A DNA stretch of 46,184 nt from Tateyamaria pelophila. GTDB lineage: Bacteria; Pseudomonadota; Alphaproteobacteria; Rhodobacterales; Rhodobacteraceae. Below the pieces are notes generated by a model. That model was not told the DNA's origin and ran no database searches. It saw nothing but the letters and a program-made list of their open reading frames with translations. Shown piece after piece: positions 1 to 46,184 of the stretch. Numbering within the stretch: position 1 is the stretch's first letter; each line of letters starts with the position of its first letter. Location of the stretch: assembly GCF_019966495.1 (NCBI RefSeq), contig NZ_JAIMIA010000030.1:1-46184 (forward strand), read 5' to 3'. Made by a program: the position numbers and the translations under genes.

Positions 1-3000
1 GACGCGACACATCCAAAGGCTCTCTCAGCATTAAACTCAAGCGAGCTGGATGGGACGAGGCATTCTTATGCAGCGTTCTCAATGGGCTGTAAGAGGCATG
101 ATGCCAAACGCGATTGCCCTGTGAGCGGTGAGACGACCGTGGAGGTGCGCGCAATTTCACAATACGAAGTTTCTGAATTGGCGATGAACCCTGAACAGGC
201 CGCCTATATGCAGCAACAGGCGCCGCAACTTTCCGTTGGGCTTGTTACACAAATCGATCGAATCGACGTGTACGGCGCGCCCCAGACAAACTTTCGGACG
301 GTGGCACGCGGTCAGGTCAGGTTTGCAGGTCTTTTCAGCAAACCGCAGGGTCGGGACCAGACGATAGATCCGACAAAGCTCGTCGCGGTCTTCCCGCCAC
401 AACCTGCCACCCCGCCTGAAAACGGGATTGCCGGAATGTCCGCGCTCCTGGGAATAGACACGCATCAGGGTGCAGTTCTTGACGGACAGCCCTACGGTTC
501 AGATGGCCGATCGGAAAACGCCGCGGCCCGGCTCATGCGACTGGCGAACCTCAAGGCCAACGCACCTGATAAGCTCGACGACAGATTGCGCACGGAAGTC
601 TTCTTCCAGCTTGCGACGCAGCAAGAGCGGGATGCGGTGATCCCGCCGCATTATTTTGGCCAGTATCGGGGCAACAGCAACGCGTTCAACTTTGATCAAT
701 CCGTCGATGAATTCGAGCGCGCGGAGCTCCTGGACCGTGTGGACAACGTGCTCTGGCCCGTCGTAAGGGCGCGGTTGCCCGAGTTTCCGTTTGATGTGAT
801 CGTGCGCATCCCCGGAAACTTGGGCGAATATGACAGTTCCAGCGGCGGATTTGCCATCAATTCCAGTGGCGTCAACGCACTGGGTATTGCAGCCCAGGGG
901 CAGTATCCTGCGTTCAGCGGATTGCCCGACTTCCTGCCCAGCCCGCTTGAACAAGCGCGCCAGCTTGTCGCTTATCTGGAAAGCAAATTCGGGCCCGGCA
1001 ATCGCCAGATGACCCTTGTTGCCCGGTACCGGGTGACCGATGCGCGTGTTCAACGCCAGCAAAACCGGAACACGGAAACGCTTTTGCCCGTGATCGAGCC
1101 GCAATCGATTTCTCTGCACGCGTATAATCAACGTATACCAGACCCCGATCCGATGGGTCAGCAGGTCAAACAATTCGATCTGGCCGCCTATCGCGGGCCC
1201 GAACGTCCGGTCGCGGACGCCGAAACCATTGCGTACTGGGCCGAGGTTCGGGCGGGTGAGTTCAGCACATCAGACGACCTGAATGCCGCGACATTGAAGT
1301 TGAGCCCGACGCCGGACTACCTCGCGCACCTGGTGCAGAATTCAAACGAAGTGCGATCGGCCGGGCAATTTGACCTGGTACAGGTCACGCAGGACATGCA
1401 GGCGCGGCTTGCATCGATGCCAATGCCTGACATGCTCAAACTGACCGGCGAAGCATCACTTGGCGCGTATAACGTGGCCGATCAGTTCTTTCCGATCGCA
1501 GGTCTGAATTTCAGATCGACGCGTGGCGAAATCGGCGTTCAGCCCCCGATTGTGCGACTTGTCACACCGGAATTGTTTGGACGGTTGCAAGTTGATGTAG
1601 ACACCGCGAAACGCCTGTTGGAGCAAGACCGGGGGTCCGGCACGACGGTTCCCATAATCGTCTGGGCCAAACCGACTATTGCAAATTTCGACGGTCGTCG
1701 CGGTACGCTCTATATCGAACCGGAACGCATTGTATTCTACTCGGGTGCCGAGGATGGCACCGGATATCCCGCAGCCTATGTCGAAGTCACGCCCGAGGCC
1801 GGGGAGGATGGTGTGGCTGCGGCGACGGATGCAGCAAGCATCGCGTTGCAGGCCCCCGGTCAGATTGCGCTCGATTCCGACTACCTTGATTTGTTCAGGA
1901 TCCGCGATGCCGGCGACGCGTTGTCGGAGGCAACATGGACACGGATGATGTACGATCGGATGCTGCGCGAGCAGGTGGCGCGCAACAGCGGCTATCCGCT
2001 TGCATGGGGGTGGTTCTTTCCGCCCGGCGTCAGCGAGATCGACCCGATCCGCGCGCAAGTCATGCTGGAACGATTCCAGGACTGGAGCACCGCGCGCGCC
2101 GCGGCGTTGCCTGACGTGGTCTTTGTCCAGCAAAGCTCCGGTCTCATAGCAGGCGGGTTTCAATGCTGGTCGGCGTTTACACCGCCCGCTCAGGATTTTG
2201 CACGGTCCGTACCCGCGGTCCTGGCAAAACGCCTGGAGGAGGATCAGCACGCAGCCCGTATGCAAATGCAGCAAGTGTACCAACGAAGCGTACGCGGCGG
2301 CATCCGCAAGATGCCGGATGCGCATTACGCCGTTTTTGGATCGCCTGTATTGGCCTCGTCGAGCCGTGTCGGCAGCGAGACATGCAATGTCTCGATCCGC
2401 GACCGCCTGCGCCTGACCGAAGAGCAGATGGAGGGGATGCAGTCGGATGTTGCCATGATCACTGTACGCGGTGCGATCCGCAAACCGCTTGAGCGGGTGC
2501 AGGATGCTCGCGTGTTCCGTGATGTCGGCGCAGCCACGATCGAACGCGACGCCGATGGCATTTTGCAGGTTGTGGTCGATGTGGCGCGTTCCGAGGTCCA
2601 TATGGTTGGCAAAGATCCGCAGACCGGGCGCATGGCGTTGGAGCTTGCCGAAACCATGACGACGGAAGACTTGCCGCCACCGCCGCTCAGCTCTGATATC
2701 TTTGAAATCACCCCCGGGATGGATTGGGACGTGGCCCTGCAATCCGCCCGGGACAGGCTACCCGAGGCCATCATCGTGGAGAATGACGGCGCACCTGCGA
2801 ACTTTCAGATGGCCAGCAACAATTCGCTTTTGGGGCCGATGGCCCTGTTCCAAGCCTATCACAACGGTCATTTCCTGTTCAGCAGAACTGGCAGCGAAGC
2901 TCTGGCCGTCATGCGCGAGCCTGACCGCGACCCCGATCGTGTACTTGCCGTGGGCAGCCATCGGGTTTTCGAGCCGGACACCGTGACAACGGATGCCTTG

Positions 3001-3438
3001 GTCGGCGCGCTCTTGCGCAAATATGGCGCCAGCCCCGAAACGGCGGAGGATGGCGGGCTTTATGGTCCGCGACCTGCGCAGGTGATGACATGGGGCGCGC
3101 GCGCCGGATGCATGCCTCAAATGCGCGATCAGCTTCGGGCGGATTTGACGGCCTTCAATCAGGATCCGAATTTCCAGCTGCTCAATCGTATGGCCAAGGC
3201 ATTTCGATCCCCGCAATTGCAATACAATGGGGCGGAGCAATTGATCTACCAGACCTGCGCCCCGGCGGTATGGGCCATGGTCGGTGAAGATCAGCAGGGC
3301 CGGACGCATCTTGTGGTCTGGTCTCTGGATCTTGCGCTGTTGCACGAAGTGGCCACGCTGGAAGACAACAGGCCAAAGATCGACGGAACCGAGGGGTCGC
3401 AAAGCCTGATTGAAAACGCGGCTGATATCGACCTGTGA
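1..3438 (+). CDS. Large protein of unknown function, 5' end outside window
   Basis: The reading frame is open from the first base of the window to a TGA at 3436-3438, so at least 1145 codons are present and the true start may lie to the left. The first ATG in frame is at 82, but the codons before it read like ordinary protein and no good ribosome binding site precedes it, so I treat the gene as partial. I recognise no domain. No membrane segment and no signal peptide are visible. The chain is mixed alpha/beta in character, fairly rich in Asp, Arg, Gln and Pro, with few cysteines (one short stretch near the visible N-terminus has two, and others are scattered). No repeat was seen. The next gene, a TRAP binding protein, starts 254 bases later and is probably a separate transcription unit. 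That it is coding is nearly certain from its length; its function is unknown. Confidence 0.85.
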   Translation, partial: DATHPKALSALNSSELDGTRHSYAAFSMGCKRHDAKRDCPVSGETTVEVRAISQYEVSELAMNPEQAAYMQQQAPQLSVGLVTQIDRIDVYGAPQTNFRTVARGQVRFAGLFSKPQGRDQTIDPTKLVAVFPPQPATPPENGIAGMSALLGIDTHQGAVLDGQPYGSDGRSENAAARLMRLANLKANAPDKLDDRLRTEVFFQLATQQERDAVIPPHYFGQYRGNSNAFNFDQSVDEFERAELLDRVDNVLWPVVRARLPEFPFDVIVRIPGNLGEYDSSSGGFAINSSGVNALGIAAQGQYPAFSGLPDFLPSPLEQARQLVAYLESKFGPGNRQMTLVARYRVTDARVQRQQNRNTETLLPVIEPQSISLHAYNQRIPDPDPMGQQVKQFDLAAYRGPERPVADAETIAYWAEVRAGEFSTSDDLNAATLKLSPTPDYLAHLVQNSNEVRSAGQFDLVQVTQDMQARLASMPMPDMLKLTGEASLGAYNVADQFFPIAGLNFRSTRGEIGVQPPIVRLVTPELFGRLQVDVDTAKRLLEQDRGSGTTVPIIVWAKPTIANFDGRRGTLYIEPERIVFYSGAEDGTGYPAAYVEVTPEAGEDGVAAATDAASIALQAPGQIALDSDYLDLFRIRDAGDALSEATWTRMMYDRMLREQVARNSGYPLAWGWFFPPGVSEIDPIRAQVMLERFQDWSTARAAALPDVVFVQQSSGLIAGGFQCWSAFTPPAQDFARSVPAVLAKRLEEDQHAARMQMQQVYQRSVRGGIRKMPDAHYAVFGSPVLASSSRVGSETCNVSIRDRLRLTEEQMEGMQSDVAMITVRGAIRKPLERVQDARVFRDVGAATIERDADGILQVVVDVARSEVHMVGKDPQTGRMALELAETMTTEDLPPPPLSSDIFEITPGMDWDVALQSARDRLPEAIIVENDGAPANFQMASNNSLLGPMALFQAYHNGHFLFSRTGSEALAVMREPDRDPDRVLAVGSHRVFEPDTVTTDALVGALLRKYGASPETAEDGGLYGPRPAQVMTWGARAGCMPQMRDQLRADLTAFNQDPNFQLLNRMAKAFRSPQLQYNGAEQLIYQTCAPAVWAMVGEDQQGRTHLVVWSLDLALLHEVATLEDNRPKIDGTEGSQSLIENAADIDL

Positions 3439-3692
3439 GGACGCTTTGATCACCTCAAGAACGCCTTGGTCGTGACGTGTTTTGACATCGCGCAGATCAA
3501 AACAGCGAGACTGCACGCTATCCGTGAATTGGGCGGGTCCTGATGCAGATTCCTGACGTCATGAGGCGCTTCTTTTGGCTTCAAGGCCAGAAAAGAGCGA
3601 TGGGGCCGGATTGGATCAAGAAATGAGGTGACGGATACTCAGAAAACCTATGTATTGCCTTGGAAACATAACATGTTCAGCAGGGGGAAAAC

Positions 3693-4706
3693 ATGAACGA
3701 GATCATCAAAAGCTTCACGATCGGTATGACCGCAGCCGGCATCAGCCTGACTGCGGCCTCGGCAGAGGAATGGCGGTTCAACAATTTTCTGCCGGAAACA
3801 CGCCCGGAAAGCGCACAGCTTGAGCAATTCGTGACCGAGGTGAACGACGCCCTTGGCGGCGAGACGACGCTCAAACTCTATAGCGGTGGCTCCCTGGGTC
3901 TTCCTAATACGGACACGCTCCGGTTCTTGCCCAAGGGCGCTGTAGAGATGAGCCTGATGTGGGCGAACTATCTGGGTCGTGACGCGCCCGCACTCAGTTC
4001 CGTCGTGGTTCAGGGCACCATCGGCTCTATCGAAGAGTTCGAAAAGGCCATCCCCACGGTTCGTGAAATCTACGAAGAGGAATTCGCGGAATGGGACGTG
4101 GCTTCGGTGGGCTATGTCGCGATCCCGATGCTGTCTGTCTCGGTGTTCTGCCGCGAAGAACCTGTGCGCACGCTCGAAGACCTCAAGTCCAAGAAACTGC
4201 GGGTCTGGGCCCGTGATCAGGTCGAGGCCTTCACCCGACTTGGTGTGTCCGCGCAGATCATTCCACAAGAAGAAATGTATGTCGCCATGAAAACCGGCGT
4301 TGTGGATTGCGCGCTGTATCCGGCGCTCTATGCCCACACCGTGTCGTTGCAGGAAGTGTCCAAATATGCGTCATTCCTCTATCCGATGGCGTCCGGCCCT
4401 TACGTGATCGGCGTTTCGGCGGACCTTTGGGCAGAGACGGACGAGACTTTCAAAGCCGTCATTTCGGAGGCAGCGGATGATTTATGGGACCGCACGAACC
4501 AGTACGAAGCAGACTATCAGCGCGAACTGGCCGCGCGTGACACGCTTGCCGAAGGTGGCATCGTCTGGGGCGAGGATTTCTCGGATGAAGACCGTCAGGC
4601 GTTTGTGGCTTCGGTCACCGAGACATGGAAGATGCTCGCCGAAGAAGCAGGCGGCAATGCGCCGGCGTATCGCGAACGTGTTCTGACGGCACTCGGGCGC
4701 AACTAA
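3693..4706 (+). CDS. TRAP transporter substrate-binding protein (DctP family)
   Basis: Periplasmic ligand-binding subunit of a tripartite ATP-independent (TRAP) importer, 337 residues, the usual size. The first 24 or so residues form a Sec signal peptide ending near Ala-Ser-Ala-Glu. The mature part opens with the Trp-Arg-Phe-Asn strand typical of DctP proteins. Around residues 160-180 is the segment KKLRVWARDQVEAF, which contains the arginine that in this family usually pairs with a carboxylate of the ligand. The ATG follows a strong GGGGG purine block. The small and large permease genes follow directly, so this is the first gene of a TRAP operon that also holds an OsmC protein and a P450. 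The ligand is probably an organic acid, but cannot be told from sequence; the P450 downstream hints at something that needs hydroxylation. Confidence 0.93.
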   Translation: MNEIIKSFTIGMTAAGISLTAASAEEWRFNNFLPETRPESAQLEQFVTEVNDALGGETTLKLYSGGSLGLPNTDTLRFLPKGAVEMSLMWANYLGRDAPALSSVVVQGTIGSIEEFEKAIPTVREIYEEEFAEWDVASVGYVAIPMLSVSVFCREEPVRTLEDLKSKKLRVWARDQVEAFTRLGVSAQIIPQEEMYVAMKTGVVDCALYPALYAHTVSLQEVSKYASFLYPMASGPYVIGVSADLWAETDETFKAVISEAADDLWDRTNQYEADYQRELAARDTLAEGGIVWGEDFSDEDRQAFVASVTETWKMLAEEAGGNAPAYRERVLTALGRN

Positions 4707-4721
4707 GCCGCGCGCATCAGG

Positions 4722-5252
4722 ATGCGGATCAAAAATATCACTGCGTCGGGGCTGGAGTATCTGGCCCTGGCCTTTGCTGCGCTGGCGGCTTTGGGCCTGA
4801 CACTTATCGTTGGCATCATCGTCACCAGTGTCGTGATGCGCAAATTCGCAAACTCCCCTCTGCATATTACCGAAGAAGTCGTGGGCCTTTTACTCAGTGT
4901 CGCGCTGTTCCTTGGGCTGCCGATGGTGACGCTCAGGTCAAAACATGTGCGTGTCTCCCTGCTGACAACCTATGTCACCGGCAAAGGCCGGGCAGTGTTA
5001 CAAGTGGCGGGATTGGTGGTTGGCATCGGATTTTTCGGCTGGCTGATCTGGGAAACCATTCCCTGGTTTGAGTTTGCCTTCAAACGCAGTTTGAAGACGG
5101 AAACGACGCGTATCCTGCTGTATCCATGGATGGCTTTGATGCCGCTTTCCCTGATTGTGACCGGTGCCATTCTGGTGGCCCGCCTCGTTGGGATACTTGA
5201 GCGCGACGAAGACACCCAAGGCAAACTGCCGACATCTGGTGAGGCGCGCTGA
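4722..5252 (+). CDS. TRAP transporter small permease (DctQ family)
   Basis: Small membrane subunit of the TRAP importer, 176 residues, with four hydrophobic segments at about 14-38, 50-70, 88-112 and 130-155, as expected of DctQ. It carries a conserved-looking segment with Glu-Glu-Val-Val-Gly in the second helix, typical of this family. In TRAP systems the Q subunit scaffolds the large M subunit and helps it dock the loaded binding protein; no separate enzymatic role is known. The gene starts 15 bases after dctP and its stop overlaps the ATG of the large permease, so translation of the two permease genes is probably coupled. The C-terminal 20 residues are polar and face the cytoplasm by inference. 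Confidence 0.9.
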   Translation: MRIKNITASGLEYLALAFAALAALGLTLIVGIIVTSVVMRKFANSPLHITEEVVGLLLSVALFLGLPMVTLRSKHVRVSLLTTYVTGKGRAVLQVAGLVVGIGFFGWLIWETIPWFEFAFKRSLKTETTRILLYPWMALMPLSLIVTGAILVARLVGILERDEDTQGKLPTSGEAR

Positions 5253-6544
5253 TGTCGCTTTGGTTTACCTTGGTCGGCGGGGTTATTGCGACGGCCGGAA
5301 CAGGGATTGCATTGGGTGCAGCCCTTGGAATTACGGGCCTTTTCATACTGCAATTCTATTCCAACGGGGCCACGTCAGTTGCGATTGACGCGATTTGGAA
5401 TGTCTTCAACTCGTTCACCCTCAGCGCCGTCCCAATGTTCATCCTGCTGGGCGAAATCCTTTTGCGCAGTGGCATCAGCGAGAAAGCCTACGCCGCCTTT
5501 TCGCCGGTTTTTCGCCGGATCCCCGGAGGGTTGTTGCACACCAACATTGCCGTTTGCACATTGTTTGGCGCTGTCAGCGGGTCGAGCCTTTCCACCGCGG
5601 CGGCGGTCGGATCGGTTGCCTATCCCGAGATGTCAAAACGCGGCTATGACAAGGACACAGTGGTCGGCAGCCTTGCCGGTGGCGGCACACTGGGCCTTTT
5701 GATCCCGCCCAGTCTGTCCTTTCTGATCTATGGCGCGCTCACGGAAACGTCTATCGGTAGGTTGTTTGCAGCGGGCATTGTTCCCGGCCTTATGGTTGGG
5801 GCGATGTTCATGCTGTATATTCTGGTCAAGTGCATCCGAAATCCCGCGATTGCGCCACGGGATGCAAACACATCCTCGCTCGGTGACATCCTTGCCGGGC
5901 TGCGGCACATCTGGCCACTTCTGGCCCTGATCGTTGGCGTAATCGGCTCCATCGTCGGCGGTATTGCGACACCGACGGAATCCGCAGGCGTGGGCGTGGT
6001 GCTGGCCGTTGTCATTTGCTCGATCTGGGGCGACCTGACGTTCTCGAAACTTGTCGAAGCTGTGTACCAGTCTGTTCTGCTGTTTTCCTCCATCGGCTTT
6101 CTGGTGTTGGGGGCCACGATTCTGGCGCAATCGGTCAGTATCCTGGGCCTGCCTCAACAGATACTGGAGACGGTCGCTCAAAGCGGGTTCGGCAAATACA
6201 GCGTTCTGATGATCGTGATCCTGATCTACCTCATTCTGGGCTGTTTCTTTGATGGTCTGTCCTTGATGATCATGACCTTGCCCGTTGTATTTCCATTGCT
6301 GACAGGTCTTGGTTTCGATCCGATATGGATTGGGGTAATCATCACCATCGTGATCGAAATCGGTCAAATCACACCCCCCGTCGGGTTGAACCTTTCCGTT
6401 CTGACAGCGCTTACGAAAAACGAGGTCAGTCTGGGGCGTGTCGCCTATGCGACCGTGCCCTATTGGCTGATCCATCTGTTTGCGATCATGATACTGACAT
6501 TGTTCCCAATTCTCGCTCTTTTCCTTCCAAATCTCCTGTTCTGA
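5252..6544 (+). CDS. TRAP transporter large permease (DctM family)
   Basis: Large membrane subunit and transport channel of the TRAP system, 430 residues, the normal length for DctM. It is hydrophobic throughout with about 12 transmembrane or re-entrant segments. Family hallmarks are visible: the FGAVSGSS segment followed by AVGSVAYPEM near residues 107-127, the GTLGLLIPPS re-entrant loop near 145-155, and ITPPVGLNL near 370-380. DctM couples solute import to a sodium gradient in characterised members. The gene overlaps the end of the small permease by one base and is followed after 15 bases by the OsmC-like gene. I see no truncation and no missing motif. Confidence 0.94.
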   Translation: MSLWFTLVGGVIATAGTGIALGAALGITGLFILQFYSNGATSVAIDAIWNVFNSFTLSAVPMFILLGEILLRSGISEKAYAAFSPVFRRIPGGLLHTNIAVCTLFGAVSGSSLSTAAAVGSVAYPEMSKRGYDKDTVVGSLAGGGTLGLLIPPSLSFLIYGALTETSIGRLFAAGIVPGLMVGAMFMLYILVKCIRNPAIAPRDANTSSLGDILAGLRHIWPLLALIVGVIGSIVGGIATPTESAGVGVVLAVVICSIWGDLTFSKLVEAVYQSVLLFSSIGFLVLGATILAQSVSILGLPQQILETVAQSGFGKYSVLMIVILIYLILGCFFDGLSLMIMTLPVVFPLLTGLGFDPIWIGVIITIVIEIGQITPPVGLNLSVLTALTKNEVSLGRVAYATVPYWLIHLFAIMILTLFPILALFLPNLLF

Positions 6545-6559
6545 GGTCAGAAAACACGC

Positions 6560-6967
6560 ATGAATACAAAGCCGAAAACCTTTGGTCCTGTGATTGCCTT
6601 TCATGACGGGTCTGAAACGACGCGCTACGCGTGCGATCAGACTTCAGAAAAGTCGCCACATCCGCCGGCCGGATCCCCCGTTGATATGCTGCTGGCATCG
6701 CTTGCCTATTGTTTCGTCAAATCGATCGAATGGGCTGCGAAAGACCACAAAGCGTCGTTGCACCCGTTCGCGGTGAAAGTGATCGGCACCAAGGCGCTTG
6801 ATTTACCCGGTCGGGTCGAGCGGATGGACGTTGTCATCATCGGTGAACTGGTGGACGACAGCGTGGTGGCCGGACAGATGGTAAAGCTGGCAAAATCCAT
6901 TTGCACGGTCAGCAATACACTGAATTGCACCGTAATGGTTTCAACGGACCCCGCGGCAGATGACTGA
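6560..6967 (+). CDS. OsmC/Ohr-family peroxidase-like protein
   Basis: A 135-residue protein of the OsmC family, which reduces organic or lipid hydroperoxides with a pair of cysteines. Both expected cysteines are present: Cys51 in LASLAYC, equivalent to the LxSLxxC helix of OsmC, and Cys115 in ICTVSNTL, equivalent to the CPVSN motif. The protein is cytoplasmic with no signal peptide. It starts 15 bases after the TRAP permease and overlaps the P450 start by 8 bases (the ATGA of the P450 lies inside its last codons), so the two are probably translated together. A role in removing peroxides formed by P450 uncoupling is attractive but is inference; many OsmC paralogues in catabolic operons have no known substrate. 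Confidence 0.85.
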   Translation: MNTKPKTFGPVIAFHDGSETTRYACDQTSEKSPHPPAGSPVDMLLASLAYCFVKSIEWAAKDHKASLHPFAVKVIGTKALDLPGRVERMDVVIIGELVDDSVVAGQMVKLAKSICTVSNTLNCTVMVSTDPAADD

Positions 6968-8156
6968 AGTCCGCCTGAACGGGCGCGAGATTCCGGTCGA
7001 TACACAGACCACGCGCGAGATGCTCGAAGACACCCCTGCCGAGGTTTACGCCCGCCTGCGACAGACGACTCCGATCGTCAGGCTTGAGGCCCTTGGCGGG
7101 CGCATTGTCTTTACAAAGGCCGAAGACACAACGCGCGTCAAAACCGATGCCGAGCACTTCTGGTCAAGCGACACGACAAGCCCGATGCAGCGCGCGTTTG
7201 GTGGTCATACGCTGATGCGTAAGGACGGTTGCCCCCATCTTCGGGAACGCCGCGCGATGGCGCCCGCACTTGATCCGGATCATGTCCAGCGATGGAAGCC
7301 GGATTTTACGCGGCTCACGGACCGGGTGATGGACGATCTTGCCCCGCACCAAAGCATCGATCTTTTGTCGTCCTTTGCAGTGCCGATATCAGCGGGGTAT
7401 CTGAAGATTGTTCTGGGCCTGGATGATGCGGGCAAGGAGCAGTTGTTTGACTGGGCGCAAGCACTTGTGCGTGGCGCGATGAATGGCGGCTTTGATCCGG
7501 ATATTTTTGCAATCAGCGATCAGGCCAACGCAGAGATGGACGCCTGTTTTGACCGGATGAGTGCAAAGCACAGAGCCGCGCCGGACGGATCGGTTCTTTC
7601 GGAAATGACCAACGCTGCCGATCCTCTTGAGGTCACGCAGATTCGGACCAATATGAAAATCTGCGTCGGAGGGGCGGTGATAGAAACGCGCGATGCCCTG
7701 CTGTCCACGATCTACGGCTTGCTTTGCAATCCGGACCAATTGCGCCACTGCAAGGACAGCGGCTCCTGGGACCTGGCTTGCGAAGAAGGATTGCGTTGGG
7801 TTGCGCCCATTCAGGCCAGTCCCCGGATCGTCCGAAAAGCTCTGGTGATGCGAGGATTGCACATTCCCGAAGGCGAGACCGTGATGGCCGTTCAGGCGTC
7901 TGCAAATCACGACGAGGACACTTGGGACGATCCGAATTGCTTCGATATCCACCGTGCTTCAGGTGATCATCAGACCTTTGGCGAGGGCGCGCATAGATGC
8001 CTCGGCGCAGATGTGTATCGCTTGCTGGCTGCCGATATTGTGCTGCCTCGGCTGTTTGAAAGGTTCCCGGCCCTTCGATTGGCGGATCAAGGGGCAGTGA
8101 CATTCAAAGGGTTCGCCTTCAGAGGACCGACATCCCTGCAGGTGCATTTGAGGTAA
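6960..8156 (+). CDS. Cytochrome P450
   Basis: Soluble bacterial-type P450 monooxygenase of 398 residues, full length. The heme-binding loop is intact: FGEGAHRCLG at 340-349 with Cys347 as the iron ligand. The ExxR pair of helix K is Glu276 and Arg279. In helix I the usual (A/G)Gx(D/E)T oxygen-activation motif reads AVIET (239-243): the acid-alcohol pair Glu242-Thr243 is kept but the glycine is replaced by valine. No ferredoxin or ferredoxin reductase lies beside it, so electrons must come from elsewhere in the genome. Last gene of the TRAP-OsmC-P450 operon, which suggests that it hydroxylates or demethylates the compound the TRAP system brings in. The substrate is unknown. Confidence 0.93.
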   Translation: MTEVRLNGREIPVDTQTTREMLEDTPAEVYARLRQTTPIVRLEALGGRIVFTKAEDTTRVKTDAEHFWSSDTTSPMQRAFGGHTLMRKDGCPHLRERRAMAPALDPDHVQRWKPDFTRLTDRVMDDLAPHQSIDLLSSFAVPISAGYLKIVLGLDDAGKEQLFDWAQALVRGAMNGGFDPDIFAISDQANAEMDACFDRMSAKHRAAPDGSVLSEMTNAADPLEVTQIRTNMKICVGGAVIETRDALLSTIYGLLCNPDQLRHCKDSGSWDLACEEGLRWVAPIQASPRIVRKALVMRGLHIPEGETVMAVQASANHDEDTWDDPNCFDIHRASGDHQTFGEGAHRCLGADVYRLLAADIVLPRLFERFPALRLADQGAVTFKGFAFRGPTSLQVHLR

Positions 8157-8166
8157 ACGTATGCAC

Positions 8167-8225
8167 ACGGACCGCGACAAAGCACGGGTATCGCCCGCGC
8201 CTGGCGCGTTCTGGTTGGGGTCCGT
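8167..8225. terminator. Possible bidirectional terminator between convergent genes
   Basis: The 72-base gap between the convergent P450 and ABC ATPase genes contains a nested symmetric structure: ACGGACC at 8167-8173 pairs with GGTCCGT at 8219-8225, and inside it CGCGCC-T-GGCGCG at 8196-8208 is a perfect palindrome. No T tract follows on either strand, so this is a weak call; it could simply be a structured RNA end. Confidence 0.3.
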
Positions 8226-8228
8226 TTG

Positions 8229-9308
8229 TCAGGCCGCCCCTGTCATATCCCGCTGTAAGGTCCTGCCATCGGCGCTGAAGACGTGCGCGTTTGGTGCCTG
8301 AATGCGCAAGCCAAGCCTGTCGCCGGGTTTGGCGGGAATGTTGCCATGGACCCGCACCATGATCGGCCCAAGACCCTCCACCAATGCATAGATGTTCGTG
8401 TCGGACCCGAGATGTTCAACAACATCTGCAACCGCCGCAAGGGCATCCGCGTCGGGGTCCACCACGTCGATATGTTCCGGTCGAATGCCCAGCTCGACGG
8501 CGAGGCCAGTATCATCCAGATGCGGCAGCGCCAGAAAGGTGCCGTCAGCCAGTATCACGCCGCCACTGGCAGCGGACACTGGCACGACATTCATCGTCGG
8601 AGATCCGATGAATTGGGCCACAAATTTGTTTGCAGGTCTTTCGTACAGGTCGAGCGGGCTTCCGACCTGCTGGATATCGCCGCTGTCCAGTACTACGATC
8701 CGATCCGCAAGCGTCAGCGCCTCGACCTGATCATGGGTCACATAAATCATCGTGGCTTTGAGTTTCTGGTGCAGGCGCGCAATTTCCAGCCGCATTTCTA
8801 CGCGCAGCGCCGCGTCGAGGTTCGACAATGGTTCGTCAAACAGGAACGCGCGCGGATCACGGATGATGGCACGGCCCATTGCGACGCGCTGGCGCTGCCC
8901 ACCAGAAAGCTCTTTGGGCAGACGGCGCAACAGCTTGCTCAGTCCCAGTGTTTTACCAGCCTCGGCCACGCGGGACTTGCGCATCTCTGCGGCATCCCGA
9001 CGGATTTCCATCGAAAACCCCATGTTCCGGGCGACATCCATGTGCGGATATAGCGCGTAGGATTGAAACACCATTGCGATGTCACGATCCCGCGGACGCA
9101 CGTCGTTCATCCGTTTGCCGTCAATCTCGAATGCGCCGCTGGTGATCGGCTCCAGCCCGGCGATCATGCGCAGCAGCGTCGATTTCCCACACCCGGACGG
9201 CCCGACAAGAACAACGAATTCGCCATCCTGAATATCGAGATCAATGTTGCGCAACACTTCGACCGTGCCATAGCTTTTTGCGATATTTTTGAGCTCGATA
9301 CGTGCCAT
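8229..9308 (-). CDS. Sugar ABC transporter ATPase (MalK/UgpC type)
   Basis: ATP-hydrolysing subunit of a CUT1-class importer, 359 residues. Walker A is GPSGCGKST at 36-44; the signature is LSGGQRQR; Walker B is AFLFDEPLSNLD; the switch His follows in YVTHDQVEA. The last 120 residues form the OB-fold regulatory domain found in MalK and UgpC, with GIRPEH typical of that domain. It is the last gene of the leftward operon that starts with the GntR regulator, 9 bases after the second permease. Such ATPases often serve more than one permease pair, so its partner is assigned by position. Confidence 0.94.
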   Translation of the reverse strand: MARIELKNIAKSYGTVEVLRNIDLDIQDGEFVVLVGPSGCGKSTLLRMIAGLEPITSGAFEIDGKRMNDVRPRDRDIAMVFQSYALYPHMDVARNMGFSMEIRRDAAEMRKSRVAEAGKTLGLSKLLRRLPKELSGGQRQRVAMGRAIIRDPRAFLFDEPLSNLDAALRVEMRLEIARLHQKLKATMIYVTHDQVEALTLADRIVVLDSGDIQQVGSPLDLYERPANKFVAQFIGSPTMNVVPVSAASGGVILADGTFLALPHLDDTGLAVELGIRPEHIDVVDPDADALAAVADVVEHLGSDTNIYALVEGLGPIMVRVHGNIPAKPGDRLGLRIQAPNAHVFSADGRTLQRDMTGAA

Positions 9309-9317
9309 GTCTGCCTC

Positions 9318-10160
9318 TTACCCTTTGACCGCGCCGGACGTCAGGCCCTGTACAAGATAGCGTTGAATGAAGATGAAGAAGAGACAGCTTGGGATCAGTG
9401 CCAGCACCCCGGCGGCCATCATCTGTCCCCAGTCGACGGAGAATTTTGAGACGAATGTCAAAAGCCCAACGGGGAATGTCATCGTGTCGTTCTTGCTGAT
9501 CAGCATCAGCGCGAAGAGCAGCTCGGACCAGGCGGCGGTAAAAACAAAGCCCAGCGTCGCACCAAGCCCAGGCAATGTCAGCGGAAGGATGACCTTGCGC
9601 AGCGCCTCGAACCTTGAACAACCATCCATCATCGCCGCCTCTTCGAGGTCCTTGGGAATACCGTCAAAGAAGGATTGCATGAGAAACGTGGCGAAGGGGA
9701 TGTTGAAGGCGGTGTACACGATGATCAGGCTGGTCAACGAGTTGAGCAAGCCCAAACCGGCGATGATCTTGTAGATCGGCGCAATGATCATCAGCAGCGG
9801 AAACATCTGGGTGATCAACATGATCGCGATGATGAGTTTCTTGCCACCAAAATCAAACCGCGAGAACGCATATCCGGCGCCCGCCGCAAAAAGCGTGGTC
9901 AATGCGGCAGTGCCAAGCGAAACGATCAGGGAATTGCTGAAATACGACAGGAAGTCGGTTTGAAAGAGCACCGCTACAAAATTGGAAAGCGTGAATTCAC
10001 TGGGCCAAAGCCGGGTTCCATCGGTGTAGATCAGCCTGTCCGGCGTTACCGCGATTTTCACCAGCCAGTACAAGGGGAATAGCGCAAACACCAAGTAAAA
10101 AACGATTGCTGCGTATTTTCCCACAACAAGGGCAGGGCGCTTGAGCTGTGAAAACCCCAT
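9318..10160 (-). CDS. Sugar ABC transporter permease (MalG type)
   Basis: Second membrane subunit of the CUT1 importer, about 280 residues with six transmembrane helices. The EAA loop that docks on the ATPase reads EEAAMMDGCSRFEALRKVIL, a clear family hallmark. A longer reading frame begins at 10199, but the ATG at 10160 is preceded by GAGGG at good spacing and lies just past the stop of the first permease gene (10168), so I prefer it; the upstream start would overlap the neighbour by 32 bases. The C-terminus has the FIFIQRYLVQGLTSGAVKG ending usual for MalG proteins. Confidence 0.93.
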   Translation of the reverse strand: MGFSQLKRPALVVGKYAAIVFYLVFALFPLYWLVKIAVTPDRLIYTDGTRLWPSEFTLSNFVAVLFQTDFLSYFSNSLIVSLGTAALTTLFAAGAGYAFSRFDFGGKKLIIAIMLITQMFPLLMIIAPIYKIIAGLGLLNSLTSLIIVYTAFNIPFATFLMQSFFDGIPKDLEEAAMMDGCSRFEALRKVILPLTLPGLGATLGFVFTAAWSELLFALMLISKNDTMTFPVGLLTFVSKFSVDWGQMMAAGVLALIPSCLFFIFIQRYLVQGLTSGAVKG

Positions 10161-10167
10161 CCGACCC

Positions 10168-11103
10168 TCAGACCTTAACCAGCTTTTTGCGGATGACAAG
10201 AAGGATGACCGCGTAAATCATCAAGAGGATCAGCAGGACAACGGCGATGGCGGAGGCATATCCGAAATCCAACCTCCGGAAGGCGGTGGTGAAGATATAG
10301 GAGGAGATGATCTGGGTGGAATTTGCAGGCCCGCCACCTGTCATCACATAGATCAGATCAGCGAAGTTGGCGATCCAGATAGTCCGCAGCATGACGGTAA
10401 TAGCGATCATCGGGGCAAGGAAGGGCAAGGTAATCTTGGTAAAGGTCTGCCAGGCGCTCGCCCCGTCTATCTCGGCAGCCTCGTACATATCACCCGGGAT
10501 CGATTGCAGTGCAGCCAGCAAGGTGATGGCGAAAAAGGGAACACCAAACCAGACGTTGGCGGCGATCGGACCCCAAAGCGCCAGATCGGGGTCGCCCAGA
10601 ATGTTGTAGGGTTCGGACAGGATGCCCAAAGCGGTCAGCCAATGCGGAAGTGGGCCGATCACAGGATTGAACAGCCACGCCCATGTGAGGGCGGACAAGA
10701 ATGTGGGAACAGCCCACGGCAGAAAGACCAGCGCCTGGAACAATTTCTTGCCAAAGAAATGCGTGTTCAGCAGCATCGCCAGTCCGAGACCCAGAAAGAA
10801 TTGGAGGGTGATCGACCAGAATGTCCACCAGAACGTGTTTTCCAGCGCAATCCAGAATTTGCGATCTGCCCAGAGTTTTGCATAGTTTTCAAACCCGATC
10901 CAACCCGTGTTGAATGGGCGCAGCAACTCGATGGACTGGAAAGAATAGGAAATGCCGATAATGAGCGGCATGAGCATCACGGCGCCGATCAGGATGATCG
11001 ACGGTGACAGGTACACAAACGGCTCGACGACATATTGCCAATAGAGCGAGCGTCGAGCCCGGGTTTCCCCGCGCTCGACCGTGTTTTGTTTGCGCGTGAT
11101 CAC
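10168..11103 (-). CDS. Sugar ABC transporter permease (MalF type)
   Basis: First membrane subunit of the CUT1 importer, about 311 residues with six helices. The docking loop is YEAAEIDGASAWQTFTKITL. The start is chosen at GTG 11103, where the GTG overlaps the TGA of the binding-protein gene as GTGA, the normal sign of translational coupling; the longer frame from 11151 would overlap the binding-protein gene by 52 bases. The N-terminal 20 residues are basic and cytoplasmic, followed by helix 1 at YLSPSIILIGAVMLMPLI. Partner of the MalG-type permease that follows. Confidence 0.93.
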   Translation of the reverse strand: MITRKQNTVERGETRARRSLYWQYVVEPFVYLSPSIILIGAVMLMPLIIGISYSFQSIELLRPFNTGWIGFENYAKLWADRKFWIALENTFWWTFWSITLQFFLGLGLAMLLNTHFFGKKLFQALVFLPWAVPTFLSALTWAWLFNPVIGPLPHWLTALGILSEPYNILGDPDLALWGPIAANVWFGVPFFAITLLAALQSIPGDMYEAAEIDGASAWQTFTKITLPFLAPMIAITVMLRTIWIANFADLIYVMTGGGPANSTQIISSYIFTTAFRRLDFGYASAIAVVLLILLMIYAVILLVIRKKLVKV

Positions 11104-12359
11104 TGCGCGGCTTTCCACTTGCCGTATTCCTCGGTCAGGAAGGCCGCCCACTCATCGGCAAGATCTTGCGCCGTGCGTTGACCCAACAAGGCTTCTTGCG
11201 CTGTCTCGATCACCATCGTGCTGCCGAAGTAGCCCCATTGCTCCAGATAGGTCGGCATGATCGTCGGCACATATTCTTCGCCGTTCAATTGATCGAACCA
11301 GCCTTTGAACTGCTCTGTCTGGAAATACGGGTCCTGATCAGCGCCTTCGTGGATCGGGATCACGCCAACGCGCTTTGCCCACACCGCGTTGGCATCAGGA
11401 TTGGCCAATGCGGCCACGAGGTTCCAGGCGTCACTTTCATGTTCAGTTGCCTTGAACACGGACCATCCCGCGAAACCGATGGTCGGGAAGGCTTTGCCCG
11501 AGGGCCCGACGGGCATCGGGATAACCGCGAAATCCTCGGCTGGCATACGTTCCGCAATCGCGATCAGCGCGTCGGGATCCTGATCAAGGAACGCACAGGT
11601 GCCCGAGTAGAAGCCCGCAACGATCTCGTTAAAGCCCCAGTTGACGCTGTCCTTGGGCGCATAGCCATTCTGGTAGAGATCCAGCAGGAACTGGATGCCT
11701 TCGACCGATCCCGGCTCGTTCAAACGGCTTTGACCATCTTCGGTGAAAAACTCGTTGGTGCCGTTCATCACAGCAGCCATCATGATCCAGCCATTGGTGC
11801 CGCCGGGGCCACCGCGCAAGCAATACCCCGATTTACCCGGCAACTCGGACACTTTCCGCGAGGCTTCCATGAATTCGGCCATCGTCGCGGGCGGTGCGTC
11901 GACGCCAGCCTCTGCCAGCAGCTTCTTGTTGTAGAACATGGCACGGAGGTAAAACCCGTATGGGATCATGTAGGCATCACCGGCCTGGCGCGCCATATCC
12001 AGCGTTTTCTGGGTCAGAGTGCCGCCATGTTCCCAGCCCGCGATATGCTCTTCAAGGCTCGCAAGTTGGTCAGACCCCGCATAGAGCGCCAGCCATGTAT
12101 CCGGCATTTCCACGACATCCGGGATATCGCCACCCGCGACCATCGTGGCCAGCTTTTCAAACGCCTGGCCCCAGGGCAGGCTGATGATCTCGACGGTGAC
12201 GCCGTCATTTGCGGCCTCATATTCGTCAACCAAAGCCTGAAGTGTTTCGGTCCGCGCCGGACTGGTAATGACTTCAACCAGTTTCAGGTTCGTGTCCGCA
12301 TAGGCGGCTGATGCCAGCAGCATTGCAGCGGCCCCTATACCTTTGAAGAGATGTCTCAT
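11100..12359 (-). CDS. Sugar ABC transporter substrate-binding protein (family 1)
   Basis: Periplasmic binding protein of the CUT1 importer, 419 residues. The ATG at 12359 is preceded by GGAGGAAAT and opens a standard signal peptide (MRHLFKGIGAAAMLLASAAYA) with cleavage after Ala21 or so; the frame extends 13 codons further but without a binding site. The mature protein has the family-1 layout: TSPARTETLQALVDEYEAAN near the N-terminus, GGDIPDVVEMPDTW, and MFYNKKLLAEAGV. These segments are characteristic of proteins that bind oligosaccharides, glycerol phosphate or amino sugars. The ligand is not evident from sequence. The neighbours (SIS protein, ROK kinase) point to an amino sugar or glycosylamine. 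Confidence 0.93.
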   Translation of the reverse strand: MRHLFKGIGAAAMLLASAAYADTNLKLVEVITSPARTETLQALVDEYEAANDGVTVEIISLPWGQAFEKLATMVAGGDIPDVVEMPDTWLALYAGSDQLASLEEHIAGWEHGGTLTQKTLDMARQAGDAYMIPYGFYLRAMFYNKKLLAEAGVDAPPATMAEFMEASRKVSELPGKSGYCLRGGPGGTNGWIMMAAVMNGTNEFFTEDGQSRLNEPGSVEGIQFLLDLYQNGYAPKDSVNWGFNEIVAGFYSGTCAFLDQDPDALIAIAERMPAEDFAVIPMPVGPSGKAFPTIGFAGWSVFKATEHESDAWNLVAALANPDANAVWAKRVGVIPIHEGADQDPYFQTEQFKGWFDQLNGEEYVPTIMPTYLEQWGYFGSTMVIETAQEALLGQRTAQDLADEWAAFLTEEYGKWKAAQ

Positions 12360-12399
12360 ATTTCCTCCGGTTGGTGTTTTGGTTTCAAACGGTGCCACA

Positions 12400-13551
12400 T
12401 CATGCGGCGCTCTTGCTCAGGGCCTCTTCGAAATCGGCCCAAAGGTCTTCTACGTTTTCCAAGCCCAGGCTGATCCGCACCAACGAAGGTGAAACGCCGA
12501 AACGTTGCATCGAGTTTTCTTCGCCCGCCTGTGCGAGCCCAACGCGGGCCGGGAGGATCAGGCTTTCAAAACCGCCCCAACTCACGCCCAGCCGGAACAG
12601 TTTCAGCGCGTCGGACAGGCGCGGAATGTCAATGCTGTCGTCCAGTTCAAAGGACATCAGCCCGGAGCGACCGTGCAGGCCGGGCACTGAATTCCCACCG
12701 GGCGAATGCACACGGGTCACGCAAGGCAGGTTCGACAGGCGGTCGACAAAGACATTTGCCGTTCTTTGATGTTGCTGCATCCGGGCATCCAGTGTGCGCA
12801 GTCCACGGGTGAGCAGAAACGCTTCAAACGGTGCGAGCTTTGCGCCCAGCAAAGGAAGGGTCAGATCACGGATCTGCCTGATCAACCTGTCCGAGGATAT
12901 GACGACACCGGCGACCGTGTCCGAATGCCCGGAGATGAACTTGGACGCTGAATGCACCACGATGTCGATGCCCAAAACCAGCGGGTTTTGGAAAATCGGC
13001 GTCGCCCAGGAGTTGTCAATCATGGTGAGCGTGCCGTGACGGCGGGCCTGTTCGGCCACTTTGGGCAAGTTCATCGGCTGAAAAACGACGGAATTGGGGC
13101 TTTCCAGATATGCGAGCCGCACGCCTTTGAGCAAGTCAGGGTCATCTTCAAACGCGGCGACGGAGTGATATGAAATGTCGACCCCGAACGGGCGCAACAT
13201 CCGTTCAAACAGGCGATACGCATCCGGATACGCGTGTTCGACGCAGGCGATGCGATCACCGGGTTTGACGAAGGCGAGGACGGATGATGAAATCGCCGCC
13301 ATGCCAGAGGCAAATCCAACAGCGGCTTCGCCCCGTTCCGAAGTCGCCATCAGGGCCTCGAACGCGGCGACGGTCGGGTTTTGAACACGGGTGTAGATAG
13401 CGGTATCCGAACGGCCCGCCATCCGGTCTTCGAACGCCTGATAGCTGTCGAACGTGAACAGAGAACTTTGCACGATGGGCGGCGTGACAGAACCGTGCGT
13501 GCCGCCAAATGCCGCTGCCAGCAGCGTGGCAATTTCGTGCTCTTCAGTCAA
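12400..13551 (-). CDS. PLP enzyme of the Cys/Met metabolism family (cystathionine synthase/lyase type)
   Basis: 383 residues, fold type I PLP enzyme of the trans-sulfuration family (MetB, MetC, MetZ, methionine gamma-lyase). The PLP lysine is Lys204 in HSASKFISGHSD. The phosphate-binding Tyr-x-Arg of the neighbouring subunit is Tyr53/Arg55 in YTRVQNPT. The start is a TTG at 13551 with AAGGGG upstream, overlapping the end of the GntR gene by 8 bases. Members either cleave C-S bonds or swap a gamma substituent. It sits between a regulator and a sugar importer, with no methionine or cysteine gene near. That is unusual: it may act on an amino-acid moiety released from an imported conjugate, or make a beta/gamma elimination. 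The exact reaction is unknown. Confidence 0.88.
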   Translation of the reverse strand: MTEEHEIATLLAAAFGGTHGSVTPPIVQSSLFTFDSYQAFEDRMAGRSDTAIYTRVQNPTVAAFEALMATSERGEAAVGFASGMAAISSSVLAFVKPGDRIACVEHAYPDAYRLFERMLRPFGVDISYHSVAAFEDDPDLLKGVRLAYLESPNSVVFQPMNLPKVAEQARRHGTLTMIDNSWATPIFQNPLVLGIDIVVHSASKFISGHSDTVAGVVISSDRLIRQIRDLTLPLLGAKLAPFEAFLLTRGLRTLDARMQQHQRTANVFVDRLSNLPCVTRVHSPGGNSVPGLHGRSGLMSFELDDSIDIPRLSDALKLFRLGVSWGGFESLILPARVGLAQAGEENSMQRFGVSPSLVRISLGLENVEDLWADFEEALSKSAA

Positions 13552-14302
13552 TTTTCTGCCCCTTCATCACTTCAAGTACGGCAATTTCCACCATTTCACT
13601 GATTTCCGCGGCCAGTCGGACGGCCGCTTCGACGTCTTTTGCGGCAATGGCTTCGGCCAGCGGACGATGCAGGGGAATTGTGTCTTCGCCCAAATGCGGC
13701 TTACCGAACGGCGTTTCGTAAATGTCGTGAAAAGCGCTGTGCATCTGCGAGATCAATTGTTGAAACAACGGGTTTCCGGTGGCCTCGTAGATTGCACTGT
13801 GGAAACGCGCATCGGCTGGTCGCCAGTCTTCGCCAGCTTCATATACGGCCATGAGTTCCGCCATCCGCGCCACGATGATTTTGCGTTGCTGCGACGTGGC
13901 CAATCTGGTCGCGATTTTCACCGCTTCGATTTCCAGCGGGCGACGCACGGCATTGGTTCTGAGAAGGCTTTCGGCCTCGATCTTCAGTGTCATCGGAATG
14001 CGGATGGATGACGCTGAAATCTCTGCCGCCAAGGTTGTTCCAGCCCCCTTGTTGCGCACGACGATGCCCATGCCCTGCCAGGCTTTCAAGGCCTCACGGA
14101 TCGTGGAGCGCCCAACGTTCAACCGATTTGCGATCTCAACCTCGGGCGGCAGCCGGTCACCGATTTGCAGATCCGCGGACTCGATCATTTCGACCAATGC
14201 GTCCAACACGCCCCGCTCCGATGTAAGTGGTCGCAGGTGCTGTAGCAGATCCTTGTTGGTTTCTGCCTTGGCTTGTCGGGTCCGGGACACGGTCTCAGGC
14301 AC
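13544..14302 (-). CDS. GntR-family regulator, FadR/FCD subgroup
   Basis: 252-residue transcription factor. An N-terminal winged helix (about 25-100) contains IGDRLPPEVEIANRLNVGRS followed by TIREALKAWQGMG, the GntR signature. The C-terminal FCD domain has the usual Asp/His pattern (DARFHSAIYEATGNP, later PLHRPLAEAI) that binds metal and a small carboxylate or sugar acid in studied members. GTG start at 14302 with AGGA upstream. First gene of the leftward operon and divergent from the SIS-ROK pair; two matching palindromes in the 134-base gap are its probable operators, so it likely represses both arms until the substrate or a phosphorylated intermediate binds. Confidence 0.93.
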   Translation of the reverse strand: MPETVSRTRQAKAETNKDLLQHLRPLTSERGVLDALVEMIESADLQIGDRLPPEVEIANRLNVGRSTIREALKAWQGMGIVVRNKGAGTTLAAEISASSIRIPMTLKIEAESLLRTNAVRRPLEIEAVKIATRLATSQQRKIIVARMAELMAVYEAGEDWRPADARFHSAIYEATGNPLFQQLISQMHSAFHDIYETPFGKPHLGEDTIPLHRPLAEAIAAKDVEAAVRLAAEISEMVEIAVLEVMKGQKID

Positions 14303-14342
14303 ATTTCAGTCCTTTGAAAGGCGAGTCAGCTGCATCTTATCT

Positions 14343-14374
14343 TTGTCCGACATTAAGTCAACATTGTCAGACAT
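14343..14374. promoter_or_regulatory. Twin operator for the GntR regulator
   Basis: Two near-identical 11-mers, TTGTCCGACAT (14343-14353) and TTGTCAGACAT (14364-14374), differ only at the centre base. Each core TGTCNGACA is a perfect odd palindrome, and the two centres are 21 bp apart, i.e. two helical turns on one face of the DNA. Sites of the form TNGTNNNACNA are common for the FCD subgroup. They lie in the divergent gap between the regulator gene and the SIS gene and so could control both directions. Seen directly; the binding is inferred. Confidence 0.7.
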
Positions 14375-14436
14375 AGTTGCCAGAATGATCCACAGAAGGT
14401 ATAGCGGGACAAGGACTTTTTTTTCGGGAACGCTTG

Positions 14437-15540
14437 ATGAAACTCTGGAAAACCGAACAGGAAATCAGGCAACAACCAGTTGTTTGGGCAGCGTGGGGTG
14501 AGGCTTTTTCGGAGCGGTTAGTGGCTCTGCGCAGTTGGGTCGCACAAAGCGGTGCCACCGAAATATGGCTATGCGGCGCAGGAACGTCTGCCTTCATCGG
14601 TGACATCGTAGCGTCAGGTTTGGGGGCGAGAAGCGCATTGCCTTTGCGTGCCATCGCATCGACCGATCTGGTCTCGGCACCGCATCTGTTTCGCCGCGCA
14701 GGCGTCCGGCCTTTGGTGGTATCCTTTGGCAGAAGCGGAGACAGCGCCGAAAGCATAGGCACGCTGGATGTGCTGGATGCGCTTTGGCCAGACGCGCCAC
14801 GGCTGAACATCACATGCAATGCAGGCAGCGTATTGGCGACCCGGAGCGGTTTTAACCAACGCGTCGTTGTTTTGCCGGAGGAAACCCATGACGCCGGGTT
14901 TGCGATGACCGCCAGTTTCTCAACGATGCTGCTGACCGCTTTGGGGATTTTGGATCCGGATTTTGAATCCCGACCAGATGCATTCGTGGACAGAATGCAC
15001 TTGTTGTCGCGCGTCGGAGACAGTTTGTTGAACTCGGCAAGCCAGTGGGCTGAAACCCGGAAAATACCGTCGCGACTGGTCGTTCTCGGGTCTGGCCCTC
15101 TGGCCTATGCTGCGCGCGAAGCGGCGCTGAAGGTCATGGAATTGAGTGCGGGCCGCATTCCGGCCTTGTGGGAGTCCATGCTCGGGTTTCGGCATGGCCC
15201 CAAAGCCTTTGTGAATGAGGACACCCCCATTCTGGGCTTCATGTCGTCTGACCCGCACAGCCTGCGCTATGATACCGATCTGATGGCCGAGTTGGCCCTG
15301 CAATTCCCGCACGCTTCGACAACCTGCATCGGAACAAATCCTACCGCTGACCTGTCATTTGAAGCCGGTCTTTCCGACGTCACCAACACAGTTCTCTATG
15401 TCATGGTTGCGCAATTGCTGGCAGTGCATTGGGCAAAGTCCCTGAACCTCAATGTTGACAACCCATTTGAGGGGCAAGCGACGCTGACACGCGTCGTGAG
15501 CGGTGTGACGCTGTATCCCTTGGGGCAACCGGATGGCTAG
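14437..15540 (+). CDS. SIS-domain sugar isomerase/deaminase, AgaS-like
   Basis: 367-residue protein with two SIS domains (about 42-170 and 210-340). Phosphosugar-binding Ser/Thr segments are visible at WLCGAGTSAFIGD, VVSFGRSGDSAES and VVLGSGPLAYAARE. The stretch ELSAGRIPALWESMLGFRHG followed by PKAFVN closely follows AgaS, which deaminates and isomerises galactosamine 6-phosphate to tagatose 6-phosphate. Related SIS enzymes are glucosamine-6-phosphate deaminases and the FrlB/FraB deglycases that split 6-phosphofructosyl-amines, so a deglycase role is the main alternative. ATG at 14437 (a TTG precedes it in frame); the ribosome binding site is poor. Overlaps the ROK kinase gene by 8 bases; the pair would phosphorylate then deaminate an imported sugar. 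Confidence 0.85.
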   Translation: MKLWKTEQEIRQQPVVWAAWGEAFSERLVALRSWVAQSGATEIWLCGAGTSAFIGDIVASGLGARSALPLRAIASTDLVSAPHLFRRAGVRPLVVSFGRSGDSAESIGTLDVLDALWPDAPRLNITCNAGSVLATRSGFNQRVVVLPEETHDAGFAMTASFSTMLLTALGILDPDFESRPDAFVDRMHLLSRVGDSLLNSASQWAETRKIPSRLVVLGSGPLAYAAREAALKVMELSAGRIPALWESMLGFRHGPKAFVNEDTPILGFMSSDPHSLRYDTDLMAELALQFPHASTTCIGTNPTADLSFEAGLSDVTNTVLYVMVAQLLAVHWAKSLNLNVDNPFEGQATLTRVVSGVTLYPLGQPDG

Positions 15541-16474
15541 ACTGGGGCATGCTGCGGGCTTGGATGTTGGCGGTACAAAAATTGCAGCGCAGCTTTTTGA
15601 CGAAACATGGAATGTTATCGACGCCAGAGAGGTGGCGACGCCCAAGACAAGCTACGCGTCCCTGTTGAATGTGATCGTCAATGAAATCAACTGGCTGCAC
15701 GCTACAGGAGACGGTGTGCAAATCCCGATCGGCATCGGATTGCCCGGGATTGTCGACCCCCGAACCGGCGCCGTATTGACGGCGAACTTGCCGGCCTCCG
15801 GCCACCCCCTGTGGACGGATCTGGTGCAGCGGCTGGCCGGATTTGATCCCGTAATCATCAACGACTGCCGGGCCTTTGCCCTGTCTGAAGCCGTATTGGG
15901 TGCAGGGCATGATCACGAAACGGTGGTCGGATTGGTGATCGGCACAGGACTTGCCGGTGGTCTCGTCTTTGGTGGAAATCTGATCAAAGGGTCCAATGGC
16001 GCGGCTGGTGAATTCGGGCACATCCCAATTCCGACACATCTCTTGCAGAAATACGGCCTGCCGGTTCTGTGGTGCGGATGCGGGCGCAGCGGTTGTTACG
16101 AAACGCTGGGCTCGGGCGTCGGCCTGTCGCGCATCGCCAAACACGTGACGGGAGAGGATATCGATGCATCGGCCTTTGCCAAGAATCCGGATCACATTGC
16201 GCCGGATCTGCAACGCTGTCTGAGCATCTGGATTGATCTGCTTTCGGAGCTCGTGATGGAACTTTGCCTGACCGTCGACCCTGATTGCATTGTTCTGGGA
16301 GGCGGCGCATCAAAAGCGCCCGGCTTGGTCTCCGGATTGACAAATGCCCTCGACGGAAAGCTTTTGACGGCTATGACCGGACCGATGATCTGCCTGGCGC
16401 AAGGTGGCCCGCAAAGCGGCGCCCGAGGGGCCGCGTTCGCAGCAGTGATGGCACGTAATGCAAAGGGCTCGTGA
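15533..16474 (+). CDS. ROK-family sugar kinase
   Basis: 313-residue kinase of the ROK family (NagK, glucokinase, Mlc relatives) without the N-terminal DNA-binding domain of ROK repressors. Visible motifs: phosphate loop GLDVGGTKIA (9-18), catalytic Asp111 in INDCRAFALSEAV, hexose-binding GEFGH at 159-163 (the ExGH motif), and zinc-binding CGCGRSGC at 181-188. These fit an N-acetylhexosamine or hexosamine kinase. The start overlaps the SIS gene stop. Substrate order inferred: sugar enters through the CUT1 importer, is phosphorylated here, then converted by the SIS protein. No N-acetylglucosamine-6-phosphate deacetylase is encoded in the window, so a free amine sugar is likelier than the acetylated form unless a deacetylase lies elsewhere. 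Confidence 0.9.
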   Translation: MARLGHAAGLDVGGTKIAAQLFDETWNVIDAREVATPKTSYASLLNVIVNEINWLHATGDGVQIPIGIGLPGIVDPRTGAVLTANLPASGHPLWTDLVQRLAGFDPVIINDCRAFALSEAVLGAGHDHETVVGLVIGTGLAGGLVFGGNLIKGSNGAAGEFGHIPIPTHLLQKYGLPVLWCGCGRSGCYETLGSGVGLSRIAKHVTGEDIDASAFAKNPDHIAPDLQRCLSIWIDLLSELVMELCLTVDPDCIVLGGGASKAPGLVSGLTNALDGKLLTAMTGPMICLAQGGPQSGARGAAFAAVMARNAKGS

Positions 16475-16744
16475 TATCGTCGCGGAATGGGTTGCCACCG
16501 GATTTCACACGACTCACATTGACTTTGTCGAGCGACGCACGGGCGTCTGTCTATGTCATCCGAACCAAAGTGTCGCCGACTGGGTCACCGGGTTTGTTGT
16601 GCACCCGGGTCTGTAGATTGCGGCACATTCGAAAGACTTTCAGCACGGGGCAGCGCATCCCAGAACGGCAGAGCCTGGGGTTTGCCATCCAGAAGAATGG
16701 CCCGGCGCTGAACATTGCCGATCGGCATGCCGTGCGCGAACAGC
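16475..16744. other. Convergent gap, possible small ORF
   Basis: The gap between the ROK kinase and the phosphatase gene holds no clear gene. A minus-strand frame from ATG 16791 to 16585 (68 residues, overlapping the phosphatase 3' end by 47 bases) reads like protein but has no recognisable domain and no strong binding site. CCGGGT (16588-16593) and ACCCGG (16603-16608) form a small hairpin that could help end transcription. Confidence 0.25.
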
Positions 16745-17701
16745 CTAAAGACCGGACAGGAGCAAAACAGTTCTGTCGTCAAAATACTCATCGCTGGTCG
16801 ATCCTTTGACCGCCGCGAACGGCCCGGTCTTGTGAAAATCAACCTCTTCGGCGCGGTGAAAGCGCTCTTCCCACTCCGACATTACAGCCATTTCGGGAAA
16901 GTCCGGATAGCCATCGGAGAATATCTCGATGCTTTGAACATCACTTTTGGGGCGCACCATGTCTATCAGGTGCCCCAATTGCGGGACGGTTCCATTCAAC
17001 GTATCAAAGCACAGCGGTGAACCAGTGGCGTTTCCCAGACGGAATTGCGTCTGAATGCCCCCGTTCAGAAAGGCCACCACGCTTGCCGCGTCAGCTTCCA
17101 AACCGTTCGCTTCGATGGCTTGAGAGATGATCTGGTCCGCCGCAGCGCGATCTAGCACAGCCTCACGCACCGCCGCGTCAAATCCCAGAAATATGACGCG
17201 GCGCACGGATTTCTCCAACACGTCGGGATCGGCCTCCCGTTCTTGCAACCGTTTGAAAACACAGACACGGGCAACGGTCGAAACGCTGTCGATCAGCTTT
17301 TCGTGCCTCAGCACTTCAGTGCCATTCAACCGAATCCCGGTATCGCCAAGCGTCATGAAGCGCCATTCGTCTCCGCAATCCAACGCAATCGCCAAGGTTG
17401 TCGACGGCGGGATCGGCAGCGCAAGCGGGTCCGTGCGCGTCGCCAGACCTGATGTCAGATGGTGTACAATCTGTGGAGCGGGAATATCGCGCAGGCCGGG
17501 CGTTGATGCCATGTCCGTCATAAGCTGGGCAACTGTCAAAGCGGCCAACCGCCCGGTTCCGATCCCCCCGACGATTGTGCCGCGCGGGTCGGTCGCGCCA
17601 TCAAAGACACCATAGATCTGGCCCGGAACAATCAACGGGACATCGTCCCCCAACCGAACCCCGTCACGATATTTCGACTGGCTTTTGAGCTCGAAATGCA
17701 T
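16745..17701 (-). CDS. PP2C-type protein phosphatase-like protein
   Basis: 318 residues resembling the PPM/PP2C metal-dependent phosphatase fold. Motifs in order: GVFDGATD (31-38, metal ligands Asp34 and the following Gly), GTGRLAALTV (48-57), STTLAIAL (100-107), LGDTGIRL (118-125), FSDGYPD near 276-282 and DDRTVLLL near 309-316, which is the usual DN/DD end motif. All four aspartates expected to hold the two metal ions seem to be there. No membrane segment or signal. It begins 8 bases after the permease gene and is the last member of the ABC importer operon. It may dephosphorylate a cytoplasmic protein or a small imported compound; the family normally acts on phospho-Ser/Thr, but its place in a transport operon leaves the substrate open. 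Confidence 0.75.
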   Translation of the reverse strand: MHFELKSQSKYRDGVRLGDDVPLIVPGQIYGVFDGATDPRGTIVGGIGTGRLAALTVAQLMTDMASTPGLRDIPAPQIVHHLTSGLATRTDPLALPIPPSTTLAIALDCGDEWRFMTLGDTGIRLNGTEVLRHEKLIDSVSTVARVCVFKRLQEREADPDVLEKSVRRVIFLGFDAAVREAVLDRAAADQIISQAIEANGLEADAASVVAFLNGGIQTQFRLGNATGSPLCFDTLNGTVPQLGHLIDMVRPKSDVQSIEIFSDGYPDFPEMAVMSEWEERFHRAEEVDFHKTGPFAAVKGSTSDEYFDDRTVLLLSGL

Positions 17702-17709
17702 GTTTGACC

Positions 17710-19356
17710 CTAAAGGAATGCAGAATCGCGGTTATCCGCGAACCTGAAAACAGCGTAGACACAGACCCCGGTGCACAACAACAAAACCGTGGACAACGCG
17801 GCGGCAAGGCCAAACTCTCCATCCAGCACCGCAAGATAGATTTTCACAGGCATCGTCAGCGTACCTGCGTCGTAGATGATGAGCGTGCCCGACAGTTCAT
17901 TGATTGCGGTGATGAAGCTCATGAGGGAGCCAACGATCAGACCGGGCATGATCAGCGGGATCGTCACCTTGAGGAAGGCAGTCAATGGCGGTGCGCCAAG
18001 ATTGATCGCCGCCTCTTCCATCGAGGGTTTGACCTGGCGCAAACTCGATGTGGTCGACCGCACGCCGTAAGGAAGGCGCCGAATGAAATAGAGCAAGACC
18101 AGCATGGTTGCGGTGCCGAGGCCGAAAAAAGACCCGGATCGAAACGTCGTGACAAAGCCGATCGCCATGACGACACCCGGCACCAGATAGGGAACCATCA
18201 TCAGGAAATCGATCGCGCCTGACGCTGCGGTATCGCGGCGCACGATCACGTAGCTGATCAGCGACGAAAATGCGGTAATGAGCACCACCGCAGCAAGCGC
18301 AAAGAGAAAGCTGTTGCCAATCGCCTCGGGCGTGTCACGCAGAATGCGCGAATAGCTTTCCAGACCGAAGCCCCCGACAAAGACCGGACCATTGGTTTTC
18401 AGAAAGGACGTATAGACCACGACCAGCGTCGGTAGCATCGCCAGCAGAACAACACCGTGGCAGAACCCATGCACCGCAACATTGCGCCAGCCGGTCAGCT
18501 TTTGTTTGACGGGCAGGTTCGTCAGGCTACTGGCATAGCGGCGGCGGGACAGAATGCGGCGCTGCGCGAACAGGGCCAGCATGGAGATCGCCATCATGAT
18601 CATGGAAACAGTGACGGCCATCGTTGGCAACCCGCCAAGTTCGGAGCGGTAGGCGGCAAATGCGATGGTCGACAATGTCCGAAAACCGCGTCCCAAAATC
18701 GCGGGCGTCCCGAAATCCGCAATTGCGAGCACGAAACAGATGATGGCTCCCGTGCTGATGGCAGGGAACACCAAAGGCAGCGTGATCTTGGTAAACCTTT
18801 GCCATGGGGTACAGCCCAGATTCTCCGCCGCGTCCTCAAAGGATTTGTTCACCGCATTCAACGCGGTCTGCGTCATCAGGAACACGAAAGGGAAGAGTTT
18901 GAGCGTGAAGACCAGAATGATCCCATGGGCCCCGTAAATAGTGGGAATCTCGATCCCGAACCCTTCGAAGAAATTGGTGACCACACCATTTGAACCCAGG
19001 ATCATGATCCACGCATAGGCTCCGATGAAGGGGGGTGCGACCAACACCAGAATGGCCAAAGTCGATATCCATGCGCGACCCCGCAGGTGAAAGCGCGCCG
19101 TAAAAAAAGCCAAGGGAATGCCCAGGAGGCAAGCGCCCAATGTGCCAAGGAGGCCGACAAAAAGCGTATTCTTGAAGCCGGTAAGATAATAGTTGCGGGT
19201 AAAGACTTCGACGTAATTTCCGAATGTCCACGCGCCCGTATCGGCATCCACGAAAGACAGCAAAAGCACACGTAGGATGGGCACGATCAGCAAGACGACC
19301 AACGTCACGATGATCAAAACCGTGACCACCGTCCAAAAATCTGGTCGCCGTTTCAT
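17710..19356 (-). CDS. ABC transporter permease, two-domain (FbpB/ThiP type)
   Basis: About 548 residues, with two fused permease halves of six helices each, the layout of FbpB, ThiP and 2-aminoethylphosphonate permeases. Two ATPase-docking loops are clear: FEDAAENLGCTPWQRFTKI and MEEAAINLGAPPLTAFLKV. The start is the ATG at 19356, one codon after an alternative GTG at 19359; either overlaps the TGA of the ATPase gene. The phosphatase gene follows after 8 bases. The family imports ferric ion, thiamine, aminoethylphosphonate or spermidine-like compounds; the ligand here is not settled. Confidence 0.92.
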   Translation of the reverse strand: MKRRPDFWTVVTVLIIVTLVVLLIVPILRVLLLSFVDADTGAWTFGNYVEVFTRNYYLTGFKNTLFVGLLGTLGACLLGIPLAFFTARFHLRGRAWISTLAILVLVAPPFIGAYAWIMILGSNGVVTNFFEGFGIEIPTIYGAHGIILVFTLKLFPFVFLMTQTALNAVNKSFEDAAENLGCTPWQRFTKITLPLVFPAISTGAIICFVLAIADFGTPAILGRGFRTLSTIAFAAYRSELGGLPTMAVTVSMIMMAISMLALFAQRRILSRRRYASSLTNLPVKQKLTGWRNVAVHGFCHGVVLLAMLPTLVVVYTSFLKTNGPVFVGGFGLESYSRILRDTPEAIGNSFLFALAAVVLITAFSSLISYVIVRRDTAASGAIDFLMMVPYLVPGVVMAIGFVTTFRSGSFFGLGTATMLVLLYFIRRLPYGVRSTTSSLRQVKPSMEEAAINLGAPPLTAFLKVTIPLIMPGLIVGSLMSFITAINELSGTLIIYDAGTLTMPVKIYLAVLDGEFGLAAALSTVLLLCTGVCVYAVFRFADNRDSAFL

Positions 19357-20447
19357 CACGTCAAACGTTCTCCGGTTTCGCTGTCTTCGAAAAAGATGAT
19401 TTCATTGCGCGGTGCGGTCAGTGTAACGGGGCTGCCCGGGGTAAGGCCGATGATGGCAGGGTCCGGGCGATCCACTGATTTCAGGATCTCACCGGACTTT
19501 GTTATGGCAAAAACCTCCATTTCGCGCCCGATGAAACTGACCTCTTTGATCGATGCGGGAATGGCTACTCTATCGGCAGAGGCCGCGGCTTCGCCCGCCT
19601 GCACATGCATCGCCTCCGGTCGGATCGCACTGGTGATCGCCACAGGGCGCTGCGCGCTGGACAAAAGGTCTGACAGGTCTGCCCCGCTTGCCCGCAACGT
19701 CAGGTCCGCGCCGTTTTGATCCACGCCCAGAAAATTGTTCGCGCCCACAAATGTAGCTACGAACCGATTGGCCGGGCGGAGGTAGATGTCGAGCGGGCTC
19801 GCCGCTTGCTGGATGACACCGCCGTACATGACACAGACCGTATCGGACATTGCCAATGCTTCTTCCTGATCATGGGTCACATAGATTGTGGTTATGCCAA
19901 GGTCTTGCTGGATGCGCCGCAGCTCGGCGCGCAAGTCGACCCGAAGACGGGCATCGAGGTTTGACAACGGTTCGTCCATCAACAGGACCTTGGGCTTGAT
20001 CACAATGGCGCGGGCCAGGCCCACGCGCTGCTGCTGCCCACCGGACAATTCATGAGGCATCCGCTGCTCGAACGCGCCAAGTTGCACGACCTCGAGGACT
20101 TCCCCGACGCGGCTTTTGATTTCAGCGCTCGGCACCTTGCGCTGTTTCAAGCCGAAAGCCACATTGTCGTAGACGCTGAGATGGGGGAAAATCGCGTAGT
20201 CCTGAAACACCATGCCGACATCGCGCCGATAGGCGGGCAGGCCCTCGATCGACGTACCGTCCACACGGATCTGACCCGCATTCTGATTGTGAAACCCGGC
20301 GATGGTTCTCAGCAGAGTGGTCTTTCCGCATCCCGACGGGCCCAGAAGGGTGTAAAACGATCCCGACGGGACAGTGATACTGATATCCGAAAGGGCCACC
20401 ACGTCGCCATAAAGCTTGCGGAGCCCGTCTATTTCCACGAGGGCCAT
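19356..20447 (-). CDS. ABC transporter ATPase (FbpC/PotA type)
   Basis: 363 residues. Walker A LLGPSGCGKTT (about 35-45), signature LSGGQQQR, Walker B LLMDEPLSNLD, and the switch histidine in YVTHDQEEA are all intact. The C-terminal quarter is the TOBE domain seen in FbpC and PotA, with AIRPEAMHV near its start. Located between the binding protein and permease genes; the TGA overlaps the permease start. A hairpin in the 68-base gap upstream could lower its expression relative to the binding protein. Confidence 0.93.
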   Translation of the reverse strand: MALVEIDGLRKLYGDVVALSDISITVPSGSFYTLLGPSGCGKTTLLRTIAGFHNQNAGQIRVDGTSIEGLPAYRRDVGMVFQDYAIFPHLSVYDNVAFGLKQRKVPSAEIKSRVGEVLEVVQLGAFEQRMPHELSGGQQQRVGLARAIVIKPKVLLMDEPLSNLDARLRVDLRAELRRIQQDLGITTIYVTHDQEEALAMSDTVCVMYGGVIQQAASPLDIYLRPANRFVATFVGANNFLGVDQNGADLTLRASGADLSDLLSSAQRPVAITSAIRPEAMHVQAGEAAASADRVAIPASIKEVSFIGREMEVFAITKSGEILKSVDRPDPAIIGLTPGSPVTLTAPRNEIIFFEDSETGERLT

Positions 20448-20482
20448 GCTGGTGTCCTGTCAAATGAGAGCAGAGGTCGCAT

Positions 20483-20505
20483 GGGGCACGGTCCTGCCGC
20501 ACCCC
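20483..20505 (-). promoter_or_regulatory. Intercistronic hairpin after the binding-protein gene
   Basis: In the minus-strand transcript GGGGTGCGG and CCGTGCCCC pair around a CAGGA loop, nine pairs including two G-U wobbles; the same stem has two mismatches in the plus-strand transcript, so it is built for the leftward RNA. It lies between the binding-protein and ATPase genes, a usual place for a stem that protects the 3' end of a highly expressed binding-protein message. No T tract follows. Confidence 0.45.
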
Positions 20506-20515
20506 GCGCTTGGAA

Positions 20516-21499
20516 CTACTGGACGTCGAGGACCATATCTTGCCACGCTTCGACAAGGCGCTTGCGATTGTCAGCGGCCCATTGCGAGTCGTAGCCGACC
20601 GAGTTCACTTCGTTCAAAGGCAGCAACCGGGGATTGGAAGCCACGTCAGACCGCACGGGCCGTCGACCCTGCTCTGCCACCACGGTTTGCGCTTCGGCGG
20701 ACAACATGAAGTCGAGGAACGCGCGGGCGTTGTCTGCATTCGGGGCCCCGGCGACAAGCGCCATGGCGTCGGGCGCAATGGCCGTTCCTTCCGCCGGATA
20801 GACGATCTGAACCGGTCCGCCGCCTTCAACATAGCGCAGGGCTGCATCTTCGAGCGTCACACCCACCGCCAGTTCACCATCATTGACGAAACGCGGGACC
20901 GCGCCGGAGCTGTCCGAAAGTACGAAATTGCCCAGCATGCCCTCGTAGACGTCCCATCCGGCTTCTTCAGAGTCGAAGGCCTGAAGCACTGTGGCCAGTT
21001 GGATATAGGCAGATCCCGAAGCTTCGGCACGCGCCGAAGAAATCATATCGTCATACATCGGATCGGCGAGCGCTTGCCAGCTGTCCGGAACGGGTTTGCC
21101 GTCCAGCTCCCCCTCGTTGACGATAAAGGCCATGATGACGGCCGTGAACGGGCTCCACATTTCGCTCTGCTTCATGCCGTCAGCCAGCATGTCCGTCCCG
21201 GCAGCCTCATAGGCTTCGAAGAGTGTGGGATTGAAGTCGATGACGGTCCCGTCAACGCTCCAAAGGACATCGGCCAATGGGTTTGACGATTCAGCTGTCA
21301 GACGGTTGAGCAACTCGCCGGATCCTGCCTTGATGATCTCGACGCTGGTGCCCGTCTTCTCTTCAAATATCGGAACCAGGGCATCGATGAAATTCTGCGG
21401 CACGGCGGTGTAGACAGTCACCAACCCGTCCGCGAAAGAAATTGAAGCGTTCAGGGCCAAAACGGATGTGAGTGCGATTGTTTTGAAAGTATTTTTCAC
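20516..21499 (-). CDS. ABC transporter substrate-binding protein (Fbp/AEP type)
   Basis: Periplasmic binding protein of about 327 residues. I place the start at GTG 21499, with GGGAGG five bases upstream; it opens a signal peptide (VKNTFKTIALTSVLALNASISFA). The longer frame from 21601 adds an unlikely polar N-terminus. The mature protein begins VTVYTAVPQNFIDALVPIF, typical of the FbpA/PotD-like group (extracellular solute-binding family 1/13). The paired tyrosines that hold ferric ion in true FbpA proteins are not evident near the C-terminus, so iron is doubtful and an organic anion such as a phosphonate or phosphate ester is as likely. First gene of the operon binding protein, ATPase, permease, phosphatase. 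Confidence 0.9.
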   Translation of the reverse strand: MKNTFKTIALTSVLALNASISFADGLVTVYTAVPQNFIDALVPIFEEKTGTSVEIIKAGSGELLNRLTAESSNPLADVLWSVDGTVIDFNPTLFEAYEAAGTDMLADGMKQSEMWSPFTAVIMAFIVNEGELDGKPVPDSWQALADPMYDDMISSARAEASGSAYIQLATVLQAFDSEEAGWDVYEGMLGNFVLSDSSGAVPRFVNDGELAVGVTLEDAALRYVEGGGPVQIVYPAEGTAIAPDAMALVAGAPNADNARAFLDFMLSAEAQTVVAEQGRRPVRSDVASNPRLLPLNEVNSVGYDSQWAADNRKRLVEAWQDMVLDVQ

Positions 21500-21777
21500 G
21501 AGACCTCCCAGGTGAGAATTGTCGCCGGTTTCACCGGCACAGCCTGACGCAGAAGATCCACGTCCAGAATTAGACTGCATTTCACAACAAAACAAAGTCA
21601 ACGTGATTCAGGATTTGGGCAAACTATTCCGGCCGAACATCTCCGCAACACTTGTGGCAAGCGATGACCGAGGTCCCGTCGCCCGAAAGGTGGAGCGCAG
21701 CAGGTGAAATGGATTGGATATTGGGTCATGGATAAAAACAACGGCGCACTGCCCGGTGATTTGATCTGCATGACACT

Positions 21778-22041
21778 TCAGTGCATTCTGCGGGATCCCT
21801 CTTTCTCTTCGGTATCCGGATCACCGTACGCGCCGTCGATCCCATCACCGACCATACTGAGGATGGCCGACACAGGGGCACCGGAACGCACCATCCCAGA
21901 TACCAGTTCAACGATCAGACGGTCGCTCAGGCATTCGGGGCAAATACCGTTCTCCTGCGCTTGCTCAGCAAGACCTTGCATCGTCTTTTCTATGAAATCC
22001 TCGAAACCCGGGTCGGTCTCGTGAATGAAACTGTCCTTCAT
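21778..22041 (-). CDS. Small hypothetical protein with a CPEC motif
   Basis: 87 residues, acidic, cytoplasmic. The ATG at 22041 has an excellent GAGAGAGGA binding site upstream, which is the main reason to call it a gene. A single Cys-Pro-Glu-Cys at about 34-37 is followed by a predicted amphipathic helix and a glycine-rich, acidic tail. One CxxC alone could bind a metal in a dimer or be redox active. I do not recognise the family. It stands alone between the ABC operon and an EamA transporter. Confidence 0.6.
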   Translation of the reverse strand: MKDSFIHETDPGFEDFIEKTMQGLAEQAQENGICPECLSDRLIVELVSGMVRSGAPVSAILSMVGDGIDGAYGDPDTEEKEGSRRMH

Positions 22042-22300
22042 AACATCCTCTCTCGATCGCTGATTGCGATCTCATTTTGGTCTTCGTGTCACAATAGAGT
22101 ATCTCTCGGGCTTGCAATGCCAACTTTGGGTGTCGGCGTAAAGTTTCCCAATGCTACCGTACGCAACAACGTCACCCAAGCCGTCGCGCCAGCAAAATGA
22201 TTGTCCATGTGGCTGTGGTTTCGGACCAATAGAGGTATTTTAGGCGGTAGGTTTGCACAGTCATGGCCTGCCCCTTGACGCAAGCAGGGTGAGTTCGTGA

Positions 22301-23209
22301 TCAGGAAGTGTGCGCGGATTGGGGTTTGCTGAGCACACCAGACGCCAGAAACACGCCTGCTGCCACGAGGGTCACGCCAAACACCTTGAGCGGTGTCACG
22401 GTTTCATCGAGAAATGCCGCGCCTCCGAGCAAGGCAAGGATCGGCGTCAGAGCCCCAAAGGCAGCCGTCTCAGCAGCGCCCAGAATCTGTACGGCATAGC
22501 CGAACAAGAACATCGCAAGGATACCGATTATGAAACTCTGAAGCACGATCATCACGATGATATCCGTCAGGCTGGACGTGGCAAAGCTGACATTGCCGGT
22601 TGCCAGCAGCAAAGGGGACATCAGCAGCGTGCCCCAAAACAGTCCAATGACCAGCCCGTGCAGCGGGCTGAGACCGCTTTGACGAAAAATCACGGAATAG
22701 ACCGCCCAAGCCCCCGACCCGGACAAAAACAGCAAATGGCCCTTCCACGCGCCATCGACCGTTCCGGCGAATATTTGCCAAAGGCTGACGATCATGGCGC
22801 CGATCAATATCATCGCAAGCCCAAGGCGCCGACGCGGGCCGGTCACTTCTCCGGTCAAGACATAGGCGGCCAGTGCGGTCCAGAACGGCAACATGCCCGG
22901 CGCAAGCGCGCCGCCGTCCGAAGCAGGTGCATAAGCCAGCCCGGAGGATACGACGAAGGGAAACACCGCGCTTGCGCCGATCATCAACATCACCGCGCGC
23001 GGCCAGGACTGCCCCTGCGGCATCACACCCAAACGCCACATGACCGGAGCCATAACCAGGGCACCCGGCACCAGACGCAGGATCAGGAGTTCTTCGACCG
23101 TGAAGCTGCCCTGTACGGCGAACCGCGTGACCAGCATGAAGGCGGCCCAGATTGTCACAGTGGCAAGGGCGGCCATGAGGCCAAGTGCCCGTGTTTTCGG
23201 GAGGTTCAT
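22301..23209 (-). CDS. EamA/DMT-superfamily transporter
   Basis: 302-residue inner membrane protein with ten predicted helices in two EamA halves, the usual size of drug/metabolite exporters such as RhaT or YdcZ relatives. The start at ATG 23209 (MNLPKTRALGLMAALATVTIW) puts helix 1 at the N-terminus; the frame continues 81 codons upstream but that part is polar, cysteine-rich and unlike the family. The glutamate-proline-type loop expected near the end of half two reads AFGALTPILALLGG followed by AFLDETVTP, which matches the family. Divergent from the Gfo/Idh/MocA gene with 232 bases between them, so co-regulation is possible. Substrate unknown. Confidence 0.87.
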   Translation of the reverse strand: MNLPKTRALGLMAALATVTIWAAFMLVTRFAVQGSFTVEELLILRLVPGALVMAPVMWRLGVMPQGQSWPRAVMLMIGASAVFPFVVSSGLAYAPASDGGALAPGMLPFWTALAAYVLTGEVTGPRRRLGLAMILIGAMIVSLWQIFAGTVDGAWKGHLLFLSGSGAWAVYSVIFRQSGLSPLHGLVIGLFWGTLLMSPLLLATGNVSFATSSLTDIIVMIVLQSFIIGILAMFLFGYAVQILGAAETAAFGALTPILALLGGAAFLDETVTPLKVFGVTLVAAGVFLASGVLSKPQSAHTS

Positions 23210-23441
23210 CGATCCGGCCTTTGACGGGGTGTTCGTGCAGTTGATTAAACTCCATTGTGCAGGCATGCGCCAGCGAAAGGCGGGCACTCTTGTGACACTG
23301 CGGTAGAAATTGCGTGCCCAATGGATGTCCAGAACGACAAAGCCGCAGTACGTGCACGGTTGCATCAGGTCGATAAATCCAGCCATGTTGCGGTTCAGAC
23401 CGGAATGCGACACGTCCCCGACCGACACGGAGAACACCAAA

Positions 23442-24404
23442 ATGCCTATCACAACAGCGATTATCGGACTTGGGATTATGGGCCGAAGAATGCTGGAGCA
23501 TATGGACCGCCACGAAGGCTACGCACCCGTTGCCCTGTGGGATCCGGATGGCGAAGCCTGTCGCGCAGCGCAAGCTATTTCACCGGGCGCAAGCGTCATG
23601 TCATCCCCCCAAGAGGCAATCGCAGCCGCAGACCTTGTCTATCTGGCCTGTCCTCCTGAACCCCGAAAAGCCTATGCGCGCGCCGCAGCTGATGCAGGCA
23701 AGGCCGTTTTTCTGGAGAAACCCCTCGGGGTGGATGTAGCCGAGAGCGAGGTCCTTGTTGCGGCGCTGACAGCCGCGGGTGTTCCTGCTGCGGTGAACTT
23801 TACCCAAGCAGCCGGAGCAGCATTGTCCGATGTGACCAGCGCGGCCCGATCGGGTGCGATGGGGGATCTGATCGGCGTCGATATGGTGATTACCTACGCC
23901 GCTTGGCCGCGCGCGTGGCAACAGGCGGCGGACTGGCTGCGGTTCCGGGACGAAGGGGGAATGACACGCGAAGTCATTTCGCATTTCCTGTTTTTCTCTG
24001 AACGCATCTTTGGACCACTTTCGGTCGTCTGGGCAAAGCCCTCCTATCCCGAAAATGCCCGGCTGTGTGAGACACAAATGCTTGTGCGTCTGGAAAACGC
24101 GGAGAAAAAACCGGTCACGATCATGGCCAGCGTCGGTGGGGCGCAGCCGGATCGTCAAGAGGTGACCATCAAGGGGTCTCTGACCAGCCGCCGCATCACA
24201 GATTTTTCTGTCGATTCCGCGTCCGATGGTGGCCCATTCACCGAACTGGCCGAGCGCCCCTCGGATCCGCGTGCCGTCAGTCTCAAGGCGCAACTGGATG
24301 AGCTGCTGTTGTGCATTGCGGGTCAGCCGCACAGGCTTGCAACTCTGGACGAGGCTTTGCGCGTACAAAAACTGGTGGAAACGATGCTTGCAGGCAAAAG
24401 CTGA
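23442..24404 (+). CDS. Gfo/Idh/MocA-family oxidoreductase
   Basis: 320-residue NAD(P)-dependent dehydrogenase. The N-terminal Rossmann fold opens IIGLGIMGRRMLEHM, and the family's EKP motif appears as FLEKPLGVD near residues 90-98, with the lysine that contacts nicotinamide and substrate. The C-terminal alpha/beta domain lacks any obvious truncation. ATG at 23442 with GGAG nine bases upstream; the frame runs 44 codons further upstream without family similarity. Members oxidise sugars, inositols or related polyols. The divergent EamA transporter might move its substrate or product, which is inference from position only. Confidence 0.88.
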   Translation: MPITTAIIGLGIMGRRMLEHMDRHEGYAPVALWDPDGEACRAAQAISPGASVMSSPQEAIAAADLVYLACPPEPRKAYARAAADAGKAVFLEKPLGVDVAESEVLVAALTAAGVPAAVNFTQAAGAALSDVTSAARSGAMGDLIGVDMVITYAAWPRAWQQAADWLRFRDEGGMTREVISHFLFFSERIFGPLSVVWAKPSYPENARLCETQMLVRLENAEKKPVTIMASVGGAQPDRQEVTIKGSLTSRRITDFSVDSASDGGPFTELAERPSDPRAVSLKAQLDELLLCIAGQPHRLATLDEALRVQKLVETMLAGKS

Positions 24405-24828
24405 TCGGCTGCTGCCAGACATATACAAATGACTGCCGAGTAATGAGGGAGGGATAAATTATGGCCCATCCCGGAAATGGTCCGATCGCCACAAAACCCT
24501 CTGAGCAGAGCGCAGTCCCGGCCGCATCCATGACCGCGCTGCCGAGAAGTTGCGCATGAGAGGCGTTTTCGCTCAGGTACTCTTACACCATCGCGCGGGT
24601 TTTTGCGTCGACAACCACCGTCAGATGACTGCACCGGAACGCCTTGTTGTCGCTGTGATTTACGTTTCGGTCGGACCCAGGACGGCTTTTACACGGCTGG
24701 TTTCCGCTTCGGGGCCATCGTATCCAGTATCTCCTGCGTGATTTTTGCGCTGGTACCCCTGTCTGGCCGGGCTTAGAAAACCGTATTGTCATACAGGATC
24801 ATTCCTTGATTGAGGCCCCGAACTCCAG
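24405..24828. other. Non-coding stretch with possible gene debris
   Basis: 424 bases without an intact gene. On the minus strand, pieces in different frames (about 24720-24790, 24583-24680 and 24440-24580) read like protein, for example SHLTVVVDAKTRAMV, but are broken by stop codons and frame changes. This may be a decayed gene. I could not assign a family, and chance cannot be excluded. Confidence 0.25.
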
Positions 24829-25728
24829 ATGATGCTTCGCAGCTACCGCAACAGTTTGTTCATGGTGTTTTGCGCCGGCTTGTTCTGGTCGACGCAAGGG
24901 TTGGCCATTCGGCTGATTGAAGGGTCTGACGCCTGGCAAATTCTGTTTTACAGATCGGTTTCGCTCACCGCTTTCCTGTCGGTCGTGATCTTGTTCCGAT
25001 ATGGGCGCGGGTCTTTCGACGCGATCCGCAGGACCGGCTTTCCGGGCGCGGTTGGCGCGATCTTCCTCGTGTTCGCTTATGCCTTTGGCATTCTTGCGAT
25101 GCAGCAGACCACCATCGCGGATGCGGTTTTGCTATTTGCGACCGCACCCTTCTTTGCAGCCGTCCTTGGATGGCTGTTTCTCGCTGAAAAGGTCCAAGGA
25201 TCGACATGGATCGCCATCAGTCTAGCCATGGCCGGGATCGTCGTGATGCAAGGCGGGGCCATCGCCAACGGGAATGCTCTGGGCAATCTCTATGCCGTCG
25301 GATCGGCACTTTGCTTTGCGCTTTTCACCTTGGTTCTGCGCTGGCGCAAGGACGGCGACATGATGCCCACGGTTCTTTTGTCAGGCGTGTTTGCAGCCAT
25401 TATTTGCTTTGTCGTTTCGCAGGTCACAGGCACCGGTCTTGCGGTGCCCATGGACGACATAATCGTCGCGTCCTTGATGGGTATCTTTCAAACGGGCGCA
25501 GGGCTGGTCCTTTATACAATCGGGGCGCGCACAGTCCCTGCCGTACAACTGGCTTTGTTGCCCCTGATCGAGGTCATTCTGTCACCGCTCTGGGTCGCGT
25601 TGATCATCGGCGAATTTCCGACAGTGATCGTCTTGGTGGGTGGCTTTCTTGTCGGTGTGGCAATTATCGGTGATGCAATACTGACGGCACGCAAACCAGC
25701 CGCTGAACGGGAGCGGCGCATCACTTAG
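24829..25728 (+). CDS. EamA/DMT-superfamily transporter
   Basis: 299-residue inner membrane protein with ten predicted helices in two repeats. N-terminal helix FMVFCAGLFWSTQGLAIRLI is typical of EamA proteins; the end of the first half has ATAPFFAAVLGWLFLAEKV and the end of the second has LALLPLIEVILSPLWVALIIGE, the two equivalent family signatures. Two adjacent ATG codons (24829 and 24832) are both possible starts. Not obviously in an operon: the neighbours on both sides are separated by non-coding sequence. Substrate unknown. It is only distantly similar by eye to the EamA gene at 22301. Confidence 0.88.
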   Translation: MMLRSYRNSLFMVFCAGLFWSTQGLAIRLIEGSDAWQILFYRSVSLTAFLSVVILFRYGRGSFDAIRRTGFPGAVGAIFLVFAYAFGILAMQQTTIADAVLLFATAPFFAAVLGWLFLAEKVQGSTWIAISLAMAGIVVMQGGAIANGNALGNLYAVGSALCFALFTLVLRWRKDGDMMPTVLLSGVFAAIICFVVSQVTGTGLAVPMDDIIVASLMGIFQTGAGLVLYTIGARTVPAVQLALLPLIEVILSPLWVALIIGEFPTVIVLVGGFLVGVAIIGDAILTARKPAAERERRIT

Positions 25729-25969
25729 CGTTTGACGGGCATCGTCCGCATCATATGCCCCTGCGCGGTCAGCCACCAAAATGTTCCTGTGCTCACCAAT
25801 CGACCAAAAGATAGATTGCTGGAGCTTTGCCGAGTACCTGTGCAACGCAGCAATCTGACCGAAAAGCGTCTGGGTCAGGATCTGCCGAGACACAGCACGC
25901 GGGCTCAGCATCCACAGCAGGTGGCACCCGTGCAAACCGCAATTGGTCAAGGCGCCCCTGTGACGGCTG

Positions 25970-26347
25970 TCAGTCGAACGCAGCCATGGTGCGCAAGACG
26001 GCAAGGTCCACGGCGCCAGCCAACAGCATACCCGGATCGTCGTCACAGGCGTCTTCAAGCTCTTCCACAAATTCGATGTCCAGGGCTTCGCGGTCATTTT
26101 CGTCTTCGATTTCGACCAGTATGTCGATCTCTCGGTTGTAGAGCGACACCATGACCATCAATGCCACGATGTCGGAGATCTGTTGATGGTCGTCTTCGTA
26201 TGTTTCGAGAATGCTCTCGCAGCTGTGGTGCATGAACGGTGTGGCGGTGTCCAGGATACTCTCCGCCTCTTCGTCAGCGGATACGGCACCAGACAATGCC
26301 AAAATGCTGATAGCCGCGGCCGCCATGGTTTTTGAATACGGGATCAT
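25970..26347 (-). CDS. Small acidic periplasmic protein, HdeA-like layout
   Basis: 125 residues with a signal peptide (cleavage near Ala-Val-Ser-Ala at 21-24). The mature chain is strongly acidic and has just two cysteines, Cys43 and Cys101, that would form one disulfide bracketing a helical core. This is the architecture of HdeA/HdeB acid-stress chaperones, where the two cysteines are somewhat closer (about 48 apart; here 58). Similarity is of layout, not of clear sequence, so the family is a guess. It is followed by a glycine-zipper gene in the same direction 42 bases away on the promoter side (26390-26605), suggesting a small envelope-stress unit. Confidence 0.6.
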   Translation of the reverse strand: MIPYSKTMAAAAISILALSGAVSADEEAESILDTATPFMHHSCESILETYEDDHQQISDIVALMVMVSLYNREIDILVEIEDENDREALDIEFVEELEDACDDDPGMLLAGAVDLAVLRTMAAFD

Positions 26348-26389
26348 TACGTGTTGTCCTTACTTGAGATCAGAAATGTGATGGCGCGC

Positions 26390-26605
26390 TCAGTTCCGCA
26401 CGGCGCCTGCAATCGCACCGACAACGGCACCCGATCGCGCGCCCGAGTTGCCGCCAATAAGATACCCCGCGCCGGCGCCGATCGCCGCGCCACCGACCGT
26501 GTTTCTGGTCCGCTTGCTCAGGGCATCCGCCGGGGTCGGCAGAGCCAGGCTCACGCTCAGGGTTAGCGCTACTGCGACGAAAAAAGGTGTCCGAATGCGT
26601 TTCAT
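26390..26605 (-). CDS. Glycine-zipper envelope protein
   Basis: 71 residues. A signal peptide (MKRIRTPFFVAVALTLSVSLALPTPADA) is followed by a segment with repeated small-residue steps, GGAAIGAGAGYLIGGNSGARS then GAVVGAIAGA, the glycine-zipper pattern of YmgG/OmpA-like periplasmic proteins that insert in or lie against membranes. GGAG nine bases before the ATG. Transcribed before the acidic periplasmic protein with 42 bases between. Function unknown. Confidence 0.75.
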   Translation of the reverse strand: MKRIRTPFFVAVALTLSVSLALPTPADALSKRTRNTVGGAAIGAGAGYLIGGNSGARSGAVVGAIAGAVRN

Positions 26606-26825
26606 TCAATGATCTCCGTATTGTGGGTTTTACGACCGGCTCAAGATCTGCACGACGCGATGCAGATCTGGTGTGTTTCCAACACGACAGTAATGGCGTT
26701 TGGGATGAATTGTCAGCAATAAATGACTACCGCGTTGCGGTTCTTTCAAGCGCGTCGAAAACTTGACAAGCGGGCAAAGAAAAAGACAGTTGGAGCATGG
26801 CAATAAACCGAACAGGACGATTAAC

Positions 26826-27071
26826 GTGTACAATAAACTTCCCGCTTTCATTTGCGTTTTGGCGATCATCTCTTTGTCGGCATGTACGGGCGCGACAGTC
26901 AGAAGTGCAGCACGTTCGCAAAATCAAGCATATCAGGCTCAAGAGGCTGTTTCGGCGCAGCGCCTTGAATTTGTTGAAAAATATCAGAAATGCGTCGCAG
27001 ATGCAGGCCCGGATACGCAAAAGGTGGAAGCCTGCGATGTTTATCTCCGAAGCGCCGAGGCCCTGTCTTGA
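26826..27071 (+). CDS. Small lipoprotein
   Basis: 81 residues from GTG 26826, with AGGA eight bases upstream. The N-terminus VYNKLPAFICVLAIISLSAC is a lipoprotein signal with lipobox LSAC; the acylated cysteine is at about residue 20. The mature part is short, helical and glutamine-rich, with two more cysteines (in YQKCVAD and VEACDVY) that could form a disulfide. An upstream ATG at 26763 would add 21 polar residues before the signal and is less likely. Convergent with the DUF6505 gene, 27 bases apart. Role unknown. Confidence 0.65.
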   Translation: MYNKLPAFICVLAIISLSACTGATVRSAARSQNQAYQAQEAVSAQRLEFVEKYQKCVADAGPDTQKVEACDVYLRSAEALS

Positions 27072-27098
27072 GCCGTGATTGAATATCGCTTTTGAAAC

Positions 27099-27593
27099 CT
27101 AGTGGTGGTGGCCGTCCTCGTCCAGCGCGCCGTGAATGGCAAATTGATCCAATCCGGCGTCGCGGGGCTCCACGATCCGATAGCTTTCCTTGACGCCAGC
27201 GTCGGTCAATTCGCGCGATACCAGCAATAGCGTATTGGGATGCTGGCCGTCACAAATGTCGACCATATGCATCAACTCATCGCGGGCCACAGCTTTCGCG
27301 TCCTGGATCGAAGGCGCGCCGTAGACATCGACGAAATGTTGGGCAAGCGCGTTGGTCAGTGCGTCCAACTCCGACGGCTCGACTTGTGTCACAGCCACCA
27401 CGGACACGCGGCCAAAGGTCTCGATCCCCAACCAGCCGTTGGAGAAGGCTTGCCGGGCCTTGCCCGTCAGATCCGCCTCTGACCAGTTCGAGAATTCAAA
27501 CCCGCCCGACAGGCACCACTCCCCGGTCCGGGCCGGCGAATGAAAAATGTTCATGTCGCTTTCGTCAAAATGGATTGCGCGCGCCAGCATCAT
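27099..27593 (-). CDS. DUF6505-family protein
   Basis: 164 residues, cytoplasmic, ending in an acidic and His-rich tail (Glu-Asp-Gly-His-His-His). I recall this as a family found next to Mrp and the biotin-ligase-like protein in Rhodobacterales; the function is unknown. The GGAGGG site precedes a double ATG; I use the first. Four bases after the stop of the biotin-ligase-like gene, so fourth in the operon DUF6494, Mrp, ligase-like, DUF6505. The terminal histidines could bind metal. Confidence 0.75.
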   Translation of the reverse strand: MMLARAIHFDESDMNIFHSPARTGEWCLSGGFEFSNWSEADLTGKARQAFSNGWLGIETFGRVSVVAVTQVEPSELDALTNALAQHFVDVYGAPSIQDAKAVARDELMHMVDICDGQHPNTLLLVSRELTDAGVKESYRIVEPRDAGLDQFAIHGALDEDGHHH

Positions 27594-27597
27594 GTTT

Positions 27598-28299
27598 TCA
27601 GCCCTCCAGCATTTTGGTGAGTGGGATCAGATGCGTTACGGCTCCGTCCCGCAGCAGCATCCCGAAATTTTCGTCTATGCCCAGAAATGTCCCGCGGGTT
27701 CCGCGTATCTCGATCTCTTCCCCGATGCCGTGCGCCAGTCCACGCCATTCTTTGTGCAATGGTGCGGCGCCGTCTTCGAGCCAGGTGTTTAAACCGACCA
27801 ATGTGTGTTTCACCCAGGCCTCGAGCAGCGCGACCGCATCCACATCAGCGCAGCCTTCGGCATAGAGCGCGGTTTGATCAGGCATTTCACCGGTGTCGTC
27901 GGATGCAGGCCAGAGCGGCACTTCCAGCCCGATCACCAGCCAGTTCGGCTCTTCCTTCGGGTCGGATCCGGATGCGGCGGCCCGCAAATGCCCGCAGGAG
28001 GCTCCATTGACCCGGATGCCTCCGGCCCAGTCCAGATGTACCGCAACCTCTGGCGGTGCGAGCGCGCCAAGGGCGTTTTGAAACCCGACCCCGCACAGCG
28101 GCAGCATCGTCATCGAATCCTCAAGGATCACGTCCGGCGCAAACACTATTGCAGCCCGCAGCGTATCCGCACCCAGATTGTGGACAACAAGCCCCGCATC
28201 GCAACCGCGCACCGCCTCCACGCAGGCTTTGTCAAACGGGTCGATCCGGCCGTCAACCGCCAGCCCGTCAAAGAGGGGAGGGAAGGTCGGTTTCGTCAT
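27598..28299 (-). CDS. Biotin/lipoate ligase-fold protein with DUF4444 C-terminus
   Basis: 233 residues. The central part follows the biotin-protein-ligase fold: HLDWAGGIRVNGASCGHL stands where BirA has the KWPNDIxxNxKKxxGIL segment, followed by NWLVIGLEVPLW for the WVVIGIGINV strand. The C-terminal 50 residues (EIRGTRGTFLGIDENFGMLL) resemble the SH3-like cap (DUF4444). The GRGRRGR loop that holds biotinyl-AMP is missing, and the catalytic lysine of KWPND is replaced, so ligase activity is doubtful. Its ATG overlaps the Mrp stop as ATGA. Position between Mrp and DUF6505 beside the formate dehydrogenase cluster suggests a part in Fe-S or cofactor delivery, as inference. Confidence 0.8.
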   Translation of the reverse strand: MTKPTFPPLFDGLAVDGRIDPFDKACVEAVRGCDAGLVVHNLGADTLRAAIVFAPDVILEDSMTMLPLCGVGFQNALGALAPPEVAVHLDWAGGIRVNGASCGHLRAAASGSDPKEEPNWLVIGLEVPLWPASDDTGEMPDQTALYAEGCADVDAVALLEAWVKHTLVGLNTWLEDGAAPLHKEWRGLAHGIGEEIEIRGTRGTFLGIDENFGMLLRDGAVTHLIPLTKMLEG

Positions 28300-29354
28300 C
28301 CTCCTTTTCCGACCTTGATCAATGCTCTGGCCACGTCCCGAAACGCCTGCGCCTGCGGCGAGCCCGGTTTCGACACCACGATCGGCGCGCCTGCGTCGGC
28401 TGCCACGCGGATATCCAGATGCAGCGGGATTTCAGCCAAGAGCGGCACGCCCAGTTTTTCCGCCTCTGCCTTGACGCCGCCATGGCCAAAGAGGTGTTCT
28501 TCGTGCCCGCAATTGGAGCAGATATGCGTGCTCATATTCTCGATCATGCCAATGACGGGCGTACCCATCTGGTTGAACATGTCGATGCCTTTGCGCGCAT
28601 CCAGCAAGGCAACATCCTGTGGCGTCGAAACAATGACTGCCCCATCCAGATGCGCCTTTTGCGCCAATGTCATCTGCACGTCACCCGTGCCGGGCGGCAG
28701 ATCGACGATCAGCACGTCCAGCGCGCCCCACTGCACCTGCGTCAGCATCTGTTGCAGCGCACCCATCAGCATCGGCCCGCGCCAGACCACCGCTTGATCC
28801 TCATTGGTCATCAAACCGATCGACATCATCGTCACCCCGTAGTTGCGCAGGGGCAGGATGATCTTGCCATCGGGGCTTTGCGGGCGGCCCGACACACCCA
28901 GCATGCGCGGCTGAGACGGTCCGTAGACATCCGCATCCAGCATGCCCACACGGCGTCCTTCGGCCGCCAGCGCACAGGCCAGATTGGCTGCCACAGTGGA
29001 TTTACCCACACCGCCCTTGCCCGACGCCACTGCGATGATGCGGTCGATGCCGGGCACTTTTTCCGGGCCTTTGGCTTCCGCGGCCCGGCCCAGCTTGAGA
29101 TCCGGCGGCGGCGCCTTTTGGCTGTGCGCCGTCATGATGATCGTTACCGACACAGCCCCCAAAGCGGTCAGTTTTTCCTCTGCCTCCGCTTTGGCCGCCA
29201 TGAACGGATCGGGTTGATCCACCTCCATCACAAAGCGCACCGCGCCGTCTTCCACGTTCAGCGCACGGACCAATCCAGCCTCGACCAGATCAACGCCGGA
29301 GGGCGCTTTGACATCTCTCAGACAGGCGAGAACGGCGTCTCGGGAAACAGACAC
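28296..29354 (-). CDS. mrp: Mrp/NBP35-family Fe-S carrier ATPase
   Basis: 352 residues. An N-terminal MIP18/DUF59-like domain (1-90) precedes a deviant Walker A P-loop, SGKGGVGKSTVAANLA, near residue 115, then LDADVYGPSQPRMLG and the LIVDLPPGTGD Walker B region. A CxxC, CSNCGHEEHLFG, near 275 is the pair that bridges an Fe-S cluster between two subunits in ApbC/NBP35. These proteins carry [4Fe-4S] clusters to target enzymes. The GTG start directly follows the TAG of the DUF6494 gene. Next to the poly-ferredoxin and formate dehydrogenase genes, both cluster-rich, it may supply them. Confidence 0.93.
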   Translation of the reverse strand: MSVSRDAVLACLRDVKAPSGVDLVEAGLVRALNVEDGAVRFVMEVDQPDPFMAAKAEAEEKLTALGAVSVTIIMTAHSQKAPPPDLKLGRAAEAKGPEKVPGIDRIIAVASGKGGVGKSTVAANLACALAAEGRRVGMLDADVYGPSQPRMLGVSGRPQSPDGKIILPLRNYGVTMMSIGLMTNEDQAVVWRGPMLMGALQQMLTQVQWGALDVLIVDLPPGTGDVQMTLAQKAHLDGAVIVSTPQDVALLDARKGIDMFNQMGTPVIGMIENMSTHICSNCGHEEHLFGHGGVKAEAEKLGVPLLAEIPLHLDIRVAADAGAPIVVSKPGSPQAQAFRDVARALIKVGKGG

Positions 29355-29546
29355 CTATGCGCCTTCGATCTTGCCGGTCACGACATGTTCCAGCGCGATC
29401 CCGTCGATGGTCAGCACCACTTTGGCCTCATAGCTTTTTCCGGCTGTGTCGCCCGCGTTGCGCATCGCGTCTTCGATGGCCTGCTGGGAGGTCACGCCCA
29501 CCTGCTTTAGAAATTTGCGCATCGACATGTTGAAATCTTCGCTCAT
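29355..29546 (-). CDS. DUF6494-family small protein
   Basis: 63 residues, ATG at 29546 with GGGAA upstream. Helical N-terminus (MSMRKFLKQVGVTSQQAIEDAMRNA) and a two-strand C-terminal part ending VVTGKIEGA. I recognise it as the small DUF6494 protein that precedes Mrp in Rhodobacterales. No catalytic residue visible. Its TAG touches the GTG of mrp, so the two are translationally coupled and this is the first gene of the four-gene operon. Divergent from the TupA-cytochrome gene, 94 bases away. Confidence 0.75.
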   Translation of the reverse strand: MSEDFNMSMRKFLKQVGVTSQQAIEDAMRNAGDTAGKSYEAKVVLTIDGIALEHVVTGKIEGA

Positions 29547-29640
29547 GGTGACGTTTCCCGGTTTGCTGAAATGTTGACGTCGGCACCCTAGCGCCCCTAG
29601 GCTGACGTGCAACCTGACAAACGAGGCTGAAGGGTTCGTA

Positions 29641-30366
29641 ATGCTGAGAATATTGGTTGTCCTCGCGTTGTTGCTGGCCAAACCTGTCGTGGCACAGGAC
29701 AGGGCATTTGTGTTGCAGGCTCCCGCTACACTGGTTGAAACTGGATTTCTGAAGCATCTTCTGCCCCGGTTCTCGCTCAAGACCGGTATTCGGATTTCCG
29801 TGTCTGCGCAAACCGGCGATGCGAGGCTTGGGGACGATGGCACGCCTGTGTTCCAGCAAGGCGATACCGTATGGCGCTTTGCCAGTTCCGGCGACGCGGA
29901 CGCGAATGTGTTCGAAGCGTGGCTGTTGTCGGACGTCGGCAAGCGCACGATCGAGGCCTATGCGCCGAACGGCAACGCGCTGTTCAGTTCCGATGTGACC
30001 GAAACCGTTGTGATCGCCACGGTCGCGTCGAGCGGCGATCTGGCGCTTGGCGAGGAAACCAGTCTCACGCAATGCGGACGCTGTCATGTGGTCAATGAAA
30101 CCAACCGCATGAACGCCATCGGTTCGACTCCTTCTTTCGCTCTGATGCGAACATTTCCCGACTGGCAGGCACGGTTCGAGACGTTTTTCATGCTCAGGCC
30201 CCACGCGGCCTTTACGCAGGTTATCGACGTCACCGAACCCTTTCCCGAACACCTCCCGTCTCCCATCGTCCCAATCGAAGTCACGGTGGAGGAGGTCGAG
30301 GCGATCACCGCCTATGTCGGATCGATTGCGCCAGCGAACCTGGGATCGCCAATCCAAATTCAGTGA
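29641..30366 (+). CDS. TupA-like remnant domain fused to cytochrome c
   Basis: 241 residues with a signal peptide (1-18). Residues 23-65 align by eye with the N-terminus of TupA encoded in this window (TupA 22-64): both run strand, SG or TG, FLKHLLPRF or LSDVLLPVI, KTGI or DTGL, then TGDARLG or TGQALRLG. Residues 88-116 (ANVFEAWLLSDVGKRTIEAY, NGNALF) match TupA's C-terminal helix EDWLTSPKAEALINGY and its SLF end. The roughly 140 residues in between are missing, so only the two edges of one lobe remain. A c-type heme motif CGRCH follows at 145-149; Met ligand candidates are Met157, Met169 or Met184. Secreted to the periplasm. Stop overlaps the convergent poly-ferredoxin gene by 7 bases. Likely an electron acceptor or assembly part of the formate dehydrogenase system. 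Confidence 0.85.
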   Translation: MLRILVVLALLLAKPVVAQDRAFVLQAPATLVETGFLKHLLPRFSLKTGIRISVSAQTGDARLGDDGTPVFQQGDTVWRFASSGDADANVFEAWLLSDVGKRTIEAYAPNGNALFSSDVTETVVIATVASSGDLALGEETSLTQCGRCHVVNETNRMNAIGSTPSFALMRTFPDWQARFETFFMLRPHAAFTQVIDVTEPFPEHLPSPIVPIEVTVEEVEAITAYVGSIAPANLGSPIQIQ

Positions 30367-32306
30367 TCCTTGCGTTTGCTGAAATAGTCGTCACTGGTGC
30401 GCACCCGAGGCCGCTCACCACCCTGGAACGGGTTGTCCGTTGAGTGAAACTGCGCCTGAATGCGGCAGTTTTCGCACATCTGGATCATTTTGGCCGCGTC
30501 GGACGTGGCGAACATCGCGTGTTTTCCAGCCAGTTTTTCGGTGATCTTTGCGATGGTGGACTTCGATCCAAACAAGCTACCGCATTCGATACAGGCAAAG
30601 GGCTCTTCTTCATACAGAACACGCTGGGTGAACGCGGCGCCGGTCAGATCCATCTGCGGTTTCAACGTGATCGCCTGTTCCGGGCAAATGTTGCTGCACA
30701 ACCCGCATTGCAGGCAAGCATCTTCCTGAAACCGAAGTTGCGGCAGATCCGAATTGTCGCCCAATGCGCCGGACGGGCAAAGAGAGACGCAGGACAGGCA
30801 CAAAGTGCAGGCATCGGTATCAACCAAAACGGCACCGTATGGCGCGCCTGTCGGCAAATCCGTGATGGACAATTCGGGTTGCAGAGCCTTTGCGGCCAGT
30901 CGGGCCACCTGCCGTCGCGATCCCATGGGCAGGATCGGGGCGCAGTTCAGCGGCGTCACGACAAGTTCCGACAGCGCTTCGCACAACGCGTCCGGGTCGG
31001 CCACGTGCAACAGTCGCACCACATCAGCGCCTGCCAACGCCCGCGCCAGTTCTGCTTGCCCCTCCAGTACCTCAAGTTCGGTCTTGGGTGACATCAGCAC
31101 ATTGACATGCTCAAACCCGCAGGCAAGCGCGGCGACCATTTCAGCATGACCAAAGCCCGAAAGAGCATCGACTTCCAGCGGGATGACATGCCCGGGCAAT
31201 CCCCGCCCGAACCGGGCGCCAAGTGAAATCATTTCCAGCCCGTAACCGGCGTCATGCACCAGCAAGTGCGCGTTCGTCCCGTCGGCATTGCGATATGTGG
31301 TTGCAAGAGTCGTCAACCTTCGAAAGATCGCATCGACAGGCGGCGCGTCATAGCTGATCGCCCCTGACGGGCAAACCGCGGAACACGATCCGCAACCGGC
31401 GCAGATCATCGGATCCACCGCCACATGTTCGCCCGCCGATGAAATCGCCCCGGTTGGGCACACATTCAGACAGTTCGAGCAAGCTGGCTGTTCCGCGCGA
31501 CTGTGGGCGCAGAGCGACTCCTCCAGCCGGACATAAAGCGGTTTTTCGAATGTGCCGACCATGTGCGATGCGTCGAACACTGCCTTGGCGATGGAGGGCG
31601 GGTGAGTAGGGTCCGCGCGCAGATATCCTTCGCGTTTGTCCGGGGCAGGGACCAAGGGAGTGCGCCCACTCAGATCCAGAATGATATCGCAGTTGGATAC
31701 AGCACCATCCTGAGGCGCGCCAAGTGTGAATGCCCCGCGTCCTCCCGGCACGATCTGTTGCAACCCGTTGAACTTGACGGTGAAGTCGCCGAGCGCGCCA
31801 TTGACCGTACGGATCGTTCCAAGGACGCAATCGAACCGGCGGTCCGCCGGGATCAGGTCTGCATCCTCCACCAGAACAGTGACCGCCAGAACGCCACATA
31901 GGTCAGCCGCGGCCTGAATCGCGGCGACGCCCCCGATAATCAGACATGTCCCCTCGGACACCACATCAACTGCTTTTCCAAGCGGCAGGGACAGCGCCGC
32001 TTCGGCCGCCAGAGCACTCATTTTCGCGGTCGGATTGCCTTCGCCCCATCCAGCGCGGTCGCGCAGGTCGACAAAGCCGGGGGCGTCCGCGCCGATCTCG
32101 TCTGCCAGATCTTCAAATATTTGTCGTTCTTGCTGACAGGCGACGATTGCGTCGCCTTGCGCCAATTCCTTGGCAGCAGCGCCGATTTGCACGGTGCATA
32201 AGCTACTGTAAACCTTGGAACATTCCAGTCCGCTGGCATTTGATATGGCATCTGTGTCCACGTTCTGACTGCCCGCACAGTCGCACACTATCAGCTTTTT
32301 TGCCAT
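30360..32306 (-). CDS. Poly-[4Fe-4S] ferredoxin-type protein linked to formate dehydrogenase
   Basis: 648 residues, cytoplasmic. Cysteine motifs in order: an N-terminal Cys-rich segment (8, 10, 29, 37, 57) like HdrA-type proteins; CxxCxxxCP at 276-283; CxxCxxCxxxCP at 302-312, 500-510 and 531-541; and two CxxC pairs at 572-575 and 611-614 resembling a rubredoxin or zinc-ribbon knuckle. That gives three full [4Fe-4S] sites plus one with three cysteines (Cys266 may complete it). The ATG has a strong GGGGGG site. In roseobacters this protein goes with formate dehydrogenase; it probably feeds or takes electrons in the cytoplasm. Divergent from the DUF3305 gene with a 318-base regulatory gap. Confidence 0.85.
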   Translation of the reverse strand: MAKKLIVCDCAGSQNVDTDAISNASGLECSKVYSSLCTVQIGAAAKELAQGDAIVACQQERQIFEDLADEIGADAPGFVDLRDRAGWGEGNPTAKMSALAAEAALSLPLGKAVDVVSEGTCLIIGGVAAIQAAADLCGVLAVTVLVEDADLIPADRRFDCVLGTIRTVNGALGDFTVKFNGLQQIVPGGRGAFTLGAPQDGAVSNCDIILDLSGRTPLVPAPDKREGYLRADPTHPPSIAKAVFDASHMVGTFEKPLYVRLEESLCAHSRAEQPACSNCLNVCPTGAISSAGEHVAVDPMICAGCGSCSAVCPSGAISYDAPPVDAIFRRLTTLATTYRNADGTNAHLLVHDAGYGLEMISLGARFGRGLPGHVIPLEVDALSGFGHAEMVAALACGFEHVNVLMSPKTELEVLEGQAELARALAGADVVRLLHVADPDALCEALSELVVTPLNCAPILPMGSRRQVARLAAKALQPELSITDLPTGAPYGAVLVDTDACTLCLSCVSLCPSGALGDNSDLPQLRFQEDACLQCGLCSNICPEQAITLKPQMDLTGAAFTQRVLYEEEPFACIECGSLFGSKSTIAKITEKLAGKHAMFATSDAAKMIQMCENCRIQAQFHSTDNPFQGGERPRVRTSDDYFSKRKDH

Positions 32307-32409
32307 TTTCGCCCCCCTTCACCGGCCAGAAATGGCGGTGCGCCCGAAGGCTAGACGGGTTTGACGCCGGTGGTAAACCACATTTATTTCACCAAGGAGA
32401 CCGGGGCGC

Positions 32410-32428
32410 ATTTTTGCATGGCAAAAAT
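32410..32428. promoter_or_regulatory. Palindrome, likely regulator site
   Basis: ATTTTTGC-ATG-GCAAAAAT is a perfect inverted repeat of 8 bp arms with a 3-base spacer. A second half site with the same ATTTTTGCAT core occurs at 32526-32535. Candidate binding site for a regulator of the formate dehydrogenase genes (identity unknown). Confidence 0.45.
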
Positions 32429-32530
32429 CAAGAATACTTTCTCGTTTTTTAAAAGATCCAAATGGCGTAACGGCCTAAAGTGCGTTGACCGAATGACACA
32501 TTTGTGGCACCCACCGGCCAGATCAATTTT

Positions 32531-32548
32531 TGCATACCAGTGCATACC
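32531..32548. repeat. TGCATACC direct repeat
   Basis: TGCATACC occurs at 32531-32538 and again at 32541-32548, 10 bp apart, one helical turn. Tandem sites like this are typical for activators binding upstream of a promoter. About 77 bases before the DUF3305 start. Confidence 0.4.
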
Positions 32549-32624
32549 GCACAGAAAGTTCTTTGAGAACGTCGATGAATCAGACCATAATCGCGATAGC
32601 CAAAGATATGAAACCGGGAACACG

Positions 32625-33185
32625 TTGAGTATCCAAGACAAGAAATCCGCTTCAATCCCGTTGGGAATTGTGATCCGCAGAGTGCCTGGCGTGACGCGTT
32701 GGGCCACTTATGTATGGAAGGCAATTGCCGTTCTTCCCGGCGCGGGGTCAGCGGATTGGAAAGAAATGCGGCGCGATGGCGATGCGGTCGAGTACCATGC
32801 CGCGACACTGCCACTGGAACTGTTTCGCACCGATACGGAAGCTTATTTGCACGGGCTGTCTGCCAAGGTGCCCTCCATTTATGTGGTAATGCGCCCATCC
32901 GAGAGCGATGAGCCGCTGGATATGGTTTTGGTCACCGCCTCGCCCTATGAAGCACAGGACTACACCGATACCGGGGAGGAACTGGTCGAGAAAGTTCCGA
33001 TGCCCGATGGTCTGATCGCCTGGATCCGCGAGTTCGTCGAATTGCATCACGAGGATGAGGTGTTCGTCAAACGCCGCCGCGATAAGGCCCGCGTGGATCG
33101 CAAGGAAGACGGGATCGGCGATGCACGGATTCGTCAGGTGGCCGATGTCTACCGCGCCCCCGGTGCAAAAGAGACGGTCCATTGA
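32625..33185 (+). CDS. DUF3305 protein, formate dehydrogenase cluster
   Basis: 186 residues from TTG 32625, with GGGAA upstream. The frame is open 88 codons further back, but the conserved part starts at IPLGIVIRRVPGVTRW. Then WKAIAVLPGAG, ATLPLELFRTDTEAYLHGL and SIYVVMRP follow the DUF3305 pattern. Cytoplasmic, no catalytic motif. The family is known only from formate dehydrogenase clusters and the function is not known; maturation or assembly is the usual guess. Its TGA overlaps the DUF3306 start. Confidence 0.85.
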   Translation: MSIQDKKSASIPLGIVIRRVPGVTRWATYVWKAIAVLPGAGSADWKEMRRDGDAVEYHAATLPLELFRTDTEAYLHGLSAKVPSIYVVMRPSESDEPLDMVLVTASPYEAQDYTDTGEELVEKVPMPDGLIAWIREFVELHHEDEVFVKRRRDKARVDRKEDGIGDARIRQVADVYRAPGAKETVH

Positions 33186-33775
33186 CCGCCCGCGAAGATT
33201 TCTGGGCCCGTCGCAGGGCAGGGGTCGCCGCGGAGGCGGAGGCCGAACGGGCCGCTCAAGAGGCGGAGAAGATACACAAAGACCATGCGGTCTTTGAGGG
33301 AATGGACGAGGCGGAGATGTTGGCCGCCCTTGATCTGCCGGATCCCGATACGCTGAAGCAAGGCGATGACTTCTCTGTCTTCATGGCCAAGGCCGTACCG
33401 GATCAGCTTCGCCGCCGGGCGTTGCGGATGCTGTGGCGATCAAATCCGGTTTTGGCCAATGTGGATATGCTGGTCGATTACGGTGACGATTTCACCGACG
33501 CGGCGATGGCAGTCGAGAATATCCAGACCGCCTATCAGGTCGGCAAAGGCATGATGAAACATGTCGAGGAAATGGCCCGTCAGGCCGAAGAACGTGCCAA
33601 TCCACCGGCACCTGATGACGCGATCGAAGACACGGACACAGACAGCAATGTCGCCGAAGCGCCGGAGCGGGATCCGCAGCCAGAGGTCGTCAAGACCGTC
33701 GAGGATCCAGAAGGCGAAACATATGCCTCAGTCGTGCCGCGCCGCATGAAATTCAGCATCGAGGAACCCGCGTGA
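33182..33775 (+). CDS. DUF3306 protein, formate dehydrogenase cluster
   Basis: 197 residues, TTG start overlapping the previous stop as TTGA. The N-terminal 45 residues are a charged helix (DFWARRRAGVAAEAEAERAA), followed by the family core DFSVFMAKAVPDQLRRRALR, MLWRSNPVLANVDMLVDYGDD and FTDAA, then a low-complexity acidic, Pro-rich tail. No enzyme motif. Partner of DUF3305 in nearly every cluster that I recall; a scaffolding role during Fdh assembly is plausible. GTGA overlap with the TorD-like chaperone gene downstream. Confidence 0.85.
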   Translation: MTAREDFWARRRAGVAAEAEAERAAQEAEKIHKDHAVFEGMDEAEMLAALDLPDPDTLKQGDDFSVFMAKAVPDQLRRRALRMLWRSNPVLANVDMLVDYGDDFTDAAMAVENIQTAYQVGKGMMKHVEEMARQAEERANPPAPDDAIEDTDTDSNVAEAPERDPQPEVVKTVEDPEGETYASVVPRRMKFSIEEPA

Positions 33776-34377
33776 ACGCCGCCGAAGATATGACCATTGC
33801 CACTGAAGACCGACTGCGTGCGGACCTCTATAACTTTCTGGGGCTGATGTTGTCCGGTCCGCCGGATCAGATGCTGCTGGACCAATGTGCACATCTGACA
33901 GGGGATGACAGCGAGATGGGCCAGGCGATCGCAGGTCTGGCACGCGTGGCAAAGGCCAGCAAGCCGCGCAGCGTCGAAAGCGAGTTTAACGCGCTTTTCA
34001 TCGGATTGGGTCGGGGCGAGTTGCTGCCTTATGCCAGCTATTACCTGACCGGTTTTCTCAATGAAAAACCGTTGGCGGCGTTGCGATCGGATATGGCGGC
34101 ACGCGCGATGACCCGCGCCCCGAACGTATACGAACCCGAAGACAACATCGCATCGCTCATGGAAATGATGGCGGGCATGATTGTCGGCCGCTTTGGCAAG
34201 CCCGCAACGCTGGACGACCAGAAGATGTTTTTCAACAAGCACATCGCGCCATGGGCCGGACATTTCTTTTCCGATCTTGAGGCCGCCAAGAACTCGATCC
34301 TTTACGCATCATTGGGCGCAGTGGGGCGTGCATTCATGAATATTGAACGCGAAGCTTTTCGAATGACCGCCCGCTAG
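33772..34377 (+). CDS. TorD/DmsD-type chaperone
   Basis: 201 residues, all-helical, GTG start at 33772 overlapping the DUF3306 stop. The family signature is ESEFNALFIGLGRGELLPYA followed by SYYLTG, i.e. E(Y/F)xxLF plus a downstream P-Y-x-S-x-Y. Redox-enzyme maturation chaperones of this kind bind the Tat signal of a molybdo- or tungstoenzyme and hold it until the cofactor is inserted. FdhA, three genes downstream, has such a signal. The nearby 62-residue Tat peptide may also be its client. Confidence 0.9.
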   Translation: MNAAEDMTIATEDRLRADLYNFLGLMLSGPPDQMLLDQCAHLTGDDSEMGQAIAGLARVAKASKPRSVESEFNALFIGLGRGELLPYASYYLTGFLNEKPLAALRSDMAARAMTRAPNVYEPEDNIASLMEMMAGMIVGRFGKPATLDDQKMFFNKHIAPWAGHFFSDLEAAKNSILYASLGAVGRAFMNIEREAFRMTAR

Positions 34378-34433
34378 GGCGATCACAAAATCACCGGTGG
34401 GGATGCCTGCCACAACCAGGAGGGAGACATCCC

Positions 34434-34622
34434 ATGACCAAGGAAACCGATGGCACAAATCGCCGCGACTTTCTGAAATTGGCCGGAACCACCGCGCCGG
34501 TTGCCGCTGTGGCCATTGCCGCTGGCACGACGCAGGCTGAAGCACAGCCTGTGGATCTGGCATCAGAGAAGATGCAGGATACGGCGCATACTCGCGCTTA
34601 TCTCGACAGCGCCCGCTTTTAG
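34434..34622 (+). CDS. Small twin-arginine peptide, formate dehydrogenase region
   Basis: 62 residues. The N-terminus carries a twin-arginine signal, NRRDFLKLAG, and a hydrophobic stretch up to about residue 38, then only about 24 mature residues. Family of formate dehydrogenase region Tat targets (TIGR02811). AGGAGGGAG lies just before the ATG. Role unknown: either a small exported subunit or a decoy/chaperone partner for FdhA export. It lies between the chaperone and fdhA, 113 bases before fdhA. Confidence 0.85.
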   Translation: MTKETDGTNRRDFLKLAGTTAPVAAVAIAAGTTQAEAQPVDLASEKMQDTAHTRAYLDSARF

Positions 34623-34735
34623 GACGCTTTTCTATCGACCCATGGACGACTGGTTGCGTGACGCCCGACTGTCCTTGGTAGCAAAAAAGCCAAGCGAGCA
34701 GGGGGTTGTCCCGAGCGAGCAAGGGAGGAACGAAG

Positions 34736-37705
34736 ATGCTGAAGAAAAAAACCAACGGGGTTGCGCGACGCTCCCAGCGGACTGGCATATTATCTGACAT
34801 CGCAGAGAAATCCGTAGACCGCCGTGCATTCCTGCGGGGCTCAGGCCTGGCGATTGGAGGGCTTGCTGCGATTTCGGCGACGGGTGGCACTGTCACTCAG
34901 GCCTCCGCAGCGACCGCCGCCAGCGGCGCCGTGGAAACCATCAAGTCCGTCTGCACCCACTGTTCGGTCGGCTGTACCGTTGTGGCCGAAGTCAGCAATG
35001 GCGTTTGGACAGGGCAGGAACCCGGATGGGACAGCCCCTTTAACCTGGGAGCGCATTGCGCCAAAGGGGCCGCCGTCCGCGAACATGCCCATGGCGAGCG
35101 CCGTCTCAAATACCCGATGAAAAAAGAGGGTGGAGAGTGGAAACGCATCAGCTGGGAGCAAGCCATCAACGAGATCGGCGACGGCATGATGAAAATCCGC
35201 GACGAAAGCGGACCGGATTCCGTCTACTGGCTGGGCTCGGCCAAGCATAACAACGAACAGGCCTACCTGTTCCGCAAGTTCGCCGCCTATTGGGGCACGA
35301 ACAACGTGGATCACCAGGCGCGGATCTGTCACTCGACCACCGTTGCGGGCGTTGCGAACACATGGGGCTACGGCGCCATGACCAACAGCTACAATGACAT
35401 CCACAATTCCAAGGCGATCTTTATCATCGGTGGCAACCCGGCCGAAGCGCACCCCGTTTCGCTGCTGCACCTTCTGAAAGCCAAGGAGCAGAACAACGCG
35501 CCTGTCATCGTTTGCGATCCCCGCTTTACCCGCACGGCGGCCCATGCGGACGAATATGTGCGCTTCCGGCCCGGTTCGGACGTGGCGCTGGTTTGGGGGA
35601 TCCTCTACCACATCTTCGACAATGGCTGGGAGGACCGAGAGTTCATCCGCACCCGTGTCTGGGGCATGGACCAGATCAAGGAAGAAGTCGCCCGGTGGAC
35701 GCCCGAAGAGGTTGAGCGCGTCACAGGCGCCTCGCCCGTCCAGCTCAAGCGCGTGGCGCGGACGCTGGCCAACAACCGTCCCGGCACCGTGATCTGGTGC
35801 ATGGGTGGCACACAGCACACCAACGGCAACAACAATACGCGCGCGTATTGCATCTTGCAGCTGGCCCTTGGCAACATGGGCACGGCAGGCGGCGGCACCA
35901 ATATCTTCCGCGGCCACGACAACGTGCAGGGCGCCACGGACCTTGGCGTTCTGGCCGATACACTGCCCGGCTATTACGGCCTGTCCGCAGGCAGCTGGGC
36001 ACACTGGGCCCGTGTCTGGGACGAGGATCTGGATTGGCTCAAGGGCCGGTTCTCGGATGCCACATATGGCGACACCTCGATGATGAACCTCAACGGGATC
36101 ACCGTCAGCCGCTGGATTGACGGGGTGCTAGAGGACAAGGAAAACATCGACCAGCCGGACAACACCCGCGCGATGGTTCTTTGGGGCCACGCGCCCAACT
36201 CCCAGACCCGTCAGAAGGAAATGAAGACGGCGATGGAAAAGCTGGACATGTTGGTGGTGGTTGATCCCTTCCCAACGGTCTCGGCGATTTTGCATGATCG
36301 TCAGGACGGCGTGTATCTGTTGCCCGCCACCACGCAATACGAAACACGCGGATCTGTCACCGCGTCGAACCGGTCGCTGCAATGGCGCGATCAGGTCATT
36401 GACCCGCTGTTCGAAAGCCTGCCGGATCACGTCATCATGGCGAAATTTGCCAAGAAATTCGGCTTTGAGGATCGTCTGTTCCGCAACATTTCGATGGACG
36501 GAGAAGACGAGCCGAACATCGAAGACATCACCCGCGAATTCAACCGCGGCATGTGGACCATTGGCTATACCGGCCAGTCGCCTGAGCGCCTCAAGATGCA
36601 CATGGCCAACCAGCATACGTTTGACCGCACCACGCTGCGCGCCGTCGGTGGCCCCGCAGATGGGGATTTCTATGGTCTGCCATGGCCCAGCTGGGGCACC
36701 CCCGAGATGAATCACCCGGGCACGGCGAACCTTTATGACATGTCGCTGCCCGTGGCCGAGGGGGGGCTGACCTTCCGCGCCCGCTTTGGTGTCGAACGGG
36801 ACGGCGAAAACCTCTTGGCGGATGGTGTCTATTCCGTCGGGTCGGAAATTCAGGATGGCTATCCCGAATTTACGATGCAGATGCTGATCGATCTGGGCTG
36901 GGACGGTGACCTGACCCCGCGCGAACGTGCAGAGATCGAATTCGTCTCCGGCTTCCGCGACACGCGGCCCGGCACCGCGGAAGTGGGCGAGCAATCGCAG
37001 CAAGGCCCCTATCCATCGGATTGGACCGACAAGATCGGCGGCGTCAACTGGAAGACCGACCTCTCGGGCGGCATCCAGCGGGTTGCGATCAAACATGGCT
37101 GTGCCCCCTTCGGCAATGCCAAGGCCCGCGCCGTTGTCTGGACATTCCCGGACCCGGTACCGATCCACCGCGAGCCGCTTTATACCAATCGGCGCGATCT
37201 GGTGGCCGATTATGGCACCTATGACGACCGCAAGTTCTGGCGCGTCCCGACAATGTATAAGTCCATTCAGGAAAACGACTTTTCCAAGGATTATCCAATG
37301 ATCCTGACCTCTGGTCGTTTGGTCGAATACGAGGGTGGCGGCGATGAAACCCGGTCAAACCCATGGCTGGCCGAGTTGCAGCAAGACATGTTCATCGAGA
37401 TCAACACACGCGATGCCAACAATCTGGGCGTGCGTGACGGTGCACAGGTTTGGGTGGAAGGCCCCGAAGGCGGCAAGGTCAAGGTTATGGCCACGGTCAC
37501 CGAACGGGTCGGCGAAGGCGTTGTCTTTATGCCATTCCACTTTGGCGGGCATCTGGAGGGCGAAGATCTGCGCCACAAATATCCCGAGGGCGCAGACCCT
37601 TACGTGTTGGGCGAAAGCACGAACACGGCACAGACCTATGGCTACGATTCAGTGACCCAGATGCAAGAGACCAAGGCCACTCTCTGCAAAATCTGGACAG
37701 CATAA
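34736..37705 (+). CDS. fdhA: Formate dehydrogenase catalytic subunit, Mo/W-bis-MGD
   Basis: 989 residues; ATG 34736 with GGGAGGAA upstream (a start at 34706 would add 10 residues). Tat signal SVDRRAFLRGSG at 26-37. [4Fe-4S] ligands Cys73, Cys76, Cys80 and Cys108; Lys110 bridges to the cofactor. The metal ligand is Cys198 in RICHST, so this is the cysteine form; His199 is the essential histidine next to it. The protein oxidises formate to CO2 in the periplasm, passing electrons to the Fe-S beta subunit and then to the cytochrome b gamma subunit and quinones. The tungstate importer downstream and the absence of selenocysteine suggest a tungsten enzyme, but molybdenum cannot be excluded from sequence. 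Confidence 0.95.
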   Translation: MLKKKTNGVARRSQRTGILSDIAEKSVDRRAFLRGSGLAIGGLAAISATGGTVTQASAATAASGAVETIKSVCTHCSVGCTVVAEVSNGVWTGQEPGWDSPFNLGAHCAKGAAVREHAHGERRLKYPMKKEGGEWKRISWEQAINEIGDGMMKIRDESGPDSVYWLGSAKHNNEQAYLFRKFAAYWGTNNVDHQARICHSTTVAGVANTWGYGAMTNSYNDIHNSKAIFIIGGNPAEAHPVSLLHLLKAKEQNNAPVIVCDPRFTRTAAHADEYVRFRPGSDVALVWGILYHIFDNGWEDREFIRTRVWGMDQIKEEVARWTPEEVERVTGASPVQLKRVARTLANNRPGTVIWCMGGTQHTNGNNNTRAYCILQLALGNMGTAGGGTNIFRGHDNVQGATDLGVLADTLPGYYGLSAGSWAHWARVWDEDLDWLKGRFSDATYGDTSMMNLNGITVSRWIDGVLEDKENIDQPDNTRAMVLWGHAPNSQTRQKEMKTAMEKLDMLVVVDPFPTVSAILHDRQDGVYLLPATTQYETRGSVTASNRSLQWRDQVIDPLFESLPDHVIMAKFAKKFGFEDRLFRNISMDGEDEPNIEDITREFNRGMWTIGYTGQSPERLKMHMANQHTFDRTTLRAVGGPADGDFYGLPWPSWGTPEMNHPGTANLYDMSLPVAEGGLTFRARFGVERDGENLLADGVYSVGSEIQDGYPEFTMQMLIDLGWDGDLTPRERAEIEFVSGFRDTRPGTAEVGEQSQQGPYPSDWTDKIGGVNWKTDLSGGIQRVAIKHGCAPFGNAKARAVVWTFPDPVPIHREPLYTNRRDLVADYGTYDDRKFWRVPTMYKSIQENDFSKDYPMILTSGRLVEYEGGGDETRSNPWLAELQQDMFIEINTRDANNLGVRDGAQVWVEGPEGGKVKVMATVTERVGEGVVFMPFHFGGHLEGEDLRHKYPEGADPYVLGESTNTAQTYGYDSVTQMQETKATLCKIWTA

Positions 37706-37718
37706 GGAGACCTGAGAA

Positions 37719-38312
37719 ATGGCAAGAGCGAAGTTTCTCGTAGACGCCGAACGCTGCATTGAGTGCAACGCCTGCGTGACAGCCTGTAAGAACGAGCACG
37801 AAGTGCCGTGGGGCATCAACCGCCGCAAAGTCGTCACGATCAATGACGGCTCGCCCGGCGAACGGTCGATCTCGGTGGCGTGCATGCACTGTTCGGATGC
37901 GCCCTGCATGGCGGTCTGCCCAACGGACTGTTTTTATCAAAATGAGGAAGGGGTGGTGCTCCACTCCAAAGATCTCTGTATTGGCTGTGGTTACTGTTTT
38001 TATGCGTGTCCCTTCGGCGCGCCACAGTTCCCGCAGGCCGGCAACTTTGGATCACGCGGCAAGATGGACAAATGCACCTTCTGTGCCGGTGGCCCGGAGG
38101 AAAACCACTCCACAGCCGAGTTTGCCAAATACGGGCGCAACCGGATCGCCGAAGGCAAGCTGCCGATCTGCGCCGAAATGTGCGCAACCAAGGCGCTGCT
38201 TGCCGGTGATGGCGACGTCGTGTCCGGCATCTACCGTGAACGCGTCGTGGCCCGCGGCTTTGGCTCCGGTGCCTGGGGCTGGGGTTCGGCTTACGGCCAG
38301 CAGGGCGGCTAA
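37719..38312 (+). CDS. fdh3B: Formate dehydrogenase Fe-S beta subunit (FDH3 type)
   Basis: 197 residues. Four [4Fe-4S] motifs by cysteine count: 13-16-19-23, 55-58-63-67, 87-90-93-97 and 119-122-151-155. No Tat signal of its own, so it is probably exported with FdhA by hitchhiking. It is shorter than FdnH, with no C-terminal membrane anchor. Passes electrons from FdhA to the cytochrome. Starts 13 bases after fdhA. The TAA stop lies in the loop of a GGGCGG/CCGCCC hairpin (38303-38318), followed by a strong terminator. Confidence 0.93.
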   Translation: MARAKFLVDAERCIECNACVTACKNEHEVPWGINRRKVVTINDGSPGERSISVACMHCSDAPCMAVCPTDCFYQNEEGVVLHSKDLCIGCGYCFYACPFGAPQFPQAGNFGSRGKMDKCTFCAGGPEENHSTAEFAKYGRNRIAEGKLPICAEMCATKALLAGDGDVVSGIYRERVVARGFGSGAWGWGSAYGQQGG

Positions 38313-38341
38313 CCGCCCCTGTCTGGACCTTTGAACAGATC

Positions 38342-38370
38342 AGGGCGGCCCCACGCGGGTCGCCCTTTTT
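38342..38370 (+). terminator. Rho-independent terminator inside the fdh operon
   Basis: AGGGCGGCCC (38342-38351), loop CACGC, GGGTCGCCCT (38357-38366), then more T residues to 38370. The stem has ten pairs with one G-U. It sits 30 bases after the fdh3B stop and 28 bases before fdhC. It would reduce transcription of the cytochrome, WD40 and tup genes, or end the fdhAB message. Confidence 0.75.
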
Positions 38371-38397
38371 GCCCTATACGAAACAAGAGGAAAACCT

Positions 38398-39609
38398 ATG
38401 CTGCGCGCGCTGATCGCTATGTTGCTGACCCTGTCGTTTATCACCGTGGCGCAGGCGCAAGAGGCCGACGCACCGGCCGCTGGGCCTGACCGCTCCGCGA
38501 CCGGCGGGGCACAAACCCTCGAAGACATCATGGCCCGCCAGCGGGGTGAGGCCGTCGACAATGCGTTTCGGTCCGAAGCAATCGGCGACCCGAACAGCGC
38601 GGCGGGCATGGCCAACCAGCTTGGCACTCTGGGCGGCGCGTCCGATCCCGAACTCTGGCGCGAATTGCGCTTTGGATCTGCGGATATCACAACGCAGTAT
38701 AACGGGCCGGCCGCCACGACCTTGGTGCAGGATGGCGGTATGCAATGGTTGCTTTGGCGTCAGGGGCCGCTGGCCACCTATGGCGCCTATCTGCTGGGCG
38801 GCACTATCCTGTTGCTTGCCCTGTTCTACCTCATCCGGGGCCGGATCCGCATCGACGGCCCGAAAACCGGCCGCACGATCGAACGGTTCAAGGCGGTGGA
38901 ACGCTTTGGTCATTGGCTGTTGGCCGGCTCTTTCATCTTGCTTGGGATCACCGGACTCATCACCCTCTTTGGCCGCAAGGTCCTGATCCCCGCCTTCGGG
39001 CACGAGGCATTTTCGACGCTCGCGATCGCGTCGAAATGGGTGCACAACAACGTATCATGGGCGTTTATGCTGGCGTTGGTGATGATCTTTGTAATGTGGG
39101 TCATTCACAACCTGCCGGACCGGACAGACATCAACTGGATCCTCAAGGGCGGCGGTATCTTTACCAAGGGCCACCCGCCGGCCAAGAAGTTCAATGCTGG
39201 TCAAAAGCTGATTTTCTGGTCAGTGATTGTCCTTGGCACGTCAATTTCGATCACCGGACTGGCGCTGCTGTTTCCCTTCGAAATCAACATGTTTGCCGCC
39301 ACTTTTGACAAGCTCAACAGTTTCGGAATCTCCAACGCATTGGGTATGGGTGAGTTGCGCACAACGCTCGCCCCGCATGAAGAGATGCAATACGCCCAAC
39401 TCTGGCATGCCATTGTCAGCTTTGTGCTGATGGCCATCGTTCTGGCACATATCTATATCGGATCGCTCGGGATGGAGGGGGCCTATGACGCAATGGGCTC
39501 TGGCGAAGTTGAGGAACAGTGGGCCCGCGAACACCATTCGCTGTGGGTCGAGGAGGTCAAGGCCAAGGAGAAGAAGGCCGCTTCCGAAAGTGCAACGCCC
39601 GCAGAATAG
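38398..39609 (+). CDS. fdhC: Formate dehydrogenase gamma subunit, cytochrome b
   Basis: 403 residues. Signal peptide (1-20), a 100-residue periplasmic N-terminal region, then membrane helices starting at about 125, 172, 217, 272 and 340. Family b-heme histidines are candidates in RFGHWLL (His172), the WVHNN stretch (His216), and AQLWHAIVSF (C-terminal helix). Takes electrons from the beta subunit and reduces the quinone pool. Larger than FdnI because of the extra periplasmic region, as in other FDH3-type gamma subunits. Directly followed by the WD40-cytochrome gene: its TAG touches the next ATG. Confidence 0.93.
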   Translation: MLRALIAMLLTLSFITVAQAQEADAPAAGPDRSATGGAQTLEDIMARQRGEAVDNAFRSEAIGDPNSAAGMANQLGTLGGASDPELWRELRFGSADITTQYNGPAATTLVQDGGMQWLLWRQGPLATYGAYLLGGTILLLALFYLIRGRIRIDGPKTGRTIERFKAVERFGHWLLAGSFILLGITGLITLFGRKVLIPAFGHEAFSTLAIASKWVHNNVSWAFMLALVMIFVMWVIHNLPDRTDINWILKGGGIFTKGHPPAKKFNAGQKLIFWSVIVLGTSISITGLALLFPFEINMFAATFDKLNSFGISNALGMGELRTTLAPHEEMQYAQLWHAIVSFVLMAIVLAHIYIGSLGMEGAYDAMGSGEVEEQWAREHHSLWVEEVKAKEKKAASESATPAE

Positions 39610-40935
39610 ATGCTGCGGGGGGTTGTCATAGCATCCGTAATGGCGTCGCCGCTGGCGGCGCAGGAATTTTATACCCTCAAGGGACACGGCGGCCCGATCA
39701 TGGATGTCGCGGTGTCCCCGTCAGGTCAGATCGCCACGGCCAGTTTCGACAATACCGTCGGCGTCTGGACACCGGACGGTCCTCTTTGGCTGGAAGGGCA
39801 TCGGGCGGCTGCGACGACAGTCAGCTTCGTGAACGACCGCGCGCTTGCCTCCGGCGGCGATGATTTCAAACTCTGGCTCTGGTCGACGGCCACTGCCGAG
39901 GGACGGCAAGCCGCTGCGCACACGGCCAAGATTGCAGATGTCGTGGTTTCCCCGGATGGGCGGACCATCGCAACCGCCTCATGGGACAGCACCATCGGGC
40001 TGACCCCTGTCAAAGGGCTTGATGGGCCGATACCCACTTGGCAGGTGCGTGACACCGTGCACCTGTCCGGTCATCGCGCCGGGGTGAACGCCATTGCTTT
40101 CACGCAAGACGGTCAAACGCTGTATTCCGCATCCGTGGATGGCACCATCCGATCATGGCAAGTGCACGATCCCAAAGCTGTCTCGACGGTGGTGGTGAAA
40201 CACGGGTTCGGGGTGAACCGGCTGGTCGTCAACGACGCAGAGGGCTGGCTGGCCTATGGCGCGACTGACGGCGGCACCCGGATGATCGATCTGGAAACGG
40301 GACAGAGCCTTGCCGATTTTACCCTTGGGCGCCGCCCGATCCTGTCGATGGCCTATGATCCGGTCGGCAGATCACTGGCGGTAGGGGACGGGCAGGGGTA
40401 CATCATGTTCATTGATACCGACACGCGCCGCATCTCGAATGATTTTCGCGCCTCAAACTCTGGCCCGATCTGGGCGTTGTCGTTTTCCCCAGACGGACAA
40501 AGCATCCATGCAGGCGGGATCGAGGATATCGTTTATTCTTGGCCAGTCGCCGCGACAGGCCAACAAGTTCCGATGAACGGCGGCACACGAACGTTTTTAG
40601 AAGATCCCAAGACCCTGCCCAATGGGGAACGTCAGTTCAAACGCAAATGCTCCATCTGCCACACGTTGACCAAGGGCAGTGCGCGCCGCGCCGGGCCAAG
40701 CCTTTATGGTCTTTTCGGGCGCAAGGCGGGCGCAGTCGCCGATTACACCTATTCGGAGACGCTTGACGGCTCCGACATCATCTGGTCAGCAGAGACGATA
40801 AATGCTTTATTTGATCTGGGACCGGATCACTATATCCCCGGCACCAAGATGCCGATGCAACGGATCGTGAGAAAAAGGGATCGGGACGACCTGATCGATT
40901 ATTTGCGCACCAAAACGGTGCAGGGAGAGAACTGA
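39610..40935 (+). CDS. WD40-repeat protein fused to cytochrome c
   Basis: 441 residues with a signal peptide (1-17). Residues about 20-325 form WD40-type blades: repeated units such as LKGHGGPIMDVAVSP, then SGQIATASFDNTVGVW, and LSGHRAGVNAIAFTQ, then DGQTLYSASVDGTIRSW. The C-terminal 110 residues are a cytochrome c: CSICH heme motif and Met in GTKMPM as likely sixth ligand, with the GPSLYGLFGRKAG segment of class I cytochromes. Periplasmic electron carrier; the propeller may dock on the formate dehydrogenase. ATG directly follows the fdhC stop. Unlike usual WD40 proteins, which are eukaryotic or cytoplasmic, this is secreted. Confidence 0.9.
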   Translation: MLRGVVIASVMASPLAAQEFYTLKGHGGPIMDVAVSPSGQIATASFDNTVGVWTPDGPLWLEGHRAAATTVSFVNDRALASGGDDFKLWLWSTATAEGRQAAAHTAKIADVVVSPDGRTIATASWDSTIGLTPVKGLDGPIPTWQVRDTVHLSGHRAGVNAIAFTQDGQTLYSASVDGTIRSWQVHDPKAVSTVVVKHGFGVNRLVVNDAEGWLAYGATDGGTRMIDLETGQSLADFTLGRRPILSMAYDPVGRSLAVGDGQGYIMFIDTDTRRISNDFRASNSGPIWALSFSPDGQSIHAGGIEDIVYSWPVAATGQQVPMNGGTRTFLEDPKTLPNGERQFKRKCSICHTLTKGSARRAGPSLYGLFGRKAGAVADYTYSETLDGSDIIWSAETINALFDLGPDHYIPGTKMPMQRIVRKRDRDDLIDYLRTKTVQGEN

Positions 40936-40936
40936 A

Positions 40937-41065
40937 ATGAAAGCCATGCTGGCAGCCTTTGTGGCCATCGCCGTCATCTCCGTCGGGTCCAACTACATCC
41001 TTCAGCAAGTCGGGTTCTCGACCCAGGAACGGGCGTCGGGCGCGGCTGTGCGTCTGGACGACTGA
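40937..41065 (+). CDS. 42-residue membrane peptide in the fdh-tup operon
   Basis: Encodes MKAMLAAFVAIAVISVGSNY and continues for 22 more residues to LDD before a TGA. The ATG is one base after the TGA of the WD40-cytochrome gene, within its tail GAGAGAAC for a ribosome site. Residues 3-23 form one hydrophobic helix or an uncleaved signal anchor, then a polar Gln/Arg/Asp tail in the periplasm. Too short for most gene finders. Its tight position suggests a small accessory subunit; function unknown. Confidence 0.7.
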   Translation: MKAMLAAFVAIAVISVGSNYILQQVGFSTQERASGAAVRLDD

Positions 41066-41095
41066 CGCGTCTTTTTTGGGTAGGACAGCGCCACA

Positions 41096-41800
41096 ATGAA
41101 TGAGATCTGGGCCGGCATGCTCGCGGCGTTCCGGCTGATTGTGACGCTGGACGCCGATCTGGTAGAAATCACGCTGCGCTCGTTGCAGGTCAGCCTGTCG
41201 GCTCTGGTGATTGCGTGCGTCATCGCGCTGCCTTTGGGAACATGGCTGGCCATCCGCCGGTTTCGGTTCCGGCGCGCGACAATTGCCACGCTGAATGCAT
41301 TGATGGGGCTGCCGCCTGTGGTTGTGGGCCTCATCGTCTACCTGCTCTTGTCGCGCTCCGGTCCGTTTGGGGTTCTGGGGCTGCTCTTTACACCCACTGC
41401 GATGATCATCGCCCAGGTGATCATCATCACACCGCTGATCGCATCGCTGACCCATCAAGCCATGCGCGAGCTTTGGGCCGAATATCATGACCTCCTGATT
41501 TCGCTCAACACGACCAGCCGCCAGCGCATCGCCACGTTGATCTGGGACGGGCGGCGCGCCTTGCTGACCGGGGCGCTGGCCGGGTTTGGCCGCGCCATCG
41601 GAGAAGTCGGAGCCATCATGATCGTTGGCGGCAATATCGACCACGCCACGCGCGTGCTGACCACGGCCATTGCGTTGGAAACGGGCAAGGGCGATTTTGC
41701 ACTGGCGCTTGGGCTGGGCTTCGTTTTGATCGCGCTGGCCCTGCTGGTGAACTTTGCCATCCACACCCTGTCGCGCACAGAGCAGGAGGGGACATGGTAG
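41096..41800 (+). CDS. tupB: Tungstate ABC transporter permease
   Basis: 234 residues with five to six membrane helices. The ATPase-docking EAA loop is replaced, as in TupB, by a looser sequence around LISLNTTSRQRIATLIWDGRRALLTG and AGFGRAIGEVGAIMIVGGNI, which is the family hallmark. TupB forms the membrane channel for tungstate with TupC and TupA. The gene overlaps tupC by 7 bases (ATGGTAG). It follows the small peptide gene by 30 bases, so the tup genes probably belong to the fdh operon. Confidence 0.93.
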   Translation: MNEIWAGMLAAFRLIVTLDADLVEITLRSLQVSLSALVIACVIALPLGTWLAIRRFRFRRATIATLNALMGLPPVVVGLIVYLLLSRSGPFGVLGLLFTPTAMIIAQVIIITPLIASLTHQAMRELWAEYHDLLISLNTTSRQRIATLIWDGRRALLTGALAGFGRAIGEVGAIMIVGGNIDHATRVLTTAIALETGKGDFALALGLGFVLIALALLVNFAIHTLSRTEQEGTW

Positions 41801-42510
41801 ACGCCTCAATCCTTGTAGCGTTACGTGATACCTGCGTGAAACGGCGGGGCAAAACCATCCTCGGGCCAGTCAATCTCGACCTCTTGGACGACGGGTTTAC
41901 GATCGTGCTGGGGCCAAACGGAGCGGGCAAAACAACCTTGCTCAAGGTGCTGCACGGGGTCGAGCGGGTGTCATCGGGCACCGTCAAATGGTCTGTTCCG
42001 GACGCGGTCGCGCGGCAAACGCAGGCCTACGTGTTTCAGCGCCCCGTCATGTTGCGGCGCTCGGTACGCCAAAACCTGGCCTACCCACTCAAGTTGGTCG
42101 GGGCATCTGCATCCGACATCGACAATGGCGTGACCTTCTGGGCCGCGCAGATCGGCCTGACCGAGATGCTTGACCGGCCCGCAACACGCTTGTCGGGAGG
42201 AGAAAAACAAAAGCTCGCCCTTGGGCGTGCCTTGATCCGCACCCCACGGGTTCTCTTTCTGGACGAGCCCTGCGCAAATCTCGACGGCCGCTCCACCCGT
42301 GAAATCGAAGGGGTCTTGCAAAGGGCAAACGCGGCGGGCACCCGGATCATCATGACCACTCACAACCTGGGACAGGCGCGGCGTCTTGCCAGCGACATCG
42401 TCTTTCTGTTGAATGGAAGACTCCATGAACAGGGGCGGGCTACAGACGTGTTACGCGCGCCCCAAACGCCTGAGGCCAAGGCCTTTTTCCAAGGAGATAT
42501 TGTCGAATGA
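41794..42510 (+). CDS. tupC: Tungstate ABC transporter ATPase
   Basis: 238 residues. Walker A GPNGAGKTT near 38-46, Q-loop in YVFQRPVML, signature LSGGEKQK, Walker B VLFLDEPCANLD and switch His in MTTHNLGQAR. No C-terminal regulatory domain, the usual state for TupC. Hydrolyses ATP to drive tungstate entry. Its stop overlaps the tupA start as ATGA. Confidence 0.94.
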   Translation: MVDASILVALRDTCVKRRGKTILGPVNLDLLDDGFTIVLGPNGAGKTTLLKVLHGVERVSSGTVKWSVPDAVARQTQAYVFQRPVMLRRSVRQNLAYPLKLVGASASDIDNGVTFWAAQIGLTEMLDRPATRLSGGEKQKLALGRALIRTPRVLFLDEPCANLDGRSTREIEGVLQRANAAGTRIIMTTHNLGQARRLASDIVFLLNGRLHEQGRATDVLRAPQTPEAKAFFQGDIVE

Positions 42511-43304
42511 TACGTTTGCTGGTTTTTGTTTTGTCGCTGTTTTCAACCATGGCGGCAGCCGAGACGATGAAGCTCGCAGTCACCACCAGCTTTCATAATT
42601 CCGGGCTGTCCGATGTTCTGCTCCCTGTCATTCTCGAGGACACCGGACTGGAGGTTCAGTTACTTGTCGTCGGCACGGGGCAGGCCTTGCGACTGGGTGA
42701 AGCGGGCGATGTGGATGCCATCCTCGTGCATTCCCGCGCTGCCGAGGAGGCGTTTGTCGCCAAGGGATTTGCGCCCTATCGCCGAGAGATCATGTATAAT
42801 GACTTCGTTTTCATCGGTCCTCAGTCGGATGCCGCAAAGATTGCAAGTGCAGGGGATGCAGCCGACGCGCTGACCCGTATTGCTGAGACGGAAGCCCCCT
42901 TTGTCAGCCGCGGTGATGAGAGCGGCACGCACAAAAAGGAGTTGTCGCTATGGAGCGCCGCGCAGCTGGACCCTGCGCAGTTCGGCAGCTGGTACAAGGC
43001 CGTCGGTGCGGGCATGGGCGCCAGTTTGAACACGGCGTCGGGACTGGATGCATATATTCTGGCGGATAGAGCAAGCTGGCTGAATTTTGCCAATAAGGGC
43101 ACGCTGGCCTTACTCTTTTCAGGGGACCCGGCGCTCTTCAACCAGTATGCCTATTTGCCGATCGATCCCGCGCGCCATCCTCATGTCAAAGCCGAAGCAC
43201 AGCGCACTTTGGAAGATTGGCTGACCAGCCCAAAGGCAGAGGCTTTGATCAATGGCTACAGGATCGAAGGCACATCGCTGTTTGTGTTCAACGCCGAGGG
43301 GTAG
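42507..43304 (+). CDS. tupA: Tungstate-binding protein
   Basis: 265 residues with a signal peptide (1-19). The mature start KLAVTTSFHNSGL carries the TTS...SG phosphate-loop-like motif that holds the oxoanion in TupA, followed by VVGTGQALRLGEAGDVDAIL, VSRGDESGTHKKE and the C-terminal WLTSPKAEALINGY. Close to TupA in all parts, and distinct from ModA. Supplies tungstate to the importer and so to the formate dehydrogenase cofactor. Comparison with the remnant domain at 29641-30366 shows which parts of that one have been lost. Confidence 0.93.
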   Translation: MIRLLVFVLSLFSTMAAAETMKLAVTTSFHNSGLSDVLLPVILEDTGLEVQLLVVGTGQALRLGEAGDVDAILVHSRAAEEAFVAKGFAPYRREIMYNDFVFIGPQSDAAKIASAGDAADALTRIAETEAPFVSRGDESGTHKKELSLWSAAQLDPAQFGSWYKAVGAGMGASLNTASGLDAYILADRASWLNFANKGTLALLFSGDPALFNQYAYLPIDPARHPHVKAEAQRTLEDWLTSPKAEALINGYRIEGTSLFVFNAEG

Positions 43305-43508
43305 GCGACAGCCATGTCGATTTATGGTTGGTGCTATCACCCTCAACTACAAATACGGCTAACAAAGAGGGGTCTCGTCGGGTCATCATATCTAATCCGA
43401 CGCGGCCCGAATATCAACGATCAGATGTACAATTTGGCCAAGACCAGTACCAGATCACCCGGCTTGCAAGGGCGTGACGCTTCCATGTCGTCACCTGCGG
43501 CGCCTCTC

Positions 43509-43528
43509 AGTGTTTGTATGCAAACACT
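43509..43528. repeat. Perfect palindrome AGTGTTTG-TATG-CAAACACT
   Basis: 8-bp arms around TATG, perfect. The similarity of the neighbouring minus-strand frame to IS3 OrfA stops here, so it may mark a junction of an insertion or deletion. It could also be an operator left over from a lost gene, or a weak stem. Confidence 0.45.
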
Positions 43529-43540
43529 TGCCGATAATAG

Positions 43541-43648
43541 ATGAGCCTTGTGCTTGGCCGCAATCTTTTGCGCCGTCTTGTCAGCACGCGACGGATCAGG
43601 CGCCGCCGTCACTTTGAATTTGCCTGAAAAACCGCGTCTCTTCGTCTT
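43541..43648 (-). pseudogene. Decayed IS3-family transposase OrfA fragment
   Basis: A minus-strand frame of 36 codons reads KTKRRGFSGKFKV, then after a changed stretch RADKTAQKIAAKHKAH. This follows the start of IS3-type OrfA proteins, where KRRxFSxEFKxKVALEALRG leads to DKTVQEIAAKHKVH and then a QVSxWK segment. The match ends right after the helix-turn-helix start, at the 43509-43528 palindrome, and no OrfB follows. So only a short relic remains. Confidence 0.6.
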
Positions 43649-43833
43649 TTGTGTATCCTGTCGTCAAGGTTGGATACGTCTCAGAACGCTGCCCGATGTG
43701 GCCGAACATTTTCAGAAGAAGCTCTACCCTGACGATCCGTCCCGGGCTCACATTTGAACTGTTCCTTTCCTTTTCTTATCAAAGGGCAGCCCAATCCTCA
43801 CCCGAACCGGGGAGTTTTGGGCGAACCCAAAGG

Positions 43834-46086
43834 TCAATATTTGGCGAGTTCCTTCAGGATCGAAGGATAAATGTCCCGCCCTGCATCACGGCCCCAGAAA
43901 CAGTCCAGATGCCCGTACCCGGAAAAGACCTGACGGGTGAACTTGTCGGCGCTGCTCGGTAAGGCATGGCGCAGCCAGTGTTGCGTGCGCAAAGTCGTGT
44001 CTGGCAATACCAGTTCATTCAGCGACCCGGCCATCATGTGAACCGGAAAGTCGAGCCGCTCCGGATGGGTCAGGTAGACGTTCTCGCCCGCGGCATTTAC
44101 CGCACGCCCCTTGGACATGATCAGCCCCAGTTGCTCGAACGCAAAGGTGGCAACCGGACCGACAAGTTCGCCAAGTGCGTTATGGGTTTTCTGGTTCAGG
44201 TTCGCATGCAGGTAGACGGGCCCGAAGGCTCCGAAAATCCGGTGACACGTCGGGCTGTAACACGGCTCTCCACTGGGGAACGGAACATTCCAAAGCAATG
44301 TGTTGATCATCAGATCGGTCGTTGCCTTGTCGTCCATGTCGCCGCTCGGCGGTGCATGCGTCGTCAGATCAAAAGATTTCCGGGGCGCAAACAGGCTGGC
44401 CGTGGCCGCACTTCCCGTCAGTTTTTCGATCGCCGCACGCCATTCCGGCGACAGACCTTCGCGGATCATCTTGGCGATGTTGATGTCCGACTTGATCTGG
44501 TTGAACGACCCGGTGACCGGATGAACGCTGAACTGATTGATGATCAGTTGCCTGATATTGGTGCTGTAGCCGCCCAGCACGGACATCATGACCGTGAGGG
44601 CACCAAGACAATGGGCCACGACCTGAACGGAGTCGACGTCCGAGCGTGCTTTGAGGACAGTTTCGACAGCCCAGGGCCAGTCGACACTGGCGATGTCGTC
44701 CACCGAGTAGTCACCGACATTGGCCGGGGTATTGGCAGGGCTGGCACGGTGATCAAACAGCCAGATATCGTAGCCTTCCTTGATCAACTCGCGCACGATC
44801 GACGTGTCGGTGGTGTTCAACGCAAAGCTCATGGCCTTGACGCCAAAGCCAGAGGCCAGAATGACCGGGCCCTTGGTACCGGCTTCAAAGCGCGTCAGTT
44901 GGATGCGCGCGCCATCGGGCGTCGTCGCTTTGGTCGTCTTACCGAGAATATCAGGGAAGTCCGGCACATGGCCGTCCTCTTGCCGCGGCATGATATCTTT
45001 GGGCTCGTTCTGTGCCGGGAAATTGTACAGATAGGCAGGCAGGCCGCCATAGGTTTCAAAGACCAGCTTGGCAAAGAGCGCTCCGGCCTGGGCCTCGAAA
45101 TACATCTCAAGATCGGCAAGCGCCGATTTGGGCTTTCCTTCCGCATCCTTTCCAAAATAGTTGATGGCAAAGCGAAAAAACTTGTTTAGATAGTCCTTGT
45201 CTTTGACAAGATCCTTGAAGGTCTGATCCGCAATAGCATCAAGGGCTGTTTTGACCAACTCCGTAATCGTTTCGTCAGTGTCGTATTTGGCACGTATCGT
45301 CTGTGCCTGCTTGAGCAGATCTTGCAACCCGAGCTTCATCTGGCCTTGCAGGATGACAGCGTCATCTTCGATGATATCGACATTCAACGTCGTCAAATCC
45401 GTCCACCAATTGCTGCCAGGACGGCGGTTAAGTGTCTTGTAGCCTTTGAATTTCTTATGTTTATCCAGGTCACCGCTATAGGTCATCAACCATTTGTCGA
45501 CATGTTCGGTGTCGAGCTTAAGCAACTCGAACACACCATTCGATATCGTATAGTCCTTGGGGTCGCTTCCGTCAGGGCGGTTGATTATGACATGACCCGA
45601 AAGCCCCGCCGCATGGTTGCAATCGTTCGTTGTCTTTTCGAGATCCGGTGACAAGACCGTAAAGTTGCCAACGACCGTACACCCCTCTGCGGCACCTGAC
45701 GCCGCGTTCACGACATAGGCATCCGAGATTGGATTGTCGCGCCCCACACCTGCAATCGGAGTGCCCAAGCTGCCGCGCATCGTTTCGTCAAAGCTCAAAG
45801 ACGGAGAAATATCGCCGACAACCGTGGTAAAATATTTGATCAGATCCTTGGCTTTTTCGGTATTTGGTGCGTTAGGCTCAAATATGATCGAAATGATCTT
45901 GTCCAGATATGCAGTAATTTCCTTGAATGCAGGACCGACATCGTGCTGCATATCACACTTATAGTAGGCTTTGTCGAATTCGAAGCGCTCGCGTAATGTG
46001 AATCCGCCCAATTTATCCTTCGCCAAGTTCCAGAGATCGTTGGCGACCTCCGTTGACTCTTCATAGCTTTCGTCGATCCGTTTCAC
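43834..46086 (-). CDS. Alpha/beta hydrolase of the cholesterol-oxidase-associated type, Cys nucleophile
   Basis: 750 residues from GTG 46086. The C-terminal half (about 390-750) is an alpha/beta hydrolase: the nucleophile elbow reads VVAHCLGAL, with Cys in place of Ser; the acid may be the Asp in WLFDHRASPA or one near LNELVLPDTT; the histidine is in GYGHLDCFWG. The N-terminal part contains SFDETMRG and the segment KWLMTYSGDLDKHKKFKGYK, which resembles the linker domain between the GMC oxidase and hydrolase parts of cholesterol-oxidase-like fusions. No signal peptide. The frame stays open 12 codons upstream of the GTG, into the tail of an IS5-type transposase, so the original N-terminus may have been lost. 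Substrate probably lipid-like; untested. Confidence 0.85.
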   Translation of the reverse strand: MKRIDESYEESTEVANDLWNLAKDKLGGFTLRERFEFDKAYYKCDMQHDVGPAFKEITAYLDKIISIIFEPNAPNTEKAKDLIKYFTTVVGDISPSLSFDETMRGSLGTPIAGVGRDNPISDAYVVNAASGAAEGCTVVGNFTVLSPDLEKTTNDCNHAAGLSGHVIINRPDGSDPKDYTISNGVFELLKLDTEHVDKWLMTYSGDLDKHKKFKGYKTLNRRPGSNWWTDLTTLNVDIIEDDAVILQGQMKLGLQDLLKQAQTIRAKYDTDETITELVKTALDAIADQTFKDLVKDKDYLNKFFRFAINYFGKDAEGKPKSALADLEMYFEAQAGALFAKLVFETYGGLPAYLYNFPAQNEPKDIMPRQEDGHVPDFPDILGKTTKATTPDGARIQLTRFEAGTKGPVILASGFGVKAMSFALNTTDTSIVRELIKEGYDIWLFDHRASPANTPANVGDYSVDDIASVDWPWAVETVLKARSDVDSVQVVAHCLGALTVMMSVLGGYSTNIRQLIINQFSVHPVTGSFNQIKSDINIAKMIREGLSPEWRAAIEKLTGSAATASLFAPRKSFDLTTHAPPSGDMDDKATTDLMINTLLWNVPFPSGEPCYSPTCHRIFGAFGPVYLHANLNQKTHNALGELVGPVATFAFEQLGLIMSKGRAVNAAGENVYLTHPERLDFPVHMMAGSLNELVLPDTTLRTQHWLRHALPSSADKFTRQVFSGYGHLDCFWGRDAGRDIYPSILKELAKY

Positions 46087-46106
46087 GTAACCTTTGAGTG
46101 CATTAT

Positions 46107-46184
46107 CTAGGCAGCGGACTCATAAAACTCGATCCACAGCCTGACGGATGCCAGTTTGATCATCGACAGGAAATTGCGTGATGT
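46107..46184 (-). mobile_element. IS5-family transposase C-terminus, cut by window edge
   Basis: A minus-strand frame runs from the window end to TAG at 46107-46109. Its 25 codons read TSRNFLSMIKLASVRLWIEF then YESAA, the typical end of IS5-group transposases in Rhodobacterales (RNFLSMIKLASxRLWxxxYES). The insertion's end must be between its stop and the hydrolase start, at most about 20 bases away, but the inverted repeat cannot be defined without the other end. Confidence 0.75.

What the first reader, a model, noticed from the sequence alone, without database searches (positions are those of the whole stretch)
29641..30366. A shrunken tungstate-binding domain fused to cytochrome c beside a formate dehydrogenase
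The protein has a signal peptide, then two short blocks that match the N- and C-terminal edges of TupA encoded 12 kb away, with about 140 residues of the middle lobe gone, then a CGRCH cytochrome c domain. A binding protein cut down this far cannot bind tungstate normally. It may be a docking domain for the tungsten-formate dehydrogenase, or it could sense or chaperone an oxoanion while carrying electrons. I know of no description of such a fusion.
Basis: partly seen in the sequence, partly recalled or inferred. Interest (0 to 1): 0.75.

Follow-up and report, generated by a model that had tools for sequence, protein, structure and literature searches.

The report
Half tungstate-binder fused to cytochrome c
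Many marine bacteria carry, beside a formate-oxidising enzyme, a small cytochrome with one lobe of a two-lobed tungstate-binding protein grafted onto its front; the graft has lost the known metal-binding motifs, so it probably serves to hold the electron carrier in place.

Summary

It is not a relic. In 390 genomes of the order 130 carry the fusion (one interrupted); 129 of these have the FDH3-type formate dehydrogenase, against 201 of 390 overall. The genes lie 7.7-8.4 kb apart in 98 of the 102 genomes with both places printed. The same cytochrome without the lobe occurs in 16 genomes examined, beside FDH3-cluster genes in 8. The lobe was probably gained by an FDH3 cytochrome and lost again in places.

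Best reading: a periplasmic electron-transfer cytochrome of FDH3 whose TupA lobe became a docking domain. Docking is inferred; oxyanion binding is unlikely. I found no published description.

The parts
29641..29697 (+). Putative Sec signal peptide (residues 1-19)
   Evidence: Hydrophobic stretch ending VVAQ; helix 2-12 in the model. Cleavage site inferred by eye.
29698..30000 (+). Single-lobe TupA-derived domain (residues 20-120); lobe B and the oxyanion-ligand motifs missing
30001..30021 (+). Flexible linker (residues 121-127)
   Evidence: pLDDT under 50
30022..30363 (+). Mono-heme class I-like cytochrome c domain (residues 128-241)
30073..30087 (+). Heme attachment motif CGRCH (residues 145-149)
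   Evidence: Sequence; C145, R147, C148, H149 invariant in 51
30202..30204 (+). His188, candidate distal heme ligand
   Evidence: With H149 the only invariant His in 51 family members; no Met beyond M1 is invariant or nearly invariant; F191 sits where the distant lobe-less G433 protein has Met
30360..32306 (-). Polyferredoxin-like 4Fe-4S protein (FeS4), convergent, 3' end overlapping the fusion gene by 7 bases
   Evidence: present in 58 of 59 fusion loci
32361..33185 (+). DUF3305 protein (start codon uncertain)
   Evidence: Pfam PF11749, residues 101-239 of the ORF
33182..33775 (+). DUF3306 protein
   Evidence: Pfam PF11748
33772..34377 (+). TorD/DmsD-like chaperone
   Evidence: Pfam PF02613, NCBIfam TorD below cut-off
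34706..37705 (+). Formate dehydrogenase alpha subunit, with a twin-arginine-like N-terminus (RRAFLRG)
   Evidence: TIGR01591 E = 3.5e-142 though below cut-off; sequence
37719..38312 (+). FDH3-type beta subunit
   Evidence: NF038355, 339 bits against cut-off 240
38398..39609 (+). FDH gamma subunit (cytochrome b)
   Evidence: TIGR01583, 135.5 bits against cut-off 115.85
39610..40935 (+). WD40-repeat / cytochrome c protein, second soluble cytochrome of the cluster
   Evidence: WD40 and PF00034 over cut-off; sequence
41096..41800 (+). TupB-like permease
   Evidence: NF038017 over cut-off; TupB model below cut-off
41794..42510 (+). TupC-like ATPase
   Evidence: PF00005
42507..43304 (+). Full-length TupA-like binding protein with TTS, GTGQA, H, R and T ligand motifs
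   Evidence: NF041772 E = 3.6e-54, below its cut-off
29355..29561 (-). DUF6494 protein, divergent, 79 bases from the fusion gene
   Evidence: PF20104
28296..29354 (-). Mrp/NBP35-type Fe-S carrier
   Evidence: PF10609
27598..28299 (-). Biotin/lipoate ligase-like protein with DUF4444
   Evidence: PF16917, PF14563
27099..27593 (-). DUF6505 protein
   Evidence: PF20115

Best explanation
A secreted, mono-heme c-type cytochrome that belongs to the FDH3-type formate dehydrogenase module and carries electrons between that enzyme and the periplasmic respiratory chain. Its N-terminal domain is one lobe (lobe A) of a TupA-type binding protein, kept as a stable fold but stripped of its ligand site, and now used as a protein-docking module that holds the cytochrome against a partner, most likely the FDH complex. 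Shown by computation: the lobe-A fold, the loss of ligand motifs, conservation under purifying selection, the heme motif and cytochrome-like domain, and the tight genetic link to FDH3. Inferred: export and heme attachment, electron transfer from FDH3, and docking as the lobe's role.

For: Ligand motifs: TTS residues are present in 33 of 34 TupA rows (one row a repeat), and in 0 of 65 fusions; GTGQA in 34 of 34, GTGQ in 0 of 65; the later His, the Arg and the Thr in 34 of 34. In the window's TupA these last three (residues 75, 135, 141) fall in the stretch 68-228 that has no counterpart in the fusion profile.

Own constraint: R43 65/65, K47 64/65 and L46 62/65 in fusions, not conserved in TupA. 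Median dN/dS 0.15 for the lobe and 0.09 for the cytochrome, 186 pairs of 36 sequences, dS near saturation.

FDH3 link: 129 of 130 fusion genomes have FDH3; 98 of 102 at 7.7-8.4 kb. In a second, overlapping set 35 of 36. In 59 fetched fusion loci (3 repeats) FdhA is seen in 54; the other 5 run into a contig end.

Lobe-less forms lie beside FDH3-cluster genes in 8 of 16 genomes: G168, G375, G453, G179, G259, G451, G073 and G855. Among the matches by structure, SorU, cytochrome partner of a sulfite dehydrogenase, has the highest identity (27-30%).
Against: 72 of 201 FDH3 genomes lack the fusion. G025 and G032 keep the FDH3 gene order without it, and also lack the WD40 cytochrome, so FDH3 can work without either. 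In 4 of 102 genomes the fusion is far from the FDH3 beta gene, and in G360 it is on another contig; in the 4 of these 5 whose locus was read (G500, G567, G760, G360) it stays with the Mrp-ligase-DUF6505 block instead. 8 of 16 lobe-less relatives are not beside FDH3 genes, though those genomes have FDH3 elsewhere. No Met is conserved as distal ligand, so the heme may be low-potential or no simple carrier. Relative placement of the two domains is undefined (pTM 0.47). No physical interaction could be tested.
Confidence: 0.52

Rival explanations
1. Maturation or assembly factor: the protein acts in the periplasm in building or quality control of FDH3 or of a cytochrome, working with the DUF6494-Mrp-ligase-DUF6505 block and the 4Fe-4S protein rather than as an electron carrier.
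For: The gene sits between likely accessory or Fe-S genes in the fetched loci; the 4Fe-4S gene is in 58 of 59. In 4 genomes where it is away from FDH3 and was read (G500, G567, G760, G360) it stays with the Mrp-ligase-DUF6505 block.
Against: It carries a heme motif conserved in 51 of 51, which an assembly factor would not obviously need; Mrp-type and 4Fe-4S proteins of this kind are normally cytoplasmic (recall, not tested), so they would be in another compartment.
Confidence: 0.17
2. Link between FDH3 and tungstate import: the lobe docks on the permease TupB as TupA's lobe A does, and the redox state of the heme, set by FDH3, tunes tungstate uptake.
For: A TupA gene lies within the fetched stretch in 21 of 59 fusion loci, in 20 of them on the DUF6505 side, about 3-6 kb from the fusion. 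In G226 tupB and tupC lie beside the fusion while the only TupA found is elsewhere on the chromosome. In G855 the lobe-less cytochrome gene directly precedes tupBCA. All 36 fusion genomes have a TupA match.
Against: The residues conserved only in fusions (R43, L46, K47) are not conserved in TupA, so they are not an inherited TupB interface. TupA is on another contig in G009 and G017. TupA without FDH3 goes with absence of the fusion in 8 of 9 genomes.
Confidence: 0.1
3. Redox or ligand sensor: a heme with non-Met ligation, read out by the lobe, signals periplasmic redox state or a small molecule.
For: No conserved Met ligand, invariant His188.
Against: The constant neighbours tested (window genes only) are not signalling genes; other neighbours were not tested.
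Confidence: 0.08
4. Residual oxyanion binder: the single lobe still binds tungstate or another anion weakly.
For: Lobe A of TupA carries part of the site (TTTS, His59; PMC5517513).
Against: TTS and GTGQ absent in 65 of 65 fusions; lobe B missing; R118E alone abolished tungstate binding in TupA (PMC5517513).
Confidence: 0.04

Closest known systems
TupA, tungstate-binding protein (PDB 5my5, 3lr1; NCBIfam NF041772)
   Same: Lobe A fold, 101 residues at 1.6 A with 5my5; sequence edges
   Different: No lobe B, no ligand motifs, cytochrome attached; 14 bits against a cut-off of 400
SorU, c-type cytochrome of a Sinorhizobium sulfite dehydrogenase (PDB 4pw9, 4pwa)
   Same: Mono-heme cytochrome c that takes electrons from a periplasmic molybdoenzyme (PDB titles and recall); highest identity among the structures listed, 27-30%
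FDH3-type formate dehydrogenase clusters (NF038355 beta; DUF3305/DUF3306 neighbours of fdhGHI with TorD/DmsD, PMC4464133 passages)
   Same: Gene neighbourhood, FDH3 beta over cut-off
   Different: The passages read do not mention this cytochrome or a TupA fusion
WD40-cytochrome c protein of the same cluster (39610-40935)
   Same: Soluble cytochrome c with an added domain in the same cluster
   Different: Beta-propeller in place of the TupA lobe; 30 of 36 fusion genomes have both

Membership tests
TupA tungstate-binding protein | NF041772 score at or above 400 bits | tested here: not met
   14 bits, E = 0.025, residues 8-61 only. The window's full-length TupA also stays below, at 184 bits
TupA tungstate-binding protein | Two lobes around a central cleft | tested here: not met
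   About 100 residues modelled, 101 aligned to a 250-residue chain; TupA middle absent from the profile alignment
TupA tungstate-binding protein | Oxyanion ligands TTTS, His59, Arg118, Thr124, Asp170 | tested here: not met
   TTS and GTGQ absent in 65 of 65; His, Arg and Thr positions lie in the missing stretch; Asp170 judged from the lobe limits only
TupA tungstate-binding protein | Common ancestry with TupA | tested here: met
   Two blocks independently rank TupA first outside the fusion family; best fold match; first four PDB sequences by profile are 5my5, 3cvg, 3muq, 3lr1, two of them tungstate-binding proteins by title
Class I c-type cytochrome | CxxCH heme motif in an exported protein | tested here: met
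   CGRCH, C, C and H invariant in 51; export inferred only
Class I c-type cytochrome | Cytochrome c fold | tested here: inconclusive
Class I c-type cytochrome | Distal Met ligand | tested here: not met
   No Met beyond M1 among invariant or nearly invariant columns; Phe191 invariant at the place of Met in G433
Subunit or partner of FDH3 formate dehydrogenase | Constant genomic association | tested here: met
   129 of 130 genomes; 98 of 102 within 12 kb
Subunit or partner of FDH3 formate dehydrogenase | Physical complex or electron transfer | not testable with these tools
   Needs protein work

The most novel reading that the evidence does not exclude
The single TupA lobe is an adaptor that couples FDH3's electron output to the tungstate importer: it docks on TupB in place of TupA, and the heme's redox state gates tungstate uptake so that metal import follows the demand of the tungsten enzyme.
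Probability: 0.08. Interest if true: 0.85.

Novelty: new variant of a known kind. Interest (0 to 1): 0.5.

Why it matters
It is a clear natural case in which one lobe of a two-lobed binding protein was kept as a stable fold, lost its ligand site and was given another job on an electron carrier. It occurs in a third of a 390-genome sample of the order (130 of 390), yet the five plasmid records that hold it call it 'hypothetical protein' (4) or 'c-type cytochrome' (1). It points to an unstudied electron route, or assembly step, for periplasmic formate oxidation in marine bacteria, and offers a direct gene-deletion test.

Tried and rejected
Chance resemblance: rejected by the two-block profile test and the fold match. 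A weak point is that the N block finds only 9 of 43 TupA ORFs at E <= 10.

Derivation from the TupA 12 kb away: not supported; canonical TupAs score far better.

A full-length TupA fused to the cytochrome as an intermediate: none noticed in the listings of 385 class, 390 order and 299 phylum genomes, but ORFs matched only at the TupA edge were not each read, and fetched no loci. G372 and G105 looked like TupA followed by a cytochrome, but no cytochrome domain was found there.

Lobe-less forms simply ancestral: partly rejected. On a tree of 111 columns the labels need 3 changes, with G168 (starred branch) and perhaps G023, G555 and G668 inside the fusions; this can be read as one gain and two losses. 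The tree is weak and its root is for drawing only.

Lobe-less forms always beside FDH3: rejected. None of the tested FDH3-cluster genes lies in the stretch around the gene in G151, G256, G305, G433, G023, G555, G668 and G1045; all 8 genomes have FDH3 beta elsewhere.

Foldseek alone gave no match under E = 0.001 for the whole protein. Fold libraries other than the PDB, and phage, E. coli, viral and RNA-family searches, were not used. dN/dS over all pairs was unreliable because distant pairs are saturated; restricted. The Fisher values ignore relatedness of genomes. One search takes to have drawn the same 390 genomes; the handles agree, but the genomes without a match are not all listed.

Full report
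What is there. The ORF at 29641-30366 (+) encodes 241 residues. Residues 1-19 look like a Sec signal peptide (by eye), 20-120 form a compact domain, 121-127 are flexible, and 128-241 hold a mono-heme cytochrome-c-like domain with CGRCH at 145-149. The gene is divergent from a DUF6494-Mrp-ligase-DUF6505 block and convergent with a 4Fe-4S protein gene, whose end it overlaps by 7 bases. Downstream follow DUF3305, DUF3306, a TorD-like chaperone, FDH alpha with a twin-arginine-like start, FDH3 beta (339 bits against a cut-off of 240), FDH gamma, a WD40-cytochrome c protein and tupBCA-like genes.

What was lost. The TupA crystal paper (PMC5517513, passages only) assigns lobe A to residues 2-76 and 201-251 and lobe B to 91-200, shows TTTS and His59 at the site, and puts R118, T124 and D170 opposite TTTS. 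In 34 TupA rows (one a repeat) the TTS residues are present in 33, and GTGQA, the later His, the Arg and the Thr in 34; in 65 fusions no TTS or GTGQ occurs. The His, Arg and Thr positions lie in the stretch that the fusion lacks. The fusions have invariants of their own, R43 (65/65), K47 (64/65) and L46 (62/65), that TupA does not share. Among 186 pairs of 36 sequences at 65% identity or more, median dN/dS is 0.15 for the lobe and 0.09 for the cytochrome, with dS near saturation. The lobe is maintained, not decaying.

The cytochrome. A model of residues 128-241 from 65 sequences has pLDDT 91.4. The structures listed are cytochromes c or hold such a domain, but with modest Z (best 6.7); by identity SorU, partner of a sulfite dehydrogenase, stands out at 27-30%. 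His149 and His188 are the only invariant His in 51; no Met beyond M1 is invariant or nearly so, and Phe191 sits where the distant lobe-less protein of G433 has Met. G433 keeps the His too, so bis-His ligation is a fair guess, not shown.

Where it occurs. In 121 relatives 36 carry the full fusion (counted). FDH3 beta passes its cut-off in 48, including 35 of the 36; the exception, G002, has the gene near a contig end. In 390 genomes of the order 132 match: 130 have the fusion (one, G646, interrupted by a stop near a contig end) and 2 the cytochrome alone. Of the 130, 129 have FDH3 over its cut-off, all but G646, against 201 of 390 overall. Where both places were printed the distance is 7.7-8.4 kb in 98 of 102. 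In three of the four distant cases the locus was read (G500, G567, G760; G750 was not): the gene stays with the Mrp-ligase-DUF6505 block, as it does in G360 of another family, whose FDH3 is on another contig. In 59 fetched fusion loci, three of which repeat a genome under two names, FdhA is seen in 54; the other five run into a contig end. A TupA match is present in all 36 (25, 11; in G003 in two frames). Among the 39 TupA genomes, 9 lack FDH3 over the cut-off; 8 of these lack the fusion and the ninth is G002. The fusion thus follows FDH3, not tungstate import.

History. Sixteen genomes with the cytochrome but without the lobe were looked at. Eight have FDH3-cluster genes in the stretch read (G168, G375, G453, G179, G259, G451; G073; G855, where it precedes tupBCA); eight do not though they have FDH3 elsewhere. 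Thirteen of the sixteen lie outside the window's family. Full fusions also occur outside it: in family f80 (G438, G360) and in Roseibium aggregatum (L052; its family from recall). In G168 the lobe-less gene sits at the fusion's place between DUF6494 and the 4Fe-4S gene. On a tree of 81 cytochrome domains G168 falls inside the fusions on a starred branch (98/86), so it probably lost the lobe; three changes are needed in all. With 111 columns this is tentative. The simplest story is one gain of the lobe by an FDH3 cytochrome and a few losses.

How it probably works. Formate is oxidised by an FDH whose alpha subunit starts with a Tat-like signal and so probably lies in the periplasm. A soluble cytochrome encoded with it, of the kind that serves other periplasmic molybdoenzymes, would take the electrons onward. 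The TupA lobe should not bind tungstate as TupA does, so its likely use is to hold the cytochrome to a partner. Shown: fold, loss of site, conservation, genetic link. Inferred: export, heme, electron transfer, docking. Against simple necessity: 72 of 201 FDH3 genomes lack it, and some keep the gene order without it (G025, G032). For a link to the tungstate importer instead: G226 has tupB and tupC beside the fusion and its only TupA elsewhere.

Novelty. The pieces are known; the combination is new as far as I could find. Searches in the open-access library gave no description of it (listings only, four of them empty). Passages were read of PMC5517513, PMC13197769, PMC4464133 and PMC6147048 (12 of 25 places). 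Subscription papers are not covered. In five plasmid records the protein is called hypothetical (4) or c-type cytochrome (1). Named relatives come from Sulfitobacter, Tateyamaria, Litoreibacter, Roseibium and others.

Noticed in passing
39610-40935: A WD40 beta-propeller fused to cytochrome c follows FDH gamma directly; 30 of the 36 fusion genomes have a relative (split by frame in G003), and the FDH3 clusters of G025, G032 and G057 lack both cytochromes.
   Followed up: partly
27099-29561: DUF6505, DUF4444 ligase, Mrp and DUF6494 genes form a block that stays with the cytochrome gene even when FDH3 is elsewhere (G500, G567, G760, G360; DUF6494 not detected in G760). Role unknown.
   Followed up: partly
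42507-43304: The cluster TupA has TTSFHNSGL where the more distant TupAs have TTSTQNSGL, and scores 184 bits against a TupA cut-off of 400; it seems a divergent TupA subfamily.
   Followed up: no
L180 12633-14032: In G226 tupC and tupB lie beside the fusion gene without a tupA; the only TupA found is at another place of the same contig, about 2.6 Mb off. In G057 (L187, FDH3 without fusion) tupBC also stand without tupA in the stretch read.
   Followed up: partly
L195 9665-12340: In G855 a lobe-less FDH3 cytochrome gene directly precedes tupBCA, with DUF3305/3306 and the 4Fe-4S gene nearby.
   Followed up: partly
L205, L206: FDH3-cluster genes with the fusion lie on plasmids in Sulfitobacter sp. 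S190 and Sagittula sp. MA-2.
   Followed up: no
L204 9113-10135: In G646 the fusion gene is interrupted by a stop near a contig end, and no FDH3 beta was found in that genome.
   Followed up: no
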